64,000 nt of DNA from Terana coerulea (taxonomy: Eukaryota > Basidiomycota > Agaricomycetes > Polyporales > Phanerochaetaceae). The stretch covers positions 1 through 64,000 of the forward strand of contig JAKOGH010000571.1 in assembly GCA_024811115.1 (NCBI GenBank). Direction: 5' to 3'. Of the stretch, positions 1 through 64,000 are shown in pieces. Position 1 is the stretch's first letter. The number at the start of each line of letters is the position of its first letter. Below the pieces are notes generated by a model. It worked only from the letters and a program-made list of their open reading frames with translations, did not search any database and was not told the origin of the DNA. The position numbers and the translations under genes are program-made.

Positions 1-540
1 GCCCTCAGTTCTAAAGTTTACATATCCACTCAAATTAAGTATCAGAATCTCACCGCTGAGTATATTGCTTCTAAACAGCTGTGTGTAACTTATCAAATGG
101 TGAGATATATCTTGCATGTAGTCTCATACCCACTACGGTGGGGTTAAACTGCAGAGGTAAGTAGGCAGACTGTGGTGCAGTATCAGCATTGAGCCAACAA
201 GCATTCGCCGTAGCCAGTGGTGGCAGACGTCGTCATTCCTTTTGCCCAGCCAGAAAAATGAAGGGCTGATATTTGGCAGTACCACAGAGATGTCAAGTAT
301 GCGGTGGTTGACCTCGTCATGTCTGCTTTCGGCGCAGTTGGCGCATCAGGAAGCGCTCTCAAGATGGAGTGCGGGATGGTTGCACTTGCAACGCAACTGT
401 CACAGATGACATCATTTGTGACGGTCACACCAACTTGCAGGCTCGCGAGTCGCAGCGCGAGCCTCTGCGCTGGTCTCCGCGTCCTACTCCAATCCTACTC
501 CAATCCTACTCTCTTCTGACTTGGTCTACTCGCTCCTAAG

Positions 541-1112
541 ATGCCAGTTACAATCGACACCCTTCCTGACGATATCATACGCGAAACTCTTGCCATCCTC
601 CTAGACACTCCAGAGCACTTCTTTTCCTTCTGGACCTCCGCGCGACTATATAAGCGCCCCCACCGCTACGGGGGTATCGCAGGCCAGACCTGCTCACCCA
701 GCCCAGTAGCCTACTGCTCGTCTCGAAGTCCCTGGCTGCGCATCGCCACCACCTTGCTCTACTCCTCCGTCATCGTCACCAAGCAGGAACACACGAGGCT
801 TCTCGCCGAGTTTTTCACTGCGAACCTGTGCGTCGGGCGAAGCTGTGAAAAATCTCCGGCTCGACGGCGGGTACGGCAAGGAGCTCTTTGACCTGGTCAA
901 GCTTTTGCCGAACGCGAAGCACTTGTACGTGAGCTTGAAGTCAAGTCCAACCACACTGTGGCCGGGATCAAGAAAGCGCTGCCGCTGCTACGACCGAAAA
1001 CACTCTACTTGTATGGGCACGGGATGCATTACCGCCGACAGGTCAGCAGGAATACCGAGTCCATGAGCTTTTGATTCTGGAGTGTTTGCGCAATAATTGG
1101 GATACTATGGTG
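541..1112 (+). pseudogene. F-box protein gene, truncated and frameshifted
   Basis: The first codons give an F-box start (LPDDIIRETLAILLDTPEHF) nearly identical to the intact gene at 4543. The frame is lost at about 650-720 and is shifted again near 840, so the conserved stretch around KNLRLDGGYGKELFDLVKLL is read in another frame. The homology stops at the first intron donor (about 1108), where the TIR element begins at 1119. The second half of the gene, present in the 4543 copy, is missing. It is a dead copy and is unlikely to make a protein. Confidence 0.75.
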
Positions 1113-1118
1113 CGTGTT

Positions 1119-1900
1119 AGACTCGTTACCAGCCCGCAGGTAGCTCTTAAGAACGTACTTTGAGGTACGTTATTCTTAATAGCGACCAGCGGGACTGGCA
1201 GAACTCGGTTGAGCGCGCGCACACGAGAATTCAAACCCCGCAGATTTCCCAAAGAGGCAGGTCGCCACGTGTGCACCAGAACTCGCGGACGTCACTCTGT
1301 GAGTTATTGCAACAGCAACGGAATGCTGTGGAGGAACAAACTGGGCGCAAAAGGCAGAGATAAAGTTGAGAGAGGCTGCAGCAGAACAGAAGGTAGTCAC
1401 CATGCTCAGGAGCGAGCTGGCCAGTACACTAGTGTTTGTGAAGGAAATTAAACCTTTAACATGTACAGCTTCCCCTGCCAGGGTCTTTTGCACACGAAAA
1501 CACTCACGCTTTATCGGATATCATCAAAATTCTCGATTGTTACGGCCTCTGCCACTTTAAGGCTATACAAACCATCAAGCTGCCGGACAAGCCGTAAAGG
1601 GGTCATGTTTGACGAGTTTGCATGCTTTCGCACTGATTTCGGCGTGATTGACTTCTGAGTAGTATACATAATTATTACAGACAGCTTCCTAAGCATGGTA
1701 GAATATAAGTAAATTCATTGCTCAATAAACAGCTCAGGCATATTACGGCGGAGTGCGCGTGGGCGCTACGACTACCTTCCTCTTTGAGAAATCTGCGGGG
1801 TTTCAATTCTCGTCTGCGCGCTCTCGGTTCAGTGCTCCCAGCCGCCTTGCAAAGTATTATATTGTTATGTTACGTGCAAGGTGGCTGGTTCGAGCCTAGT
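1119..1900. mobile_element. Non-autonomous TIR DNA element, copy 1 (782 bp)
   Basis: The ends are inverted repeats of roughly 150 bp. The left end starts AGACTCGTTACCAGCC, and the right end read in reverse starts AGGCTCGAACCAGCC. Both arms contain the shared core AAATCTGCGGGGTTT or its complement. A second copy lies at 38946-40850. The left arm also holds a small hairpin (AAGAACGTAC / GTACGTTATTCTT, about 1148-1176). No transposase is encoded. The flanks of this copy show no target duplication, consistent with a deletion at the right edge that also removed the rest of the F-box gene. Confidence 0.75.
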
Positions 1901-2302
1901 CTATCGCTGACTGATACAGGAGCGGCATGACTACGAGAGCTCGCTCAGCCGACTCGGACTTGGGTTGAACATCTAAGCTTCCGGTTTTGGCAAATGCCAC
2001 CTTTGTGGCGCTCGGATTATCCCGATCAATCATCCCCTCGCCGTTGTCGCCGAGCTGCGACCAACTGACAGCTCAACTCAAACTCCCATGACCCTTGAAG
2101 ACTTCGAATCGGCCCAACTTGCACGGTTACCCCTATGACGTGCGAAGACATGAAACAAACGCAATGAACGCCTCCGAGTCGTAGCGCCTTAGATACTAGT
2201 CCGCCGACACTTCCCGCTCGTGAGTCGTAGTAACGCTTCTAATGCCTCCGGCTGACTAATATTGTCTCAAGCGCATGGCTTACGGACAGCACCCGGGTAA
2301 GG

Positions 2303-2309
2303 ATATATA
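2303..2309 (+). promoter_or_regulatory. TATA box of first CmcJ-like gene
   Basis: TATATAA lies about 100 bp before the ATG at 2406. The block GATATATAAGTACGT is conserved as GATATAAGTACGT before the duplicate gene at 6585. Confidence 0.6.
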
Positions 2310-2405
2310 AGTACGTTCAAAACGTCCATCTCCGCTCGCTCGCCTACTCACGCCGCTCACAGACTCGACGAGTATATTTCAATCTCGTGAATTTGCTACG
2401 TAACA

Positions 2406-3370
2406 ATGGCTGTCGAAACTCTCGCACCTCACGACGTCCCCACTACCCTCAACTACTACGCCGCCGCGCCTGGCACCGACGACACTCCCTACTACTACGT
2501 CCACGACCCGCCCGCCGGCAAACCCAAGGACAACCTAGGGTCTGAGCCGTACGACGTCGTCATTCGCGACGCACGTGGCCGTCAGAAGGAGTACGACCTC
2601 TCGCTCGACACGTCCGGCTTCCAGTTCGTGGAGCATGTCAGTCAGGAGAAGGAGTTCGACGACGAGCAGCGGATTCGGGAGGTGTACTACAAGGAAGTGG
2701 AGGAGTTGCTGAAGAAGCACACTGGGGCGAAGAGGATCTTCATCTTCGACCACACCCTCCGCCTGCGTCCTGGCCATCCCAACCCCGAAGGAAAACTTAT
2801 CCGTGGACCCTCCGTACGTTCTCGCATCGCGTCTCGCTGCATCTGTCTCACGCTCCCTGTCTGGCCTTAGGAACTCGTGCATATTGACCAAACATTTGAC
2901 GCCTCAGTGGGGCGCGTCCGTTATCACTTTGGCGAGGACGCTGAACGCCTCTTGAATGGACGAGTGCGCCTCATCAACGTCTGGCGCCCCATCCACCAAC
3001 CCGCCGCCGTCAAGCCTCTTGCCGTCTCCGATTGGCGTCACCTTGACCAAGAGAAGGACCTCGTTTCCGTGCGACACATCTACCCGGACCGTGTCAGTGG
3101 TACGTGTACCCTCTTATTGCCTTCGACGTGGGTTCCTGAGCCGGCTCCGCTTATCCAGGGACATTCAGGGTGAAGCACAACCCGAACCACAAGTGGTACT
3201 ACCTCTCCAACCAAACGCCCGAGGAGGTGACCCTCATCAAGTGCTACGATTCGGAGGTCGACCGCGCTCGCCTCACTCCGCACTCGGCCTTTTTCGATAC
3301 AACCAGCCCGAAGGACGCGCTTCACCGGGAGAGTATTGAAGTTAGGGCGCTTGTGTTCGACGCAGAGTAG
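2406..3370 (+). CDS. CmcJ/NvfI/AsaB-type oxidoreductase, copy 1
   Basis: Exons are 2406-2813, 2871-3099 and 3159-3370, giving 282 residues with clean GT-AG introns. Family hallmarks are visible: HIDQTFD at about 138 (an HxD pair of the kind that binds iron), VWRPI at about 172, and near the C-terminus the block YNPNHKWYY / TPEEVTLIKCYDS in slightly varied form. This family (AsaB hydroxylase/desaturase, gibberellin GA4-desaturase-like, CmcJ) is known as probable Fe(II)-dependent oxygenases of secondary metabolism; the substrate here is unknown. There is no signal peptide, so it is probably cytosolic. It is about 95 percent identical by eye to the copy at 6585 and less similar to the third copy at 15898 (minus strand). 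Confidence 0.85.
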
Positions 3371-3621
3371 GCGGAGGCTCTGGACTTGGTTGGTCGTATT
3401 TGTATGTAGTGAGTCCAGTCTTTTGGGAGCGTCTGCAATTCAAACCAGAAGTGTCCCTTTTGTGTTGATATCCATAGTGTATCTGTCAGGGAGGCGTTAG
3501 GGTACAATACATTTCCAAATTATGTGACAATGTTGCTCCAGCTTCCTGTCCAACACCCAATCACTTTATTAAAACCACAGTAACCGGGAATACACGAATC
3601 ATTGCTGTCTGGGCCTAGAAG
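3371..3621. other. Intergenic 3' flank, empty site of the unit-2 insertion
   Basis: No gene is seen. The sequence aligns with 7549-8160 except that unit 2 carries about 340 extra bases at the place matching about 3510. This makes it the pre-insertion (empty) site for the SINE-like element. Confidence 0.6.
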
Positions 3622-4179
3622 ATGCAGGGCAGCAAATTCTGGAGCGTCGTTGGCCCCAGTGAACATATCACTTTAGGAGCGTACATCTTGCCATCCATCA
3701 TGTGCATCGGCCTTGGCATTTGCGAAATCTTCAAGCTCGCGCTCGCAGTCGACACTGACGCATTCCTCGACTTGCCATACTACGACGTCGACGAAGAAGA
3801 CTACTCTGACACTGTGACACGGCGCACGCGCTCCCTCCTGCCGCCCTGCGATCTCCTCCGCGTCTGCAAACGCTGGCTCCGTGTCGGCACACCGCTGCTG
3901 TACTCGCACCTCAGGCTGCGCACGGAAGAGCAGGTGCAGAGCGTTGCCGCGCTGTTCAAGGCAAGCGATAATCTGGGCAAGGCGGTGCGACATCTCAGGT
4001 TGGAGAGCGGAGGCACATATAGCCGCGACCTTTTCAACGTGATAGTGCGCACGCCGAAGCTCGAGATGCTGTGGGTGTGTGTGGACGTGCACTGTCAAAC
4101 GAGCGTGGCGGGCCTGCGGAAGGGCCTGCTGCGCGTGAATCCGTGGCTCGTCAAACAGTTATATATATCTTGTGTATAG
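3622..4179 (+). pseudogene. Chimeric F-box fragment at the duplication junction
   Basis: An open frame of 185 codons. Residues from about 35 match the F-box paralogues of the window: EIFKLALAVDTDAF, then LLRVCKRWLRVGTPLLYSHL, then KAVRHLRLESGG and the block ending KQLYISCV. The first 33 codons come from the 3' flank of the upstream oxidoreductase gene, because the same DNA recurs at 8110-8245 without an F-box. The usual F-box start (LPDE..) is therefore missing. The 3' end stops where unit 2 begins (4163). It is a gene middle cut at both sides by recombination. Expression is doubtful. Confidence 0.6.
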
Positions 4180-4422
4180 TTGCATATTGACTACGGCGGG
4201 GTTGTACAGCTGGCAGAGAGCAATAGACAGATCAAGGTACCAGCGTTGAGAGGAGAAGCCTCCTAGATGTCAATATTTATTTCGCCAGGGCAAGCAAAGG
4301 AGGTATTGATATTGTGAAGTAGTCACAGAGTGTGAGGCGGTTCGTTGAGACGGACGCTTTCGGCCAAGTTGGCGCATCAGGAAGCGATCTCAAGGTGGAG
4401 TGCGGGGATAATTGCCACGTAA

Positions 4423-4448
4423 CTGTCACGACTGACGTGATATGTGAC
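4423..4448 (+). promoter_or_regulatory. Conserved F-box promoter motif CTGTCAC..CGTGATATGTGAC
   Basis: CTGTCACGACTGACGTGA followed by TATGTGAC lies about 100 bp before the F-box start at 4543. Near-identical motifs in the gene sense lie before the F-box gene starting at 13298 (13374-13397) and at 34887-34910. GTCAC/GTGAC form an inverted pair around an (A)CGTGA core, suggesting a dimeric factor. The binding factor is unknown. Confidence 0.5.
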
Positions 4449-4542
4449 CGTCACACATCATCTCAATCGAGTAGGCTCGAACCTTTGCAGTGGTCTCCCT
4501 CCTACTCTGTTCTGACTTGCTCTACTCCGACTCGCCCTCGAG

Positions 4543-5770
4543 ATGCCAGTAACAATCGACGAACTGCCAGACGATATTATTCGCGAAATTCTTGCCATCC
4601 TCCTGGACACTCCGGACGAGTTCTTCTCGTTCTTAACATCCGCCCGACTATATGCGCGCCGCTCTGGGCAGATCCCCAGGCCCGACCCGCTCACCCAGCC
4701 CAGCAGCCTGCTCCTCGTCTCGAAGTCCTGGCTGCGTATTGCCACCACGTTGCTGTACTCCTCCGTCATAGTCACTAGGCAGGAACACACCAAGCTTCTC
4801 GCCAAGTTCTTCGCCGCGAACCCAGATGTCGGGCGGGCGGTGAAGAATCTCCGGCTCGAAGGCGGGTACGGCAAGGAGCTCTTCAGCCTGGTGAAGCTCT
4901 TGCCTAACGTGGCGAGCTTGTTCCTGAACCTGGAAGTGAAGTCCAGCGACAGCGTTGCCGGGATCAAGAAGGCGCTGCCGCTTCTGCGACCGAAAACGCT
5001 CTACTTGTCCGAGCTCAAGTCGTTCCATCGCCCACAACAAAGCATCAATGCCAAGTCTATGGTATCGTTACTCTCGGAGTGTATAGGCAATAGATGGGAT
5101 ACGATGGTGCGTGCGGTTCTCATTACGGATAGGCGCGCCTGACTAGATTACTGCAGACGGAGCTTCGGCTGTGTCAATACTACCCAATAAGCAAGGCATT
5201 TACCGACGCTATTCGGGACGCCCCATCCCTGAATAGTTTGATCATGTTTGCTGGAGATGCTGAGGATTGGCTTTCCGGCGACTGGCGTACCGGGGCCTGT
5301 CTTGAGGACGTCTCCAAGAACACCAACCTCCGAACGATCGTATGTCGTGGAACGATTCATGAGAACGACATCCGAAGAGCCATGGATGACATGAAATCAA
5401 GCGAACGGCTCAAAAGCTTAATGGCCTTTGCTTGGGACCCAAGCCAAGATGACCCCAGGTGCGCACACTTTTGTCTTTTCTTTCTTTCTTTCTTGCTTCC
5501 TCTTCGAAGCCCTTGTGTACATTTAGACCGGCTTTGCTTCAAATATGCTGCAAGTTGCCGCATCCGGGCAGCTCTATAATATTTTTCGCTTATCCAGATG
5601 ATGTTCGTGCGACAGAAACATGTACCGGCTGTTCTCTCCTTTATTTGTATTGCCCCTGGTCCGATTTTGAATACGTGCTGACTATTCTGCTTTCTAGTAA
5701 ATCAGTATTTGCCGCAATGATGGCACAGATAGTCAGAGAAAAGGCAGACGCACGAGAAGAATCGCCCTGA
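4543..5770 (+). CDS. F-box domain protein (intact copy of unit 2)
   Basis: Exons are 4543-5106, 5157-5458 and 5698-5770, giving 312 residues. The N-terminus is an F-box-like segment (LPDDIIREILAILLDTPDEF), followed by SLLLVSKSWLRIATTLLYSSV and by weak leucine-rich segments (VGRAVKNLRLEGGYG, LPNVASLFLNLEVKS). F-box proteins are known substrate adaptors of SCF ubiquitin ligases, binding Skp1 through the F-box; the target is unknown. The first intron follows codon 188, close to its place in the paralogue starting at 13298 (codon 187). The second intron is long (239 bp) and holds a TTTC microsatellite. The third exon is short (24 codons) and is the least certain part. Confidence 0.75.
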
Positions 5771-6480
5771 GCAGATTTGTGTTGCCGAATGTTGACTGTA
5801 ACAGTAAGCAATCGATGCCGTCGCGTCAAGGGATACTACTAAAGACATCCCATTGCATTCGCGCATACAATCAGTCACAACGTATCCTCGCTCATGATTC
5901 CAGAATTGTACTCAGACCTGTACCATGCATTACATGAACTACTGTTTTCGTGAATAGCGTCTTTGTGGCGCTCGGAATACTCCGCCAACAATCGGCCCCG
6001 TTGTTGCCGACTCGGAGCTGCGATCAACTGACAGCTCAACTAACACTCCCATGATCCTTCAGGACTTCGAATCGGCATAACCAACACGACTACTCCCATG
6101 GCGTGCGAAGGCATGAAGTAGACGCAATAGGACCCTGGAGCGCCTTGCACGCCGTTCCGTCGATACTCCCCGTTCGTAGTAATGCTCTTACGCTTCAATC
6201 TTGCGACTTATAAATCACTTGTAATGCGGTGTAAGCTCAACAAGCTAGTGAGTGGTAATAATGTTCACAGCGCTGAAGCGTGCTAGCTCAACTTCAAGAG
6301 CAGAGTCGACGAGACGTATTGCCGCGTTCACGTGGCCGTGGTCCGCGTTTGGCTCATCGTTCCGCGGAATGGTGCAACATGAAGGGCTCTCGTCATTCGA
6401 CGTGAAGGAGCTGAAGTCTGTTAGTAATGCCTCCGGCTGACTGATGCAGTCTCAAGCGCATTGCTTGCGGACAGCACCTG
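5771..6480. other. Intergenic region and promoter side of the second CmcJ-like gene
   Basis: No convincing gene. From about 5950 the sequence aligns with 1990-2400 upstream of the first CmcJ-like copy (TTTGTGGCGCTCGGA, AACTGACAGCTCAAC), with one extra block near 6240-6420. It is best read as the duplicated upstream region. Confidence 0.5.
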
Positions 6481-6486
6481 GAATGG

Positions 6487-6493
6487 GATATAA
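6487..6493 (+). promoter_or_regulatory. TATA box of second CmcJ-like gene
   Basis: GATATAAG lies about 95 bp before the ATG at 6585, matching the position and context of the TATA box at 2303. Confidence 0.55.
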
Positions 6494-6584
6494 GTACGTC
6501 CAGAACGTCCACCTTCACTCGCCTACTCACACCACCCACAGACTTCACTAGTCTATTTCAATTTCGTGCTTCCACTACACAACA

Positions 6585-7548
6585 ATGGCTGTAGAAACTC
6601 TCGCACCTCACGACGTCCCCACCACTCTCAACTACTACACGGCTGCACCATACACCAACGAGACACCCTACTACTACGTCCACGATCCACCCGCCGGCAA
6701 ACCCAAGGACAATCTGGGGTCTGAGCCGCATGACGTTGTCATTCGCGACGCACGTGACCGGCAGAAGGAATACGACCTCTCGCTCGACACGTCCGGCTTC
6801 CAGTTCGTGGAGCATGTCAGTCAAGAGAAGGAGTTCAACGACGAGCAGCGGATCCAGGAGGTGTACTACAAGGAAGTGGAGGAGTTGCTGAAGAAGCACA
6901 CTGGGGCGAAGAGGATCTTCATCTTCGACCACACCCTCCGCCTGCGTCCTGACCATCCTAACCCCGAAGGAAAGCTTATCCGTGGACCCGCTGTGCGTTC
7001 TCACGTTGCGTCTTGCTGCACCGATCTCACGCTTCGTGTCTGGTCTTAGGAACGCGTGCACATCGACCAAACATTTGACGCCTCGGTCGCGCGTGTCCGT
7101 TACCACCTCGGCGAGGACGCCGAACGCCTGCTCAAAGGACGGGTGCGCCTCATCAACGTCTGGCGTCCCATCCACCAACCCGCCGCCGTCAAGCCTCTCG
7201 CCGTCTCCGATTGGCGCTACCTCGACAAAGAGAAGGACCTCGTCCCCGTGCGCCACATCTACCCGAACCGAGTCGGAGGTACGTATGCCTTTGTATACCG
7301 TTTTACTGGATGCCTGAACTGATTTCACATGTCCAGGTACCTTCAGGGTGAAGTACAATCCGAACCACAAGTGGTACTACCTCTCCAACCAAACGCCCGA
7401 GGAGGTGACCCTCATCAAGTGCTACGACTCGGAGGTCGACCGCGCTCGCCTCACTCCGCACACGGCCTTTTTCGACACAACCAGCCCGAAGGACGCGCCT
7501 CACCGGGAGAGCATCGAAGTTAGGGCGCTTGTATTCGACGCAGAGTAG
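6585..7548 (+). CDS. CmcJ/NvfI/AsaB-type oxidoreductase, copy 2
   Basis: Exons are 6585-6992, 7050-7278 and 7337-7548, with exactly the same exon lengths (408, 229, 212) as copy 1, giving 282 residues. It keeps HIDQTFD, VWRPI, NPNHKWYY and TLIKCYDS. Differences from copy 1 are mostly conservative (YTAAPYTNE against YAAAPGTDD near residues 18-26). A recent tandem duplicate with no visible lesion. Probable Fe(II)-dependent oxygenase, substrate unknown. There is no secretion signal. Confidence 0.85.
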
Positions 7549-7687
7549 GCCCAGAGCCTCTGGATGTGATTGGACGTATCTGTATGTAGTGAGTCCAGTC
7601 TTTTGGGAGCGTCTGCAATTCGAATCGGAGGTGTTCCTTTGGCGTTGATACCCATGGCACATCTGTCAGAGAAGCGCTAGGGTCCAA

Positions 7688-8028
7688 CATCAGCAAAACC
7701 GTGGAGGCGCTGACGAGCCCTGATAAAGCTTTATCAGGGCTCGTCATCAGGGGCGTCAGTCTCAGCCGGCTCGTCGAGCGCTCTCAGACCTGTTCAGCAC
7801 CTCTCGCAAGTTTGGGCTTCCTCAAGCAATCCACAAGCATTAGGGATGTCAGAATCATGGTGCATACTTTAGTTTCGGCACTGAGATAACGTAGAATAAT
7901 GGTAAATAAAAAATACTAAAGGAACATGGCTCCTATGGGGCTCGAACCCAGGCGTCTAATCCTTCATCAGTACTCGTCAGACGGCGTCAGGGCTGTCAGG
8001 GCGTCAGTGCTCCACTCTTTACTGATGA
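7688..8028. mobile_element. SINE-like insertion in unit 2
   Basis: About 340 bp present here and absent from the matching site in unit 1 (near 3510). It contains GTCAGGGC/GTCAG simple motifs, a perfect palindrome at 7711-7746 and, on the minus strand at about 7930-7965, a stretch like the 3' half of a tRNA (GGTTCGAGCCCC followed by AGGAGCCA). No coding capacity. The tRNA-like B-box suggests a tRNA-derived SINE or a fragment of one. The exact edges and the target duplication are not clear. Confidence 0.5.
7711..7746. repeat. 36-bp perfect palindrome
   Basis: The left half TGACGAGCCCTGATAAAG is followed directly by its exact reverse complement, centred on AAGCTT, with no spacer. It could form a cruciform or a strong hairpin in RNA. 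Confidence 0.9.
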
Positions 8029-8245
8029 ATCCATTCCCAAATTATATGCAAATGTCGCCCAAGCTTCCTCTCCAACACCCGATCACTATTTTAAGACCGC
8101 AGTGACCGGGATTACACGCGCCATTGCAGTCTGGGCTCAGAAGCTGCAGAGCAGCAAAGCTCAAGGCTTCGTCGCTTTCAGTCCATAGATCACTTCAGTA
8201 AAGCATATCTCGCCATCCATCACGTACAGCGGTCTTGGCATGATG

Positions 8246-9133
8246 CGCTCTGTTCGCGGCCTTGCTGAGTCTTTCAATAGATGTTAATCTGTATATAGGC
8301 CTATCGCTCGCACAGTGCTTCCGACGGGGTGAGAGCCTGATCCATATAATGTAACTCTAACACGCCGAAGCCGAGGCCGGCAGCATCTCAATTGAGTGAG
8401 TGTGTTCGAATCACTGCATAGCAGAACATAACAGTTCCACACTGATGCGCTGCATTCGTTAGGATGAATTGCAGCTTCTGAAGACGTTCTGCATCTGCGG
8501 AGCAGTTCAGTCGACGCTAACCTCGCGTTGCAGCAACAGACACTCGCCTTTCCCTCTCCCATGCTGCGACATAGAGCGACGACTTAAGGCATCACCGCAG
8601 CAGGCCGGAACAATATTCAGTTTGCAGCCGCTGAGCGCTGAGCCACAGGATCGCATGGGGTCAGACGCCACAAGGAACGCTGATAGGTCCCATCCGGCGT
8701 TCTCATTGGATGATCACCCCCTCTACGAATTGCCCGCGACTATCTGCCAAGGCCATGGATACACAGCAGCCCCATCACACCTTCCTCTGCTGTGGTTCTG
8801 ATTCCCCATGGAAAACGCGTCCGGAAGGGGGAGGTTCATGGTCGCATCAAGGCAAAGATGCTGAGATGAATAAATGGGACGGTGCGTCTCATCATCCCCG
8901 GCGTGCGCCCGACTCACTAAACTCTAAGGGTGTTACATAATTTGTGGACTGTGCGACGCTCCGTGGCGTTCGCGGTGCCTTGAGAGGCAATGAGACGACG
9001 CCCTCCGGAGGGTGGGATCCCGTCCAGCGCGTATTACTGCAATTTAAACCAGGCAGCCAGAGGATGTGCCACCCCTTCCCACGTCTCGACTGGGAACGCC
9101 TGCACAAAGGACGCTGCCCTCCCCTTCGGCAAT
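8246..9133. other. No recognised gene
   Basis: Beyond the end of the duplicated unit at about 8245, the open frames are short and match no family I know. The last 200 bp probably hold the promoter of the DUF6534-type gene starting at 9134. Confidence 0.4.
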
Positions 9134-11225
9134 ATGGCCGCTCGTGCGGAATACTCCACGTCCGTCCGGACATCTATGGGCGCAATATCCCTTGGCAGTC
9201 TGGCTGCCGTTTTGTATGATTTCTTACCGTGGATTGTTTGCGGCGAACGCTGATTCGAACCACAGTCTCTCGGGTGTTGTCATGATGCAGGTGTACCTGT
9301 ACATGCGCGTGTACCCCAAAGATCGCCCTCGAATCAAAAGCATGGTATGAGAGAGGTTTTTCGACAACGCTTACTGCGTGCTAAATGTGTTTCAACCGCA
9401 GGTAGCTATAATTTGGTTGGCACTCAACACCAATTTCAGTAACGTAGTGCTATACTGATGGCTGTCGACGTAGTCTCCTAGATTTCGTGCATACCATTAT
9501 GGTATGCATTGCCAACTGGATGAATCTCATCGAAAAGTTCGGCGACAGGGATCATATGGACGAGATCACTTGGTGGGTAGCCGTCTGTACTGTGCCGCAC
9601 AATCGGAGCCTCATAACCACCGAAGGAGTGTAGGCGTTACGGTCGCTTTAACGGTATTCAGACACGATAAACGCTCTCACAGATGACTAACGATTAGTTT
9701 TTAGGCCCTCGTCACGTTTTTGGTTCATTGGTAAGCCTACGTTCCCTCAGCTGTCGTGGTTACTCACCCCTTTATAAACTAGTTTCTTCGCACATCGAAT
9801 TCACATCGGTACGAGCTGGCTCGCATTGACCTTGTAGTGACCAGCTCACGGCGTGGCCAGTGAGCGCGGGGAACTTCTACGTAACTATACCAGTGGTAGG
9901 TCGTCATCTCACTGCGAACTACCATGACACAGATCTGACCGACTTTCTCTAGGCTATACTGGCACTCTTCCGGCTAGGTAAGGATCACTTAACCTTGCAC
10001 AGTTGGCGCGTATTGTACTGAACGACATTTCCAGTTGCGGCGCTCGGTAAGCGCATTTATCCGTCGCGACGAGATGTATCTCACGCGGTACACAGTCTCA
10101 ACATCTGAGATGTTAGTCTTCCGCGCATTTCGCTAAAGCAAGAGTTGACCTCATTGAATGCTCCAGGATAAAGCTTGCGAGTTATTCAGCCTTTGTAGAG
10201 CGATATGCGGTGCGCTATTCAACCAGTCACCTGCGAACTCCTTATTCAGACCAATCCTAGTACGTTTTCACCATGGGCCTGAGCTCGGCGGCAGCTCTAG
10301 ACGTCATTATCACCGTCGGCATGTGCTATTACCTCCGGCGCAATCGATCGAGCCTCTCAACGTACGTCTTGTCCTATTCGCCACTGACTTTGCCACGAAA
10401 CAGACTTACTCTAGGTTCGGCTTTAGCATGAACGAAGTACTCAATATTCTAGTAATATATACCGTTGAGACGGGATTGATAACCTGGTGTGCCATGTATA
10501 CTGTATACGTCTCTCAGGCATTTATGATCATATCAGCGTCGTCACAATTGCTTCTTTGATCTGCGTAAGTTCCTATGTCATGTATCTTTGTTGGTAATCT
10601 CACACTACTTACCAGTGGCTCACTATGCCGCACAACCTTATCTTTCTAGGATTACACTTTACAATCAGTAAATGTACGTATCCATTCAGCTGAGCATACA
10701 CGAGGTCTGACACATCCGATTTCCATCAGTATACGCAAACTCGTTTATGGCAATGTCAGACTTTCACGCATCGTTCGGCGGCGTTCAAAAGCTCACGGCT
10801 GTGTGTACCTTACAGCTTAAACTCTCGTGTCACTCTTGCGACAGCACGCTCCTACCCGTCACCAAACGTAGACCGAAGTCCACATATGCCGGTCCTGCTC
10901 TCGACGCTGCGGTGGGATTCTTCAGTACGTTCTTTCCTATCGCAAATAGTATGATGGTCCTCACATGATAGCTGTGTCTTAAAGACACTGCTGGAGAGGC
11001 CAGGTGGACGGTCATCGAGTGGGAAGGCCGTGAGTACCGTCTATACAGCATAGCTGGTGGGTCTAATCGGTCATGCAGGTCGAGATCAGCGTACAAAAAA
11101 CAGTTCGCAAGGAGATGTCAGAGAATGAGCTGAGGGATACAGCGATCCTGGACTCTCCGTCTCAGATGGATATGCCGGAAGACCTGTTCTCGCCATTAAA
11201 GGACGACACGACGGCGGAACGCTGA
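9134..11225 (+). CDS. DUF6534-type multispanning membrane protein
   Basis: A many-exon gene typical of a basidiomycete-specific membrane protein family. The visible pieces, in order, are: 9134-9213 (AISLGSLAAV); 9266-9344 (VVMMQVYLYMRVYPKDRPRI); about 9480-9570 (LDFVHTIMVC, then WMNLIEKFGD); about 9705-9730 (LVTFLVHW) and 9785-9810 (FFAHRIHIG); about 10270-10360 (ALDVIITVGMCYYLRRN); about 10430-10490 (VLNILVIYTVETGLIT); about 10540-10670 (LTMPHNLIFLGLHFTISK); and a hydrophilic tail ending DDTTAER at 11223-11225. The order of helices and the CYYLRRN / YTVETGL / LGLHFTISK blocks fit the family well. Function is unknown; the family is predicted to be integral to the membrane. Several internal splice sites are not fixed. 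Confidence 0.65.
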
Positions 11226-11597
11226 CATTCCATGAAGGGCCTGTTAGGACTTCACATTTGTAGGGCAAGAGTGGCGTGTATTAACCAAATATGTAGTTGC
11301 ACACAGTAAAACAATTTTCCCCTCGCAGCCTGTGTGGTGCCTTGCTGGGGCAAGCAACAGCACTTCGAGCAAATCACTCGACTGTATATATGTAGTCAGA
11401 CTGTTTGTCTGTGCAAGGGTCTGCAGTACTTACCGTAGCCTGGAATCTGTACCGTACGCATGTAATTATTTCAGTTAGTCCAACTGGCGCTTTCTGAGGG
11501 TGACGGCGCGCTCCGGCGCACTTGAACTGCGAGTGGTCCGGGAGGAGGATGAAGGTGCGGAAATTCGGGGCTCACTGGACAATGTGCCGCATCTGTT
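11226..11597. other. No recognised gene
   Basis: About 370 bp between the membrane protein gene and an F-box fragment. Nothing recognisable is seen on either strand. Confidence 0.4.
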
Positions 11598-11893
11598 TCA
11601 CGTCCCTCCCCGAGGCACCAAGGTTTTGACCATTGTGTTGATGGTGGGTCGTGCCTTGACCCCGCGAAAGGTTGCCCGCGTGGCACGCGCGCCACGACAG
11701 CCGGATCGTCTCATAGAAGACATGAGTACCAATTCGACGCTAACGGCGGCAGACCTAAATGCACGGACGCTATCCCGTCGTCGCTGAGCGGTGAATCCCT
11801 CTGTGAGGAGTGTGCGTTCTAGGACGGAGAGGTTGATGCGGAGACGCTCTGCAACGATTTCCTCTGAGAGATTGGCCTCCGACATGATATGAG
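11598..11893 (-). pseudogene. F-box N-terminal fragment
   Basis: On the minus strand the frame reads MSEANLSEEIVAERLRINLS, resembling the start of the F-box gene at 13298 (MSEADLPEELIREILSV). After it come about 70 low-similarity codons with no SKRWLR block and no C-terminal part. It looks like a truncated relic of the local F-box family. Confidence 0.45.
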
Positions 11894-12379
11894 CTTTGTA
11901 GTCGCAGCGGAAGGAAATGCTCGGTTGTCCCTGTGGGGTTGGAACATTAACGTGAGTGATTGTACAGGGCGAGGAGTGCGTTGCGCAGCCTGTAGATTGC
12001 CAGTCGGCAACGACAAGATATGGAGGAGTCACAGCGCTTTCTGGGTCTGACAGGCATCATGAAGGCCACGGCCCACCGGTTCTCAGTAAGTAAGTATGTT
12101 GCGGTGTACGAGAAAACCTTGGCGGCTTTCCTGACAATAGCTCGCAATACTCTGAATATTTCAAAAGCTCCGCATCACAGCAGTTGGACCTGTGCGGCAT
12201 GGTTTAGTCGGATATGTTCAGAATATTACATTCGCACGAGTGGGGTACGAACTACTATCAATCATCTTCCTCCTCACTTGTATCATACATTCCCGAGTCC
12301 ATTTCCTTTCGCCATATCTCGCGCGTGCGTATCCTGTCACATTGTCAGCATCACGGGCAGGCAAGAGCATTGCAATGCC

Positions 12380-13298
12380 CTACATTGCGCGGTCGCGCTC
12401 CGTTTCGACGTAAGTGAACAATTTAGTGGCTTCGGGGGACAGCCGTCCTGCCGCTACTTCCCTGGCTGCCGCTTCGTCGATCTTGTCTTTGTCGGTAGTA
12501 CCAAGAAATCGAATCTCCCGTAAGCTCGCGTTCTTAGTGATCGTGGTGATGTAGCCCTGTTCGAACCACTTCGGAGGTTTATACGTCGGGCTGACGTGGA
12601 TCTCATGGAGTACAGGGGTGGTCGCAAGTGCTGACGCAAATGCAGAGGTCATCCGGAAAAACTCGTACAGCACCACGATGCTCTGCAAAATGATGAACAT
12701 TCAGTGTGAGGTGACAAACTGCGCGATGCTCACTAACGACATCCATGAGCTGGTCATGCAAGACTCCAGTAATGCTTTGGGCTTCAGTGACCGACTTGTT
12801 CGCTTGAAGGTCTCGATAGCGCAAGTAAAGCTTCTTCGGGTTCAATAGCGGCAGGGCCTTCCGCAGGCCGGCGATGCCTTCAGACGCCTTCATGTGTAGA
12901 CACAGGTACAAGGTGTGTACATTTGGTGCGAGTTTTATAATAGTGTGTAAGTCTTTTCCCATGCCACCCTCGAGCCGGAGATATTTGATTATCTTTCCGA
13001 CATATGGGTTGGACTTCAATAATCCTGCAACCACTTTGGTATGTCCCGGCTCCAAGAGCACGACACATTCGTAAAGCAGAGGTGTACCAATGCGAAGCCA
13101 GCGTTTTGAAACCAGGAGCATGTCGGTTTTGCGAGGACTTGTCGCCTGGTCACGCCTCCGGACTTGATACATCTGGTCTTGCCAGCGCGGCACGCCGTTG
13201 TAGGGAAACGCGCAGAACACCTCCTCAGAGATGCTGATCCCAACGTGGACGCTCAATATCTCGCGTATGAGCTCTTCGGGAAGGTCGGCCTCGGACAT
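12380..13298 (-). CDS. F-box domain protein
   Basis: Exons are 13298-12738 and 12682-12380, giving 287 residues. The start ATG at 13298 opens MSEADLPEELIREILSVHVG, an F-box-like segment. It is followed by LLVSKRWLRIGTPLLYECVV (about 66-85), IIKYLRLEGGMGKDLHTIIK and LPLLNPKKLYLRYRD, the same block order as the gene at 4543. The single intron falls after codon 187, matching codon 188 of that paralogue. The second exon ends ETERDRAM. The frame is intact. Probable SCF adaptor with unknown target; the conserved motif at 13374-13397 lies about 75-100 bp upstream. Confidence 0.75.
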
Positions 13299-13373
13299 GG
13301 CGAGGGCGGCGGGATCGTAGGTGGTAGTCTGGGACAGAGAAGCAGGAGCGCGCTCGCGAAACTGTAAACGTCT

Positions 13374-13397
13374 GTCACATATCACGTGGCACGTGAC
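13374..13397 (-). promoter_or_regulatory. Conserved F-box promoter motif
   Basis: Read on the minus strand it is GTCACGTGCCACGTGATATGTGAC without gaps; the last part CACGTGATATGTGAC is shared with 34887-34910. It contains two CACGTG E-box cores and sits just upstream of the F-box start at 13298. Confidence 0.5.
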
Positions 13398-13686
13398 AAG
13401 GGTGACGGGCAACGTCCCCAGCCTCAACCTCACCTACCCGTCGCCGGTTGCGCTGAAGTGAATTGTACTTTTCCAGCGTGGACGAGGAAAAAACACTGTG
13501 TCGATTTCATATACATCGAGTGTATATACTTGCCGACACTTGTGGTAGAGTTCCATCTTTGTGCGTTATGAGGTACAGTATCTGCTCAGCAGTGTCAAAC
13601 GAGCTCCGAGTCTGGCTCTGGCTTAAATCCGAGACATATTTCAGTCTTGTTGCTGTTCTATCCAATATATAGAATCAGATAAAGAT

Positions 13687-14587
13687 TTACACTGCTCTCA
13701 AATCAAGAATTGACTCACCAAAGTGTATCATGTGAATGATACGCTGCGGTATGCGGTATTGTTTCAACGTCTTCAGCATACCTGCAGGGTCCCTCGCTGT
13801 TGGGATCTGTAGGGGCAGGAAAGTTGCCTCTGCACGCGTGAAGCGACATAATATACTGGAAAGACCCGGGTTCTGGGCAATCGTTGTGAGCTCTCCTCCG
13901 CCTACCCACGACGCCATGTCGTTGCAAGCCACCGACACTTGTTTCAACGAAGGGGAGATACTGAGGGCTTTGGCAAGGGATGGAGTCATGATGCTTTGTG
14001 GCGCAAATGACACGAATTCCTAGACGGTCACTGTGAGATCGAGATCCACATACGAGCGGAGAATAACTCACCAGCGAGGTCCAATGCTTTCCAATAGCGA
14101 CCTCAATGAGACTCATAACAGGCTCATCGACCCTATAATTGAGTGTAATATAGACATAGCGCGGCTGGACAGCCGCAACGAATGCCGCCATAGGCTCGAG
14201 GTGTGCAACGTGGTGCGTAAGAGATAGCTCGAAGTAGAGGCCGTGCAGGTTTGGAGCTGCTTTGACGATATATTTCAGATCATCCCCATACGCCATCCCG
14301 CCCACTCGAAGGTTTCGTACGCGATTATGGACGGAGGGATGTTGCCGGAGAACGGCGGCGACGACCGCCGCCGCGGAGGCTGTTCGTACGCGTAACGACT
14401 CGTACAGAAGGGGAAGCCCGACTCTGAGCCAGCGTTTTGACACGAGTAGGAGACTGGGAGAGCAGTTCAGATGGAGGGAGTAGAACGAGAACAGGTCCTC
14501 TTCGGAGATCTGGAGGTAGTCGGCGAGGATTTGATGGAGGATTTCCTCCGGCAGCGTTTCCTCGAAGTTCACCATGAAATGCGACAC
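13687..14587 (-). CDS. F-box domain protein
   Basis: Exons are 14587-14072 and 14019-13687, giving 282 residues (or 278 if the second methionine at 14575 is used). It opens with an F-box-like segment (LPEEILHQILADYLQISEED), then LLLVSKRWLRVGLPLLYESL, NRVRNLRVGGMAYGDDLKYI and a C-terminal half with ALSISPSLKQVSVACND. It has the same two-part plan and intron place as the neighbours at 12380 and 4543 but is clearly diverged, so it is an older paralogue. The frame is intact. Confidence 0.72.
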
Positions 14588-14946
14588 CTATCTAGCACCC
14601 GAGAAGGGCTACTTAGTAAAGTGAGATGGTTCTTGTGGCCGCGTCGCTGCATACCTACCAAGTCGTCAAACTTTGCAGTGTCGGGATGCGGGCAATGTGA
14701 AGGGCGGGAGACAAAGGCAGCGCTGCGGCGGCGCGTCACCGCTGCCCGGTTCCGGCGGCGCACACCAGTAACCGAATAAGGAAGGTCAGTAGGAACACAC
14801 CATGGTTGCTGTCCAGAGTCTCACTTTCCAGTCGTTTGCCCGAGTCGCGATGGAAGTATGCATACTGATAGAATACAAATATTACGAGAGATCCGTTACA
14901 TCAACCCTTGTGAAGGAAAAAGCTATTCATACAAAGTCTGAGCCAT
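14588..14946. other. Intergenic, no gene seen
   Basis: Separates the F-box gene start (14587, minus) from the 3' end of the third CmcJ-like gene (14947, minus). Presumably the F-box promoter. Confidence 0.4.
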
Positions 14947-15898
14947 TTACTCGGTGTCAAACACCAATGCACGAATCTCAATGCTCTCTCGGTGGAGAGC
15001 CTCCTTTGGGCTACTGGTGTCCGCAAACGCAGTGTGTGGAGTAAGGCGTGCGCGGTCGACCTCCGAGTCGTAACACTTGATCAGGGTGACTTCCTCCGGA
15101 GTCTGGTTCGAGAGGTGGTACCACTTGTGGTTCGGGTTGTACTTCACAGCGTACGTTCCTACAACACAGACGGCTTTAGATTTCTCTCAGTCAAGTATAT
15201 AGGGTGACACAAACCTCCAACGCGATCAGGCAAGATGTGACGCGTAGGAACGAGGTCATGCTCCTGGTCGAGGTAGCGCCAGTCAGAAACCGCGAGTGGC
15301 TTGTGCGCGGCGGGGTGGTGGATGGGGCGCCAGACGTTAATAAGGCGAACGCGGCCCTTCAGAAGGCGTTCGGCGTCCGCACCGAGATGGAGATGCACTC
15401 GCGCTACGGATGCATCGTAGGTCTGGTCGATATGAACACGCTCCTAAAGGTCCCGACGAATAAGTGATGTGGTGGCTCAAAGAATGGACAAGGGAACGTA
15501 CCGCGAATCCACGGCTAACCTTGCCCTCAGGGTGGTCCGGCCGCAGACGAACAGTGTGGTCGAAAATGAAGACGCGCTTCGCGCCCGTCTCCTTCTTCAG
15601 GAGCTCCTCGACCTCCTTGTAGTACCCCTCCTCAATCGCCTTTGTCGTCGTAGAACTCCTTCTCCTTGGCGACGTGCTTCACAAATTGGAAGCCGGAGGT
15701 GTCGAGCGAGAACTCGTTCTCGCGACCGCGGGCATCGTGAACGACAACGTCGTGTGACTCGGAGCCGACGTTGGACCGTGCCTTGCCAGCCGGAGGGTCG
15801 TGGTTCACGTAGTAGTACGGGCTCTCGTCGGTATTCTCGGGGATGTAGTAGTTGATTGACGTAGGTACGTCATGGGGAGCGAGAGTTGCGACAGACAT
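14947..15898 (-). CDS. CmcJ/NvfI/AsaB-type oxidoreductase, copy 3 (one frameshift)
   Basis: Exons are 15898-15502, 15443-15215 and 15158-14947. Exons 2 and 3 have exactly the lengths of copies 1 and 2 (229, 212). It keeps HIDQTYDAS, VWRPI, NPNHKWY and TLIKCYDS. Exon 1 is 397 nt where an in-frame length would be 396: one extra G near 15640 (after EKEFYDDK) brings an early stop. All splice sites and the rest of the frame are intact, so either the gene died very recently or the base is an assembly error. It is more diverged than copies 1 and 2 and lies outside the tandem duplication. Confidence 0.75.
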
Positions 15899-15992
15899 GG
15901 TTTTGACCGAGAAGAGCTGCTAATGGTTGAACGATGTGAGAGTTGTGAGCGATTGACTTGTTGAGCAAGGACGATTCGACTTCAGATGTTCT

Positions 15993-15998
15993 TATATA
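15993..15998 (-). promoter_or_regulatory. TATA box of third CmcJ-like gene
   Basis: TATAAG on the minus strand about 95 bp before the ATG at 15898, the same spacing as in the other two copies. Confidence 0.5.
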
Positions 15999-15999
15999 C

Positions 16000-16720
16000 G
16001 CGTATGAGAGCAGCCCATATACGCTGCGGCTCGGTCAGCCTGAACGCTTACTAACAGTGTTTGGACTGCTTGCCTTCGAATGGCGAGTGCGTGCAGTAGT
16101 GTTGCACCATCTACTTGCGCGATAGAGCCAAGCGCGGGCCATGGCCACGTGGGCGCTCCGAACATGCTGGGATACTTTCGGTCTGCGCAAAGATGCGGCG
16201 CGGTAGTGGGCTTTACGCGGGGCAGTGAAAACGGCCTAAAGCCCTTGTGAGAGCAATGCACTGTCATACAGAACCAACGACCGTGCTCACCAAGACTCGG
16301 GTCGGCGCTGTGCCCGCAATTTTGTCGTTTTCCCACCAAGCACCTTAACGCGCTGAATAGTTGAATTTGTCCAATGGGTGAGAGCAAACGACGCAAAAGT
16401 TCCACTCAATCCTGTAATTATCTCAAATGTGCTTCTCTGCACTTATCTGAATGGCTCGGCCAAATTACACCGAGAGCTGCTGCGCAGTATGCAAGTCTGG
16501 ACAGGCTCGCGGGATTGAGAAAACTGATCACTGGCACCTCGTTGTCATCCCCGATTCTTCGGACTACCGCTCGCTTACGGCGACAATCATTTCATAGAGC
16601 ACTACAAAACATTCTGTGATATAAGTACAAGTAGATGACCAAATATACAACTATGAGGGACGCTGAGAGATTTCACCATACTTGCGCCAGCAGATGTAAA
16701 GGCTTCTTTATTCGAGAGCT
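16000..16720. other. No recognised gene
   Basis: Contains only short frames without family features. It lies between the promoter of the third CmcJ-like gene and the 3' end of an epoxide hydrolase gene. Confidence 0.4.
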
Positions 16721-18359
16721 TCACAGCTTCGACCTGACCGCCGAAGTGGTGAAGGTCTTGCGAATGTCTTCGACCAGCTCCTTCGGACGCTCGAACGCGG
16801 CAAAGTGACCGCCGCTTTCGTGTACGCCAGAGTACACAACGGGGCCGAGGTTGGCATGCCAACTACAAGTCGCGTATGTCAGATAGTACAATATCCCTAG
16901 CTAGTGTCGAGATAAACGCACCTTTGGGGAACAACCACCAACTCCTGCGGGAAAACGCTCACACCGAGGGGTACCTGTCCATTGTAGTTGTCCGAGAACG
17001 TCTCCCACTCTTTGGCCTTCTCAGCTTCATAGTAGATGCGGAACGAGCTTGCAGCAGAGGATGTAGATTGGGTGTGGGCAAGGAGGTAAAGGTGAACCCA
17101 AGTTAATACTGTCGGCGGCAGTCAGTAAGCGAGCAACACGCAGGAGTCTGAAGCGCACCTTCATCCTCGGTCCAGGGATAATTGTCCGTCCACTTCACGA
17201 GACGCTCGTAGAGCCATGTTAAGAGGCCGACGGGGGAGTCTGCTATGGCGTAGGATAGGGTTTGAGGCGTGGTTGACTGCACCGCAAAGTATCCATGGCC
17301 TAGACCACGTGAATTGGTCGCGTTAGCACGTAGTATCATGGGATGATAGGGTGAACAGTATACCATTCTCCCGGAACCACCCTGTCCTCACAAACCCTTT
17401 CTTATCTCGCTCGGAGAGTGGGAAGAGCATGAAAGACAAGAACAGGCGAGGAGAGCGGGTGAGCGTTGGAGGACGAGCACTAGAACAAAACACCAAAGTT
17501 TTCATGAGTAGGAATTGAAGTACACACAAGTTGGCGACTGCATTACGCTGGGAAGTTTGTGTGCCAGGCCTTCGCATGGGTAGGTCCATAAAGGTGCGCA
17601 ACACGGTGGGCAATCTGGGAATAAGTTCCGCCTGAGATCGTCAGTAGAGAAGGCGATGTGACCGTCACTCACAATGAAGCCCCAGTCTCCCCCTTGTACA
17701 ACTGTAGCAATGATTGGTATATGAATGACAATGGGTAGAATATCCAGTTCCATAAACACGTACCATACTCCTTATACCCGAGTGCTAACATAACCTTGTG
17801 GGCGAACTGGAACAGCAAACAGCTATCAGTTTAAAGCCATTACTCACTTACAAAAGACTCACCTCTGCATGCTGAGATATGGCAAACCCGGGCTTCTCGG
17901 GTGCGTCAGAAAACCCGAAGCCAGGGAGACTGGGCGCGACAACGTCGAACACTGGTCGTCCTCACCCTCCGGGTTCGTGAGCAACGGCAAGATCTTCTGG
18001 ACTTCCGCGAAGTGCCCTGGCCATCCGTGGAGGAACAGGAGCGGGATCGTCTTGCCCTTCCCAGCGCGTTGTGCACGCTGGTGGACGAAGTGGGCTTTGA
18101 TTGTGCCATGGCCGTCTACCTCGATCGGAAGCGTGAATTGCGGCAGGGCCGCGTTGAGGGACGCCTCTGCGGTTCGCCAGTCGAACTTCGTCTTCCAGTA
18201 TTCAACCAGTCTCGTCGCGTCTTCGTGTGGTACGCCGTACTTCCAAGGGTCTTCACTGGCCGGGGCAGGAGGCGGCAAGGTCGTCAGCTCAAGCTTCTTG
18301 TGCAAAGCGTCGAGGGCGTCCTGAGGAACGTTGATCTTGAAGGGAGTGGGAGTGGCCAT
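16721..18359 (-). CDS. Epoxide hydrolase (EHN-type alpha/beta hydrolase), one base missing
   Basis: Exons begin 18359-17863, 17806-17764 and 17701-17673; further exons run to the stop at 16721. It starts with the EHN N-terminal region (FKINVPQDALDALHKKLE), then LLFLHGWPGHF (oxyanion HGWP), GGDWGF (nucleophile Asp), HLYGPTHAKAWHTNF, SERDKKGF, a cap/core part with SSAASSFRIYYE, and SGGHFAAFERPKEL with the catalytic His. It hydrolyses epoxides to diols. No signal peptide is seen. Exon 1 is 497 nt where an in-frame length would be 498: a base is missing near 17952 (before VFDVVAPSLPGFGF), so the gene is either mutated or misassembled there. All catalytic segments are otherwise present. Confidence 0.8.
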
Positions 18360-19119
18360 CGTTGGTCGTCGTTTCGTAAGGTGGTGGTCGTGGTAAACGA
18401 GGAGTGCAAGCGATTCCGAGGCCTTTTGGCCGGCCTCCCGGCGGGCGTGCGACTGAATTGCGCTCGGTCAAAAGCCATGACGAGTGTGAGCTCATCACAT
18501 CACGCCAATGCTTCAGCGACTGATGCGCTGATGCGCCTTTGTTGTGCAGTATTTGCGCAACTTCGTGGCTGAACCACCGAGCGCTTGCTGGCGAAGCCGG
18601 GCCTGTCTCGTGCGGTCACTGCAACCACAACACTCCACAGGATGCACGTCCGTTTTACTCACCAATTACTCCCGTAAGCCAGTACGTTTGAATATCCTGA
18701 CTTACGAGCACTTGTTGATTTTTTTCTGCAGATGGAGCGCCTGCGATGGGCGTCCTAGTTGTAGGCACAGCGTGTGTTGGCCCACAGGCTGTGAAACCCG
18801 TGGAATCCCGGTGTACTCGCCAGTGTCCTTGGTCTCGCACTCGAGCTTGCGAGTAAGTCCACAGCTCTGTCATCACCCGCGCTACACGCTACCCCGGAGG
18901 ATCGAGTGGGCAACACTTGACGAAATAGCGCTCCTGAAGACCACGTACAGGCTACTCCAGGACGTCGCGGTTGCCTTGCGTTCGGCTCCTACACGTTTCG
19001 GTCTCCCATAGGTACGGAATACCTCAAGACATCGCGGTTTTACTCGCCCGGAGATTTTAACAAAGATATGCGCAGATATCTGAGTTCGCAAGGGTCCGGC
19101 TCGCAAGGCGGACGCGCGT
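18360..19119. other. Intergenic with a GCTGATGCGC motif
   Basis: No gene. Holds the epoxide hydrolase promoter and, at about 18521-18540, TGATGCGCTGATGCGC, a motif that recurs in several intergenic spots of the window. Confidence 0.4.
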
Positions 19120-19440
19120 GAGGCTAACAGACGGACGGTCAGTCCGAAGCTCAGAGTATGGGAAAGTCTCTGATGTATGTATTCACCTAACAGACGGACG
19201 GTCAGTCCGAACTACAGCAGTATGTGAGTACATGACGTGTCCGTGAGAACGAAGGGCTACGCACGCTCAGAGTATGGGAAAGTCTCTGAGAGTGCTCGAA
19301 CGGAGGGAGTGGGTATATAAGAGAGTGATCGGTTGCTCGTAGCGAGCCTAGAAATTAAGGGACAGGGACGGAGAACGAGTCAGGGGGTAAACGAAACAAG
19401 TCCGTACTAGGGAATCGATAGACCTTGTAGCGCTGATGCG
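19120..19440. mobile_element. Probable LTR remnant with internal direct repeats
   Basis: Two direct repeats occur here: CTAACAGACGGACGGTCAG twice (about 19127 and 19187) and CTCAGAGTATGGGAAAGTCT twice (about 19150 and 19267). A TATA box (GGGTATATAAGAG, about 19310) follows on the plus strand. It abuts the end of a copia pol relic. The TATA box points opposite to that relic, so it may be a separate or nested LTR. Confidence 0.45.
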
Positions 19441-19479
19441 CCCGATGCGCCAGGGCGTCCTATGCGCACTCAGTCTCCA

Positions 19480-20280
19480 ACCGACACTCCTTCAAGCCTT
19501 TGCGAGGCCTAAGGCAGAAGCGAAGTGCTTGGCCTTCATCGAAGGAGCGCCTTCGTAAGGGTATCAGCGACCATATCGTCGGTAGGGCAGTAGACGACGG
19601 TGAGGTTTTGTGGTCGATATGGTAGCGAATGAAATGAAAACGAATGTCGATATGTTTAGTGCGAGAGTGGAAGGTCGTCCTTGGCTAGGGCGATGGCGCT
19701 TTGGTTGTCCGAATAGAGCGTCGTCGCGTCGGAGGGCATGAGCCAGACCTCAGTGAGGTAGCTGCGCAGCCAGAGCGCCTCCTTCGCAGCATGTGCGAGG
19801 CGACATACTCGGCTCAGAAGTCGACTGTGCCACAATTTCCTGTCGTTTCGACGACCAGGAAACAGCACCGATGAGAAAGCATAGCCTGAGATGGCCTGAC
19901 GTCCTTGGTACTCATACCGTCGGCGTCGGAGTAGCCAGGGCTCGCTGCTATCGCCTCAAGAGTGAGAGCGAAGTCGCGGTGCCCTTGACGTGCACGTGAC
20001 GACGGAGCTGGTTCCAGTGGGTGCATACCCGGGTTCTCAGTAGCGCGCAAGCTGAGACCCGTACGGATGTCAGGTCGAGTAGCGACTGCGGCATACATGA
20101 GCGCGCCAAGTGCCTGACGATAGGGCTTATGACGGCATGGCGGCAACCTCCGCCTTGGACGCACAGTCGTCCTTGGACAACTGCACCGTCCATCGGGAAC
20201 CGAGCGGCTTGATGTCCTCGAAACCGTACCGACTGATGATCTGGTCGATTAGGCACGTTGGGAGAACGAAATCGTACGCT
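19480..20280 (-). mobile_element. Ty1/copia retrotransposon pol remnant
   Basis: On the minus strand, with frame breaks, the end of a copia polyprotein can be read. The reverse transcriptase tail (YRQALGALMYAAVATRPDI) comes first. RNase H pieces follow: AKEALWLRSYLTE, LYSDNQSAIALAKDD, then the DIRFHFIRYHI and ADTLTKAL blocks, ending near 19500. Integrase and gag are absent. It sits between the two epoxide hydrolase paralogues and is inactive. Confidence 0.75.
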
Positions 20281-20499
20281 TCTCAAGGTCAAGTTAAGGC
20301 CATCAAGCAGCCAGCTCAGATCCCCGTGGCTCGTATGTACATATGACCGAATGTGCGCACAGCTGCACAATCTTTGCCTCGTGAGCAATCCAGTGAATTC
20401 TTGCTTGTAGCAGCCATATACCCTTTGCCCTCCAGCAGGTTGCTCGTAAGAATACAGGTGCCTACGTGTGCACAGTAACACGGAGTCTACCAGGTCCAC

Positions 20500-21802
20500 T
20501 CAGAACTTGAACTTGCTTCTGACCTCGTGCCTGTTGAAAGTCTTCCGTATATCGCCAACCAACTCTTTGGGTTGCTCGAAAGCAGAAGTGGCCGCCGTGA
20601 TCGTGCTCACCGGTATGGACGACGTGGCCAATGGTTTTGTGCCAGCTATCATACAGTCAAGTTAAGTCGCCAGCAATAGTACATTCTCAGCCGTACTCAC
20701 CTCCGCGGTATCTGTATTAGTTCTTTGGGGAAAAGACTTATGCCCATTGGTACGCTCCCGTTGTAATACTTGGTGCCTGTCAGCTCCAGGAAATCTTTGC
20801 TTTGCGTGACTTCGTAATAAATCCTGAAGGAGCTTGCGGCAGAAGACGTCGACAACGTGTGCGAAAGGAGAAAGTAAAGTCGAGGCAATTCCTTGAGCGT
20901 CGGAGGACCACCACTAAACATGAAAGGTTCACAGCGTCAATAAGGAGGCGACAAGCGCAAGACAATCTGGGCTTACGCGGGGAAATTCGTGTGCCACGCC
21001 TTGGCGTGCTGAGGACCGTACAAGCCGACAACACGGTACGCAACCTAAAGTATGTGGCGATTCAGCACAACCGCGAGGGAAACAATTCAAAAAAGCAGCC
21101 GCATACCAAGAAACCCCAATCTCCACCTTGCACCACTGCGCGCATGACAAAATGAGTACCACGGTACCACCAAGGCAATCAGCTCCCGTACCGTATTCGT
21201 TGTAACCAAGCGCCAGCATAATCTTATGCGCAAACTAGATGTCATGCTCCTTTAACGTCAAACGCAGTAAGGCAGCTTTTAACAGGACTTACCTCTGCGT
21301 ATTGGTTCGCCGCGAACCCAGGCTTCTCAGGGGCGCTGGAGAACCCAAATCCAGGCAGACTCGGCGCAACGACATCAAAGACCAGATCGTCATCGTACTC
21401 TGCGCTCGTCAGTAGCGGGAGAATTTTTCGGACTTCGTCGAAATGCCCCGGCCATCCGTGTAAGAACAAAAGTGGGATGGCCTTCGTCTTGCCCGTGTGC
21501 TGCGCGCGCTGATGGACGAAATGGGCTTGGAACGTGCCGTGTCCATCGACAGCGATGGGTAGAGTGAATTGGGGTAAGTTTGCGTTGAGCGTAGCTTCTG
21601 CGGCACGCCAGTCGAACTTCGTCTTCCAGTACTCTACAAGCCTGGAGACGTCTTCTGCTGGCACACCATATTTCCACGGATCGCCGCTGGCTGTTGGGGC
21701 TGGAGAAGGTAGGGTGGTTGCCTCTAGCTTCCCACGCAGAGTGTCAAGTGCATCCTGAGGGACGTCGATTCTGAATGGTGTAGGCGTGACCGTAGTAGAC
21801 AT
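20500..21802 (-). pseudogene. Epoxide hydrolase paralogue with internal deletion
   Basis: Exons 21802-21293, 21234-21192 and 21135-21107 match the lengths of exons 2 and 3 (43, 29) of the gene at 16721-18359. It keeps HGWPGHF, DVVAPSLPGFGF, GGDWGF and AKAWHTNF. Near 20890 the frame jumps from PPTLKELPRLYF straight to LLSHTLSTSSAASSFRIYYE. The block that carries SERDKKGF, RENG and the stretch up to PWTEDE in the sister gene is missing (about 370 bp of DNA there). One extra base near 20600 also shifts the GGHF segment. Both lesions make a working hydrolase unlikely. Confidence 0.72.
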
Positions 21803-22182
21803 AATGTGAGATGGATGTGCTTGCCCGCTTGTAGATAGTAAGAGATTATAAAGTGTTGACTTACCGCTGAGTCAGTGCGCTGGTTTGCCTGCTCACTAAG
21901 CTCCATGGTGAGCGAGTGTATGCCCGGTAATGTCTTCGCGTAAGTCAATGGGGATGAGGCGCGAAGAGCAAGACAGAAGACAACGGAGGAGTCGGTGGCT
22001 CCCACGCGTTCTCACGCGGCGTCGGCGAAGCCGCTTTGATGCGGTGATGCGCCTATTTGATGATTAGTCAGACTTTGTGGCGTGGCATGCACCTGCTTAG
22101 AGACAACTACCAAGAACCCCTCCAGCTCGTAAATAACACACTTACGCTGACTGATACGGCGCACACTTTTCTCGAGATTGTG
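21803..22182. other. Intergenic, promoter side of epoxide hydrolase paralogue
   Basis: No gene. Contains TGATGCGGTGATGCGCC at about 22036, resembling the motif upstream of the sister gene. Confidence 0.4.
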
Positions 22183-24692
22183 TCATAATGTTCTTACTGC
22201 GTGCAGTAGGCAAAACTTGAACATAATTAAAAGTTGAACTACCACATCACATTTCAGAGACTGACGCCGGATGCGTCGACTGCCTCCACTCAGTACAATA
22301 CCGCAATACTCCGCGCTGGCATGTGCGGGAAGGAAAACCCTTAGCTCCCTCCTGCCTTGATCGATGTCAACTGGTATGGACTCGTCGTGGCAATCTCCCC
22401 AGACTACTGGCTCTTCTCTCTTTGCGAGCGTAACCACTTCGCTGATAGTGACGTGCTCGATGTTGCTAAGCTTTTCTCGCTGCAGCACAGCATCGAGCCG
22501 CCCCACTCCATTTTACCTGGCTCCAAACAGTGCTCCGGATACTGGTTGAACTCCAGGTCAAGCTGCTTGAGGCGCGGGCAGTTTAAACGCGAAAGGAGGC
22601 CTATCATGCGTGAGAAGGCGGGTGTGTCATATGGAATCCGAAGTACCAGGACTTTTAAATGACACAGACTTGAAAGTGTGTCCACGGCTGATGTGCACAT
22701 GAGCCGAAGGAGTTATTGTGTAGGTAACAGGTACATACCGTCATCGAACTCAACGTCAGGCCCAAATCCCATGGCCAGCTCGCGCACACTATCTTTGCAG
22801 GCCTGAAGAACGAATGCTACAGTCTGAAGCATCCTATCGTCCAGAATCGTCATCCAGAGGAAGTCTACATCGGCAAGGGTTGCAACGACTCCCGATTGGA
22901 CTAGCCAGCTGAGAAGGGTGAATGATTGGTCATTTTGCAGCCAGTGTGCCTGTGCCACAATATAGAGCTTAATCAAACGCGGGCTCCGAAGAGTGCGCGC
23001 GACCGCGGTGGTATGAGGCCGTGTATCCGGTGATACTCCATGCCATGCAGTATCATACATAGACAGCCGCTCCAATGCGTGCGAAGAGCTCAGAAGACGA
23101 CAAACGTCACGAGCAGAGTGGAAGATGACCTCGTCGAGCACCAGGGAAGCGAGAGCATAGAACTGGCGCATGGATACATCGAGACTCCTCCCTGGTGGCG
23201 GATAGAAAACTCCTCCGGTGAACGTGAGTCGCTGCAGCTGGGGAAGAACGCGGGGGAGCCGAACGGAAATGAGATGTAGACCAGGGTTCGATGGCTTGCC
23301 CGCTGCGCCAATGATATACACAATTCCGGGCCGGATGTAGTCTGGCTTGCTCACCACATTAACAAGGCAGTCGATACTCCGTTCTCCGCTAGTTCCACAG
23401 CGCACCTTCATCGCCCGGAAAAGATGAAACTGACTTCTGGGCACCCATGCGTGGCACACGAGCGCACAGGCCTTGAGCGTTTCCACAACAATATGGTCCC
23501 AGTAGTAAGCAAGAGTTTCCCTGGTTCGTGCCAGGAAGTCGATAATGCGCTCGCAGACTTCGATGGGAAATATTGGCGATGGCAGTGGAAATGAAATGAG
23601 CTCGGGAGATCTTGCAAGCAGAGGCCAATGATATAGAATTCGTCGGGAATGGGTCATAGGGAGAAAGCTGGCCAGATCTAGATGCCTGCGGTCGCATGGA
23701 TATGGTTCAAGACCGTAGGGATTACCCCAACAGAACGATTCAATGTGGGGTAGTACGAGACAGAATCGCCCAATAGCAACACATTGAAGGCATTCCACGC
23801 TGCGAGACTGAAGAGTGCTGTCGAGAGCGCGCCATTGATGCAGGGTCGGCTCACTGCACCAGGCGGTATGCTGGAACGCGAGATAAATACGCTCCAGGGT
23901 TGGAGATGGTAAGGAGCCCAATAGTTTCTGAAGTCGCTCCAAGGTAGGAGCATGATAGGATATAGCTATTGAGGCCTCCGACAATGCTACACACCTGCGT
24001 AATGCATACGTGACTGTGACACCAAAAGCATTTGTTAGCGGATCAAGTGAATAACGAGTGAGGACGTACGATGATAGAGGTCCGAAATCAGGCGCAAGGT
24101 AGAGCCAGATAACGTTCAGCGCTGCAGAGGCGGCAACGATCATAGCTTTCAGTGCCCTGCACAGCTCGCCGTTTGGAAGGATCATGCGCCAGAAGTTGGC
24201 GTGAGTGAGGGAAGACACGGCCCTTGAGCGAGCAAGCCACTCTACCAGGTATGCTGTGTGCGAATGTGAGCTCCACTTCGCGTCTCCCCATATGGCAAGA
24301 CTACGGAGTCGTATATCCGATGGCAAGGTAAGCGGATCCGAGACGTTATAGTCCGAGCGGGTAGACCAGGATAACCAGGTCATGACCAAGCGGTCCAATG
24401 ACATCAGGCTAGCCACCGCTCTCCGGAGAGAAAGAACGCACGACATTCCAACGCAATGAAGGACTAGTGTTGACAGTGCGGAAAAATTTGGGGACGGCAG
24501 ATACAAGAGCAGCGGAGGACGGAGTGGCTTGACGCTAGACGTGACGGTGGATTTCGGTAGCGCTAAAATTGTAGATACGCGCTGTGCCTCAGTGGTCTTC
24601 GTGCACTGAACAGATGGCCCGGCGAGGCGCAAAGGAGGTGGAGGAGACATGGGGGATATCCGGATATTGTATATGACATGGTAGCTACGCAA
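22183..24692 (-). CDS. F-box/LRR-like protein, tandem-fused, one extra base
   Basis: Exon 1 runs 24692-22739 (about 651 codons) and exon 2 from 22687 to 22183. The F-box is in the middle: IFPIEVCERIIDFLARTRET at about residue 370, followed by ACALVCHAWVPRSQFHLF. The first 370 residues look like the C-terminal LRR half of another member of the family (SLRRAVASLMSLDRL, HTAYLVEWLA, CSEPTLHQWRALD). The long frame therefore joins the tail of one F-box protein to the head of the next. The related locus at 48191-50747 has the same joint. In exon 2 an extra G (GGGG near 22505) shifts the frame between KMEWG and RLDAVLQREK. The start codon is uncertain. Confidence 0.6.
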
Positions 24693-24934
24693 GAGGATCT
24701 ATGTAACGGCGCCAAATAAGGACAAGCAAGTGCGCATCAGCGCATCCCTCAGGCGTGAGCTGCGCGCCAAACAGTGACAAACATTCACCGCTGTCCAATC
24801 GTGTCCCTCGTTTCTCTGCACACTGAATACTGTTTATGACATACAGCGACGCACAACGATATTGGCACAAAATACATATTTGGTCGTTACATATTACAAG
24901 CATTGAGCGAAATGGTGAACGGGCCGCTTGTGAC

Positions 24935-26538
24935 TCACGGCTTCTGCGCCCGAATGTTGGGGTGCAGCCCGCCGAGCAGGATGCGCTCCATCTTGTCGGG
25001 CGAGATACTGCCCGGGCCTGCGTACGGCACCGTGTCGACCATGCTCTACACACACACCGCGCATCATCAGTACCACATATGGAGCAAAGCCGAGAGAAAA
25101 CGTACGCCGGTGTTGAGCTGTGTGAGCTTCTCGAGCGCCTCCTTCGCGCCCTGGTCGTTCCCGATCTGCACGAACTGGACGCCCATCCAGTTCGGGTGGT
25201 GCTTCTTCGCGCGGAACTCGGCCGAGATCTCGGTCAGCATCTTCCCGAGCTCCGTCGACGCGTCGTCCGCTGCGGCACGGTACGCAGATGTGTTAGCGAG
25301 TAGGCAGAGAAGGGGAGGGAGGGGGACGCACTGGGAACGCCGTCGGTGATGCAGATGAGGTCGAGCGGCTTGATCTGGTTGTAGCGCGGCGTGCCGACCG
25401 CGCCGTCCAGGATGGCGAGGAACGCGCGCATCCGCTCCGCGACGCGCTTGCCGGTGGGGGTACCCCCGTCGGGTGAGACCTTCGACATCGCCGCCGCCAC
25501 CTTCAGCTTGTCCTACACCATCCTATCAGCACGCGCCTCTCGCGATCGAAAGGATGTACAACGCACCTGCACGCCCTTGATCTCGTCCCTGGAAGACAAA
25601 CTTGTTGTCCGAGTTGAGGAAGAACAGGTCGATGCCGTCCGCGTCATAATCAATCGCGGTGCCGCTAATACCCACCAACGCATTGTTGAGCTCCGTCCAC
25701 TTGTTATTCTCCTTCATGCTGCCCGAGTCGTCGATGAGGAACGCGGTGTCGTAGTACTTGAGGTAGTTGTCGATCGTGCTCGGCCGCGGCTGGTCCAGCA
25801 CGTCGTTATAGCCCGGGTTCGTATCGGCCGGCGGCGGCGGCGGGATCTCGTTCGGGTTCGTCTTGATGAGGTACACCGTCGCGACGAGGTCGTCGTACTG
25901 TCCTGACCCGGCAACTTGCTGCCCGTCGGGCGTGTCTTCGACGAAGATCTATCCAAACGTCACGTTAGAGGGGCAAAGCGACAGCGAGGCAGACGGGTGC
26001 GCACGAAGTAAGTGTAGTAGTCCGGAATGTCCGGCGAAGATCCCGGTGGCTTCGTGCTCTGTCCCCCTGTCAGCCCTCCTCTCACTACCATGAACGTGCG
26101 GCACAGAGCATACCTCGACGACCTGCGCCTTCGCGCTCGCACACCGCTCGACCTTGAGCTTCGCGCCGCTCGTCGCCTGGTCCTCAGAGTAGAAGAACGC
26201 GAGCTTCAGCTCGATCGCCGCGTTCTGCTGCTTGATGGGGAACGTGAGCGACTTGGAGCGCAGGTCCTTCATCGTGTCGTTCGCGACGCCCCACTGCGAC
26301 GCGAAGTTGCCCGTGAGGCCGCGGATGGAGGGCGTGACCGTCATCAGCTGGTTGTACGACTTGCGCGAGATCTACGTGCAGCGTCGTGAGTACGTGAGAA
26401 CGAAGCACACTCGTAGGCCAGTAAGCGGCGGAGCGGGCGGGTGCGACGTACGGCAGACACGGTGGTGAACCATTCGGGCGGGATGGTGATCGTCACCTTC
26501 GCGTTCGGCTCGGTCGTGAACTTTGGTCTGCCCGCCAT
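24935..26538 (-). CDS. Novel module + von Willebrand factor A domain, left copy
   Basis: Exons are 26538-26452, 26371-26114, 26058-26005, 25948-25567, 25512-25332, 25269-25106 and 25045-24935, about 411 residues. Residues 1-150 are the shared module: VTITIPPEWFTTVSA, RKPYNQL, LAFFYSEDQATSGAKL, then VEDTPD.. and a YDDLV block. A PPPPP linker follows, then a vWFA domain with a MIDAS DDSGSM at about 206 and ITDG later. vWFA domains are known for metal-dependent protein binding; the module is unknown to me. No signal peptide. Exon 4 is 382 nt, one more than its sister: an extra C near 25591 shifts the frame before the end of that exon. It ends AQKP. Confidence 0.75.
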
Positions 26539-27343
26539 GGTCGTCGTTGCTGAGAGTGTCGTTTGCGGCGGGGCGAAGTGAGTGTCGGAGAAAGGGAGTG
26601 CGTCAGAACGTGGTCGTGCAGGGTGGGTATGATATCACCTCATGTTTTGCAGGGTCTCGGCGGCATCAGAGTGCCGATAGTGTCTTCCAAGTCGACGTTG
26701 CAGACCTCCATTGCTGCTGCCAGAAGTGATTTTTGCATTTCTGCGCTCTCTTCCCCGTGTTCACCATGCAGTACTTGGAGTCGAGACTCGCTAGACTAAC
26801 TCTAGACCAGACCACTCTAGTGGAAAACAGTCAGTTATCCGAACATTCTTACCATCACATGTATCGCATCTGCATACAGTATGTCGCTCGTTACAACCTG
26901 CGAAGTGGTGCAGCCATTTGTGTACTGGCGCGCGCCATTTCCGATGTCAGGGATCTTTAGCGGCCGCATTGCACGCCGAGGCGAGCGGACGCGTGCATGC
27001 CATCTGCAAATGCGGGGAATTAGTGATAAAGCAGTCGAGGGTACAGGCGCAGATCGACGGAAGGTACCTCGGGTTACGTACGACAGTAAATGGAAGCAGG
27101 TCTGTTTGGCACAGACCGTGCAAGCCTTCGATTCCAGCGGCTTGAGTCAACGCCCGAGGGGATTCTTTGCAGTCGAATTTTGGTTGAGTTCGTCGAATTT
27201 CTAGGATCCGCCTTTCAGAGTAATACCAGGCTAACATACGGCTGCGCGCATATTCAAGTCCAGATTCTACAATTACAGCATACAGTCACACAAGTACAAG
27301 CTCAGTGCTAGTTTCCTTCTTGAGAAGATGAACGAACCCGACA
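26539..27343. other. Intergenic, conserved between duplication arms
   Basis: No gene. Between the vWFA gene and the stand-alone gene, about 230 bp (27000-27230) align closely with 36560-36800 in the other arm, including a GTACGTA-rich stretch. It presumably holds the vWFA promoter. Confidence 0.5.
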
Positions 27344-27981
27344 CTACCTCAGGAGTGCAAGCGTAGGTCGATTGGACGTAAAAATAAGAAATAAAAACAC
27401 GCACGCGTCGTCGTAAGATCCAGAGGTCGTGCCCGTCGTGCTCGTGTCCTCGACAAACACAAACAGCGTCATCGTGTCCGCGCCGTCGAAACTCCCAGGT
27501 GTCTTCTCTGCCTGCACAACCATCAGCTCCCTGTATCCTTTTGTCTCTTGCGCAGGGTGCGTACCTTGACTACATGAATGCGGTTCGCCGCCTTGTTTCC
27601 ATCGACGAGCGCGTCGCCGTCGGCCACACGCTGCGCGGGCGCGGCGAGGCACGCAACCTCGACGTCCATCTCCTCGTCCTGCGGCACAATCGGGAGCGAG
27701 TTCTGCATGTTGAACGTGATCTGCATCTGCTCGTTCGCAGTGCCGGCGGGTGAGTAGAAGACGGCCTCGTTGCGGTCGCCGAGGTAGTCGAACGAGACGA
27801 GCATCCCCTGGTCGTATTTCTGTCGAGACAGCTGCGGTCGTTGGCATTAATATGAGCTAGAGGGAGATAAAGCTTGAAGGTGGGCGGGACCTACCGATGT
27901 GATCATGGCGAACCACCCTGGAGGCAGCTTGAACGAGAACTTGTTCCCGACGGGCGTCGTGTATGTGGGCCTGGTCGCCAT
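27344..27981 (-). CDS. Stand-alone copy of the novel module, left
   Basis: Exons are 27981-27895, 27819-27565 and 27511-27344, giving 169 residues. It starts MATRPTYTTPVGNKFSFKLP, then PPGWFAMITS at the end of exon 1. Exon 2 contains KYDQGMLVSFDYLGDRNEAV, ANEQMQITFNM and MDVEVACLA. Exon 3 starts AEKTPGSFDGADTMTLFVFV, then EDTS.. and GSYDDACV. This is the same layout (W-F after an I/L-P-P strand, VED block, YDD block) as the N-terminal module of the vWFA and amine oxidase proteins, with nothing behind it. First intron after codon 29 in phase 0, as in the relatives. No signal peptide. Function unknown. Confidence 0.75.
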
Positions 27982-28310
27982 GGCTGGTGGTCCCGAGTCG
28001 CAAGAGGTTGGCAGAGTGCAAGTGAGAAGAGAGCCCTGAGTAAGCGAGGCGCAGAGTCTTCAACTTAGCCAAGTCAGTAGATGGAGAAACGCTTCACGTC
28101 TGCGACTGCTTGACCCCAACTCGTGACGGCGATATGAGAATCCGCACGAAGACCTCACCCCCGTTTTCCGCTTCCATACTGGCCGTCGAGATGCAGGCGT
28201 AATGCACCCTGCACGTACAGTGTGAAATGAGGGTAGAGACACCCGCCCGCGACTGGAGGAATGCACGCGAGTGATGGTGGTTCAAGACGTGTCGAGACCC
28301 CGAGAACCCC

Positions 28311-29140
28311 TATCGGTAATTGGGCTCGGGATGTGCCGATCAAAGCGAAGAGGCCAGCGTCTAAGTATGGTTCCCTCAAACTTTGTTCTCGACGTCGACG
28401 TCGCTTGCATCTCGCTGTGAGCTTTGCTTGATCCCGCGCAAGTCCTGTTCCTGAGACACGTTTGTCGTCAGCTGTATCACGCACATGGACCTTCCGTCTG
28501 CGAGAGGCATATAGTCGCAGAAGTGACACGTCTGCATGCCTCTCACGGAGCGAAGAGTTCACTGCAGCTGGTGAGGATCTACATGTTACGTTCTCAGTAT
28601 TATTCGTCATCGGAGCGGAACAGCACGCAGCTGAAGCTGATTCAATCCACAGGAAGCAATTCGCTTACGCCACAAAGGTAGTTGACGTCACACGACAGCG
28701 CTTGTCACGCGTGGGACTTTGACAGTGACAGTACCAACATCCCGTACGCCAGGTCGCTCCTCCTGGTATGCATGCAACCATATCCGTCACCAGCTCCGGG
28801 CTCCCCGCTTCGGCCACGCGGCCACCCTCGGAGCTAGAGTATCGCCCGCGCGGACATGGTTCCCTCTCGTCGGCCGCCCCGCACACCCGCAGGAGGGAAT
28901 AGACCCGCCAAACGTCGCGCACAGAAGGCAATAGAATATACGCGCATCTGTCGTCGTCGCCCCGCTCTTTTGCGTCATCCGCGTAGCCATAAACGGAAAC
29001 TCCGGCTTGTTGCTGTCGGCCGTGCCTGCTCGCCGTCGTCGTTTTCTCCCGCCCTTCATGCATCAGCGAAATCATTTGCGCTATGAACAGCAGTCGTACG
29101 AGAGGGAGCACGCAGCCCTTGGCATGCTGCACACCATGGC
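28311..29140. other. No recognised gene
   Basis: Between the inverted-duplication arm and the P450 promoter. Long open frames on both strands here show no family features and are probably chance frames in GC-rich DNA. Confidence 0.4.
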
Positions 29141-29147
29141 ATATAAG
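29141..29147 (+). promoter_or_regulatory. TATA box of the P450 gene
   Basis: ATATAAG lies about 94 bp before the ATG at 29235. Confidence 0.5.
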
Positions 29148-29234
29148 ACCCCTGCGCGCCGTGCCCAACCACCGACATACCGTCACCGACGTTCCCAAGC
29201 CTGTCCCCACCGCCGTACCCACCGTTGTATCCTC

Positions 29235-31023
29235 ATGGCCCCCACCGTCGTCTCGCATCTTGGCTTCACCTGCAACCAAGCCTTCGAATGGCTGTGCGGC
29301 ATCTCCTTCATCTCGAAGGCCGTGCTCTTCGTCGGGCTGGTAGCTGCGATCACGCACTACCAGCTCTCCTGCCCCCGCGCACTGCGCCACCTCAAACGCG
29401 TCTCACCGTACGCGACGCTCTGGAGCTATGCTGTGCGCGAGAGCGTCGACCAGCGCGTGCGCCGCCTCATCCTGCCACTCGCGGAGCAGGGCGAAGGCGC
29501 AGTCGCGGTGTACATGCTCGGGAAGTGGGGTGTGCATCTGGTTGACCCGTCGGTACGCGACACGGCATGGTTCACGCCTTACAGATGTCCTGACAAACTT
29601 GGTTTTTGAAGTTGATTCGGCAGGTGTGCATGGACACAACGCGCTTCCCGAAGAAAAACTACCAGGAGCACCTCCACTTCACGTTCCTCAGCGGCCCGAA
29701 CGTCGTCTTTCTCGAACGGAGAACAGTGGAAGCGCCACTCCGCGTCGGTCAAGGCCGCGTTCGACCGCGATATCCCTATTCACGTCTTCACCGAGCTCGC
29801 GCAGGAGGTCTTCCAAAAATCGGGACGGGTGGGGTCAAACCCTGGACGGAGCTCATGCAGGTACGCCGCCCTCGCACCAAGAGACACTGCGTTGTGAGCA
29901 CTGACGAGGAGGGCCTGTAGTGCTTCACGCTCGACGTCGTCGGCAGAGCCGCGCTCGGCCACGACTTCGCGGCGCTCTCCGCCAGCGCCGCCGCGTCGAA
30001 CGAGCCGCCGTTCGTCGAGCACTTCAACCGCGTCATGGCCTCCATCGCGACGCCCGCGCGCCTCATGTTCCCCGCGCTGGACGCGCTCTTCCCGCGTCGC
30101 GAGGTGATGGCGGACCTGGACGCGCTGAACGCGCGGTACGACCGCCTGCTGACGGAGAAGCGCGGCAAGCCGGGGAGGGATATCTTGAGCTATTTGTTGG
30201 AGGACGCGAGCTTGAGCCATGAGGAGCTGCGGAGCAACCTGAGCATTCTGTTCAGCGCGGGACACGTACGCCTTCGCTCCATCATTCTCGCCTATACCTT
30301 TCATGCTGACACACAAGCGTGCAGGACACCACCTCCGGCGCGCTCTCCACCGCCGTCTACCACCTCGCCGTCGACCCCGCCCTCCAATCCAAGCTCCGCG
30401 CCGAGGTCCGCGCCGCCCTGCCTCCCGGCACCGACCCGACGCTCGCGCACCTGAAGGCGCTCCCGCTGCTCGACGCCGTCGTGCGGGAGGCGCTGCGCAT
30501 CAACTCGCCCATCTCCCTGCTTCCCGCCCGAGTCTGCTACGAGGACGCCGTGCTCGCTACGACTGCGAGGGACGGGACGCAGAGGACGTATGCGGTGCCG
30601 GCGGGCACGCCGATCGTGCCGAACGTGTACGCCGTGCACCACCACCGCGCGTACTACCCGCGCGAGGCCGCGTTCTTGCCCGAACGCTTCCTCGCATCTC
30701 CAGTCGATGCGGAGGACAGCGCGGTGAGGGTGCAGCCGGGGACGTACCTCCCGTTCGGCACCGGTCCGCGGCAGTGCACCGCGCGCCAGTTCTCGCTCTT
30801 CGAGCAGAAGACGCTGCTCGCACTGTTGCTCCTCCGGTACGAGTTCGCGCTGCCCGCAGGGAGCGAGCATGCGAGAGGGCTGAAGAATGAGTTTGGCGCG
30901 TTCGGGCTGAGCATCCCGCACGAGCTTGATATCGAATTCACTTCGCTGAGTGGATGGAGGAAGGGGATTGAAGAAGGAGAGAGTAGATACCCTAGAACGA
31001 TGTCGATACCCAAGTGTCTTTGA
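29235..31023 (+). CDS. Cytochrome P450 monooxygenase
   Basis: Exons are 29235-29552, 29624-29860, 29921-30265 and 30325-31023, giving 532 residues. The N-terminus has a hydrophobic membrane anchor (SKAVLFVGLVAAITHYQL). The I-helix AGHDTTSGA spans the third intron, ExxR is EALR at about 350, and the heme loop is FGTGPRQC at about 444-451. It would be an ER-bound monooxygenase needing a CPR partner; substrate unknown. Exon 2 has a +1 (extra T, about 29713) and a -1 (missing A, about 29815) that cancel. Between them the conserved SNGEQWKRHSASVKAAF is read only in the shifted frame. It lies inside the inverted duplication; a fragment of a second copy is at 34953-35050. Confidence 0.85.
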
Positions 31024-31531
31024 TATCTTGACATGTTGTGGTGTATGTGTCTTTTCCGCGGTGTGCTGTAAATCAACCACGTGTCAATGTCATCTCATCT
31101 GTGCGCTGTGCTTATGGTGTTCGGCGCGAACGGTACAGATCGAGATGCGTGACGGGTGCCGGCATGCGATAGGTCAAGCTGGGGACTCGGACAATGTGCT
31201 TCGTTCGAGGAGCATGAGCTGACACCATGTGGCGAACATTGCTGCTTGTGAAGCTTGACCAAGTTTCGCGGCTCTCTTAGCCCAACTTGAATGCGCACCG
31301 CCCGTGTACCACGTCACGCACGTTAGACGTAGGGAACCTGCAACACTGTAGGCAATAATGCAGGGAGCTACTATAGACGAGAACATATCTTACTTCAACT
31401 ATCACTTGGGAACAAGCGCAAAAACAAAGTTGAAAGACCTGCACCAAAGCGTATGACATTCAAACTTGTCTCGCACTAAACTAATATACATTTGCGTCAT
31501 ACACAGTCCACTCGTTCAAACAACGACGCGT
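31024..31531. other. Intergenic between convergent genes
   Basis: The P450 (plus) and amine oxidase (minus) end towards each other across about 508 bp. No gene or clear terminator structure is seen. Confidence 0.5.
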
Positions 31532-34253
31532 TCAGGGCCCGACGGTGCCCGCGTTCGTCTTGGGCATGCTGCGCCCGAGGTTGACGACCGCCGCGAGCGT
31601 CTCGTTGTCGAACTCCTCGGACTTGCCCCACATGTTCTGGAACTTGGCGACGATGTCCTCGTTCTTGTTCGGGTTGAGCTCCGGGTGCGCGATGAGCATG
31701 CCCATCACCGCGCGCCACGCCGCGTTCAGCGCGCCCGCGACCCACCTACATCATTCAATTGGCGTGAACACCCACACAGCCACGACGAAAGGGAAAAAGG
31801 AGGACGCACCCGTGGAACGAGCTCGTCGCGTCGCCCGCAAAGTGCAGCCGCTGCTTGCTGCCGGCCGGCTGCTGCACGTACGGGTACGCGTACTTGAACT
31901 GCCCGGGCCCGAACTGGCAGAACGCGCCGAGCTGGAAGCTGTCCCTGCAGAAGTCCCACGGGTAGTAGTCCTCGAAGTTGTCCCACAGCAGCTGCACGTC
32001 CACGGCGTGCAGCTGCGCGAGGCTGCGCATGATGAGGTCGAGCAGCGCGCGCTCCTCGGGCGTGTCGCGCCCGTGCATGAGCCCGCCGAGCCGCTGCGCG
32101 TCCTGCATGCCGTTGTAGGACGCTATCATGCAGTTCGACTTCTGGTACGTCTTGCCCGGCACCGGGTGCGAGTCGTCCGGGCCGTACCTATCCAACGCGT
32201 CCGTGAGCGGCGTGCGCAAGAAAGATGAAACGAAAGACGTACGAGGGGTACACGACGTCCCGGATGGGTAGGTCCGTGCTCGACTGCCCGCCGACGATGC
32301 CGAGGTCCTCCCACCACGGCTTCTTGAACTGGATGCCGACCTTGACGCTCGGCGTGTACATCAGGTCGCGGATCGCGTTCTTCTGGCCGTAGTTCAGCCC
32401 CGCGTTCTTGAGGTCGACCATGCGCAGGCACGCGAAGCTCATCGTGCTGATCACGTTGCTGTACTTCTTCGTCGTCACGACCTGTGCGTTCGGGTTTGGG
32501 CTGCGGCGGCCGTCGAAAGTGACCGTCACGCTGTTCCCGCCGTCCGACTCCTCGATGATGGTCGCGCGCTGGTAAAGCACCGGCTTGGAGCTGAGGCGCT
32601 GCGTCATCGCCCGGTGCACGATCTCGGAGCCTTGGCTGTGGTGGTAGACTAGTCAATACACATTATATGCAAAGGAAGACGAATTCCTACTCGAGACAGA
32701 ACCAGTCGATGGTCTGGTTCTCGAACTTCGGATCGTTGAACACGAGGCTCGCGAGTACAGTCTCCGTCAGCGCCTCGTCCATGAGACCCGTACGGCTCTC
32801 CGCCGTCTCAAACCAATCGATCACGTCGCTAGGGTATCCCTTCACCTGGCTCAAGTAAGCCGACACGCTGTATCCGTCGAACTTCATCAGCTCCTTGTAC
32901 GCATCGACGAACGGCTTGTTCTTGAAATTATCGCGGAACTCCTTGAGCGCCTCGTCCCACATCGCGCTCGAGCCCTTCGCGACGTACTCCGCGGGCACGT
33001 TCCCACCCTTGGCCTGCGACACGCGGAAGACGTCGTCCGCCTTGGGCGTCTTGTCGTTCACGGCGCGCGTGACGGTGATGTCGTTGTAGCAGAAGAACGC
33101 GTTGTCGTTCTTGCGCAGGTACGGGATGAACGCCTGCGGCATGCTGAGCCGGTTCTGCACGAGGTCGAACGTGCGCTTCATGAACGTCGTCTTCGGGTAG
33201 CGCATCGCGCCGACGTCTGCGTCGTCCCCGTCAGCAAGGCAGGTCCCATCAAGCAAACGAGGACATACCGTAGTACTGATACTTTCCCTGCTTCTTCGGG
33301 AAGTTGTGTGTATACAGCCGGCCCCCGATGCGCTCGCTGCCCTCCATGATCTCGTACTTGATTCCGAGGCTGTCGAGCATCATGCCGATGTACAGGCCGC
33401 TAACCCCTGCGCCGATGATGCCGACGGGGAGGGCCGCGAGCTCAGGCGTGGGCGTGTACGGCGGTGGTGGCGAGGGGTACGGCTCGCCGGGGCGAATGTA
33501 GCGGTCGAGGAAGTCCTGGATGGCCTGCTTGCCCTGCTCGGTGAGCGCGGCGGTGCCCGTGTCCACCGGCGGCTCGACGGTAACCTCGAGTCCGTAGACC
33601 ATGTGAATTGTCAACACGAGGTCATCGTACTCGGGCTGCCCTGCGACTTGGGCAGAGTCGGGACCGTCCTCTACGAAGAGCTAGATGTACCACTCAGTAT
33701 ATGCGGGCAGCTAGTACGGAGGTTCGCTTACGAGGATAGTCATGTAATCTGGCATCTCCTCGGGCGCATCTTCCGGCTTGTTTGACTGCAAAAACAGGTC
33801 AGTTAGCGAATAAGCAGTACTGATGGCAGGCGGAGGCGTACAATGAAAGTGCGGAACTTGTTGCTCCTGCACTTCGAGTCTTCGAGCTTTCTACCCGAGG
33901 TGGCCCTCGTCTCCGAGTAGTAGAAACCAAACTTCATACCAGATATGTCGTCGTCCTGGGGAACGAAGGTGATTTGGCTACCCGCAGTGTCGACGTCGTA
34001 CATCGCCTGGTTGGGCGACTGCCATTTGTTGGCGAGGTACCTGACCTCAGTGTCGCCGAAGAACGGATATTCGACGACAACGAGCTGGTTGTAGGTCTTT
34101 CTTGTCACCTAACAAGCGCAAGATCAGCAACACTCAAGGCCTCGTCAAGGCTGGGTGACGCACTGCCGAGATGGTGGCAAACCATCCTTTGGGAATGTCG
34201 AGGGTGACTTGGTTGTCTTTGGCCGCGCCGAGTTTGGGGCGAGAGGGAGCCAT
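31532..34253 (-). CDS. Novel module + FAD amine oxidase
   Basis: Exons are 34253-34164, 34108-33842, 33785-33732, 33680-33269, 33216-32691, 32635-32243, 32187-31810 and 31745-31532, giving 777 residues with no lesion. Residues 1-165 are the shared module: VTLDIPKGWFATISA, RKTYNQLV, FGFYYSETRATSGRKL, DAPEEMPDYMTIL, then LFVEDGPDSAQ and YDDLVLTI. A proline linker (PYPSPPPPYTPTPE) precedes the FAD Rossmann segment VGIIGAGVSGLYIG at about 222 and GSERIGGRLYTH. The C-terminus has LHFAGDATSSFHGW. This fold oxidises amines or L-amino acids and releases H2O2 and ammonia; the true substrate is unknown. There is no signal peptide and no peroxisomal tail, so it is probably cytosolic. Confidence 0.88.
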
Positions 34254-34880
34254 GGCGCTGAGAATGTCTTCGACGGCGACGAGGAGAGGAGGAAGACGGG
34301 CGGTGTGGTTATGTACTGACTATAGGCCTGTCGGCGTGGTAAAGGCCAAGATTTATATTCACCGAGCTCGCAAACATACATAAGTAATCCTCTCGATGCA
34401 TGGCGGCTCGCTTCGGTTGTATGGGGTTACTGTCAACGATTAGATTAGAAGGACAAAGTTAATGACTGGCGGGACCCTGGACACTCCTCACCGGGCGTTC
34501 ATGTGTCCCAAATGTGCGGCATAGGTCATGGCCCGACCACTGCGACAGGCTGAATGTTCGGAAGCCGTTCTTGTTCACGTCATTCAAAACGAGGGCTGGC
34601 GAGGCATGTGTAGGGTCTGAAATCAATGAAATAAGACCGATGACATCGGGAGAGCGAAAGCCAGCCTACCACGTCACTTACATAAAGAAATTCGTGCCAG
34701 CTACCGAGTTCTGCACAGAGCCGGATCGAGCACCTGACCAATTACACTGGCGACTGAGCTTTGCATCTGGTGAACTATAGTAGCAAACGCTTGACGAGCG
34801 ATAACACGCAGGGAGTCTAAAGCGGTGGACATGATGGTGCGAAAGAACGTGGTGAGTCGTGACTCATCGTAACGACGTTC
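34254..34880. other. Amine oxidase promoter and unassigned sequence
   Basis: Contains the minus-strand TATA box (34351-34358). A minus-strand frame starting at 34833 downstream of the F-box promoter motif encodes only 43 residues (MSTALDSLRVIARQ..) and is not recognisable as an F-box. Confidence 0.4.
34351..34358 (-). promoter_or_regulatory. TATA box of the amine oxidase gene
   Basis: ATATAAAT on the minus strand about 100 bp before the ATG at 34253. Confidence 0.5.
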
Positions 34881-34886
34881 GCGCTT

Positions 34887-34910
34887 GTCACATATCACGT
34901 GATGGGTGAC
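34887..34910 (-). promoter_or_regulatory. Displaced F-box-type promoter motif
   Basis: On the minus strand it is GTCACCCATCACGTGATATGTGAC without gaps. It shares CACGTGATATGTGAC with the motif before the F-box gene starting at 13298. Here it stands next to a P450 fragment and no F-box coding region follows, so it looks transplanted. Confidence 0.45.
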
Positions 34911-34952
34911 AGTGGTCACGATGGACGCGATGTGAAGAGATCCCGAGCAAAA

Positions 34953-35050
34953 TCCGAAGACCACACTTGGGCCGCTGAGGAACGCGTACTGAATGTACTC
35001 CTGGCAATTCATCTTTCTTCGGGAAACGCGTCGGATCCGTCCATAATGCA
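34953..35050 (-). pseudogene. P450 exon fragment
   Basis: On the minus strand the pieces RFPKK, NCQEYIQYAFLSGPSVVF align with the start of exon 2 of the P450 at 29624 (RFPKKNYQEHLHFTFLSGPN). A frame break follows RFPKK. The homology stops at the conserved VVF and continues into the F-box-type promoter sequence. Its orientation is the mirror of the intact P450, so it fits the inverted duplication. Confidence 0.65.
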
Positions 35051-35779
35051 TGGGAAATGATCTGACATTTACGCGCTTGTCACTGTCAGTTTCCCTGCAG
35101 AATTAGGTGCGTCTCGGGTCTATATTCTCCTGCGAGATGCGAGGCGGGCAAAGAGATGGCAGTAGATCCACATAGGCTACACTCTAGCTCCGAGGGTAGT
35201 CAGTTGGCTGTCGCTAGGACTTTGAGGTCGGGTGCCAGATATGGTCCTGGCGTACATAAGTATGGAGCAATCAAATCTTGAACATTGGAGCTCGTGAGCT
35301 TGGAGATAGAACAACGAGGTCCCCGGCGAAGGTAAAGCACCGGCGTCCTCGAAATACTGGAACGTCGAGGAGGAGCAAGCAACGAGCGCCGAATGCTACT
35401 TTGGTTAGACGCTCAGTTCCCCCTCTGAACGGCAGATGCCGGACCTGTTCACAAGTATTTTTGGGGTCCGACACATCATGTATCATGAACTGTGCATTCC
35501 TCCGGTCGTGGCGAGCTGTCCGTACCCTCATCTCACATCACACGCGCAGGGGAGCTTCACATCTGCATTTCTACTGCCAGCATGGAAGCAAGAAACAAGG
35601 GGTGGTCCTCGTGCGGGCCCAGTTCTGACTCGCCGGAACTTGAATGAAATGAGGTTCAAGCGAACACGGACGTGAAGCGTCACGGTTTCTCCATTTACTG
35701 ACTTGGCCTTGGGACTCTGCGCGTCGTTTTGCCCTTCTCTCTCTACTCGATACACTTCGACCACTCGCGACCACGAGCC

Positions 35780-36489
35780 ATGGCGACCAGACCCACATAC
35801 ACGACGCCCGTTGGGAACAAGTTCTCCTTCAAGCTGCCTCCGGGGTGGTTCGCCATGATCACATCCGTAAGCACCCTCCGCCTTCCTCCACTTACTCATG
35901 CTAACGACGGCGACGACAATGAACAAAGCTTTCTCGCCAGAAGTACGACCAGGGCATGCTCGTCTCGTTCGACTACCTCGGCGACCGCAACGAGGCCGTC
36001 TTCTACTCGCCCGCCAACACCGCGAACGAGCAGATGCAGATCACGTTCAACATGCAGAACTCGCTCCCGATCGTGCCGCAGGACGAGGAGATGGACGTCG
36101 AGGTTGCGTGCCTCGCCGCGCCCGCGCAGCGCGTGCCCACCGGCGACGCGCTCGTCGACGGGAACATGGCTGCCAACCGCATTCATGTAGTCAAGGTGCG
36201 TAGGGCGCATGCGCAGGAGATAACGAGGGCTAGGAACTGATGGATTGTGCAGGCTGAGAAGACACCTGGGAGTTTCGACGGCGCGGATACGATGACGCTG
36301 TTTGTGTTCGTCGAGGACACGAGCACGACGGGTATGACCTCTGGCTCGTACGACGACGCGTGCGTTCTCTATTTCTCTCTCCTGCGCCGACGCGGCCTAC
36401 ACTTACACTCCGAGGCAGTGTCGGATTCGTCCATCTCCTCAAGAAAGGAAATTAGCGCTGAGCTTTTCCTGCGTGACTGTGTGCTGTAA
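35780..36489 (+). CDS. Stand-alone copy of the novel module, right
   Basis: Exons are 35780-35866, 35941-36195 and 36253-36489, giving 192 residues. Exons 1 and 2 have the same lengths (87, 255) as the left copy and nearly the same protein (MATRPTYTTPVGNKFSFKLP; ANEQMQITFNM; GSYDDACV). After YDDACV the frame differs. A single-base difference near 36412, where the left copy has its stop, lets this copy run on for about 23 unrelated codons. The 169-residue form is probably ancestral. No signal peptide, function unknown. Confidence 0.72.
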
Positions 36490-37187
36490 TTGTAGGATCC
36501 GGACTCGAATACGTGCTCATCATGTTAGCCAATTATTTCTCTGAAACGAAAATCCTGAAAGTTCGAGGCATTGAACTTCAAAGAACACCCTCGGGCGTTC
36601 AAGTACTCAAGCCGCCAGAGCCGAAGGCTTGCACGGTCGCTTCCAACAGGCCTGCATCCATTTACGTCGTACGTACGTAAACCGAGGTATCCGACACCGA
36701 TCTGTGCCTGTCTCCCCAATCATTGATTCCCCGCATTCACAGATGACATGCACGCGTCCGACGCGTCCGCTTGTCTCGGCGTACAACGCGGCCGCGGCTC
36801 GAAGATGTTTTGGCGTCAGGAATGTCGCGCGGCGCTATACAATTGGCCATACCCCCTCGTGGGATGTAACAATAAACATACGTCAAGCCCCAGAATGTAC
36901 GTACGTGTGAAGGTCGGAATGTTCAGATAATAAATGGCGATGAGCTAAAGTGTGCTGGTTTCCAGACTTGGTCTGGTGAGCCTGAGGCCTGGACTCCACA
37001 ACATAACGGGCACATGGAAGCGATGCAGAACCGGCTTGGAAGACACAGTCGGCACTCTGATAGCTCCGAGACTCTGCAGAACATGAGGTGATATCATACT
37101 CACCCTGTGCGACCACGTTCCGACACACTCGCTTTCTCCAATACTTACTTCCACCCGCAGTAGACGACGCTCTCAGCAACGACGACC
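36490..37187. other. Intergenic, conserved between duplication arms
   Basis: No gene. It aligns with 26539-27343 on the opposite strand and contains CGTACGTACGTAAAC at about 36666. It presumably holds the promoter of the vWFA gene. Confidence 0.5.
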
Positions 37188-38771
37188 ATGGCAGGCAGAC
37201 CAAAGTTCACGACCGAGCCGAACGCGAAGGTGACGATCACCATCCCGCCCGAGTGGTTCACCACCGTGTCCGCCGTACGTCGCGCCCGCCCTCTTCCCCC
37301 CCGCTTTCCGGTCTACACTTTACGCTGACCGCGCTGCGCGCAGATCTCGCGCAAGCCGTACAACCAGCTGATGACGATCACGCCCTCCATCCGCGGCCTC
37401 ACGGGCAACTTCGCGTCGCAGTGGGGCGTCGCGAACGACGCGATGAAGGACCTGCGCGCCAAGTCGCTCACGTTCCCGATCAAGCAGCAGAACGCGGCGG
37501 TCGAGCTGAAGCTCGCGTTCTTTTACTCCGCGGACCAGGCGACGAGCGGCGCGAAGCTCAAGGTCGAGCGGTGTGCGAGCGCGAAGGCGCAGGTCGTCGA
37601 GGTATGCTCTGTGTCGTACGTTCACGCTGATGAGAGAAAGGCTAACAGGGGGACAGAGCACGAAGCCGCCGGGATCTTCGCCCGACATTCCGGACTACTA
37701 CACTTACTTCGTGCGTATCCGTCTCTCTGACTGTAGTTCCGCATTTCCAACACGACGTTCGGCTAGATCTTCGTTGAAGACACACCCGACGCGCAGCAAA
37801 TCTCCGGGTCAGGACAGTACGACGACCTCGTCGCGACGGTGTACCTCATCAAGACGAACCCGAACGAGATCCCGCCGCCGCCGCCGGCCGATACGAATCC
37901 GGGCTATAACGACGTGCTGGACCAGCCGCGGCCGAGCACGATCGACAACTACCTCAAGTACTACGACACCGCGTTCCTCATTGACGACTCGGGCAGCATG
38001 AAGGAGAATAACAAGTGGACGGAGCTGAACAATGCATTGATTGGTATTAGTGGCACTGCGATTGATTATGACGCGGACGGTATCGACTTGTTTTTCCTCA
38101 ACTCGGACAACAAGTTTGTCTTCAGGGATGAGATCAAGGGTGTACAGGTGCGTTGTTTGTTGGCGTCGTAGCGAGAGGGTGTATACTGATATAATGGTGT
38201 AGGATAAGCCGAAGGTTGCGGCGGCGATGTCGAAGGTCTCGCCTGTCGGTGGGACCCCTACCGGCAAGCGCGTCGCGGAGCGCATGCGCGCGTTCCTCGC
38301 CGTCCTAGACGGTGCCGTCGGCACCCGCGCTACAACCAAATCAAGCCGCTCGACCTCATTTGCATCACCGACGGCGTCCCCAGTGCGTCTTCCTTCACCG
38401 CTCTCCCCTCTTCGTCTGTTTACTGACTGTGTTGCAGCGGACGACGCGTCGACGGAGCTGGGGAAGATGTTGACTGAGATCTCGGCGGAGTTCCGCGCGA
38501 AGAAGCATCACCCGAACTGGATGGGCATCCAGTTCGTGCAGATCGGGGACGACCAGGGCGCGAAGGAGGCGCTGGAGAAGCTCACGCAGCTCAACACCGG
38601 CGTACGTCCCCTTCTCTCGTTGAGGTTGTGCTGTGCGCTGATCTCTGGGGGTGTAAACAGAGCATGGTCGACACGGTGCCGTACGCAGGGCCGGGCAGCA
38701 TCTCGCCGGACAAGATGGAGCGCATCCTGCTTGGTGGGCTGCACCCCAACATTCGTGCGCAGAAGCCGTGA
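37188..38771 (+). CDS. Novel module + von Willebrand factor A domain, right copy
   Basis: Exons are 37188-37274, 37344-37601, 37657-37710, 37767-38147, 38203-38382, 38438-38601 and 38661-38771, about 411 residues. Same plan as the left copy: module (VTITIPPEWFTTVSA; RKPYNQL; LAFFYSADQATSGAKL; IFVEDTPDAQQ; YDDLVATVYLI), PPPPP linker, then vWFA with MIDAS DDSGSM at about 206, GTPTGKRVAERM and ITDG. Exon 5 is 180 nt, one short of its sister, because a base is missing near 38323 (before PRYNQIKPLDLICITDG), which shifts the frame. The lesion of the left copy is at a different place, so each copy is broken once where the other is sound. Confidence 0.75.
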
Positions 38772-38945
38772 GCGGCCTGTTCCCCATCGTACTCCTCGCT
38801 GTTTGTACTCTGTAATGATAGTCGATAGAAACTGTATTTGTGTCAGTAGCCTTGTGCGACATCGTGTGTCGTGGATAGTCAGTGCTAGGATGACGGAAGA
38901 GACATGATTGGACAGCGGTGAATGTTTGCGTCACTGTTTGGGCAT

Positions 38946-40850
38946 AGACTCGTTACCAGCCCGCAGGTAGCTCTTAAGAACGTACTTTGAGGTACGTTAT
39001 TCTTAATAGCGACCAGCGGGACTGGCAGAACTCGGTCGAGTGCGCGCACACGAGAATTTAAACCCCGCAGATTTCCCAAAGAGGCAGGTCGCCACGTGCG
39101 CACCAGAACCCGTCACGGTGGACGTCGCTGGGAGTTATTGTAACAGCAACGGAATGCTGTGGAGGAACAGACTGGGCATAAAAAGACTGAGACGAAGCTG
39201 AGAGAAGATGCAGCAGAGCAGGAGGTAGTCACCAGGCTCAGGAGCGAGCTGGCCAGTACCACTAGTGTCTGCGAAGAAACTTACACCCTCAACAGCTTCC
39301 CCTGCCAGTGCCTGGGTCTTTCGCAGATGAAAACCCCTCGTGTTCCTTCAGAGATTATTGTTATTCTCGATTGCTACGGCCTCTGCCCCTTTGTGGCTAT
39401 GCAAGCCATCACGCTGCCACTGGACAAGCCGCACATCAGGAAAGGGGTTTCAATTACATAGTTGATGTTGTCTATGGTACGTACTCGGAGTTATCCATTG
39501 AAAGAAAAAGATATGATAGGCTAGTAGAGCCTATGATGCTCTACAGTACATGATCCGCTCTACTACAGTCTCTGAGAACCGGCGAGTAGATGCCTTCTTC
39601 TCGAGGAGCTTCCAGTTGGCTGACTAAGTTCTATTAGAGTTTATGTGAGCCTATGCGAGAAGCCATTCGCTCTGGCATTCTATACCCGAGCATGCACGGA
39701 GCTGAAGCTCTGCGCCTGCACCTAAAATTGTACGTACCTCGGTCCTTTTCTATCGCCCCTTCACTAACGGCGTGACCTGAGCGCCCGAGAGACCGATTCC
39801 GGGTCTTCACGCGCGACGTACAAAAGACGTGCTGTCTGCCATCGCCTCTGAAGTCCGCATCTCACCTGCATACACCACAGTAAGTCCCAGATTTTACATG
39901 TATTGCTACTACTATCAGCAACACTCACGAGTCACTGACTACACTGGAGCAGCTATGCATGGACAGCAATGTCCAGTGGCCCACAATGCTGCCAATACTC
40001 CAGCAGTGGTGGCTTTCTGGACTGCTAGTGAGTCCTTGTGTTGCTGCGAACAAGGACCGCCCCCAGCACTCACTCTTCTCTACAGGCTCGGGACTTCAGG
40101 GTTTCGTATGTGCAGCTGTGTGTGTATGTAAATATTATCTTCTTCGCAAGAATTTGCAACTGACCTCTGATTCACGAAGCCCGAGACCTTGGCCTCGAGT
40201 ATTGGTACTGGTAGCGTAACGGACTCGGACCACAGTAGATACTCATCCCTGTTCTGTACTGCGGTTCGCCGCTATTTGCAATGTAATTCATGTGTAAATA
40301 GACATCCCAGAATTATGTAATCAATAAGTCACTCTCCCCCAATCCGGCATTTTGATTCACGCGCCGTGTAGCTGCTGTTCATAGTGAGTCATAGCAAAGG
40401 CACGATAGCCCCTGTTACAACCCATAGCCAAAACCTGGGTATGTAGTACAATATATGTCGAGGGAAGTCAATGGGGCTATCATTGCTATATGCCCTATCT
40501 AACACAATATAAACTAAAACCTCTTTCGTGATGCAAAGGGTGCATATTTGAGGAGTTTGCATGCTTTCACACTAATTTCGGCAGTACTGACTTCACCGAG
40601 GTGCTGAGTAGTATACCTAGTCATCCCAGACGGTTTTCTAAGCATGTTAGAATACAAATAAAACTCATTGCTCAGTAAACAGCGCAGGCATGTTACGGCG
40701 GAGTGCACGTGTGCGCTACGACCACCTTCCTCTTTGAGAAATCTGCGGGGTTTCAATTCTCGTCTGCGCGCTCTCGGTTCAGTGCTCCCAGCCGCCTTGC
40801 AAAGTATTATATTGTTATGATACGTGCAAGGTGGCTGGTTCGAGCCTAGT
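38946..40850. mobile_element. TIR DNA element, copy 2 (1905 bp), with target duplication
   Basis: The ends match copy 1 (1119-1900). It is flanked by a direct repeat TTGGGCAT (38938-38945 and 40851-40858; two further bases, GT before it, also match). An 8-bp duplication would suit the hAT superfamily. The outer 500 bp on the left and 300 bp on the right align with copy 1. The middle, about 39460-40530, is extra sequence with no recognisable transposase. It is non-autonomous or heavily decayed. Confidence 0.75.
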
Positions 40851-40858
40851 TTGGGCAT

Positions 40859-41934
40859 GTTTTCCGAAGTTTGGGCGCTTAGTTCAATTCTTTGTCACAC
40901 GCGTGCACGGCTCGCCCTCCTTTGTCTCCACCACCATCTCCAGGTCCTCCAGCTGGTGCGCAAAGTGCGGGCGTCCAGGAACATCGTCGCTGTCAGGACC
41001 GCAGTGCTCTTGTGCGAGGCATGCTGTACAAGGGAAGTGGACCTTATGTATTCCCCGCCCTATATCGGAATGGTAAATGCATGAGATCCACGTCTCTTCG
41101 ACCGAGGTTACGCGAGGACATGGCAATGGGTGCACGGTGATGCCATCGACGGTGTGTCTTGAAGCTGATACATGGAAGCGAGCCAATGTACGTGGTGCGC
41201 ACTCTCCCGACTCCACCCGAACATGGCACTCACAGCGGTTTTGTTCAGATTAATGGCGTTATGTGCATCCTTGCGAGGCTGCACGCAATCACAAGGTATT
41301 AGGCGGCAGATGACACCCTCCGATGTCAGCGCATGTTCCTCTCGTTCCGGAGCCTCATTTATCGTCCAGCGTTGTTCGGGTCCTGGAAGAAGGGTGCGAA
41401 AGGAACGGTGAGTTGCAAGGTACCCTCAGCGTCTCCGGGGATGGCAATCGTGTCGATGATTTCAGCTGGCCGCTTGAAGAAAAACGAGAGGAGAAGAGGG
41501 TCCCGGCGGAGCTTCGTGGCAGGTGTAATGCACGCCGGCGTGCAGCAGCGTGGCTTATGACACGTAACTCTGCAAGCTGCGTTCGGTGACATAATGTATC
41601 CAGTATGGAAAGCCGGCTGCTCATCTCAACGACAAGGTCGCGGCTTTGGCGGCGGTGATCGGACGCGTGATGTCTACACTCAAGAATCCGCAGCGGCTTT
41701 GTCGGGCGAGAAGTCGGTGAGTTGGGCGTTTATTCCACGCGTGCTTCTATACGCTCCTGCTCATCGGTATCACAGTAGATATATACGCCAGGATGCAGAT
41801 ACGTTCATCTGCGCAAAGTCTCTCCCCCCGCACGAGCGCATTCTCAACGTCCCGCAGCCACTACTCTACCGTCGTCGTCCAAAGCCACTATATTTGAACG
41901 CTGAGTTTCATCAGCTTTAGTTGATAGACACACA
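40859..41934. other. Unassigned stretch upstream of the peroxidase gene
   Basis: Several frames of 60-110 codons on both strands (for example a minus-strand frame with IIDTIAIPGDAEGTLQLTVP near 41400-41480) show no family I can name. A TATA-like TATATTT at about 41888 may serve the gene starting at 41935. Confidence 0.35.
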
Positions 41935-44900
41935 ATGTCGTACGTCCATACATTCTCCATTTTGTGTTGTCGCTGCTCAATAATGGAGACCACTCGCCGT
42001 GTTCGTCGCATAGATACCCTCCTCCTCCCCCAGGACGCGGTCCTCCTGGCGGACCCCCTCCACCCGGCGGGCCTCCTCCGGGCTGGGGTCCCCGCCCGGT
42101 GGTATGGGCGGTCCGCCGCCGGGTCCTCCACCTCCAGGATGGGGTCCCCGCCCGGCGGTATGGGCGGCCCGCCCCAGGTCCTCCACCTCCCGGATGGGGT
42201 CCCCGCCAGGCGGCATGGGCGGGCCACCTCCGGGTCCGCCGCCAGGTGGTATGGGCGGGCCACCTCCAGGTCCTCCGCCAGGTGGCATGGGTGGTCCGCC
42301 TCCAGGTCCTCCACCAGGCGGTATGGGCGGTCCGCCTCCAGGTCCTCCACCAGGCGGTATGGGCGGTCCGCCCCCAGGTCCTCCGCCAGGCGGTATGGGC
42401 GGTCCGCCTGGCCCGCCTCCCTCCGAGTTGGGGTCCTCCGCCTCAGTCTGGCGGAGGGAGCAATAACAGCGGTAACAACGGTGGAAACAATGGCAACAAT
42501 AGTAGCAACAACAACGGGACGAAGCCGACGGATGGAAGCGGCGACCCAAAGCCTTCTGGCAAGTATTCACGCTGCTTGCTACGGTATGTGGAAGCTGATC
42601 GTGCTACGCAGATGGCAGCGGTGGGACGAAGCCGTCGGATGGCGGCGCAGGTACCAAACCATTGGATGGCAGTAGTGGGACCAAGCCTTCAGGTGACTTT
42701 CCCACCGCCCCGCTTTTCTGCGCTATTCTGAACTGACTTGTTTGTCTAAAGATGGCAGTGGCGGGATCAAGCCGTCGGATGGCAGCGGCGGAACCAAACC
42801 CTCAGACGGTACGAAGCCTTCAGATGGGAGTGGAGGCAGCAAGCCCTCCAGTGGAAACAGTACAACTAAACCGTACCGTGAGCCATCCTTGTGTGCTCCT
42901 CCTCGATGGCTGTGCTCAATTCCGTTTCATAGCGTGCGGAGACGTCAGCGCATCCGGGTACATGTTCAACATCCCCGCTGGCTGGCAGACCACGATCACG
43001 AGCGTATGTTTGATCGTCACTTTCGCTCCTCGCGCCTCCTGACATGCCCATGCGTAGGCTTCCAACCAAACGTACAACCAGGGCGTGTGCAGCGACTACG
43101 TCCGCGATGGGCGGCGCGTCCGGAACATGCTCGCGAACCAATGGGGCCATAGCGCGGGAGACATGCACAACACGCGAGACGGCGAGACGGCGATTAAGAT
43201 GCAGGAGTTTGAGGAGAGCACGGTGCTGACGTTCAAGTGGTATGCGTCCCAGACGCAAACGCAGGCCAAGGAGAAGCTCATCCAGGCAGAGGCGTATGCG
43301 AGCAGCATCTCGGTGACGAAGGTATGTGATTCTTTAATTCGCAAGCGTTCGTGCTCACAAAGAGCGTGTAGGTTAGCGAGACGGCGGATGAAATTGTCTA
43401 TGAGGTGCGTTGCTTGTTCCACTAACCAAATTACGTGCTGTTATTAACTGTCGTTTTTGCAGATAAAGGTTTTCGACAAGGCTGGAAATACGTCTCCCGA
43501 CCAGTGAGTGTCTCTCTACTTATCCGAGCGCTCTGCTTAGTTGTGCAAAGAATTACGACAGTGCGCTTTACCCGTGTAGCTAACAGTGACCCGCTGGGCC
43601 TTAGTAACATCCAAGGTGATGTCATGTACGCTCATACGTTAGCCTTGTTAGAATCCCTCTGACACGAGAGTACACAGCCCGGGGCTTCCCAAGGCCCTTG
43701 AATACTTCTACTATTTCCAAGTCACAGACGTCACCCGCTTCCGCCAGGCGTTCACCTCGTTTGCCTTGCCGAAAATCATCACCTCGGAACAGCTTGTGAA
43801 CAATCCACCGCCCCCAGCGCAGACGAACCCCGACCATCCCTTCGTCGGCTTCAACGTCGCGTTCACCAGCCTCGGCATCCAGCTCTTCGGGCTCGACCCG
43901 GCGCAGATCGGCGACGCGGCCTTCGTGCGCGGCCAGATGGCGGACGCGCAGTCGCTCGGCGACCCCGGCGCGGCGCGCGGCGAGAGCTGGTCGCCGCACT
44001 GGGACGCGGAGTACAAGGCGAACATCGACGGCCTCTTCCTCGTCACGGCGTACAACGAGGCGAACGCGCAGGCGTTCATCACGCAGCTCGAGGCCGCGTT
44101 CGCGTGGGCACCACAGCGGTCGAGCATCCGCAAGGTGCTCGCGCTGCACGGGTTCCCGCGGCCGGGCGCGCAGGGCCCGAACGACCACTTCGGGTACCGC
44201 GGCGGCGGAATCACGAACCCGCAGGTGAAGGGTGTGACGTTCACGGACGAGAAGCCGATGCGCTTTACGGGCACCGTTGTTATCCCGATCGGCGTGCTCG
44301 TGATGGGGCGCGAGGGCGACGACGACGCAGCGCGCCGCCCGGCGTGGGCGGTCGACGGGAGCCTGATTGCGACGCGGAAGCTGAACAACCTCGTGCCGGA
44401 GTTCGACCGGTACTGCCTCGCGGAGGGGCAGCGGCTGTTCAAGAACGTTGCCCCGGACCAGGCGGCGGCGAAGTTCGGCGCGAGGCTGATGGGGCGGTGG
44501 AAGAACGGTAAGGGCGGCTCGTACTATGCACAGTAAAGATGATACTAACGTCGCTATTGGCTTGAATCGTAGGTACGGCCGTCGCGATGTCCCCTGACAA
44601 TGACGCGCCAGAGATCGCGAAGGACGACTCGCGGGTGAACAACTTTGAGTTCGACCAGAGCGACACCGCGCAACGCACCTGCCCCTTCGCGGCGCACATG
44701 CGCAAGTCGAACCCGCGCAACGACGTCCCGCGTGAGGAGCAGATCAAGCATCTGTACGTATCCCTCCCTGCTGTACTATGCCTAGTCCTAACGCGAGCTG
44801 ATTTTTGCAGCCTGCGGCGCCACAACATGCCGTACGGCCCTGAAGTCTCAGATGACGAACGCGCGAACGGGACAACCCAGGAGCGTGGGCTGCACATGTG

Positions 44901-45226
44901 TACGTACCAGAGCAGCATCGAGCGCGGCTTCCGGTATATCCAGCGTTGTACGTGCCCATTCTCCTTCACCTTCTCCTCATCGCTCACTTCGTCCTCGTAG
45001 CCTGGTACAATGAGCCCAAGTTCCCGCCCGGCAAGCCTGTCGAGCCCGGTTGGGATCCCTCTTTGGCCAGACGGGCACCGACGGCGTGCACCGCTACATG
45101 AGCGGCGTCGACCCGGGCAACCCGAGCGCGGTGACGACGTTCTTCGAGAAGTTCGTGGACCCGCGTGGTGGCGAGTACTTCTTCTCGCCGAGCATGAAGA
45201 CGCTGCGGGAGTATGTTGCGGTTTGA
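41935..45226 (+). CDS. Pro/Gly linker + KPSDG repeats + novel module + DyP peroxidase
   Basis: Exons are 41935-41939, 42014-42558, 42612-42692, 42752-42877, 42933-43003, 43058-43321, 43372-43404, 43463-43503, 43587-43625, 43678-44507, 44573-44753, 44811-44947 and 45001-45226. The start splices to MSYPPPPPGRGPPGG; GGMGGPPPGPPP repeats and KPSDGSGGT repeats follow. The module comes next: YMFNIPAGWQTTITS, QTYNQGV, LTFKWYASQTQTQAKEKL, IKVFDKAGNTSPD. Then a DyP domain: GLSNIQGDV, HFGYRGGGITNP, FGARLMGRWKNG, CPFAAHMRKSNPR with the heme His, MPYGPEVS, ERGLHMC. DyP enzymes are heme peroxidases using H2O2. The GxxDG Asp is Gly here. Several missing Cs (five sites in 42090-42440, one near 45058) break the frame. 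Confidence 0.75.
42209..42424 (+). repeat. 36-bp tandem repeat encoding GGMGGPPPGPPP
   Basis: About six copies of a 36-nt unit (GGNGGNATGGGCGGNCCNCC...), varying mainly at third positions. It codes for a low-complexity Pro/Gly/Met linker at the N-terminus of the peroxidase fusion. Confidence 0.85.
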
Positions 45227-46119
45227 AGTTGTGTAAAGATACGTGGCGATTTCGCGAGCAGCGTTGGTGGTCCGAGTCGTCCACGCCGTGTGGAAACTAT
45301 GAATAGCTGGGTGTACAATATTTGCAGTACTTGGAACGTTTGCGTGCGTTACGTAGTAAGGAATTAAGAAATGTTTCAGCTCTCTGCAGAACGAGGCTCG
45401 ACGCCAGTGACCGTGATGTGACTGGCGACTTGACGACCTGCCTGGAGCCGCGAGCGCACTCCGGGCTGGTGCGCTGATGCGCACTTGCTTGTCTCTGTGT
45501 GGCACCGCTTTGTGGCGCCAGCACTCTGTCCCCATGCTGCTCACTGCTCTGTCCGAACTGTCATCGCAAATTCCTAGTTTTGTTATGGTGCGTGGTGATT
45601 ACCGTGCGGCGATGTATTCCGCTTGTTTATATCCTGGAATATTCCACAGATACCACCTCGAATACTACAGACGCCCTTCGTGGCGTCTGCGATTTTGTCA
45701 AGGGCCAGCGAAGACTCAGCTGAGTCCTTTTAAGGCGGCTACATACTTACAGGTGAGTATATTTTGGGTAATTTCCTGCGCCGGTTTTGCTGACTATGGC
45801 TCATGCAATTAGCACATTATCGGCGCAGCTATACTGCGATGTGGGATGATGATGCATCGACAATGCTATTCATGCTATGACACTGGTACGCACTATCTTC
45901 AGTCTTCGAAGCCAAGTACCAATCGACCGTATGACTACCAGCTGCTGCACTTGGATCCGTATGGAGTATATTGCGCAGTCACAGCCATCCTACGTGCTGT
46001 GCAGCTGAAACTTTGCCAGCACTCATGAAATCGCTGTGTATTAGGTTCAAGCACCTGATCCTTATACCCCCATAACAACACTCATCAACTCTGCGCTGGC
46101 GAGATTCCACGCTTTCATT
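45227..46119. other. Intergenic 3' flank of the peroxidase gene
   Basis: No gene. Contains TGCGCTGATGCGCACTT at about 45470 and aligns with 47190-47870 downstream of the decayed copy. Confidence 0.5.
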
Positions 46120-47190
46120 GCTACACCCTACCGAAGCACCTTTCTTATCATAGCGCACAATGAGGTGCACGCTTAGGCAGTCGTCACGCAGGCTGCGGCC
46201 ACTTTTTCGCTGCGTTGGTCTTGGTCGAGGATCCGCAAGATGGACACGCTGCATGGGCACCTTTCTCGTAGCGCGAAGGGTCCGAACCGCCACTTCAGAT
46301 ACCGCGCTGGTGGGGAAACGCAACTACAGATTGAAGGCGATGCTCACCAACGCGAAGCCAATGCGATTCACGGGCACCGTTGTTCATTCGATTGCTGTGC
46401 TCATCATAAGGCGTCAGAGCGACAAGGGCGCAGAGCGCCGCGCGCTGTGGGCGACCGACGACGACCAAATTGTAATTTGCGAGCTGAACAGCTTCGTGAC
46501 CAACGCACCGTGGAGCTGCTGTTCAAGAGCCTTGCATCCGACAGGGCCACGGCGATGTTTGGCGCGAAGCTGACGACGTTTCAAAAGAGCGATAAGGGCT
46601 GCTCATGTCGTGGACAAAGAAAATTAAGCTGACTCTCATGCTCACTGTCTAATTTGTAGCCAGAGCCGTCGCGATCCCGCCTGACAGTGACACACCTGAG
46701 ATCACGAAGGTCGGCGCGCGAGCGAACAGTTGTGACTGTTGAATCCGCTGCCAGAACACGCATGCTCCTAAGTCTCAAATGATGAGCACACGAATGGGGC
46801 GGCGACGGCGGGCACATACCTGTGCGTACCAGAGTAGCATTCACTGAGGCTTCCGATTTATTCTACGCGGTACGCCGTCCTCCTTCATTACTATCTTTCT
46901 CTCCTCATCGCTCATAATATCTTCTCAGCCTTTTACAACGACACGAATTTCCCGTTCTGCAAACTTATCGACTCTAGCTGAGACACTACGTTTTGACTAC
47001 GTTGGCCAGATAACTTGAAGCGACAATAACGTGCACGCCAACGTGAGCGGCGTCGACTCAAGCAACCTGAGCAAAGTAACACCATTTTTTGAGAGGTTCG
47101 TGGACACCCATGGCGGCCACTACCTTCTCTCACCCAGCTTGAAGGAGTTTCAGGCTATGCACACGAATGTGGTGACTCCGAGTCATGAGC
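46120..47190 (+). pseudogene. Decayed DyP peroxidase copy
   Basis: Pieces align with the DyP gene: GPNRHFRYRAGG (matching GPNDHFGYRGGG), NAKPMRFTGTVV, ALWATDDDQIVICELNSFVTN, SDKGCSC, RYLLSPSLKEF-like tail near 47130. There are many shifts, stops and missing blocks, and the CPFAAH heme segment is barely recognisable. The module part and linker are absent. The GxxDG position reads Ala here. Confidence 0.7.
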
Positions 47191-48190
47191 GGCGTTGATA
47201 CTAGTCTTCACTCGCCATGTGGAACGTAACAGCCGTCACAGTAAACGGCCAGTGTATAATGCACTTACTGTAGTGAAGAATGAAGAAATCCTTCAACGCG
47301 TTATCTCGATGGTGGAACTAATGCATCCCATGATGATCGTCGAGGCCTGGCGCCGGCGGCGTGACTGGGTGACACCGTGTAGAGCGCGTCCCAATCTGAT
47401 GCGCTGATGCGCACTTGCTTGTCTTTGTTTGGCGTCACTTCGTGGCGCCGGCGCTTTCAGCTCCCTGTCATGCTGCTCTGTTCGAACCGTCAATCGCAAG
47501 TTCCTGGTATCGTTACGGTGCGTGATGATCACTTCGCTTTGATGAAGCAAACAAAATTGTATCCCGGACTATGCCGCCTCGAATGCCACAATAACCTGGA
47601 TGGCGTCTGCAATGCTCATTAAGGGCCAGTGAAGACTCACTTGCGACCGTTTGAGGCAGTTACTTACAGGTAAGCAGACTTCCGGACAATTTCATACGCC
47701 TCTTTTACTGACCATGCCCAAGCAATTAGTGAGTGTGTAGCAATTCAGAATGATGCATCGACGATACTGTCAATACTGTTGCGTTGGTACAATGGTACCA
47801 GCTTCAGTCTTCGAAACCAAATGTCAAGGGACCGTATGAACAGGCGGAGCCGTGATAGGTGTTGTGTACCTTAGGCAGTGTCACATTCCCTGAGTTTGGC
47901 ATGTATTAGGTTGGACCAGGTGAAAGGCCACGTCGGTGCTCGCATGCCCGTCGCAAAACCCACTGTCCTCCTCACCAGCGCAAGACTTTCTGTCTGCCAT
48001 CGCTACTACTCGCTAATTCCATCCCGCGAGTTGGCACAGATACCACCAGATTGACATACACTCACGCCTCCCTGAGCGGTCCGATCGTCAGCGTTTTTGC
48101 GTCCGACCAATACCCATCGTCTTCGAGTACGTCTCCGTCCTTATCTGCAAAACCTGGGTGCCACCTTGACATTCTCTGGATATAGCTGCT
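47191..48190. other. No intact gene
   Basis: The first 680 bp are the duplicated peroxidase 3' flank. The rest shows nothing recognisable up to the F-box relic. Confidence 0.4.
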
Positions 48191-50747
48191 ATGATAAGCA
48201 GTACGTTCCTTGAAAATCCTTCGCTCCCTGGCTCGCGCAACGGGCTCCCCGCGCAACACGTGAAGATCAACGCATCCATGCTCTCAGCGCAATTAACGTC
48301 CTCCGTGACCTCACTCGGGACTCTATCCGATTCGAGGATGTATCTTTGCGCCGATATGGAAGCTGCAGATATCCATGTCGTCAAAACAGCTCTCCAAATT
48401 GTTTGCGCTACCAGCCACGACTTCGACATCTACCATACTGCCCTAACTAAGGTTCTCGCCACCGCTCGTCATCCCTCTCCGCTGATTCATCCGGTCGTTC
48501 GCACTTTCTGGGCAGTGACAGTTCTCGAGCTGTTCCGTGTCGAACTTCCCTATACCATGTCCCTTCGGCGGGCCATAGACACCTTGGCGGCGTTGGACAA
48601 GTTGCGCATCAAGTGGGCTCACTGGCCAAAGCAAGCGACAAATGAAGTCACCTGTCCCTTGTATCCGTTATCCAATGTACGGCTCCAGGTTCTTTCAATA
48701 TGGGGAGAAGCAGTGTGGAGTCTGGATGCGCGTACTGCATACCTCGTTGAGTGGCTTGCTTGCTCGGGCACTGTTTTCTCCCTCATTCACGTCGACTTTT
48801 GGCGCATGATGATGCTGAACGACGAGCTGCAAAGAGCAGTTCAAGCAATTGTTGATGCTTCCTCGAAAACGGTGAAACAAGTGTGGCTATATACCAGGCT
48901 TGATATGGACCTGAACATCTGTAAGTTCTGATATTGATTGGCTATGCTGTACCACACTGCTGATGCTACCGTACTGTAGTTGCCGACGCCCTCTCTCAAT
49001 GCGATAAGCTAGATGATCTCTCACTCGTTACACCATATCACGCCCCTAATTTCCTACGACTTCGAGACCTGCTGAGCTGTCCATGGAATTCAAGCATCAT
49101 ACACATCCATCTGCATCTTGAGCACATCTCGTGCTGCGTAGAGCCCACACTTCACCAATGGCGCACGCTAGATGACACACTTCAGAGGCAAAGCATGACC
49201 CTTCTGCAGCACGTTGCTGTTGGACTTGTCTCCCTGGTCATCCCCCCAAACGAAGTGTTCCACTGGGGTAATTACTACGATTTCGAGCCATACCGGCATG
49301 GTCGCGGACACTTGGACCTGGCAGAATTCCTTCCTGCCACGCACGCACGACGTGTTCTGTATCACTGGCCAACTCTTCGTGCAGATCCCGAGACCGTGTC
49401 GTTTCCGCTGCCTTCGCCAATATTTCCCGTTGAGGTCTGCGAACGCATCATTAACTTCTCGCCCAACCCAGTGAATACACCAATGTATACTGGGATAACG
49501 ATGTAGCCGCAACACTCAAAGCATGTGCGCTCACATGCCACGCGTGGACCGTTAGAAGCCAGTTTCACCTCTTTCGAGCTGTGAAAGTACAATGCAATGC
49601 GCACGGAGACCAAAGCGTTGACGATTTGATCCGCCTTGCCATAAAATCCGACCACATACGGTCCGGTGTTGAATCTGTGACCGGCGTAGCGGGGGCCCAT
49701 CGAATCCTGGTTTGCATCTCATTCCCGTTCGACTACCACGGCTTCTTCCTCAGCTGGCGCATTTAGAGTTCGATGGAGGGGTATTTTACCCGCCGCCGGG
49801 GAGGGTGCTCGACGTCTCTCTGCGCCAGTTTCACGCCGTCACAACGCTGAGACTTTGCGATATCATTTTCCATTCTCCGCGTGACATTTGCCGCCTCGTC
49901 GCTGCTTTGCGCTCGTTGGCACACCTCAACATCTTTTACCCTGCCTGGCATGAAGCACTAATTGATCAGCAGCATTGGCCTAGGCTGTCAATTACACACG
50001 CTCTTTCCCATCCACGTTTGAAGGCGCTCGCCATTGGTGCAGATGCCAGCTGGTTGCAAGAGAGCCGGGCACTCTGCCTCCTTGACTGGCTGATCCAATC
50101 CAAGATCATCACGGAGCTCACTCACATCAGCTTCGATGGGACTATGGTTCTAAACGACATGATGCTCCGCACCGTAGAAGCAGTGTGTCAAGCTGGTCAG
50201 AAATACATGGCTGCAATCCGGCTCAAATTTGGACCCCAGATTGAGTTCAGTCACGGTGAGTGCTGTTCGTGCAGAAGATGAATATTGTACATACTGATCG
50301 ATTACTCCTGAACTAGTCGGCAGCATGCTGTCCACTCTGCATCATCTGCAGCGCCTTCAGCTTGGTATTCCATACGATACACAGGCATTTTCACGCGTTC
50401 TTAACCTCCTTTCACATCTGAATTGCGCGAACCTTCTAGAGCTTACACTAGAGCTTGAGCAATATCAAGGTCATTGCTCCGAGCCGGCTATGATGAAGTG
50501 GGAGCAATTTGACGAGGTACTCCAGGGGGAACAGTTTTGCAGGGCACGTATCAACGTCCACTGGTTCTGTGTACGAGTGCCCAGAGATGAGCCTGTGGTA
50601 TGGGGAAAGAGGTATTGGTTGTATATGCCCGCCGAGGCAGATCAGATCCCAAGAGATCTCATGTCCCTTCTTCCCCGCACATACCAGCGAGGCACTCTGT
50701 ATTATCGTGTCGACCCTAATGCTGCGCCACAATATCTTCTCGTATGA
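48191..50747 (+). pseudogene. Tandem-fused F-box/LRR-like gene, frameshifted
   Basis: A plus-strand relative of the gene at 22183-24692. Exon 48191-48918 holds the LRR-like half (MSLRRAIDTLAALDKLRIKW, RTAYLVEWLACSG). The next exon from about 48980 runs through VEPTLHQWRTLDDTLQ straight into an F-box, IFPVEVCERIINF (about 49420). A missing T near 49455 and another one-base lesion near 49690 break the frame, which recovers at LHLIPVRLPRLLPQL. The last exon (about 50317-50747) ends LPRTYQRGTLYYRV..YLLV. The same tail-to-head joint as in the 22 kb gene is kept. Confidence 0.65.
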
Positions 50748-50932
50748 AATTGCTATATAGTATCAAGTTGGAACACTTTGTTTATAAGTCACTTACAATG
50801 AATTTCTCAGCTGTGATCTTGGCACATTATTTCATACATAGGTTACCGGAATGTATTGCATATCTAAAGCAATTAGTGTCGGCGCATTCTGATGCCATAT
50901 TACCACACTCCGCCCAGTAAATCCAGTGACAG

Positions 50933-51045
50933 ACACCTTCGATAACGTCAGGGATCCAAAAGGCAAATTCTGCCGGCTGAGCCAGCTCGTCCGCGTTGAT
51001 TTTGCAATCCTTCAGCAGAAAGCCGAAGATGTCAATCAACTTTGA
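50933..51045 (-). pseudogene. Dienelactone hydrolase fragment
   Basis: On the minus strand DIFGFLLKDCKINADELAQ then FWIPDVIEG matches DVYGLALKNCKIIADELAQ..WIPDFFDG of the intact gene starting at 56119. Nothing follows the matching splice donor. A one-exon relic. Confidence 0.65.
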
Positions 51046-51473
51046 ACCTCGACAACGCGCTAGAGCCCTGTGCCTGCGGGTCTTTACGGGTAGTACAGAA
51101 GTGAGCACAGTCGTTAAACTCGTAGGCGACGATGGTGCCAAAGGTCGGTCCTTATGAGGGAGGAACGGCGTGCGATATGCTATTCACACCCGTCCATAGT
51201 ACACCGAACTCCGTATACGGCCAAAGACCGGGGCAAATGAGCAGACCGCCGGCTATTTCTTGCAATGTCGAGCGTAGAAGCGTCGGGCCGTCCACATTGA
51301 GCGCCATGCGTTAACCGCGCGCGTGGCGATGATGTCGCTGGAGCACAAGAATGCATTTTCGTGCGTCCGCAGACATGCAATGGATGCATTCGGCCTGTGT
51401 TGCGGAGGATTCTATGACGTCTCTATTAATGAGAGCTGGAAACAAGAACTAGAAAGACGCACAGTAGTGCTAA

Positions 51474-51610
51474 ACTTCTAGTCCCATTGGGAAGATATTT
51501 GCGTACAGCCGACCCCAAATGCGCTCGCTGTGCTTCTGAATATAGTACTCAATCACGAGGTCAAGTCCTGGGGCACGCTCGGTCCGCGGATGGCTGACAG
51601 GAAGCAGCAG
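51474..51610 (-). pseudogene. Amine oxidase fragment
   Basis: Minus-strand YIQKHSERIWGRLYANIFP matches MEGSERIGGRLYTHNFPKKQ of the amine oxidase at 31532-34253 (end of the FAD-binding segment). The GxGxxG part before it is not recognisable. Confidence 0.55.
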
Positions 51611-51699
51611 CCAGAAAACGTAGGTGAGCGTGCGGCGGCGGCTGCGCGAGGGGGATGGCACCTACAGGGTTGCTTCCTTAGGTTCTTCTTCGCATGCTT

Positions 51700-52694
51700 C
51701 GAGTGGCGGACGACCCTGTACGAGCCTGAGCGCGCCTTACGTCGCTGACGCGGGTTGCCCATTGCGCGCGCGGCCTGCAGACAAATACGGAGGAAATCTC
51801 TTTCGGTGCGGCACCTGCGCTTGGCTTCAGAACCTTCCCCGCGATGCGTGAGACACCGAGCCACTTACCGAACGTTCCAAGCGGGCGCGTTCATGTAGTC
51901 TCAGAGTTACATATCCCTTGAACGTTCATGCGTTTGCTTCCCGCCTCCGATGTTCCCCCTCGCGCATCCTGCTATGTTAACAGCTACGAGTTTGCTGCTT
52001 CAAGTCGCGTTGTAGCTCTCCGAGGGTCGCTTTGTTTGTGAATGGCATGTGAGAACCTTGTAATATTGACATTCGAGTAATTTGATGTTCTGGTCATTTT
52101 TGCGGCTTCACGAATGAGTATGTGCTTCAGTTTCAGGCCCGCCAGAGAGTCGATGAGCTTCTGCGCATCAACGACATATAGCAGAGCCCTGCCTGATTGT
52201 TGGGGTGAACGTGTGCGGTTCTACGAGAGGACGCTGGAGCGAGGGCATGGACCAGCGCAAGTTCCATGGCGTCGCTCAAACAGATATAATTCTGAGATGA
52301 AGAATACCTGTGAGTTAGGTTCACCAGGACGAGCTTGAACGAGACGCACCAAAGATTATCGGTGGCTTCCTATACAACTCTTCTAGGCCTCGGCAATCCG
52401 CAATACATTCTGTAGCAACTCCATAGCTTTCAAATCTCTGAACGCGGCGCCAAAGGCGGCGCTCACTCTACCTTGGAGAGCACGACAGCGCGGTAGCCTG
52501 CAGGTGTGTGGCTGGTGCCGTTCCACCGCGTTGGGTCCTCTGACTGGAGTCGGACAGGCGGCGAGGTGCGTCAAGTGCTTGAACGGTGCTTTCCAAAAGG
52601 AAACAGAAGATTTTCGTATAGTAGACAAATTGTCGAAGAGATACGATTGTCGTCGAGGATTGATATAGGTGAGGAGAGCGAAAGGCAAGACGTT
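51700..52694. other. No recognised gene
   Basis: Frames up to about 100 codons occur on both strands without family features. It is bounded by the 9-bp target duplication of the next element (52695-52703). Confidence 0.4.
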
Positions 52695-52703
52695 CCGAAC
52701 GCT

Positions 52704-53651
52704 TAGTCTCGTTCCCAGCCGTATCTATGACATTGGCCCTACGGGACCTGCCGTGCGGAGATCGAAAAGTCGATGCACGGTAATGTAATAGAACGTCTGG
52801 TCACTTTGAACCGTCCGGGTGTAGATCGCTCGCACGTGACCGCGCCTGCTCGCTCACAGTTGCTGCTCTCGCTTGTCACTCAACACTTGGAGCTCTTTGT
52901 ATGCATGTAGTCTCATTTATATATTGTTATCTTGGGTTAAAAGGCATGCACATGTGGAAGCTTCAAGTATTGAATATATGATGGGACAAGGGCCCAACTA
53001 AAAGCGGCCAAAACAAGTCAGAGTGTAAGAGAAAATATAATGGGCTGCTACACATGCAGCCAACGAGAATGAGGTGTGAAGACTGCGCAGAATGGGCTTC
53101 TTAGGGTGTATAAGACCTGTTCACAGCTAACTTGATAGTTGCAGGGGTTGGAATCACCGCAGACGAAGCTACATGACAAGACTCTAGGTGCATAAAAATT
53201 AATAGGCTCGAGCAAAGAAGACGCACCGTGGAGGAGTACCCATTGGTATCTCATAGCATCCTCTTCCCCTCTCATAGTGCCCTAATCATGCGCTGCACTT
53301 GAGAAGCCTTCACAATAACTCGCCCAGTGTAGCTGGTTCGGCAGAATCGCTGTCTGCTTGTGAAGAGCTATTCGGGCTCAGTATGCAGGAGATAGGCTGA
53401 GAGAAAAATGTAACGGGCGCGGAAGGCTGGGAGAACATGAACCGAGTCTAGCAGGGGAGGAAAGGGCAAGGAACGGTCGTCGTCGACATCGAGAGCAAGC
53501 CAGAGAGCCGTCACGTGCGAGCGATCTACACCCGGATGATCCAAACTCACCAGACGCTCTAACGAGCCAGTGAACATCGCTTTTTCGATGTCCGACTCAC
53601 TGGCCGAAAGCCTTGTGCTTTCGGAGTTCAGAGCGGATGGGAACGAGACTA
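52704..53651. mobile_element. 948-bp non-autonomous TIR element with 9-bp target duplication
   Basis: The element begins TAGTCTCGTTCCCA and ends with the inverse, GGGAACGAGACTA. It is flanked by perfect 9-bp direct repeats CCGAACGCT (52695-52703 and 53652-53660). The inverted arms extend about 150 bp and include GTGTAGATCGCTCGCACGTGAC-type sequence (52820-52841 and 53514-53535, inverted). A 9-bp duplication with long TIRs is the mark of Mutator-like elements. There is no transposase, so it is a MITE-type derivative. Confidence 0.82.
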
Positions 53652-53779
53652 CCGAACGCTCGCGGCGCGGAGCCGATGCATCATGCGACCGACTGATGCG
53701 CTGATGTGTCGGAAAAATATTCGGAGACTCCCGAGCGGCCGTGAGCGCTCGTGAGGCCCTGAGCCAGAACCGGGCTCAC

Positions 53780-54416
53780 CGACACAAGCTTCAGTGGGAC
53801 GATGGTTCTGGACGATTCAATGCTTCTCACCGTGGAAACAGTGTTTCAAGCCGGCCACAAGGACATGGAAGACGTCCGGCTTGAATTTGGGCCTCAGATT
53901 GAGTTCGGCCGTTGTGAGTGCTGTTAACACAGAAGGTGCCTTTACTCTCGTACATACTGAATACTGATAACTCCAAAACTAGTCAGCAGCATGCTGTCAA
54001 CTCTACATCACTTGCAGCGCCTTCAGCTTGGCGTTCCATATGATGCACCAGCCTTTTCACGCATGCACAACCTCCTTTCACGGTTAAATTGCTTGAACCT
54101 CCTGGAACTTACGCTGAATATTCAGCAATATCCAGGTCATTGCTCTGAGCCGGCCACAACAGAGTGGGGGCGACTCGACGAGGTGCTCCAAGAGGAACAA
54201 TTTCTCAGTGCACACATCAATATTCTCTGGTTTTGTGCACAAGTGTCCGGAGATGAGCCTGTGGTATGGGGAAAGAGATATGACATGGATATGCCTCCTG
54301 AGGCAGATAAGATTCCAAGAGATCTCATGTTGCTCCTGCCATACACGTACCAGCATGGTGTTCTATTCTATTATATTCAGATTAACCCGAACACAACAGG
54401 ATATCTCCTTGTATAA
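53780..54416 (+). pseudogene. C-terminal F-box/LRR-like fragment
   Basis: The last two exons of the F-box type seen at 48-50 kb: SFSGTMVLDDSMLLTVETVF, then after an intron MLSTLHHLQRLQLGVPYDAP, EWGRLDEVLQEEQF, WGKRYDMDMPPEADKIPRDL and a tail ending GYLLV. The upstream 80 percent of the gene is missing. The homology starts about 130 bp after the 948-bp element. Confidence 0.7.
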
Positions 54417-54719
54417 AGTCATTGTGGTACACAGTCGAGATACTCAGTAGTCCTGCTTTTCTGCGCAGTTTCTGGATGCCAATTCATACAACAATCACCG
54501 GGGTGGGTTACACATATGTAGCGATGCAAGTCAATGCCTTCTTAAGTATCCCGAAATTCAGCTATATCTCATCATACCAAGCATGTCTGTGTCTCACCCA
54601 GCTAACACGCTGGCACACGGCACGCGTGGACACAGTCATGGTTGTGCCATGTGCCTTCACCACCACCTCAACTAGTAAAGTGCGCACCCGGGTCCTGAGT
54701 CCATAATGCTTCCAAGACG

Positions 54720-54960
54720 GAAATAGTAGTGTCAAACCCTCAGACGGTAGGTATTACTAATACCGAGCTTTCAACGTGTCTATGGCTGTCCTGTGCCCTA
54801 CCAGTTCCTTGATTGACTTGCATGCATGTAGATGGATGCGGTGGTATGAAGCTGACAGATGGTCGTAACAAAACAATGCCTTCGGACCAGAGCGGCGAAA
54901 GCATGAGCGTTTCATCTATGTCTTGGGATAGACCAGTGGATTTATTGACAACCACCGGGA
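54720..54960 (+). pseudogene. Relic of the KPSDG linker
   Basis: SSVKPSDG, an intron-like gap (GTAGGT...GTAG), then DGCGGMKLTDGRNKTMPSDQ resembles the KPSDG-repeat exons and splice phase of the peroxidase fusion (42612-42877). No module or peroxidase follows. Confidence 0.5.
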
Positions 54961-55043
54961 TTGTAACGTTCGAGCGACATTCAAGATATGCGCGCTCACA
55001 CGTTACTGATGCAGCGAATCGCTCTGGGAAATCCCTTCGCAGA

Positions 55044-56119
55044 CTACAGTGTCTTCTTAAACCACTCCGCCGTCTGATTCAATGCGCCGTTGTACCCTTC
55101 TAAAACCTCCGGTATAGCCAGGTTCGGACGCGCGGCGAAGCCATGGCAAGTGCCTATGCACTGTTCAGCAGTTTTATTTACACACAGGTGTGGCAGATGA
55201 CATACCCTTGTAATCTTTGAACTCATACTGTACGAAGCCGGCCTGGTCTTTTCGCCTGGCAAACACAGCCTCCGCTCCGTTCCTCAGAGGTGTCTTGAAC
55301 AATCTGTCGTCTGAGTCGTTTTGTGAGTAATCTATATTCTCGTGATAGAGCTGTACTTGAATACACACCTTCAGCGCATGCCCACGCTGTTGGCTTTTTC
55401 ATCTTCTTGATTTGTTCGAGGGTGCAGCCACCAGGGTGCGCAATCACTAGAGCGTCGAACAGGTCCGTCGAGCCGAGGCGAATGCCGATGGCACCGCCAA
55501 AGCAGAAGCTAGCAGTCTGTAAGTGAGTGGATGCATGGCAGAGGTAGATGGAGGCACACCCGACGGCACCAATCCTCTCATATTCCTTGTCCTTCCGCAG
55601 CTTTGTCGCGAACTAATAATCCAATGAGTAAGAGCAAATAGGTCGATAACTAAAGAGCATTCACCTCCACAACACGTGCATCGACAACTGAACTACGGGC
55701 TTGATAGAACAGACGAAAGCCCCTTGTAAGGAGCAAGAACAGGAACCAAAACCTTGCTCCCCATGAGGGCTTCTCCCCAGGCCTGTCCGGCAGCATTGGC
55801 GCAAGTTCACCAATGGTCACAGGCGGACTTCCTGACATTCTATCAACGCCAGTCGCCCAGAGAACACAAAGTAATACGCACCGTCGAAGAAGTCCGGGAT
55901 CCAGACGTCGCACTGTACCCGCTGGGCCAGTTCGTCCGCAATAATTTTGCAATTCTTCAGTGCCAAGCCGTACACGTCCGTGAGCAGCACTACGGCGCGC
56001 TTGGGCTGTGTGGCCGCCGCGCCTTCGGGAGCTGCGCGAAAGTACGCGCCGCTTATGAGCTCGCCTGTGGACTCGCCGGGGAGAATGTGGCCCTGGGTGC
56101 ACTGGTCGCAGGTCGCCAT
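55044..56119 (-). CDS. Dienelactone hydrolase family protein
   Basis: Exon 1 is 56119-55882 (MATCDQCTQGHILPGESTGE, then DVYGLALKNCKIIADELAQ and WIPDFFDG). Next comes GSPPVTIGELAPML up to SSVVDARVVE, then FATKLRKDKEYERIGAVG, FCFGGAIGIRL (nucleophile Cys in CFGG), DALVIAHPGG, then DDRLFKTPLR, and finally TCHGFAARPN with the catalytic His, ending WFKKTL at 55044. Dienelactone hydrolases open lactones in aromatic degradation; fungal members of this group are diverse in function. There are about five introns. I see no lesion. A fragment of a second copy lies at 50933-51045. Confidence 0.8.
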
Positions 56120-57019
56120 GGTGGTTGCTCGCGAGAGAGAAGCTAGCAAAGGCGATATGTTGATCTCAACCGGCTTTATTATACTCAGCGCTGCGGTAGG
56201 CTGCGGTGCCAGACGACTGCTGGACCGAGTTGGGACCAAGTGCTGGACCCCGGAAGTTGCATAAGGCCGTAGACGTTTTCACCCCGCGCGGTGCCTGGAA
56301 TTGTGCTGGCAATAACAAGCCAATGGTCTCCCGAGAAGCAATCATTGATCTATCTCGACTGCACTGCGGGCGTGTTGAGCCTGGAGCCTCTTCCTTCCCA
56401 GCCGGCGCATTGACATATAGATGAGATACCCAGCTTGCGTATCCTGCTCGGCATGATTCATAGTGATATGCAAGCCCGGCCTCAGGCTGTCAGACCGGGC
56501 CGTCAGGCCGCGGCCTCCAGTGAGTACGTAGGGTGTGTTGTATCGCAATGATACGGCTGCACATCAGGATAAGTAAGCTATAGTTTGTCACAGAGAAGCA
56601 AAAACTCACGTTTGCACAGTATATTGGTTACAATGGACACAAAATGGACATGCCGCTAAGCATGGTCGACGTGTCAAGCGCTAACATTAACGCGACCGAT
56701 GCATGCAGAGCCGTCTCGAGAGGTGCGATTGGTGTACATCCCTACGTACACTCAGTGAATCCTTAATCACTCAACGTGACAAATATATCACTTACAATGG
56801 TTGAAACAACTTCCTTGGTAGTGGTAGTAAATGGTTAACGTCTTGCAGGTAAATAAGTAATCGATCTTTTAGCGGATCACCGGAGCGCCCAAGCCTCTCA
56901 TTTATCTCCATCTTATCTTACCTTTACCTTATCGCTCGCTTTGTGATCTCGCCGCCATCATGTAAATGAGTCGGGCTGGCCTCAATTACTGCTTTGTTCT
57001 TTCCACCACATCCTCTTCA
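56120..57019. other. Intergenic between divergent genes
   Basis: About 900 bp between the dienelactone hydrolase (minus) and ureG (plus). No gene is recognised. It marks the passage from the accessory region to the core block. Confidence 0.5.
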
Positions 57020-58157
57020 ATGCCAGAAAACATGAGTGCGGAAACCGTCCAGTTCATCAATAACCTTTCTACCAGCGTGGCAAAACAGCCGCCACACACC
57101 CATTCGCACGATGCTGGCGAGCCGTCGCACTCGCATGATCATGGCGGAGAACATGGGCATACACACGAGCACATGGATAATCCAGGTGAGTCCTTTATAC
57201 GCAGCAATAATCTCTTTCAGCAGAAGCAGATACTCAGAACGCGTAGGAAAGTATTCCGATCGTGACATGCCAGACTACAGTCTGCGTAACTTCGAGGAGC
57301 GAGGCTTCACCATCGGCATAGGAGGGTGCGTCAAATTACCTTTCGCCAACCCCTCTGCAACTGAGTATATGCATGCTTCCCAGACCTGTGGGGTCCGGCA
57401 AGACTGCTCTCACTCTCGCACTGTGCCAGAAACTTCGCGAGACGTACAACATTGGTGCGCTCATCCACCTCTCTTCTCGTTTGTCTAACTTATCGCATGC
57501 TTCCCCCAATGCAGCCACAGTAACGAACGATATCTTCACGCGCGAAGACCAAGAATTTCTCATCAAGAACAAAGCGCTACCCGCGAACCGCATCCTGGCG
57601 ATTGAGACCGGCGGGTGCCCGCACGCCGCGATCCGCGAGGACATCAGCGCGAACATGGGCGCGCTCGAGACGCTGCAGGCCAAGTACGGCTGCCAGCTGC
57701 TCTTTGTAGAGAGCGGCGGCGACAACCTTGCGGCGAACTATTCGCGCGAGCTTGCGGATTATATTATTTATGTGATCGACGTATCGGTACGTCCCCCGCC
57801 GCTTCTTCTGTTCTACTCTTATGTACACTCGGTTTGGTAGGGCGGAGACAAGATTCCAAGGAAAGGTGGACCCGGTATTTCACAATCCGACCTCCTGATC
57901 GTGAACAAGGCATGTCCTACGAAGTGCAACCTTGACACGAGTTTAACCCAGTCTGCTAACAGATTGACCTGGCTCAGTACGTTGGGGCCTCCCTGGAGGT
58001 CATGCAACGGGACTCGAAAACTATGCGAGGAGATGGGCCCACGCTCTTTACCAGCATAAAGCAAGGGACCGGTGTCGACGACGTAGTCGATCTCATTCTC
58101 GCCGCGTGGAAGCAGGCGGGCAGCCCAGGCACACCAGGTGCCGTAGGCGATTTGTGA
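57020..58157 (+). CDS. ureG: Urease accessory GTPase UreG
   Basis: Exons are 57020-57185, 57247-57325, 57384-57454, 57515-57786, 57841-57909 and 57963-58157, giving 283 residues. The N-terminus is His-rich ([18 protein letters not shown]), fitting nickel binding. The G-domain has the P-loop [42 protein letters not shown] (the metal-binding CPH motif), ESGGDNL and IVNKIDLA (NKxD). It delivers nickel to apo-urease with UreD and UreF. The fifth intron uses a GC donor (AAG then gcatgt at 57910). No lesions. Confidence 0.95.
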
Positions 58158-58362
58158 ATATGTCGGGAACCGGCACAACGAAAGGAGATGGTCGCTGTTT
58201 TGCAGCAGGATTTAAGCAGGCAATAAGCCAATGTACAATTGACTTGTGGGGAACCGTGCCCTACGACCTTGACAATGAACGAGTAAATGACTTCACTGTA
58301 CACTAGATTATATGGTAGCACAATAGCAATAAAGTAACGATATGCGTCCGGCTCGCAGGCTG

Positions 58363-61039
58363 TTAGCTACCACGGTGTTTCAGCACAGGCACTTCCGCGA
58401 TATAGCTTCTGGGTACTGCAGAAACTCCTCGAGCATAAACCTGCGTCGTATACACCTGCAAGAACCTTCGTGAGTTGGGTATAAGTGCAGGTAACGCTGC
58501 GGCTTACGAGTTCGTCGTATATGATAGCTGGCACCTTTTTGTCTACAAGCGCTGAACTCGGGATGAATCTTGACAGTCTACCGCACTTCTCAGCATTTTG
58601 ATCACATGCCAAGAGTGAGGCCACTCACATGTGGACCCATAACCTGCTTGTACCGCCCATCCGGCTGCAAGAACGCGGTGTTCTGCACGAGCCCGCGCAC
58701 AAGGCTCCGCAGCACACCCTGCTCCTCGCCCTCCTTCTCCCCACAACTCGTGCGCCAGTCAATCTTCACGCGGTCGCACACCTCCCGGAGCTGCATACGG
58801 ATGTCGAACGCCTCGGTCAGGCAGCGGTAGCTGACGAACTGGCGCGTGCACCAGTCCTTCAGCGCCGCCTTGCCCGCCTTGCCGGACTTGCCGCCCGCGC
58901 CCTCGGCGTGCATCACCTCCTCGAACGCGCGCACGACGTTGAGCGCGGTGAGATGGTCGCCGGCGGGGTGCCGGAATTTGGCGTGCGCGTCGCGCGCTGC
59001 ATCACGTGTGTCGGTCGTGTCGATGAAGAGCTTGGACGAGGACGAGAGCACGGACACGACGTCCAGCACCGCGCGTGTGCAGTCGAACTCTGGGGCGGCG
59101 ACGAGCGCGCGGGCAAGCTGCGGCTCAAGCGGGAACGCGTTCATCGTGCGCCCGAGCGCGACGAGATGCTTCTGGTCGTCGATCGCGCCGAGTAGGTACA
59201 GCGTCATGAGGGCCTGGCCGACTATAGGGTGTATCTTAGGTCACTCAGAACGGGTAGACGATAACGGATGACGCACTGCTTTCCTGGTCGGGGGCCTCCA
59301 TGAACTCCATGGCCTCGAGGTCCTGGTTAAGTGCTTTCAGCTGGAGCACGCTCGACGTCAAACTGCATCTTCGAATTTCGGGCTCTGCGCTCACAGGCAG
59401 CGAGTTGAAGGCGTCCTCGGTGTATAATCGAAAGCAGCTCCCAGCAGCCTCACGACCCGCACGGCCTGTCCTCTGCCATGCTGAGCTCTTCGTGATGTCC
59501 CGCGTCAGCAAAGTATCGAAGCCTACCCTCGTCATGTCAGCGGGCATGCTCCCTTGGTAGAGTGTGATGGGGAAAAAAGCACCTCCTCCGAGACCCTTGC
59601 CTATCCATCTCTTCTCTTTGCACTTGCCCGAGTCCACAACGTACCGCACACCGGGTATTGTCACCGACGTCTCTGCAATATTCGTAGCCAGTATAATCTT
59701 CCGGGTGCCTTTCGGCGCGGGAATGAAGATTTGTGATTGTTGGGATGGTGGCAGGGACGCATATAGCGGGCACGTCAAAATCTGGGCCGCAGTTCTAGTA
59801 AGCAAGAAACAAGTGTAGAGACAAAACAACGTACACCAGGGCAATCCTGCGGTAGGCGGCTGGCATACAGTCGTATTGACTTGTCTAAGCTCTCGATGTC
59901 TTCCTGACCGGGCAGAAACACCAGTATATCTCCCATCGGCTGGTCGGTATGAATTTGGAATACGGTTCGCATGGCGGCGTCGACATAATCGGGCTGCGGT
60001 GTTGCGGCGTAGTAGATCGCGACGGGATGCTGACGGCCCTGGACGTACAGGATTTTGGCGCTGCACTTGTGTGAGTATTGCGGGCGGACGGCATCTCAAG
60101 GCATACATACTTGCTGAAGAACGAACTGAACTTTTCGGCGTCGAGCGTCGCACTCATAATGACGACCTTCAATGGGTTCTTCGGTTGGTCGGTTGCCCTC
60201 TGCTTCCCCTTGCCCTTGCCCTTGGTGTCCTCGGCACAGGCATTTCTGCGTTTCGTGATTTCCTTTAGCCGCGCGAGAAGCACGTCCGTGCGCAGAGTGC
60301 GTTCGTGGGCCTCGTCGACGACGACCACGCTGTACCGCTCGAGGTCTGCATCGCCCATGAGCTCACGCACGAGCATACCGTCTGTGACGAACTTGATTTT
60401 GGTCTTTTCGGAGGAGCAGTCGGCGAAACGGACAGAGTAGCCGACGAGCGAGCCAAGATGGGATTGTGTCTCGAGAGCGACGCGGGAGGCGAGCGAGGTT
60501 GCGGCGACTCGGCGGGGCTGGGTGACGGCTATCATGCCGTTCTGTGCGAGACCGGCCTCAAGGAGAAATTGAGGAATTTCTGGACGAGGTTAACGCAATT
60601 TCTTCCAAGGCTGATGGGGCACGTACGGGTTGTCTTTCCTGAACCGGTCTCGCCGACGAGGACAGTAACATCGTTATCTTGAATTTCCTTGATTATGGCA
60701 TCTCTTCCTGTGCGCAGTCAATTCATCAGCTGAACAAGAAAATGTTTTGTACGCACCTTGAGCAATAGGTAATTGCTTCCTCTGCTCTTGTAACGCCCCG
60801 TGCTTGCTACTAGTCGAAGGACCCGCACCGTCTCCGTTCACGACTTTTGACCGTTTCTTCGGCCGCGGCGACTTAACAGATCGGCCGTCAGCTTTGTCGG
60901 CGACTGTCCGCACGGGAGTAGTGGAACGGAAGCTCTGGGGACTAAAATTTTCATCGTCGGATTCATCCATGTATGCGATGCGAGGTCGCTTCCCCACCGG
61001 CAGGCTTGGGGTCGCATGTCGTAACTTCATTTTGGCCAT
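58363..61039 (-). CDS. DEAH-box ATP-dependent RNA helicase (DHX33/DHX40-like)
   Basis: A multi-exon gene from the ATG at about 61039 to the stop at 58363. A basic N-terminal tail ([10 protein letters not shown]) precedes motif [10 protein letters not shown] continuing [10 protein letters not shown] across an intron, then TQPRRVAA (Ia), DEAH in [15 protein letters not shown] in [23 protein letters not shown] and QRTGRAGRE (VI). The HA2 region ([20 protein letters not shown]) and an OB-fold tail ([17 protein letters not shown], then [11 protein letters not shown]) follow. It unwinds RNA, probably in ribosome biogenesis or splicing; which DHX orthologue it is cannot be settled here. Convergent with ureG. 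Confidence 0.88.
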
Positions 61040-61414
61040 GTCTGCAAGGCCGCGTAGGTATGAGGTGTAGAACGTCCAGAAATACGGGAACATACCAGCG
61101 ATGCAGTGTGTGCGGAGAGCACAGTGCAAACTGGACTTGGGATTTTTCTGCAGCGCGGGTCAGGATTGGCGGGAGCAATTTGGGCCCTCGGGAGATGCCG
61201 ACGCTAATCCCGACATTGTACCGAAATGGAAATGGCGGGATGTGCGTTGGTCGCGTGTGCTTGACGCGATGACATCTCTTACAGCCGCCGACTTGACTCC
61301 GTCTCGAAATGTGCCTGCGATGATTGGAGTCCTATACTTGACGCATCGACCGCTGTACCCCTTCATTTCACCTCCCCGCGACGTAATTGGCCGTAATATT
61401 CACATAAAACCAGC
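61040..61414. other. Shared promoter region of divergent core genes
   Basis: About 375 bp between the helicase (minus) and the Dug2-type gene (plus). No other feature is seen. Confidence 0.5.
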
Positions 61415-64000
61415 ATGTCCGGCGACATCTCCCCCACCGTCCCACATCGTGAGTCGCCTGCGCGCTCAGACCTCTTCTTCTCAGTCGGACTGACTTGCTC
61501 GAAGCCTCGCTAGGAAGGTCGATGCAAACCGTGGAAGCTCCCCCGCCCCTCTACCATTCTCTCCATCAAAAGCAGAGCTCCGTGCTCAGCTTAGCTGCCG
61601 ACGAAAAGTACATCTATAGTGGCAGTCAGGGAGATGATATTTCGGTGCGCAAACAACCAGTGATACGTGAAGCAGACACTCATATAATTCGTGTCGGTAG
61701 GTTTGGGACAAGCATACCTTCACGCTGAAAACGACCTTGCGGGGTCACACCGGAAGCGTCCTCGCACTCGAATATGCTCCAGAGCACCGATGGCTTTTCA
61801 GCGCATCAGGTGAGCACCTACCTCTCTACATCCTCTCCGGTTGTCGGAGTCTGACGCACACACAGGAGACAGCACTATACGCGTACGTGTACTTTGGAAA
61901 TGCGGTTCACTTACGCTGATAGACCATTGAATGCAAGGCGTGGTCGGCGGATACTCTGACACCTCTATTCATACTCAACCCTCATCTGGACACCGACTCC
62001 GGTGATCTGTTCTGCCTTGTCTGGCATCCAGAGACGAGAACGCTTTACTTCGGGTGCCAGAACACATCTATACAATGGTTTGACTTCCGTGGCGCCGACC
62101 CGTCCGAAGCACACCAGGACCACCAGGAAGATGAACCGTCGTCATTCCGGGCACGCTCTCATGGGCCCACGTCTCGTATCTCAGGTCCACCCTCGCGCTC
62201 CGACTCTTTGGATCGTCTCCTGTTGGACACAGGACTTAGCGGCAGCGGCACGACCACGCCGCGAAGAGTCCACAAATTCTTCGACTCGTATCCCCAATAT
62301 CAACGGAAAACCCCAGACCTGAACGCGCGTAACCCGATGCTCAAAAGCCCTGGTCCGACCACCTCCAACATCACACCGCCTTCTCCACCGCGCCCGCTGG
62401 GGTCCGCTACTCCCCCGCATTACCAAGCTCAGGGCGGCCTCGACAATGACACCTGCTTAATCCCGAACCCCGTACAACCACCAGTCAAAGCCCTTCAGGT
62501 CCCACCCGAAAACACGATCTGGTCGGCGCATTATGGCTACGTGTACTGCATGGCGGTCAAGCCGAGTTGGCGAGAAGGGAGCGATGACGTTGCTGGGCAA
62601 CCGCAAGACTCACCGAAGTTGGTTTCGGGTAGCGGCGATTCGACTCTCAAGGTGCGTTGACAGGCCTATTTCTATGCATGATGAGGAACTGAATGCTCGC
62701 GCAGGTCTGGTCTCTTGCTACGTCACCACCGACGCTTGAACACTCCTTCGACTGCGCTCATGGCGCCGTTCTGTCTGTCGCGGTCCGCGGCGACACGGTA
62801 TATGCGGGTTGTCAAGACGGTTACGTGCAGGTTTGGGACCTTGAGACCAAGACCCTTGTGCGAAGTCTGATCGTGACCGAGGTATGTCTCGATGACCCTG
62901 CACCAACCGTATGCTGACTATATGCCATGCTGTCCGTTTCGCAGAATGTCGACATTCTGGCTGTGTCGATGCTACATTCCGACCTATACACCTGCTCGGC
63001 CAACGGCGAGGTTCAGGTAGAGTCGTCATCCACTAAGTCCGCGTCGCACAGCTGACTTCGGGTCTCACCTTACCAACGGTAGCGCTGGTCTGCCTCGTTC
63101 AACCTCACTGCTTCCTGGCCGTCACACGAGGGCATTATCCTATCGTCTATTGTAATGCGACTCAGCTTTCCGAGGGCTGACGAGCCTGTGTCTGGCGAGA
63201 CCGGTGCGGCGGCGTCAGAACACGAGCGGTATGTTCTTGTTACCGGCGGAAATGACGATCAGATCAAGGCGAGTCTACATTCAAAATTGAACTGTGCGTG
63301 AAGCTCACTGAGCTGCGACCATATTCCCTACAGATCTGGGAAGTCAATCCACCCAAACCTTCTCCGCATACGATCCCGGAATGCGAGGAACTGAGCACGG
63401 ATGGTCCCGCGCTGTCCAGTGGTATGTTTATCCACATTAACTGAGTAAGAGTATGCATTGATGTTGGATTACATCGCAGATACCATGGTATATGCGCTGT
63501 CCAAGTTCGTGTCAATACCCAGCGTTAGCAGCAGTCCACAACATAAGGAGGACTGCCGCCAAGCCGCGATCTGGCTCCGAAAATGTCTAGGACAGCTCGG
63601 TGCTGAATCTTCCCTGGTCAGTGTACTGGAGGCCCGCCTATCACGAGGAGCTGACGAGGGTGCTGGCAGATACCTACTGGGGAGCATACGAGCCCGCTCG
63701 TGCTGGCCACGTTCCGCGGGAAGCAAACTGAGCGAAGGAAGCCGCGTGTTCTGTTCTACGGGTATGCCGCTTTATGCTGCCAACATTCTCCGTCTGACCG
63801 CAAGTGTCTGTGGCTATCAGGCATTACGACGTCGTCTCGGCGCAACGCCGCAACTGGGAGTCCGACCCGTTCGCGCTCTCCGCGCGGAACGGCTACCTGT
63901 ACGGGCGCGGCGTCACGGACAATAAGGGGCCCATCATGGCCGTCGCGTGCGCCGTGGCGGACCTCCTGCGCCGGCGGCAGCTCGAGCTGGACCTGGTGAT
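61415..64000 (+). CDS. DUG2: Dug2-type WD40 + M20 peptidase, 5' part
   Basis: It starts MSGDISPTVPH at 61415. Early exons are 61415-61448, 61505-61644 and 61701-61809; others continue to the window edge, where the gene is cut. WD40 repeats are visible (LRGHTGSVLALEYAPEHRWL, WSADTLTPLFIL, KLVSGSGDSTLKVWSL, GYVQVWDLETKTLV, LVTGGNDDQIKIWEV), interrupted by a Ser/Pro-rich stretch (RVHKFFDSY region). From about 63480 an M20 metallopeptidase begins: DTMVYALSKFVSIPSVS, then GHYDVVSAQ (metal His and Asp) and GRGVTDNKGP. In yeast Dug2 with Dug1 and Dug3 degrades glutathione in the cytosol. No lesions. Confidence 0.9.

Follow-up and report, generated by a model that had tools for sequence, protein, structure and literature searches.

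The calcium-mediated lectins of the LecB/PA-IIL family (PF07472) share a beta-sandwich fold and form dimers or tetramers. Thrombocorticin, a sponge lectin of this type, is a dimer with swapped C-termini in which calcium is held by N107, D115, D117, N119 and D120 together with the C-terminal carboxylate of the neighbouring subunit, and the addition of one residue at the C-terminus diminishes fucose binding (PMC9700728). As to fungi, one paper reports PA-IIL homologues in Metarhizium and Hirsutella only (PMC10481521), and a term search of the main text of a survey of fungal lectins returned none of the words LecB, PA2L and calcium (PMC8227253); the literature searched, which took in few subscription papers, holds no report of LecB-type domains in basidiomycetes or of lectin-oxidase fusions.

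Fungal proteins that couple a lectin-fold domain to an effector have been described in other settings. Chimerolectins, such as CCTX2 of Coprinopsis cinerea, combine a lectin-fold and an effector part in one Agaricomycete chain, and the HET-lectin-fold proteins of fungal allorecognition (het-B) likewise join a lectin-fold domain to an effector domain; the cytoplasmic lectins of fungal fruiting bodies have a defence role (PMC3355094). Here we analyse a gene cluster of Terana coerulea within a 64,000-nucleotide stretch of DNA (the window; contig C444 of a 48.4-Mb assembly) in which similar arrangements are found. The likeness to CCTX2 is one of architecture only: CCTX2 has beta-trefoil domains and another effector domain (PMC13324453), whereas binding by the present module is only predicted. 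The het-B-type domain, in turn, has the fold of fruit-body lectins, not that of LecB (PMC10890737).

One module in six neighbouring genes

The module genes were spliced by hand (Table 1). The original prediction, that a single module layout recurs in six neighbouring genes, was borne out at all six positions. Profiles built without one architecture were used to score that same architecture, with shuffled sequences as the control, and the scores were far above those of the shuffles: 68 bits for the DyP module (1 row; top of 500 shuffles, 5.9), 86–122 bits for the stand-alone modules (4 rows; top of 2000, 10.4), 112–140 bits for the oxidase modules (3 rows; top of 1500, 10.1), and 38–148 bits for the vWFA modules (16 rows, among them the incomplete P0014 and P0022; top of 8000, 12.3). 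The same profile search took in 766 open frames of the window; 20 gave a score, each of them in overlap with the six modules. Intron positions agree as well: the vWFA, oxidase and DyP forms share the sites of three phase-0 introns, of which the stand-alone form has the first two. The sequence likeness of the modules exceeds chance, and the modules are of common origin.

Table 1. Features of the module cluster in the window
Feature	Positions	Strand	Basis
SA1: stand-alone module, 172 aa, 4 exons	27286..27981	-	hand splicing with GT-AG introns; leave-one-out profile, 112 bits
SA2: stand-alone module, 165 aa, copy of SA1	35780..36455	+	hand splicing, DNA match to SA1
VW1 (vWFA fusion, copy 1), module part, inner end approximate	25847..26538	-	intron places are those of VW2
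VW1, Pro-rich linker and vWFA domain	24935..25846	-	tblastn with P0003/P0004, sequence
VW2 (vWFA fusion, copy 2), module part, inner end approximate	37188..37868	+	hand splicing
VW2, Pro-rich linker and vWFA domain with DDSGSM motif	37869..38771	+	sequence, tblastn
AO: module (34253 to ~33590), Pro-rich linker and FAD L-amino-acid oxidase, 777 aa, 8 exons	31532..34253	-	splicing, PF01593, 9enh
Probable start of DyP gene, P/G/M-rich repeats and G/S/T-K-P linker ahead of module (tentative gene model)	41935..42932	+	sequence reading
DyP-fusion module, without last strand	42933..43503	+	profile, residue comparison
DyP-type domain	43590..45226	+	PF21105, E 2e-31; alignment to solved DyPs
Cytochrome P450 gene, between stand-alone and oxidase genes	29277..30940	+	DNA match to second cluster (C652); PF00067, E 5.5e-39 (frame 30319-31023)

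Six modules are thus present, but SA1 with VW1 and SA2 with VW2 form an inverted duplicate of one two-gene unit (24767-28301 and 35463-38941; 80% DNA identity), so that there are only four independent sequences. Five of the modules open their genes, and no hydrophobic leader was found by eye at these five starts; the sixth, that of the DyP gene, had been expected to do the same but appears from reading of the sequence to be internal, behind the P/G/M-rich segment and the linker. Low-complexity sequence of this composition marks the N-terminus of the DyP fusion at 42000-42450, and a DyP gene of the second cluster, C652(+), is also G/P-rich upstream of its module. The region is represented by an allelic contig, C874, at 93–96% DNA identity. 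Elsewhere in the window, a 659-codon open frame at 22713-24692 (-) weakly resembles the F-box/LRR type, at a score under the Pfam cut-off, and a DEAD/DEAH-box helicase-like frame lies at 59885-60535 (-), its match also below the cut-off.

Predicted fold and the calcium/sugar site

That no named domain fits the module was upheld by searches of Pfam (no match above cut-off) and of NCBIfam (no match for the two stand-alone proteins); across these and the PDB sequences, no family was found for it, every match falling short of the cut-off or being no better than E 0.0092. PF07472 gave no match in 11 modules up to E 10, nor in the genome; HMMER filters discard very weak matches, and the genome was searched in six frames exon by exon, which makes a blank there, for PF07472 or for PF04261, weak evidence. 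One bacterial and archaeal scan with the stand-alone relative P0123 and one viral scan with the fused P0004, both of which sense close relatives only, yielded no relative. A viral structure library contained no module match at E<=0.001; an Orpheovirus protein with DUF4114 (E 0.023, TM 0.49 by query length) offers no more than a weak lead. All matches listed in the structure search with the P0004 model fall in its vWFA region, that domain filling the list.

The fold, by contrast with its description as unrecognised in the original prediction, is probably one already known: the predicted module structure has the LecB-type beta-sandwich. The module also resembles LecB/PA-IIL lectins and thrombocorticin in length and in the conserved acidic positions of the last loop, and differs from them in lacking a PF07472 match and the two-calcium ligand set and in being fused to enzymes and vWFA domains. 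Counting against the assignment are the sequence identity with LecB-type chains, only 8–20%, and the moderate Foldseek TM-scores by query length (0.44–0.56 for the LecB and thrombocorticin rows and 0.36–0.41 for the Burkholderia rows).

Residues were compared across 24 modules, two pairs of which are near-copies, in P0123 numbering. The motifs by which the module had been recognised, VED and YDDLV, stand in part: the Asp of VED is found in 24/24 rows and the last Asp of YDD in all 23 rows with a letter, but neither VED nor YDD as such is universal, and the DyP module has VFD in place of VED and lacks the YDDLV strand. Conservation is strong at D138 (24/24), D151 (23/23 rows with a letter), Y35 (22/24) and Q37 (24/24), the latter two in a loop. 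The structural alignment of the P0123 model ends at residue 162, on thrombocorticin residue 131, and an ungapped count back from there places Q148, D150 and D151 on D117, N119 and D120. With this mapping, which relies on where the alignment ends and takes the last loop to be free of gaps, the two-calcium ligand set of thrombocorticin is not retained: the equivalent of D115 is Asp in 1 of 16 rows and that of D117 in 1 of 22, whereas that of D120 is Asp in 23 of 23. A free C-terminal carboxylate 11 residues past the last Asp, the distance from D120 to G131 in thrombocorticin, is absent from the fused forms, which run into linkers; the stand-alone proteins end 11 (P0123), 12 (P0124 and SA2) or 19 (SA1) residues past it. 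On the model, the fold is that of the LecB-type family and the calcium/sugar site is not.

These observations bear directly on whether the module is an ordinary Ca2+-dependent fucose/mannose lectin of the PA-IIL family, acting like LecB. The predicted fold, the resemblance of VED...YDD to the acidic loop of the family and the end of P0123 at the place of the family's C-terminal carboxylate all speak for it. Nevertheless, we consider it quite unlikely: PF07472 matches neither the modules nor the genome, the bridging Asp is missing in 21/22 rows, the fused forms have no free C-terminus, where a single extra residue sufficed to diminish fucose binding by thrombocorticin (PMC9700728), and, if the loop is ungapped, a conserved Arg (21/23 rows with a letter) occupies the place of Q25K, a substitution that abolished binding.

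Loss of the calcium site implies that a pairing surface rather than a sugar site may be what was kept. The module could then be an assembly domain, modules of different proteins pairing and holding the oxidase, the DyP-like protein and the vWFA adhesin in one complex, with sugar binding lost. Besides the loss of most canonical calcium and sugar ligands, the co-occurrence of the four architectures in two clusters, the missing last strand of the DyP module, which a partner could supply, and the swapped C-termini of the thrombocorticin dimer all favour assembly, and we regard it as the chief rival of a recognition role, if a doubtful one. What argues against it is the conservation of D138, D151, Y35 and Q37: they lie in the two parts of the module that the alignment places at the family's sugar site, which suggests that a pocket is still in use. 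An elaborated version, in which the four architectures would be plug-compatible subunits whose LecB-fold modules pair across proteins, an H2O2-producing oxidase, the aspartate-less DyP as a haem or peroxide sensor and a vWFA adhesin would form a mixed complex, and the DyP module would be completed by a partner strand or by the stand-alone subunit, seems to us unlikely.

Partner domains

The oxidase domain of the AO fusion matches PF01593 (E 2.2e-34), carries what we take to be the N-terminal FAD motif and, among solved structures, is most similar to 'L-amino acid oxidase 4' (9enh; residues 221-752, E 4e-88), a near full-length match, which identifies it as a probable L-amino-acid oxidase. The two proteins are alike in the oxidase domain; the match begins only at residue 221 of the fusion, the module lying ahead of it. 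Oxidase-like genes are also present on contigs C5 and C610, and no module was detected within 7 kb around those on C5. A decayed piece of a second L-amino-acid oxidase gene lies at 51310-51559 of the window.

The DyP domain of the window (PF21105) matches class D enzymes (7anv, E 3.6e-77). In alignment with solved DyPs, it shares with class D DyP-type peroxidases the distal Arg and proximal His motifs (GRWKNG and CPFAAH), but the catalytic aspartate of GXXDG is replaced (GYRGGG). The same holds, as GYRGGG or GWRGGG, for all five cluster DyP copies read, two of which are alleles, whereas the DyP on C24, around which 2.5 kb hold no module, keeps the Asp (GFLDG). Since Arg, not Asp, is essential in a class B enzyme (PMC8230527), the aspartate-less fused DyP need not be inactive. 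PF04261 had no match in the genome, in a six-frame exon-by-exon search that also missed DyP genes detected by PF21105 or a protein query. A DyP piece of the aspartate-less type (GYRGGG) is found at C231:2072-2685, on a contig of 38 kb whose first 6 kb gave no module match, and a decayed second DyP piece with many stops, 66% identical in DNA to part of the C874 DyP, occupies 46141-46728 of the window.

The vWFA copies of the window carry DDSGSM, and the DxSxS, Thr and Asp of the metal site are present. The columns D206, S208, S210, T278 and D317 (P0004), which we take to be this metal site (MIDAS), are invariant in 16/16 aligned relatives.

A second cluster, relatives and the age of the fusions

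A second cluster on C652 (201.5-229 kb) comprises DyP(-), vWFA(-), stand-alone(-), a P450 stretch(+), oxidase(-), DyP(+) and vWFA(+), which corroborates the view that a single module goes with several partner domains and that the clustering recurs. Its DNA is 68–74% identical to that of the window cluster in 11 of 12 matches, and the P450 that lies between the stand-alone and oxidase genes of the window has its conserved counterpart at the equivalent place. Five protein queries of the genome located module residues, among the best candidates scored, only on C444 and its allele C874 and on C652 and C372, the latter an allele of C652 (~98%).

Named relatives come from Mycena, Lyophyllum, Leucoagaricus, Infundibulicybe, Tricholomella, Psilocybe and Collybia, along with one short 'Claviceps' contig (P0014), a possible contaminant that was kept in the vWFA alignment, the leave-one-out profiles and the residue counts. 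The 20 relatives P0003-P0022 were taken from the best 120 of 328 matches; 16 entered the vWFA alignment, 14 the profile and residue tests and 10 the tree, and two more, P0125 and P0126, lie outside the profile, residue and tree comparisons. Mycena amicta has a stand-alone protein (P0124) as well as an oxidase fusion (P0001).

In a tree of 24 module rows, from which the C652(-) vWFA and DyP modules were omitted for want of a clean reading, a single branch separates all modules of one architecture from the rest in three cases: stand-alone (98/98; 5 rows), oxidase (99/98; 4 rows) and DyP (100/100; 2 rows, both from the Terana coerulea genome itself). The vWFA modules, 13 rows, are not gathered in this way and require 3 changes, which counts against our preferred reading. 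Because the stand-alone, oxidase and DyP modules group by architecture, those fusions are old, and the modules do not seem to have been 'recombined' in the originally proposed sense of ongoing shuffling. For the oxidase module of the window, the Mycena modules are nearer relatives than the one in the second cluster (91/84). The stand-alone, oxidase and DyP lines are thus older than the cluster duplication, which in turn may be older than the split from Mycena.

Low dN/dS values speak for purifying selection: the SA1/SA2 pair gives 0.084 and the VW modules 0.242, and DyP gives 0.324 in the comparison of the clusters and 0.083 in that of the two C652 copies. A value of 2.28, for a vWFA-fusion exon against a stand-alone exon, was dropped, these sequences being too distant. 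Single-base frame breaks occur in VW1 near 25.59 kb (relative to copy 2), in VW2 near 38.33 kb and in the DyP gene near 45.06 kb, and are either sequence errors or young lesions. An apparent frame break is also seen in the C652(-) vWFA gene, near 205.8 kb. Such breaks, together with the degenerate remains of DyP (46.1-46.7 kb) and oxidase (51.3-51.6 kb) genes, might indicate decaying tandem-duplicated genes whose module has no shared function. This we hold to be very improbable, given dN/dS of 0.08–0.32, the grouping of same-architecture modules across species and the open full-length relatives in other fungi; moreover, the allelic contig reads through the VW2 break site, and some of the breaks may therefore be sequence errors.

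Possible function of the module

A putative common role in targeting or assembly, as originally envisaged, fits these results. In our preferred reading, the module represents an uncatalogued fungal branch of the LecB/PA-IIL (calcium-mediated lectin) beta-sandwich fold, and in this cluster it serves as a lectin-like recognition domain with no evident signal peptide, either alone or in chimeric proteins; fold and role taken jointly, we judge the chances of this being right to be about even. Most of the calcium-binding residues of the family are missing and the DyP module is one strand short, both of which weigh against it. The partners of the module would be an L-amino-acid oxidase, which would yield H2O2 and ammonia, a haem protein of the DyP type that has lost its catalytic aspartate, or a vWFA adhesion domain whose metal site is intact. 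The module would bind a surface ligand on non-self cells or debris, the oxidase would thereby make H2O2 at the target, the vWFA partners might act as bridges, and the DyP-like protein might handle haem or peroxide, the whole amounting to a chimerolectin-type fungal defence. A vacuolar, nutritional or signalling role of the module is possible as well.

Mushroom L-amino-acid oxidases kill bacteria via H2O2; some other antibacterial oxidases are reported to bind the surface, but the authors of one study could not confirm this for their two mushroom enzymes (PMC7248570). In the AO protein, the fused recognition module would supply such target binding.

The predicted LecB-fold family of mushroom-forming fungi is absent from the Pfam release searched and would thus be new to it, and its fusions were not met in the literature searched. 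Why DyP copies under constraint should have lost their catalytic aspartate is a second puzzle. If the module indeed aims an H2O2-producing oxidase at intruders, the cluster would encode a targeted oxidative weapon.
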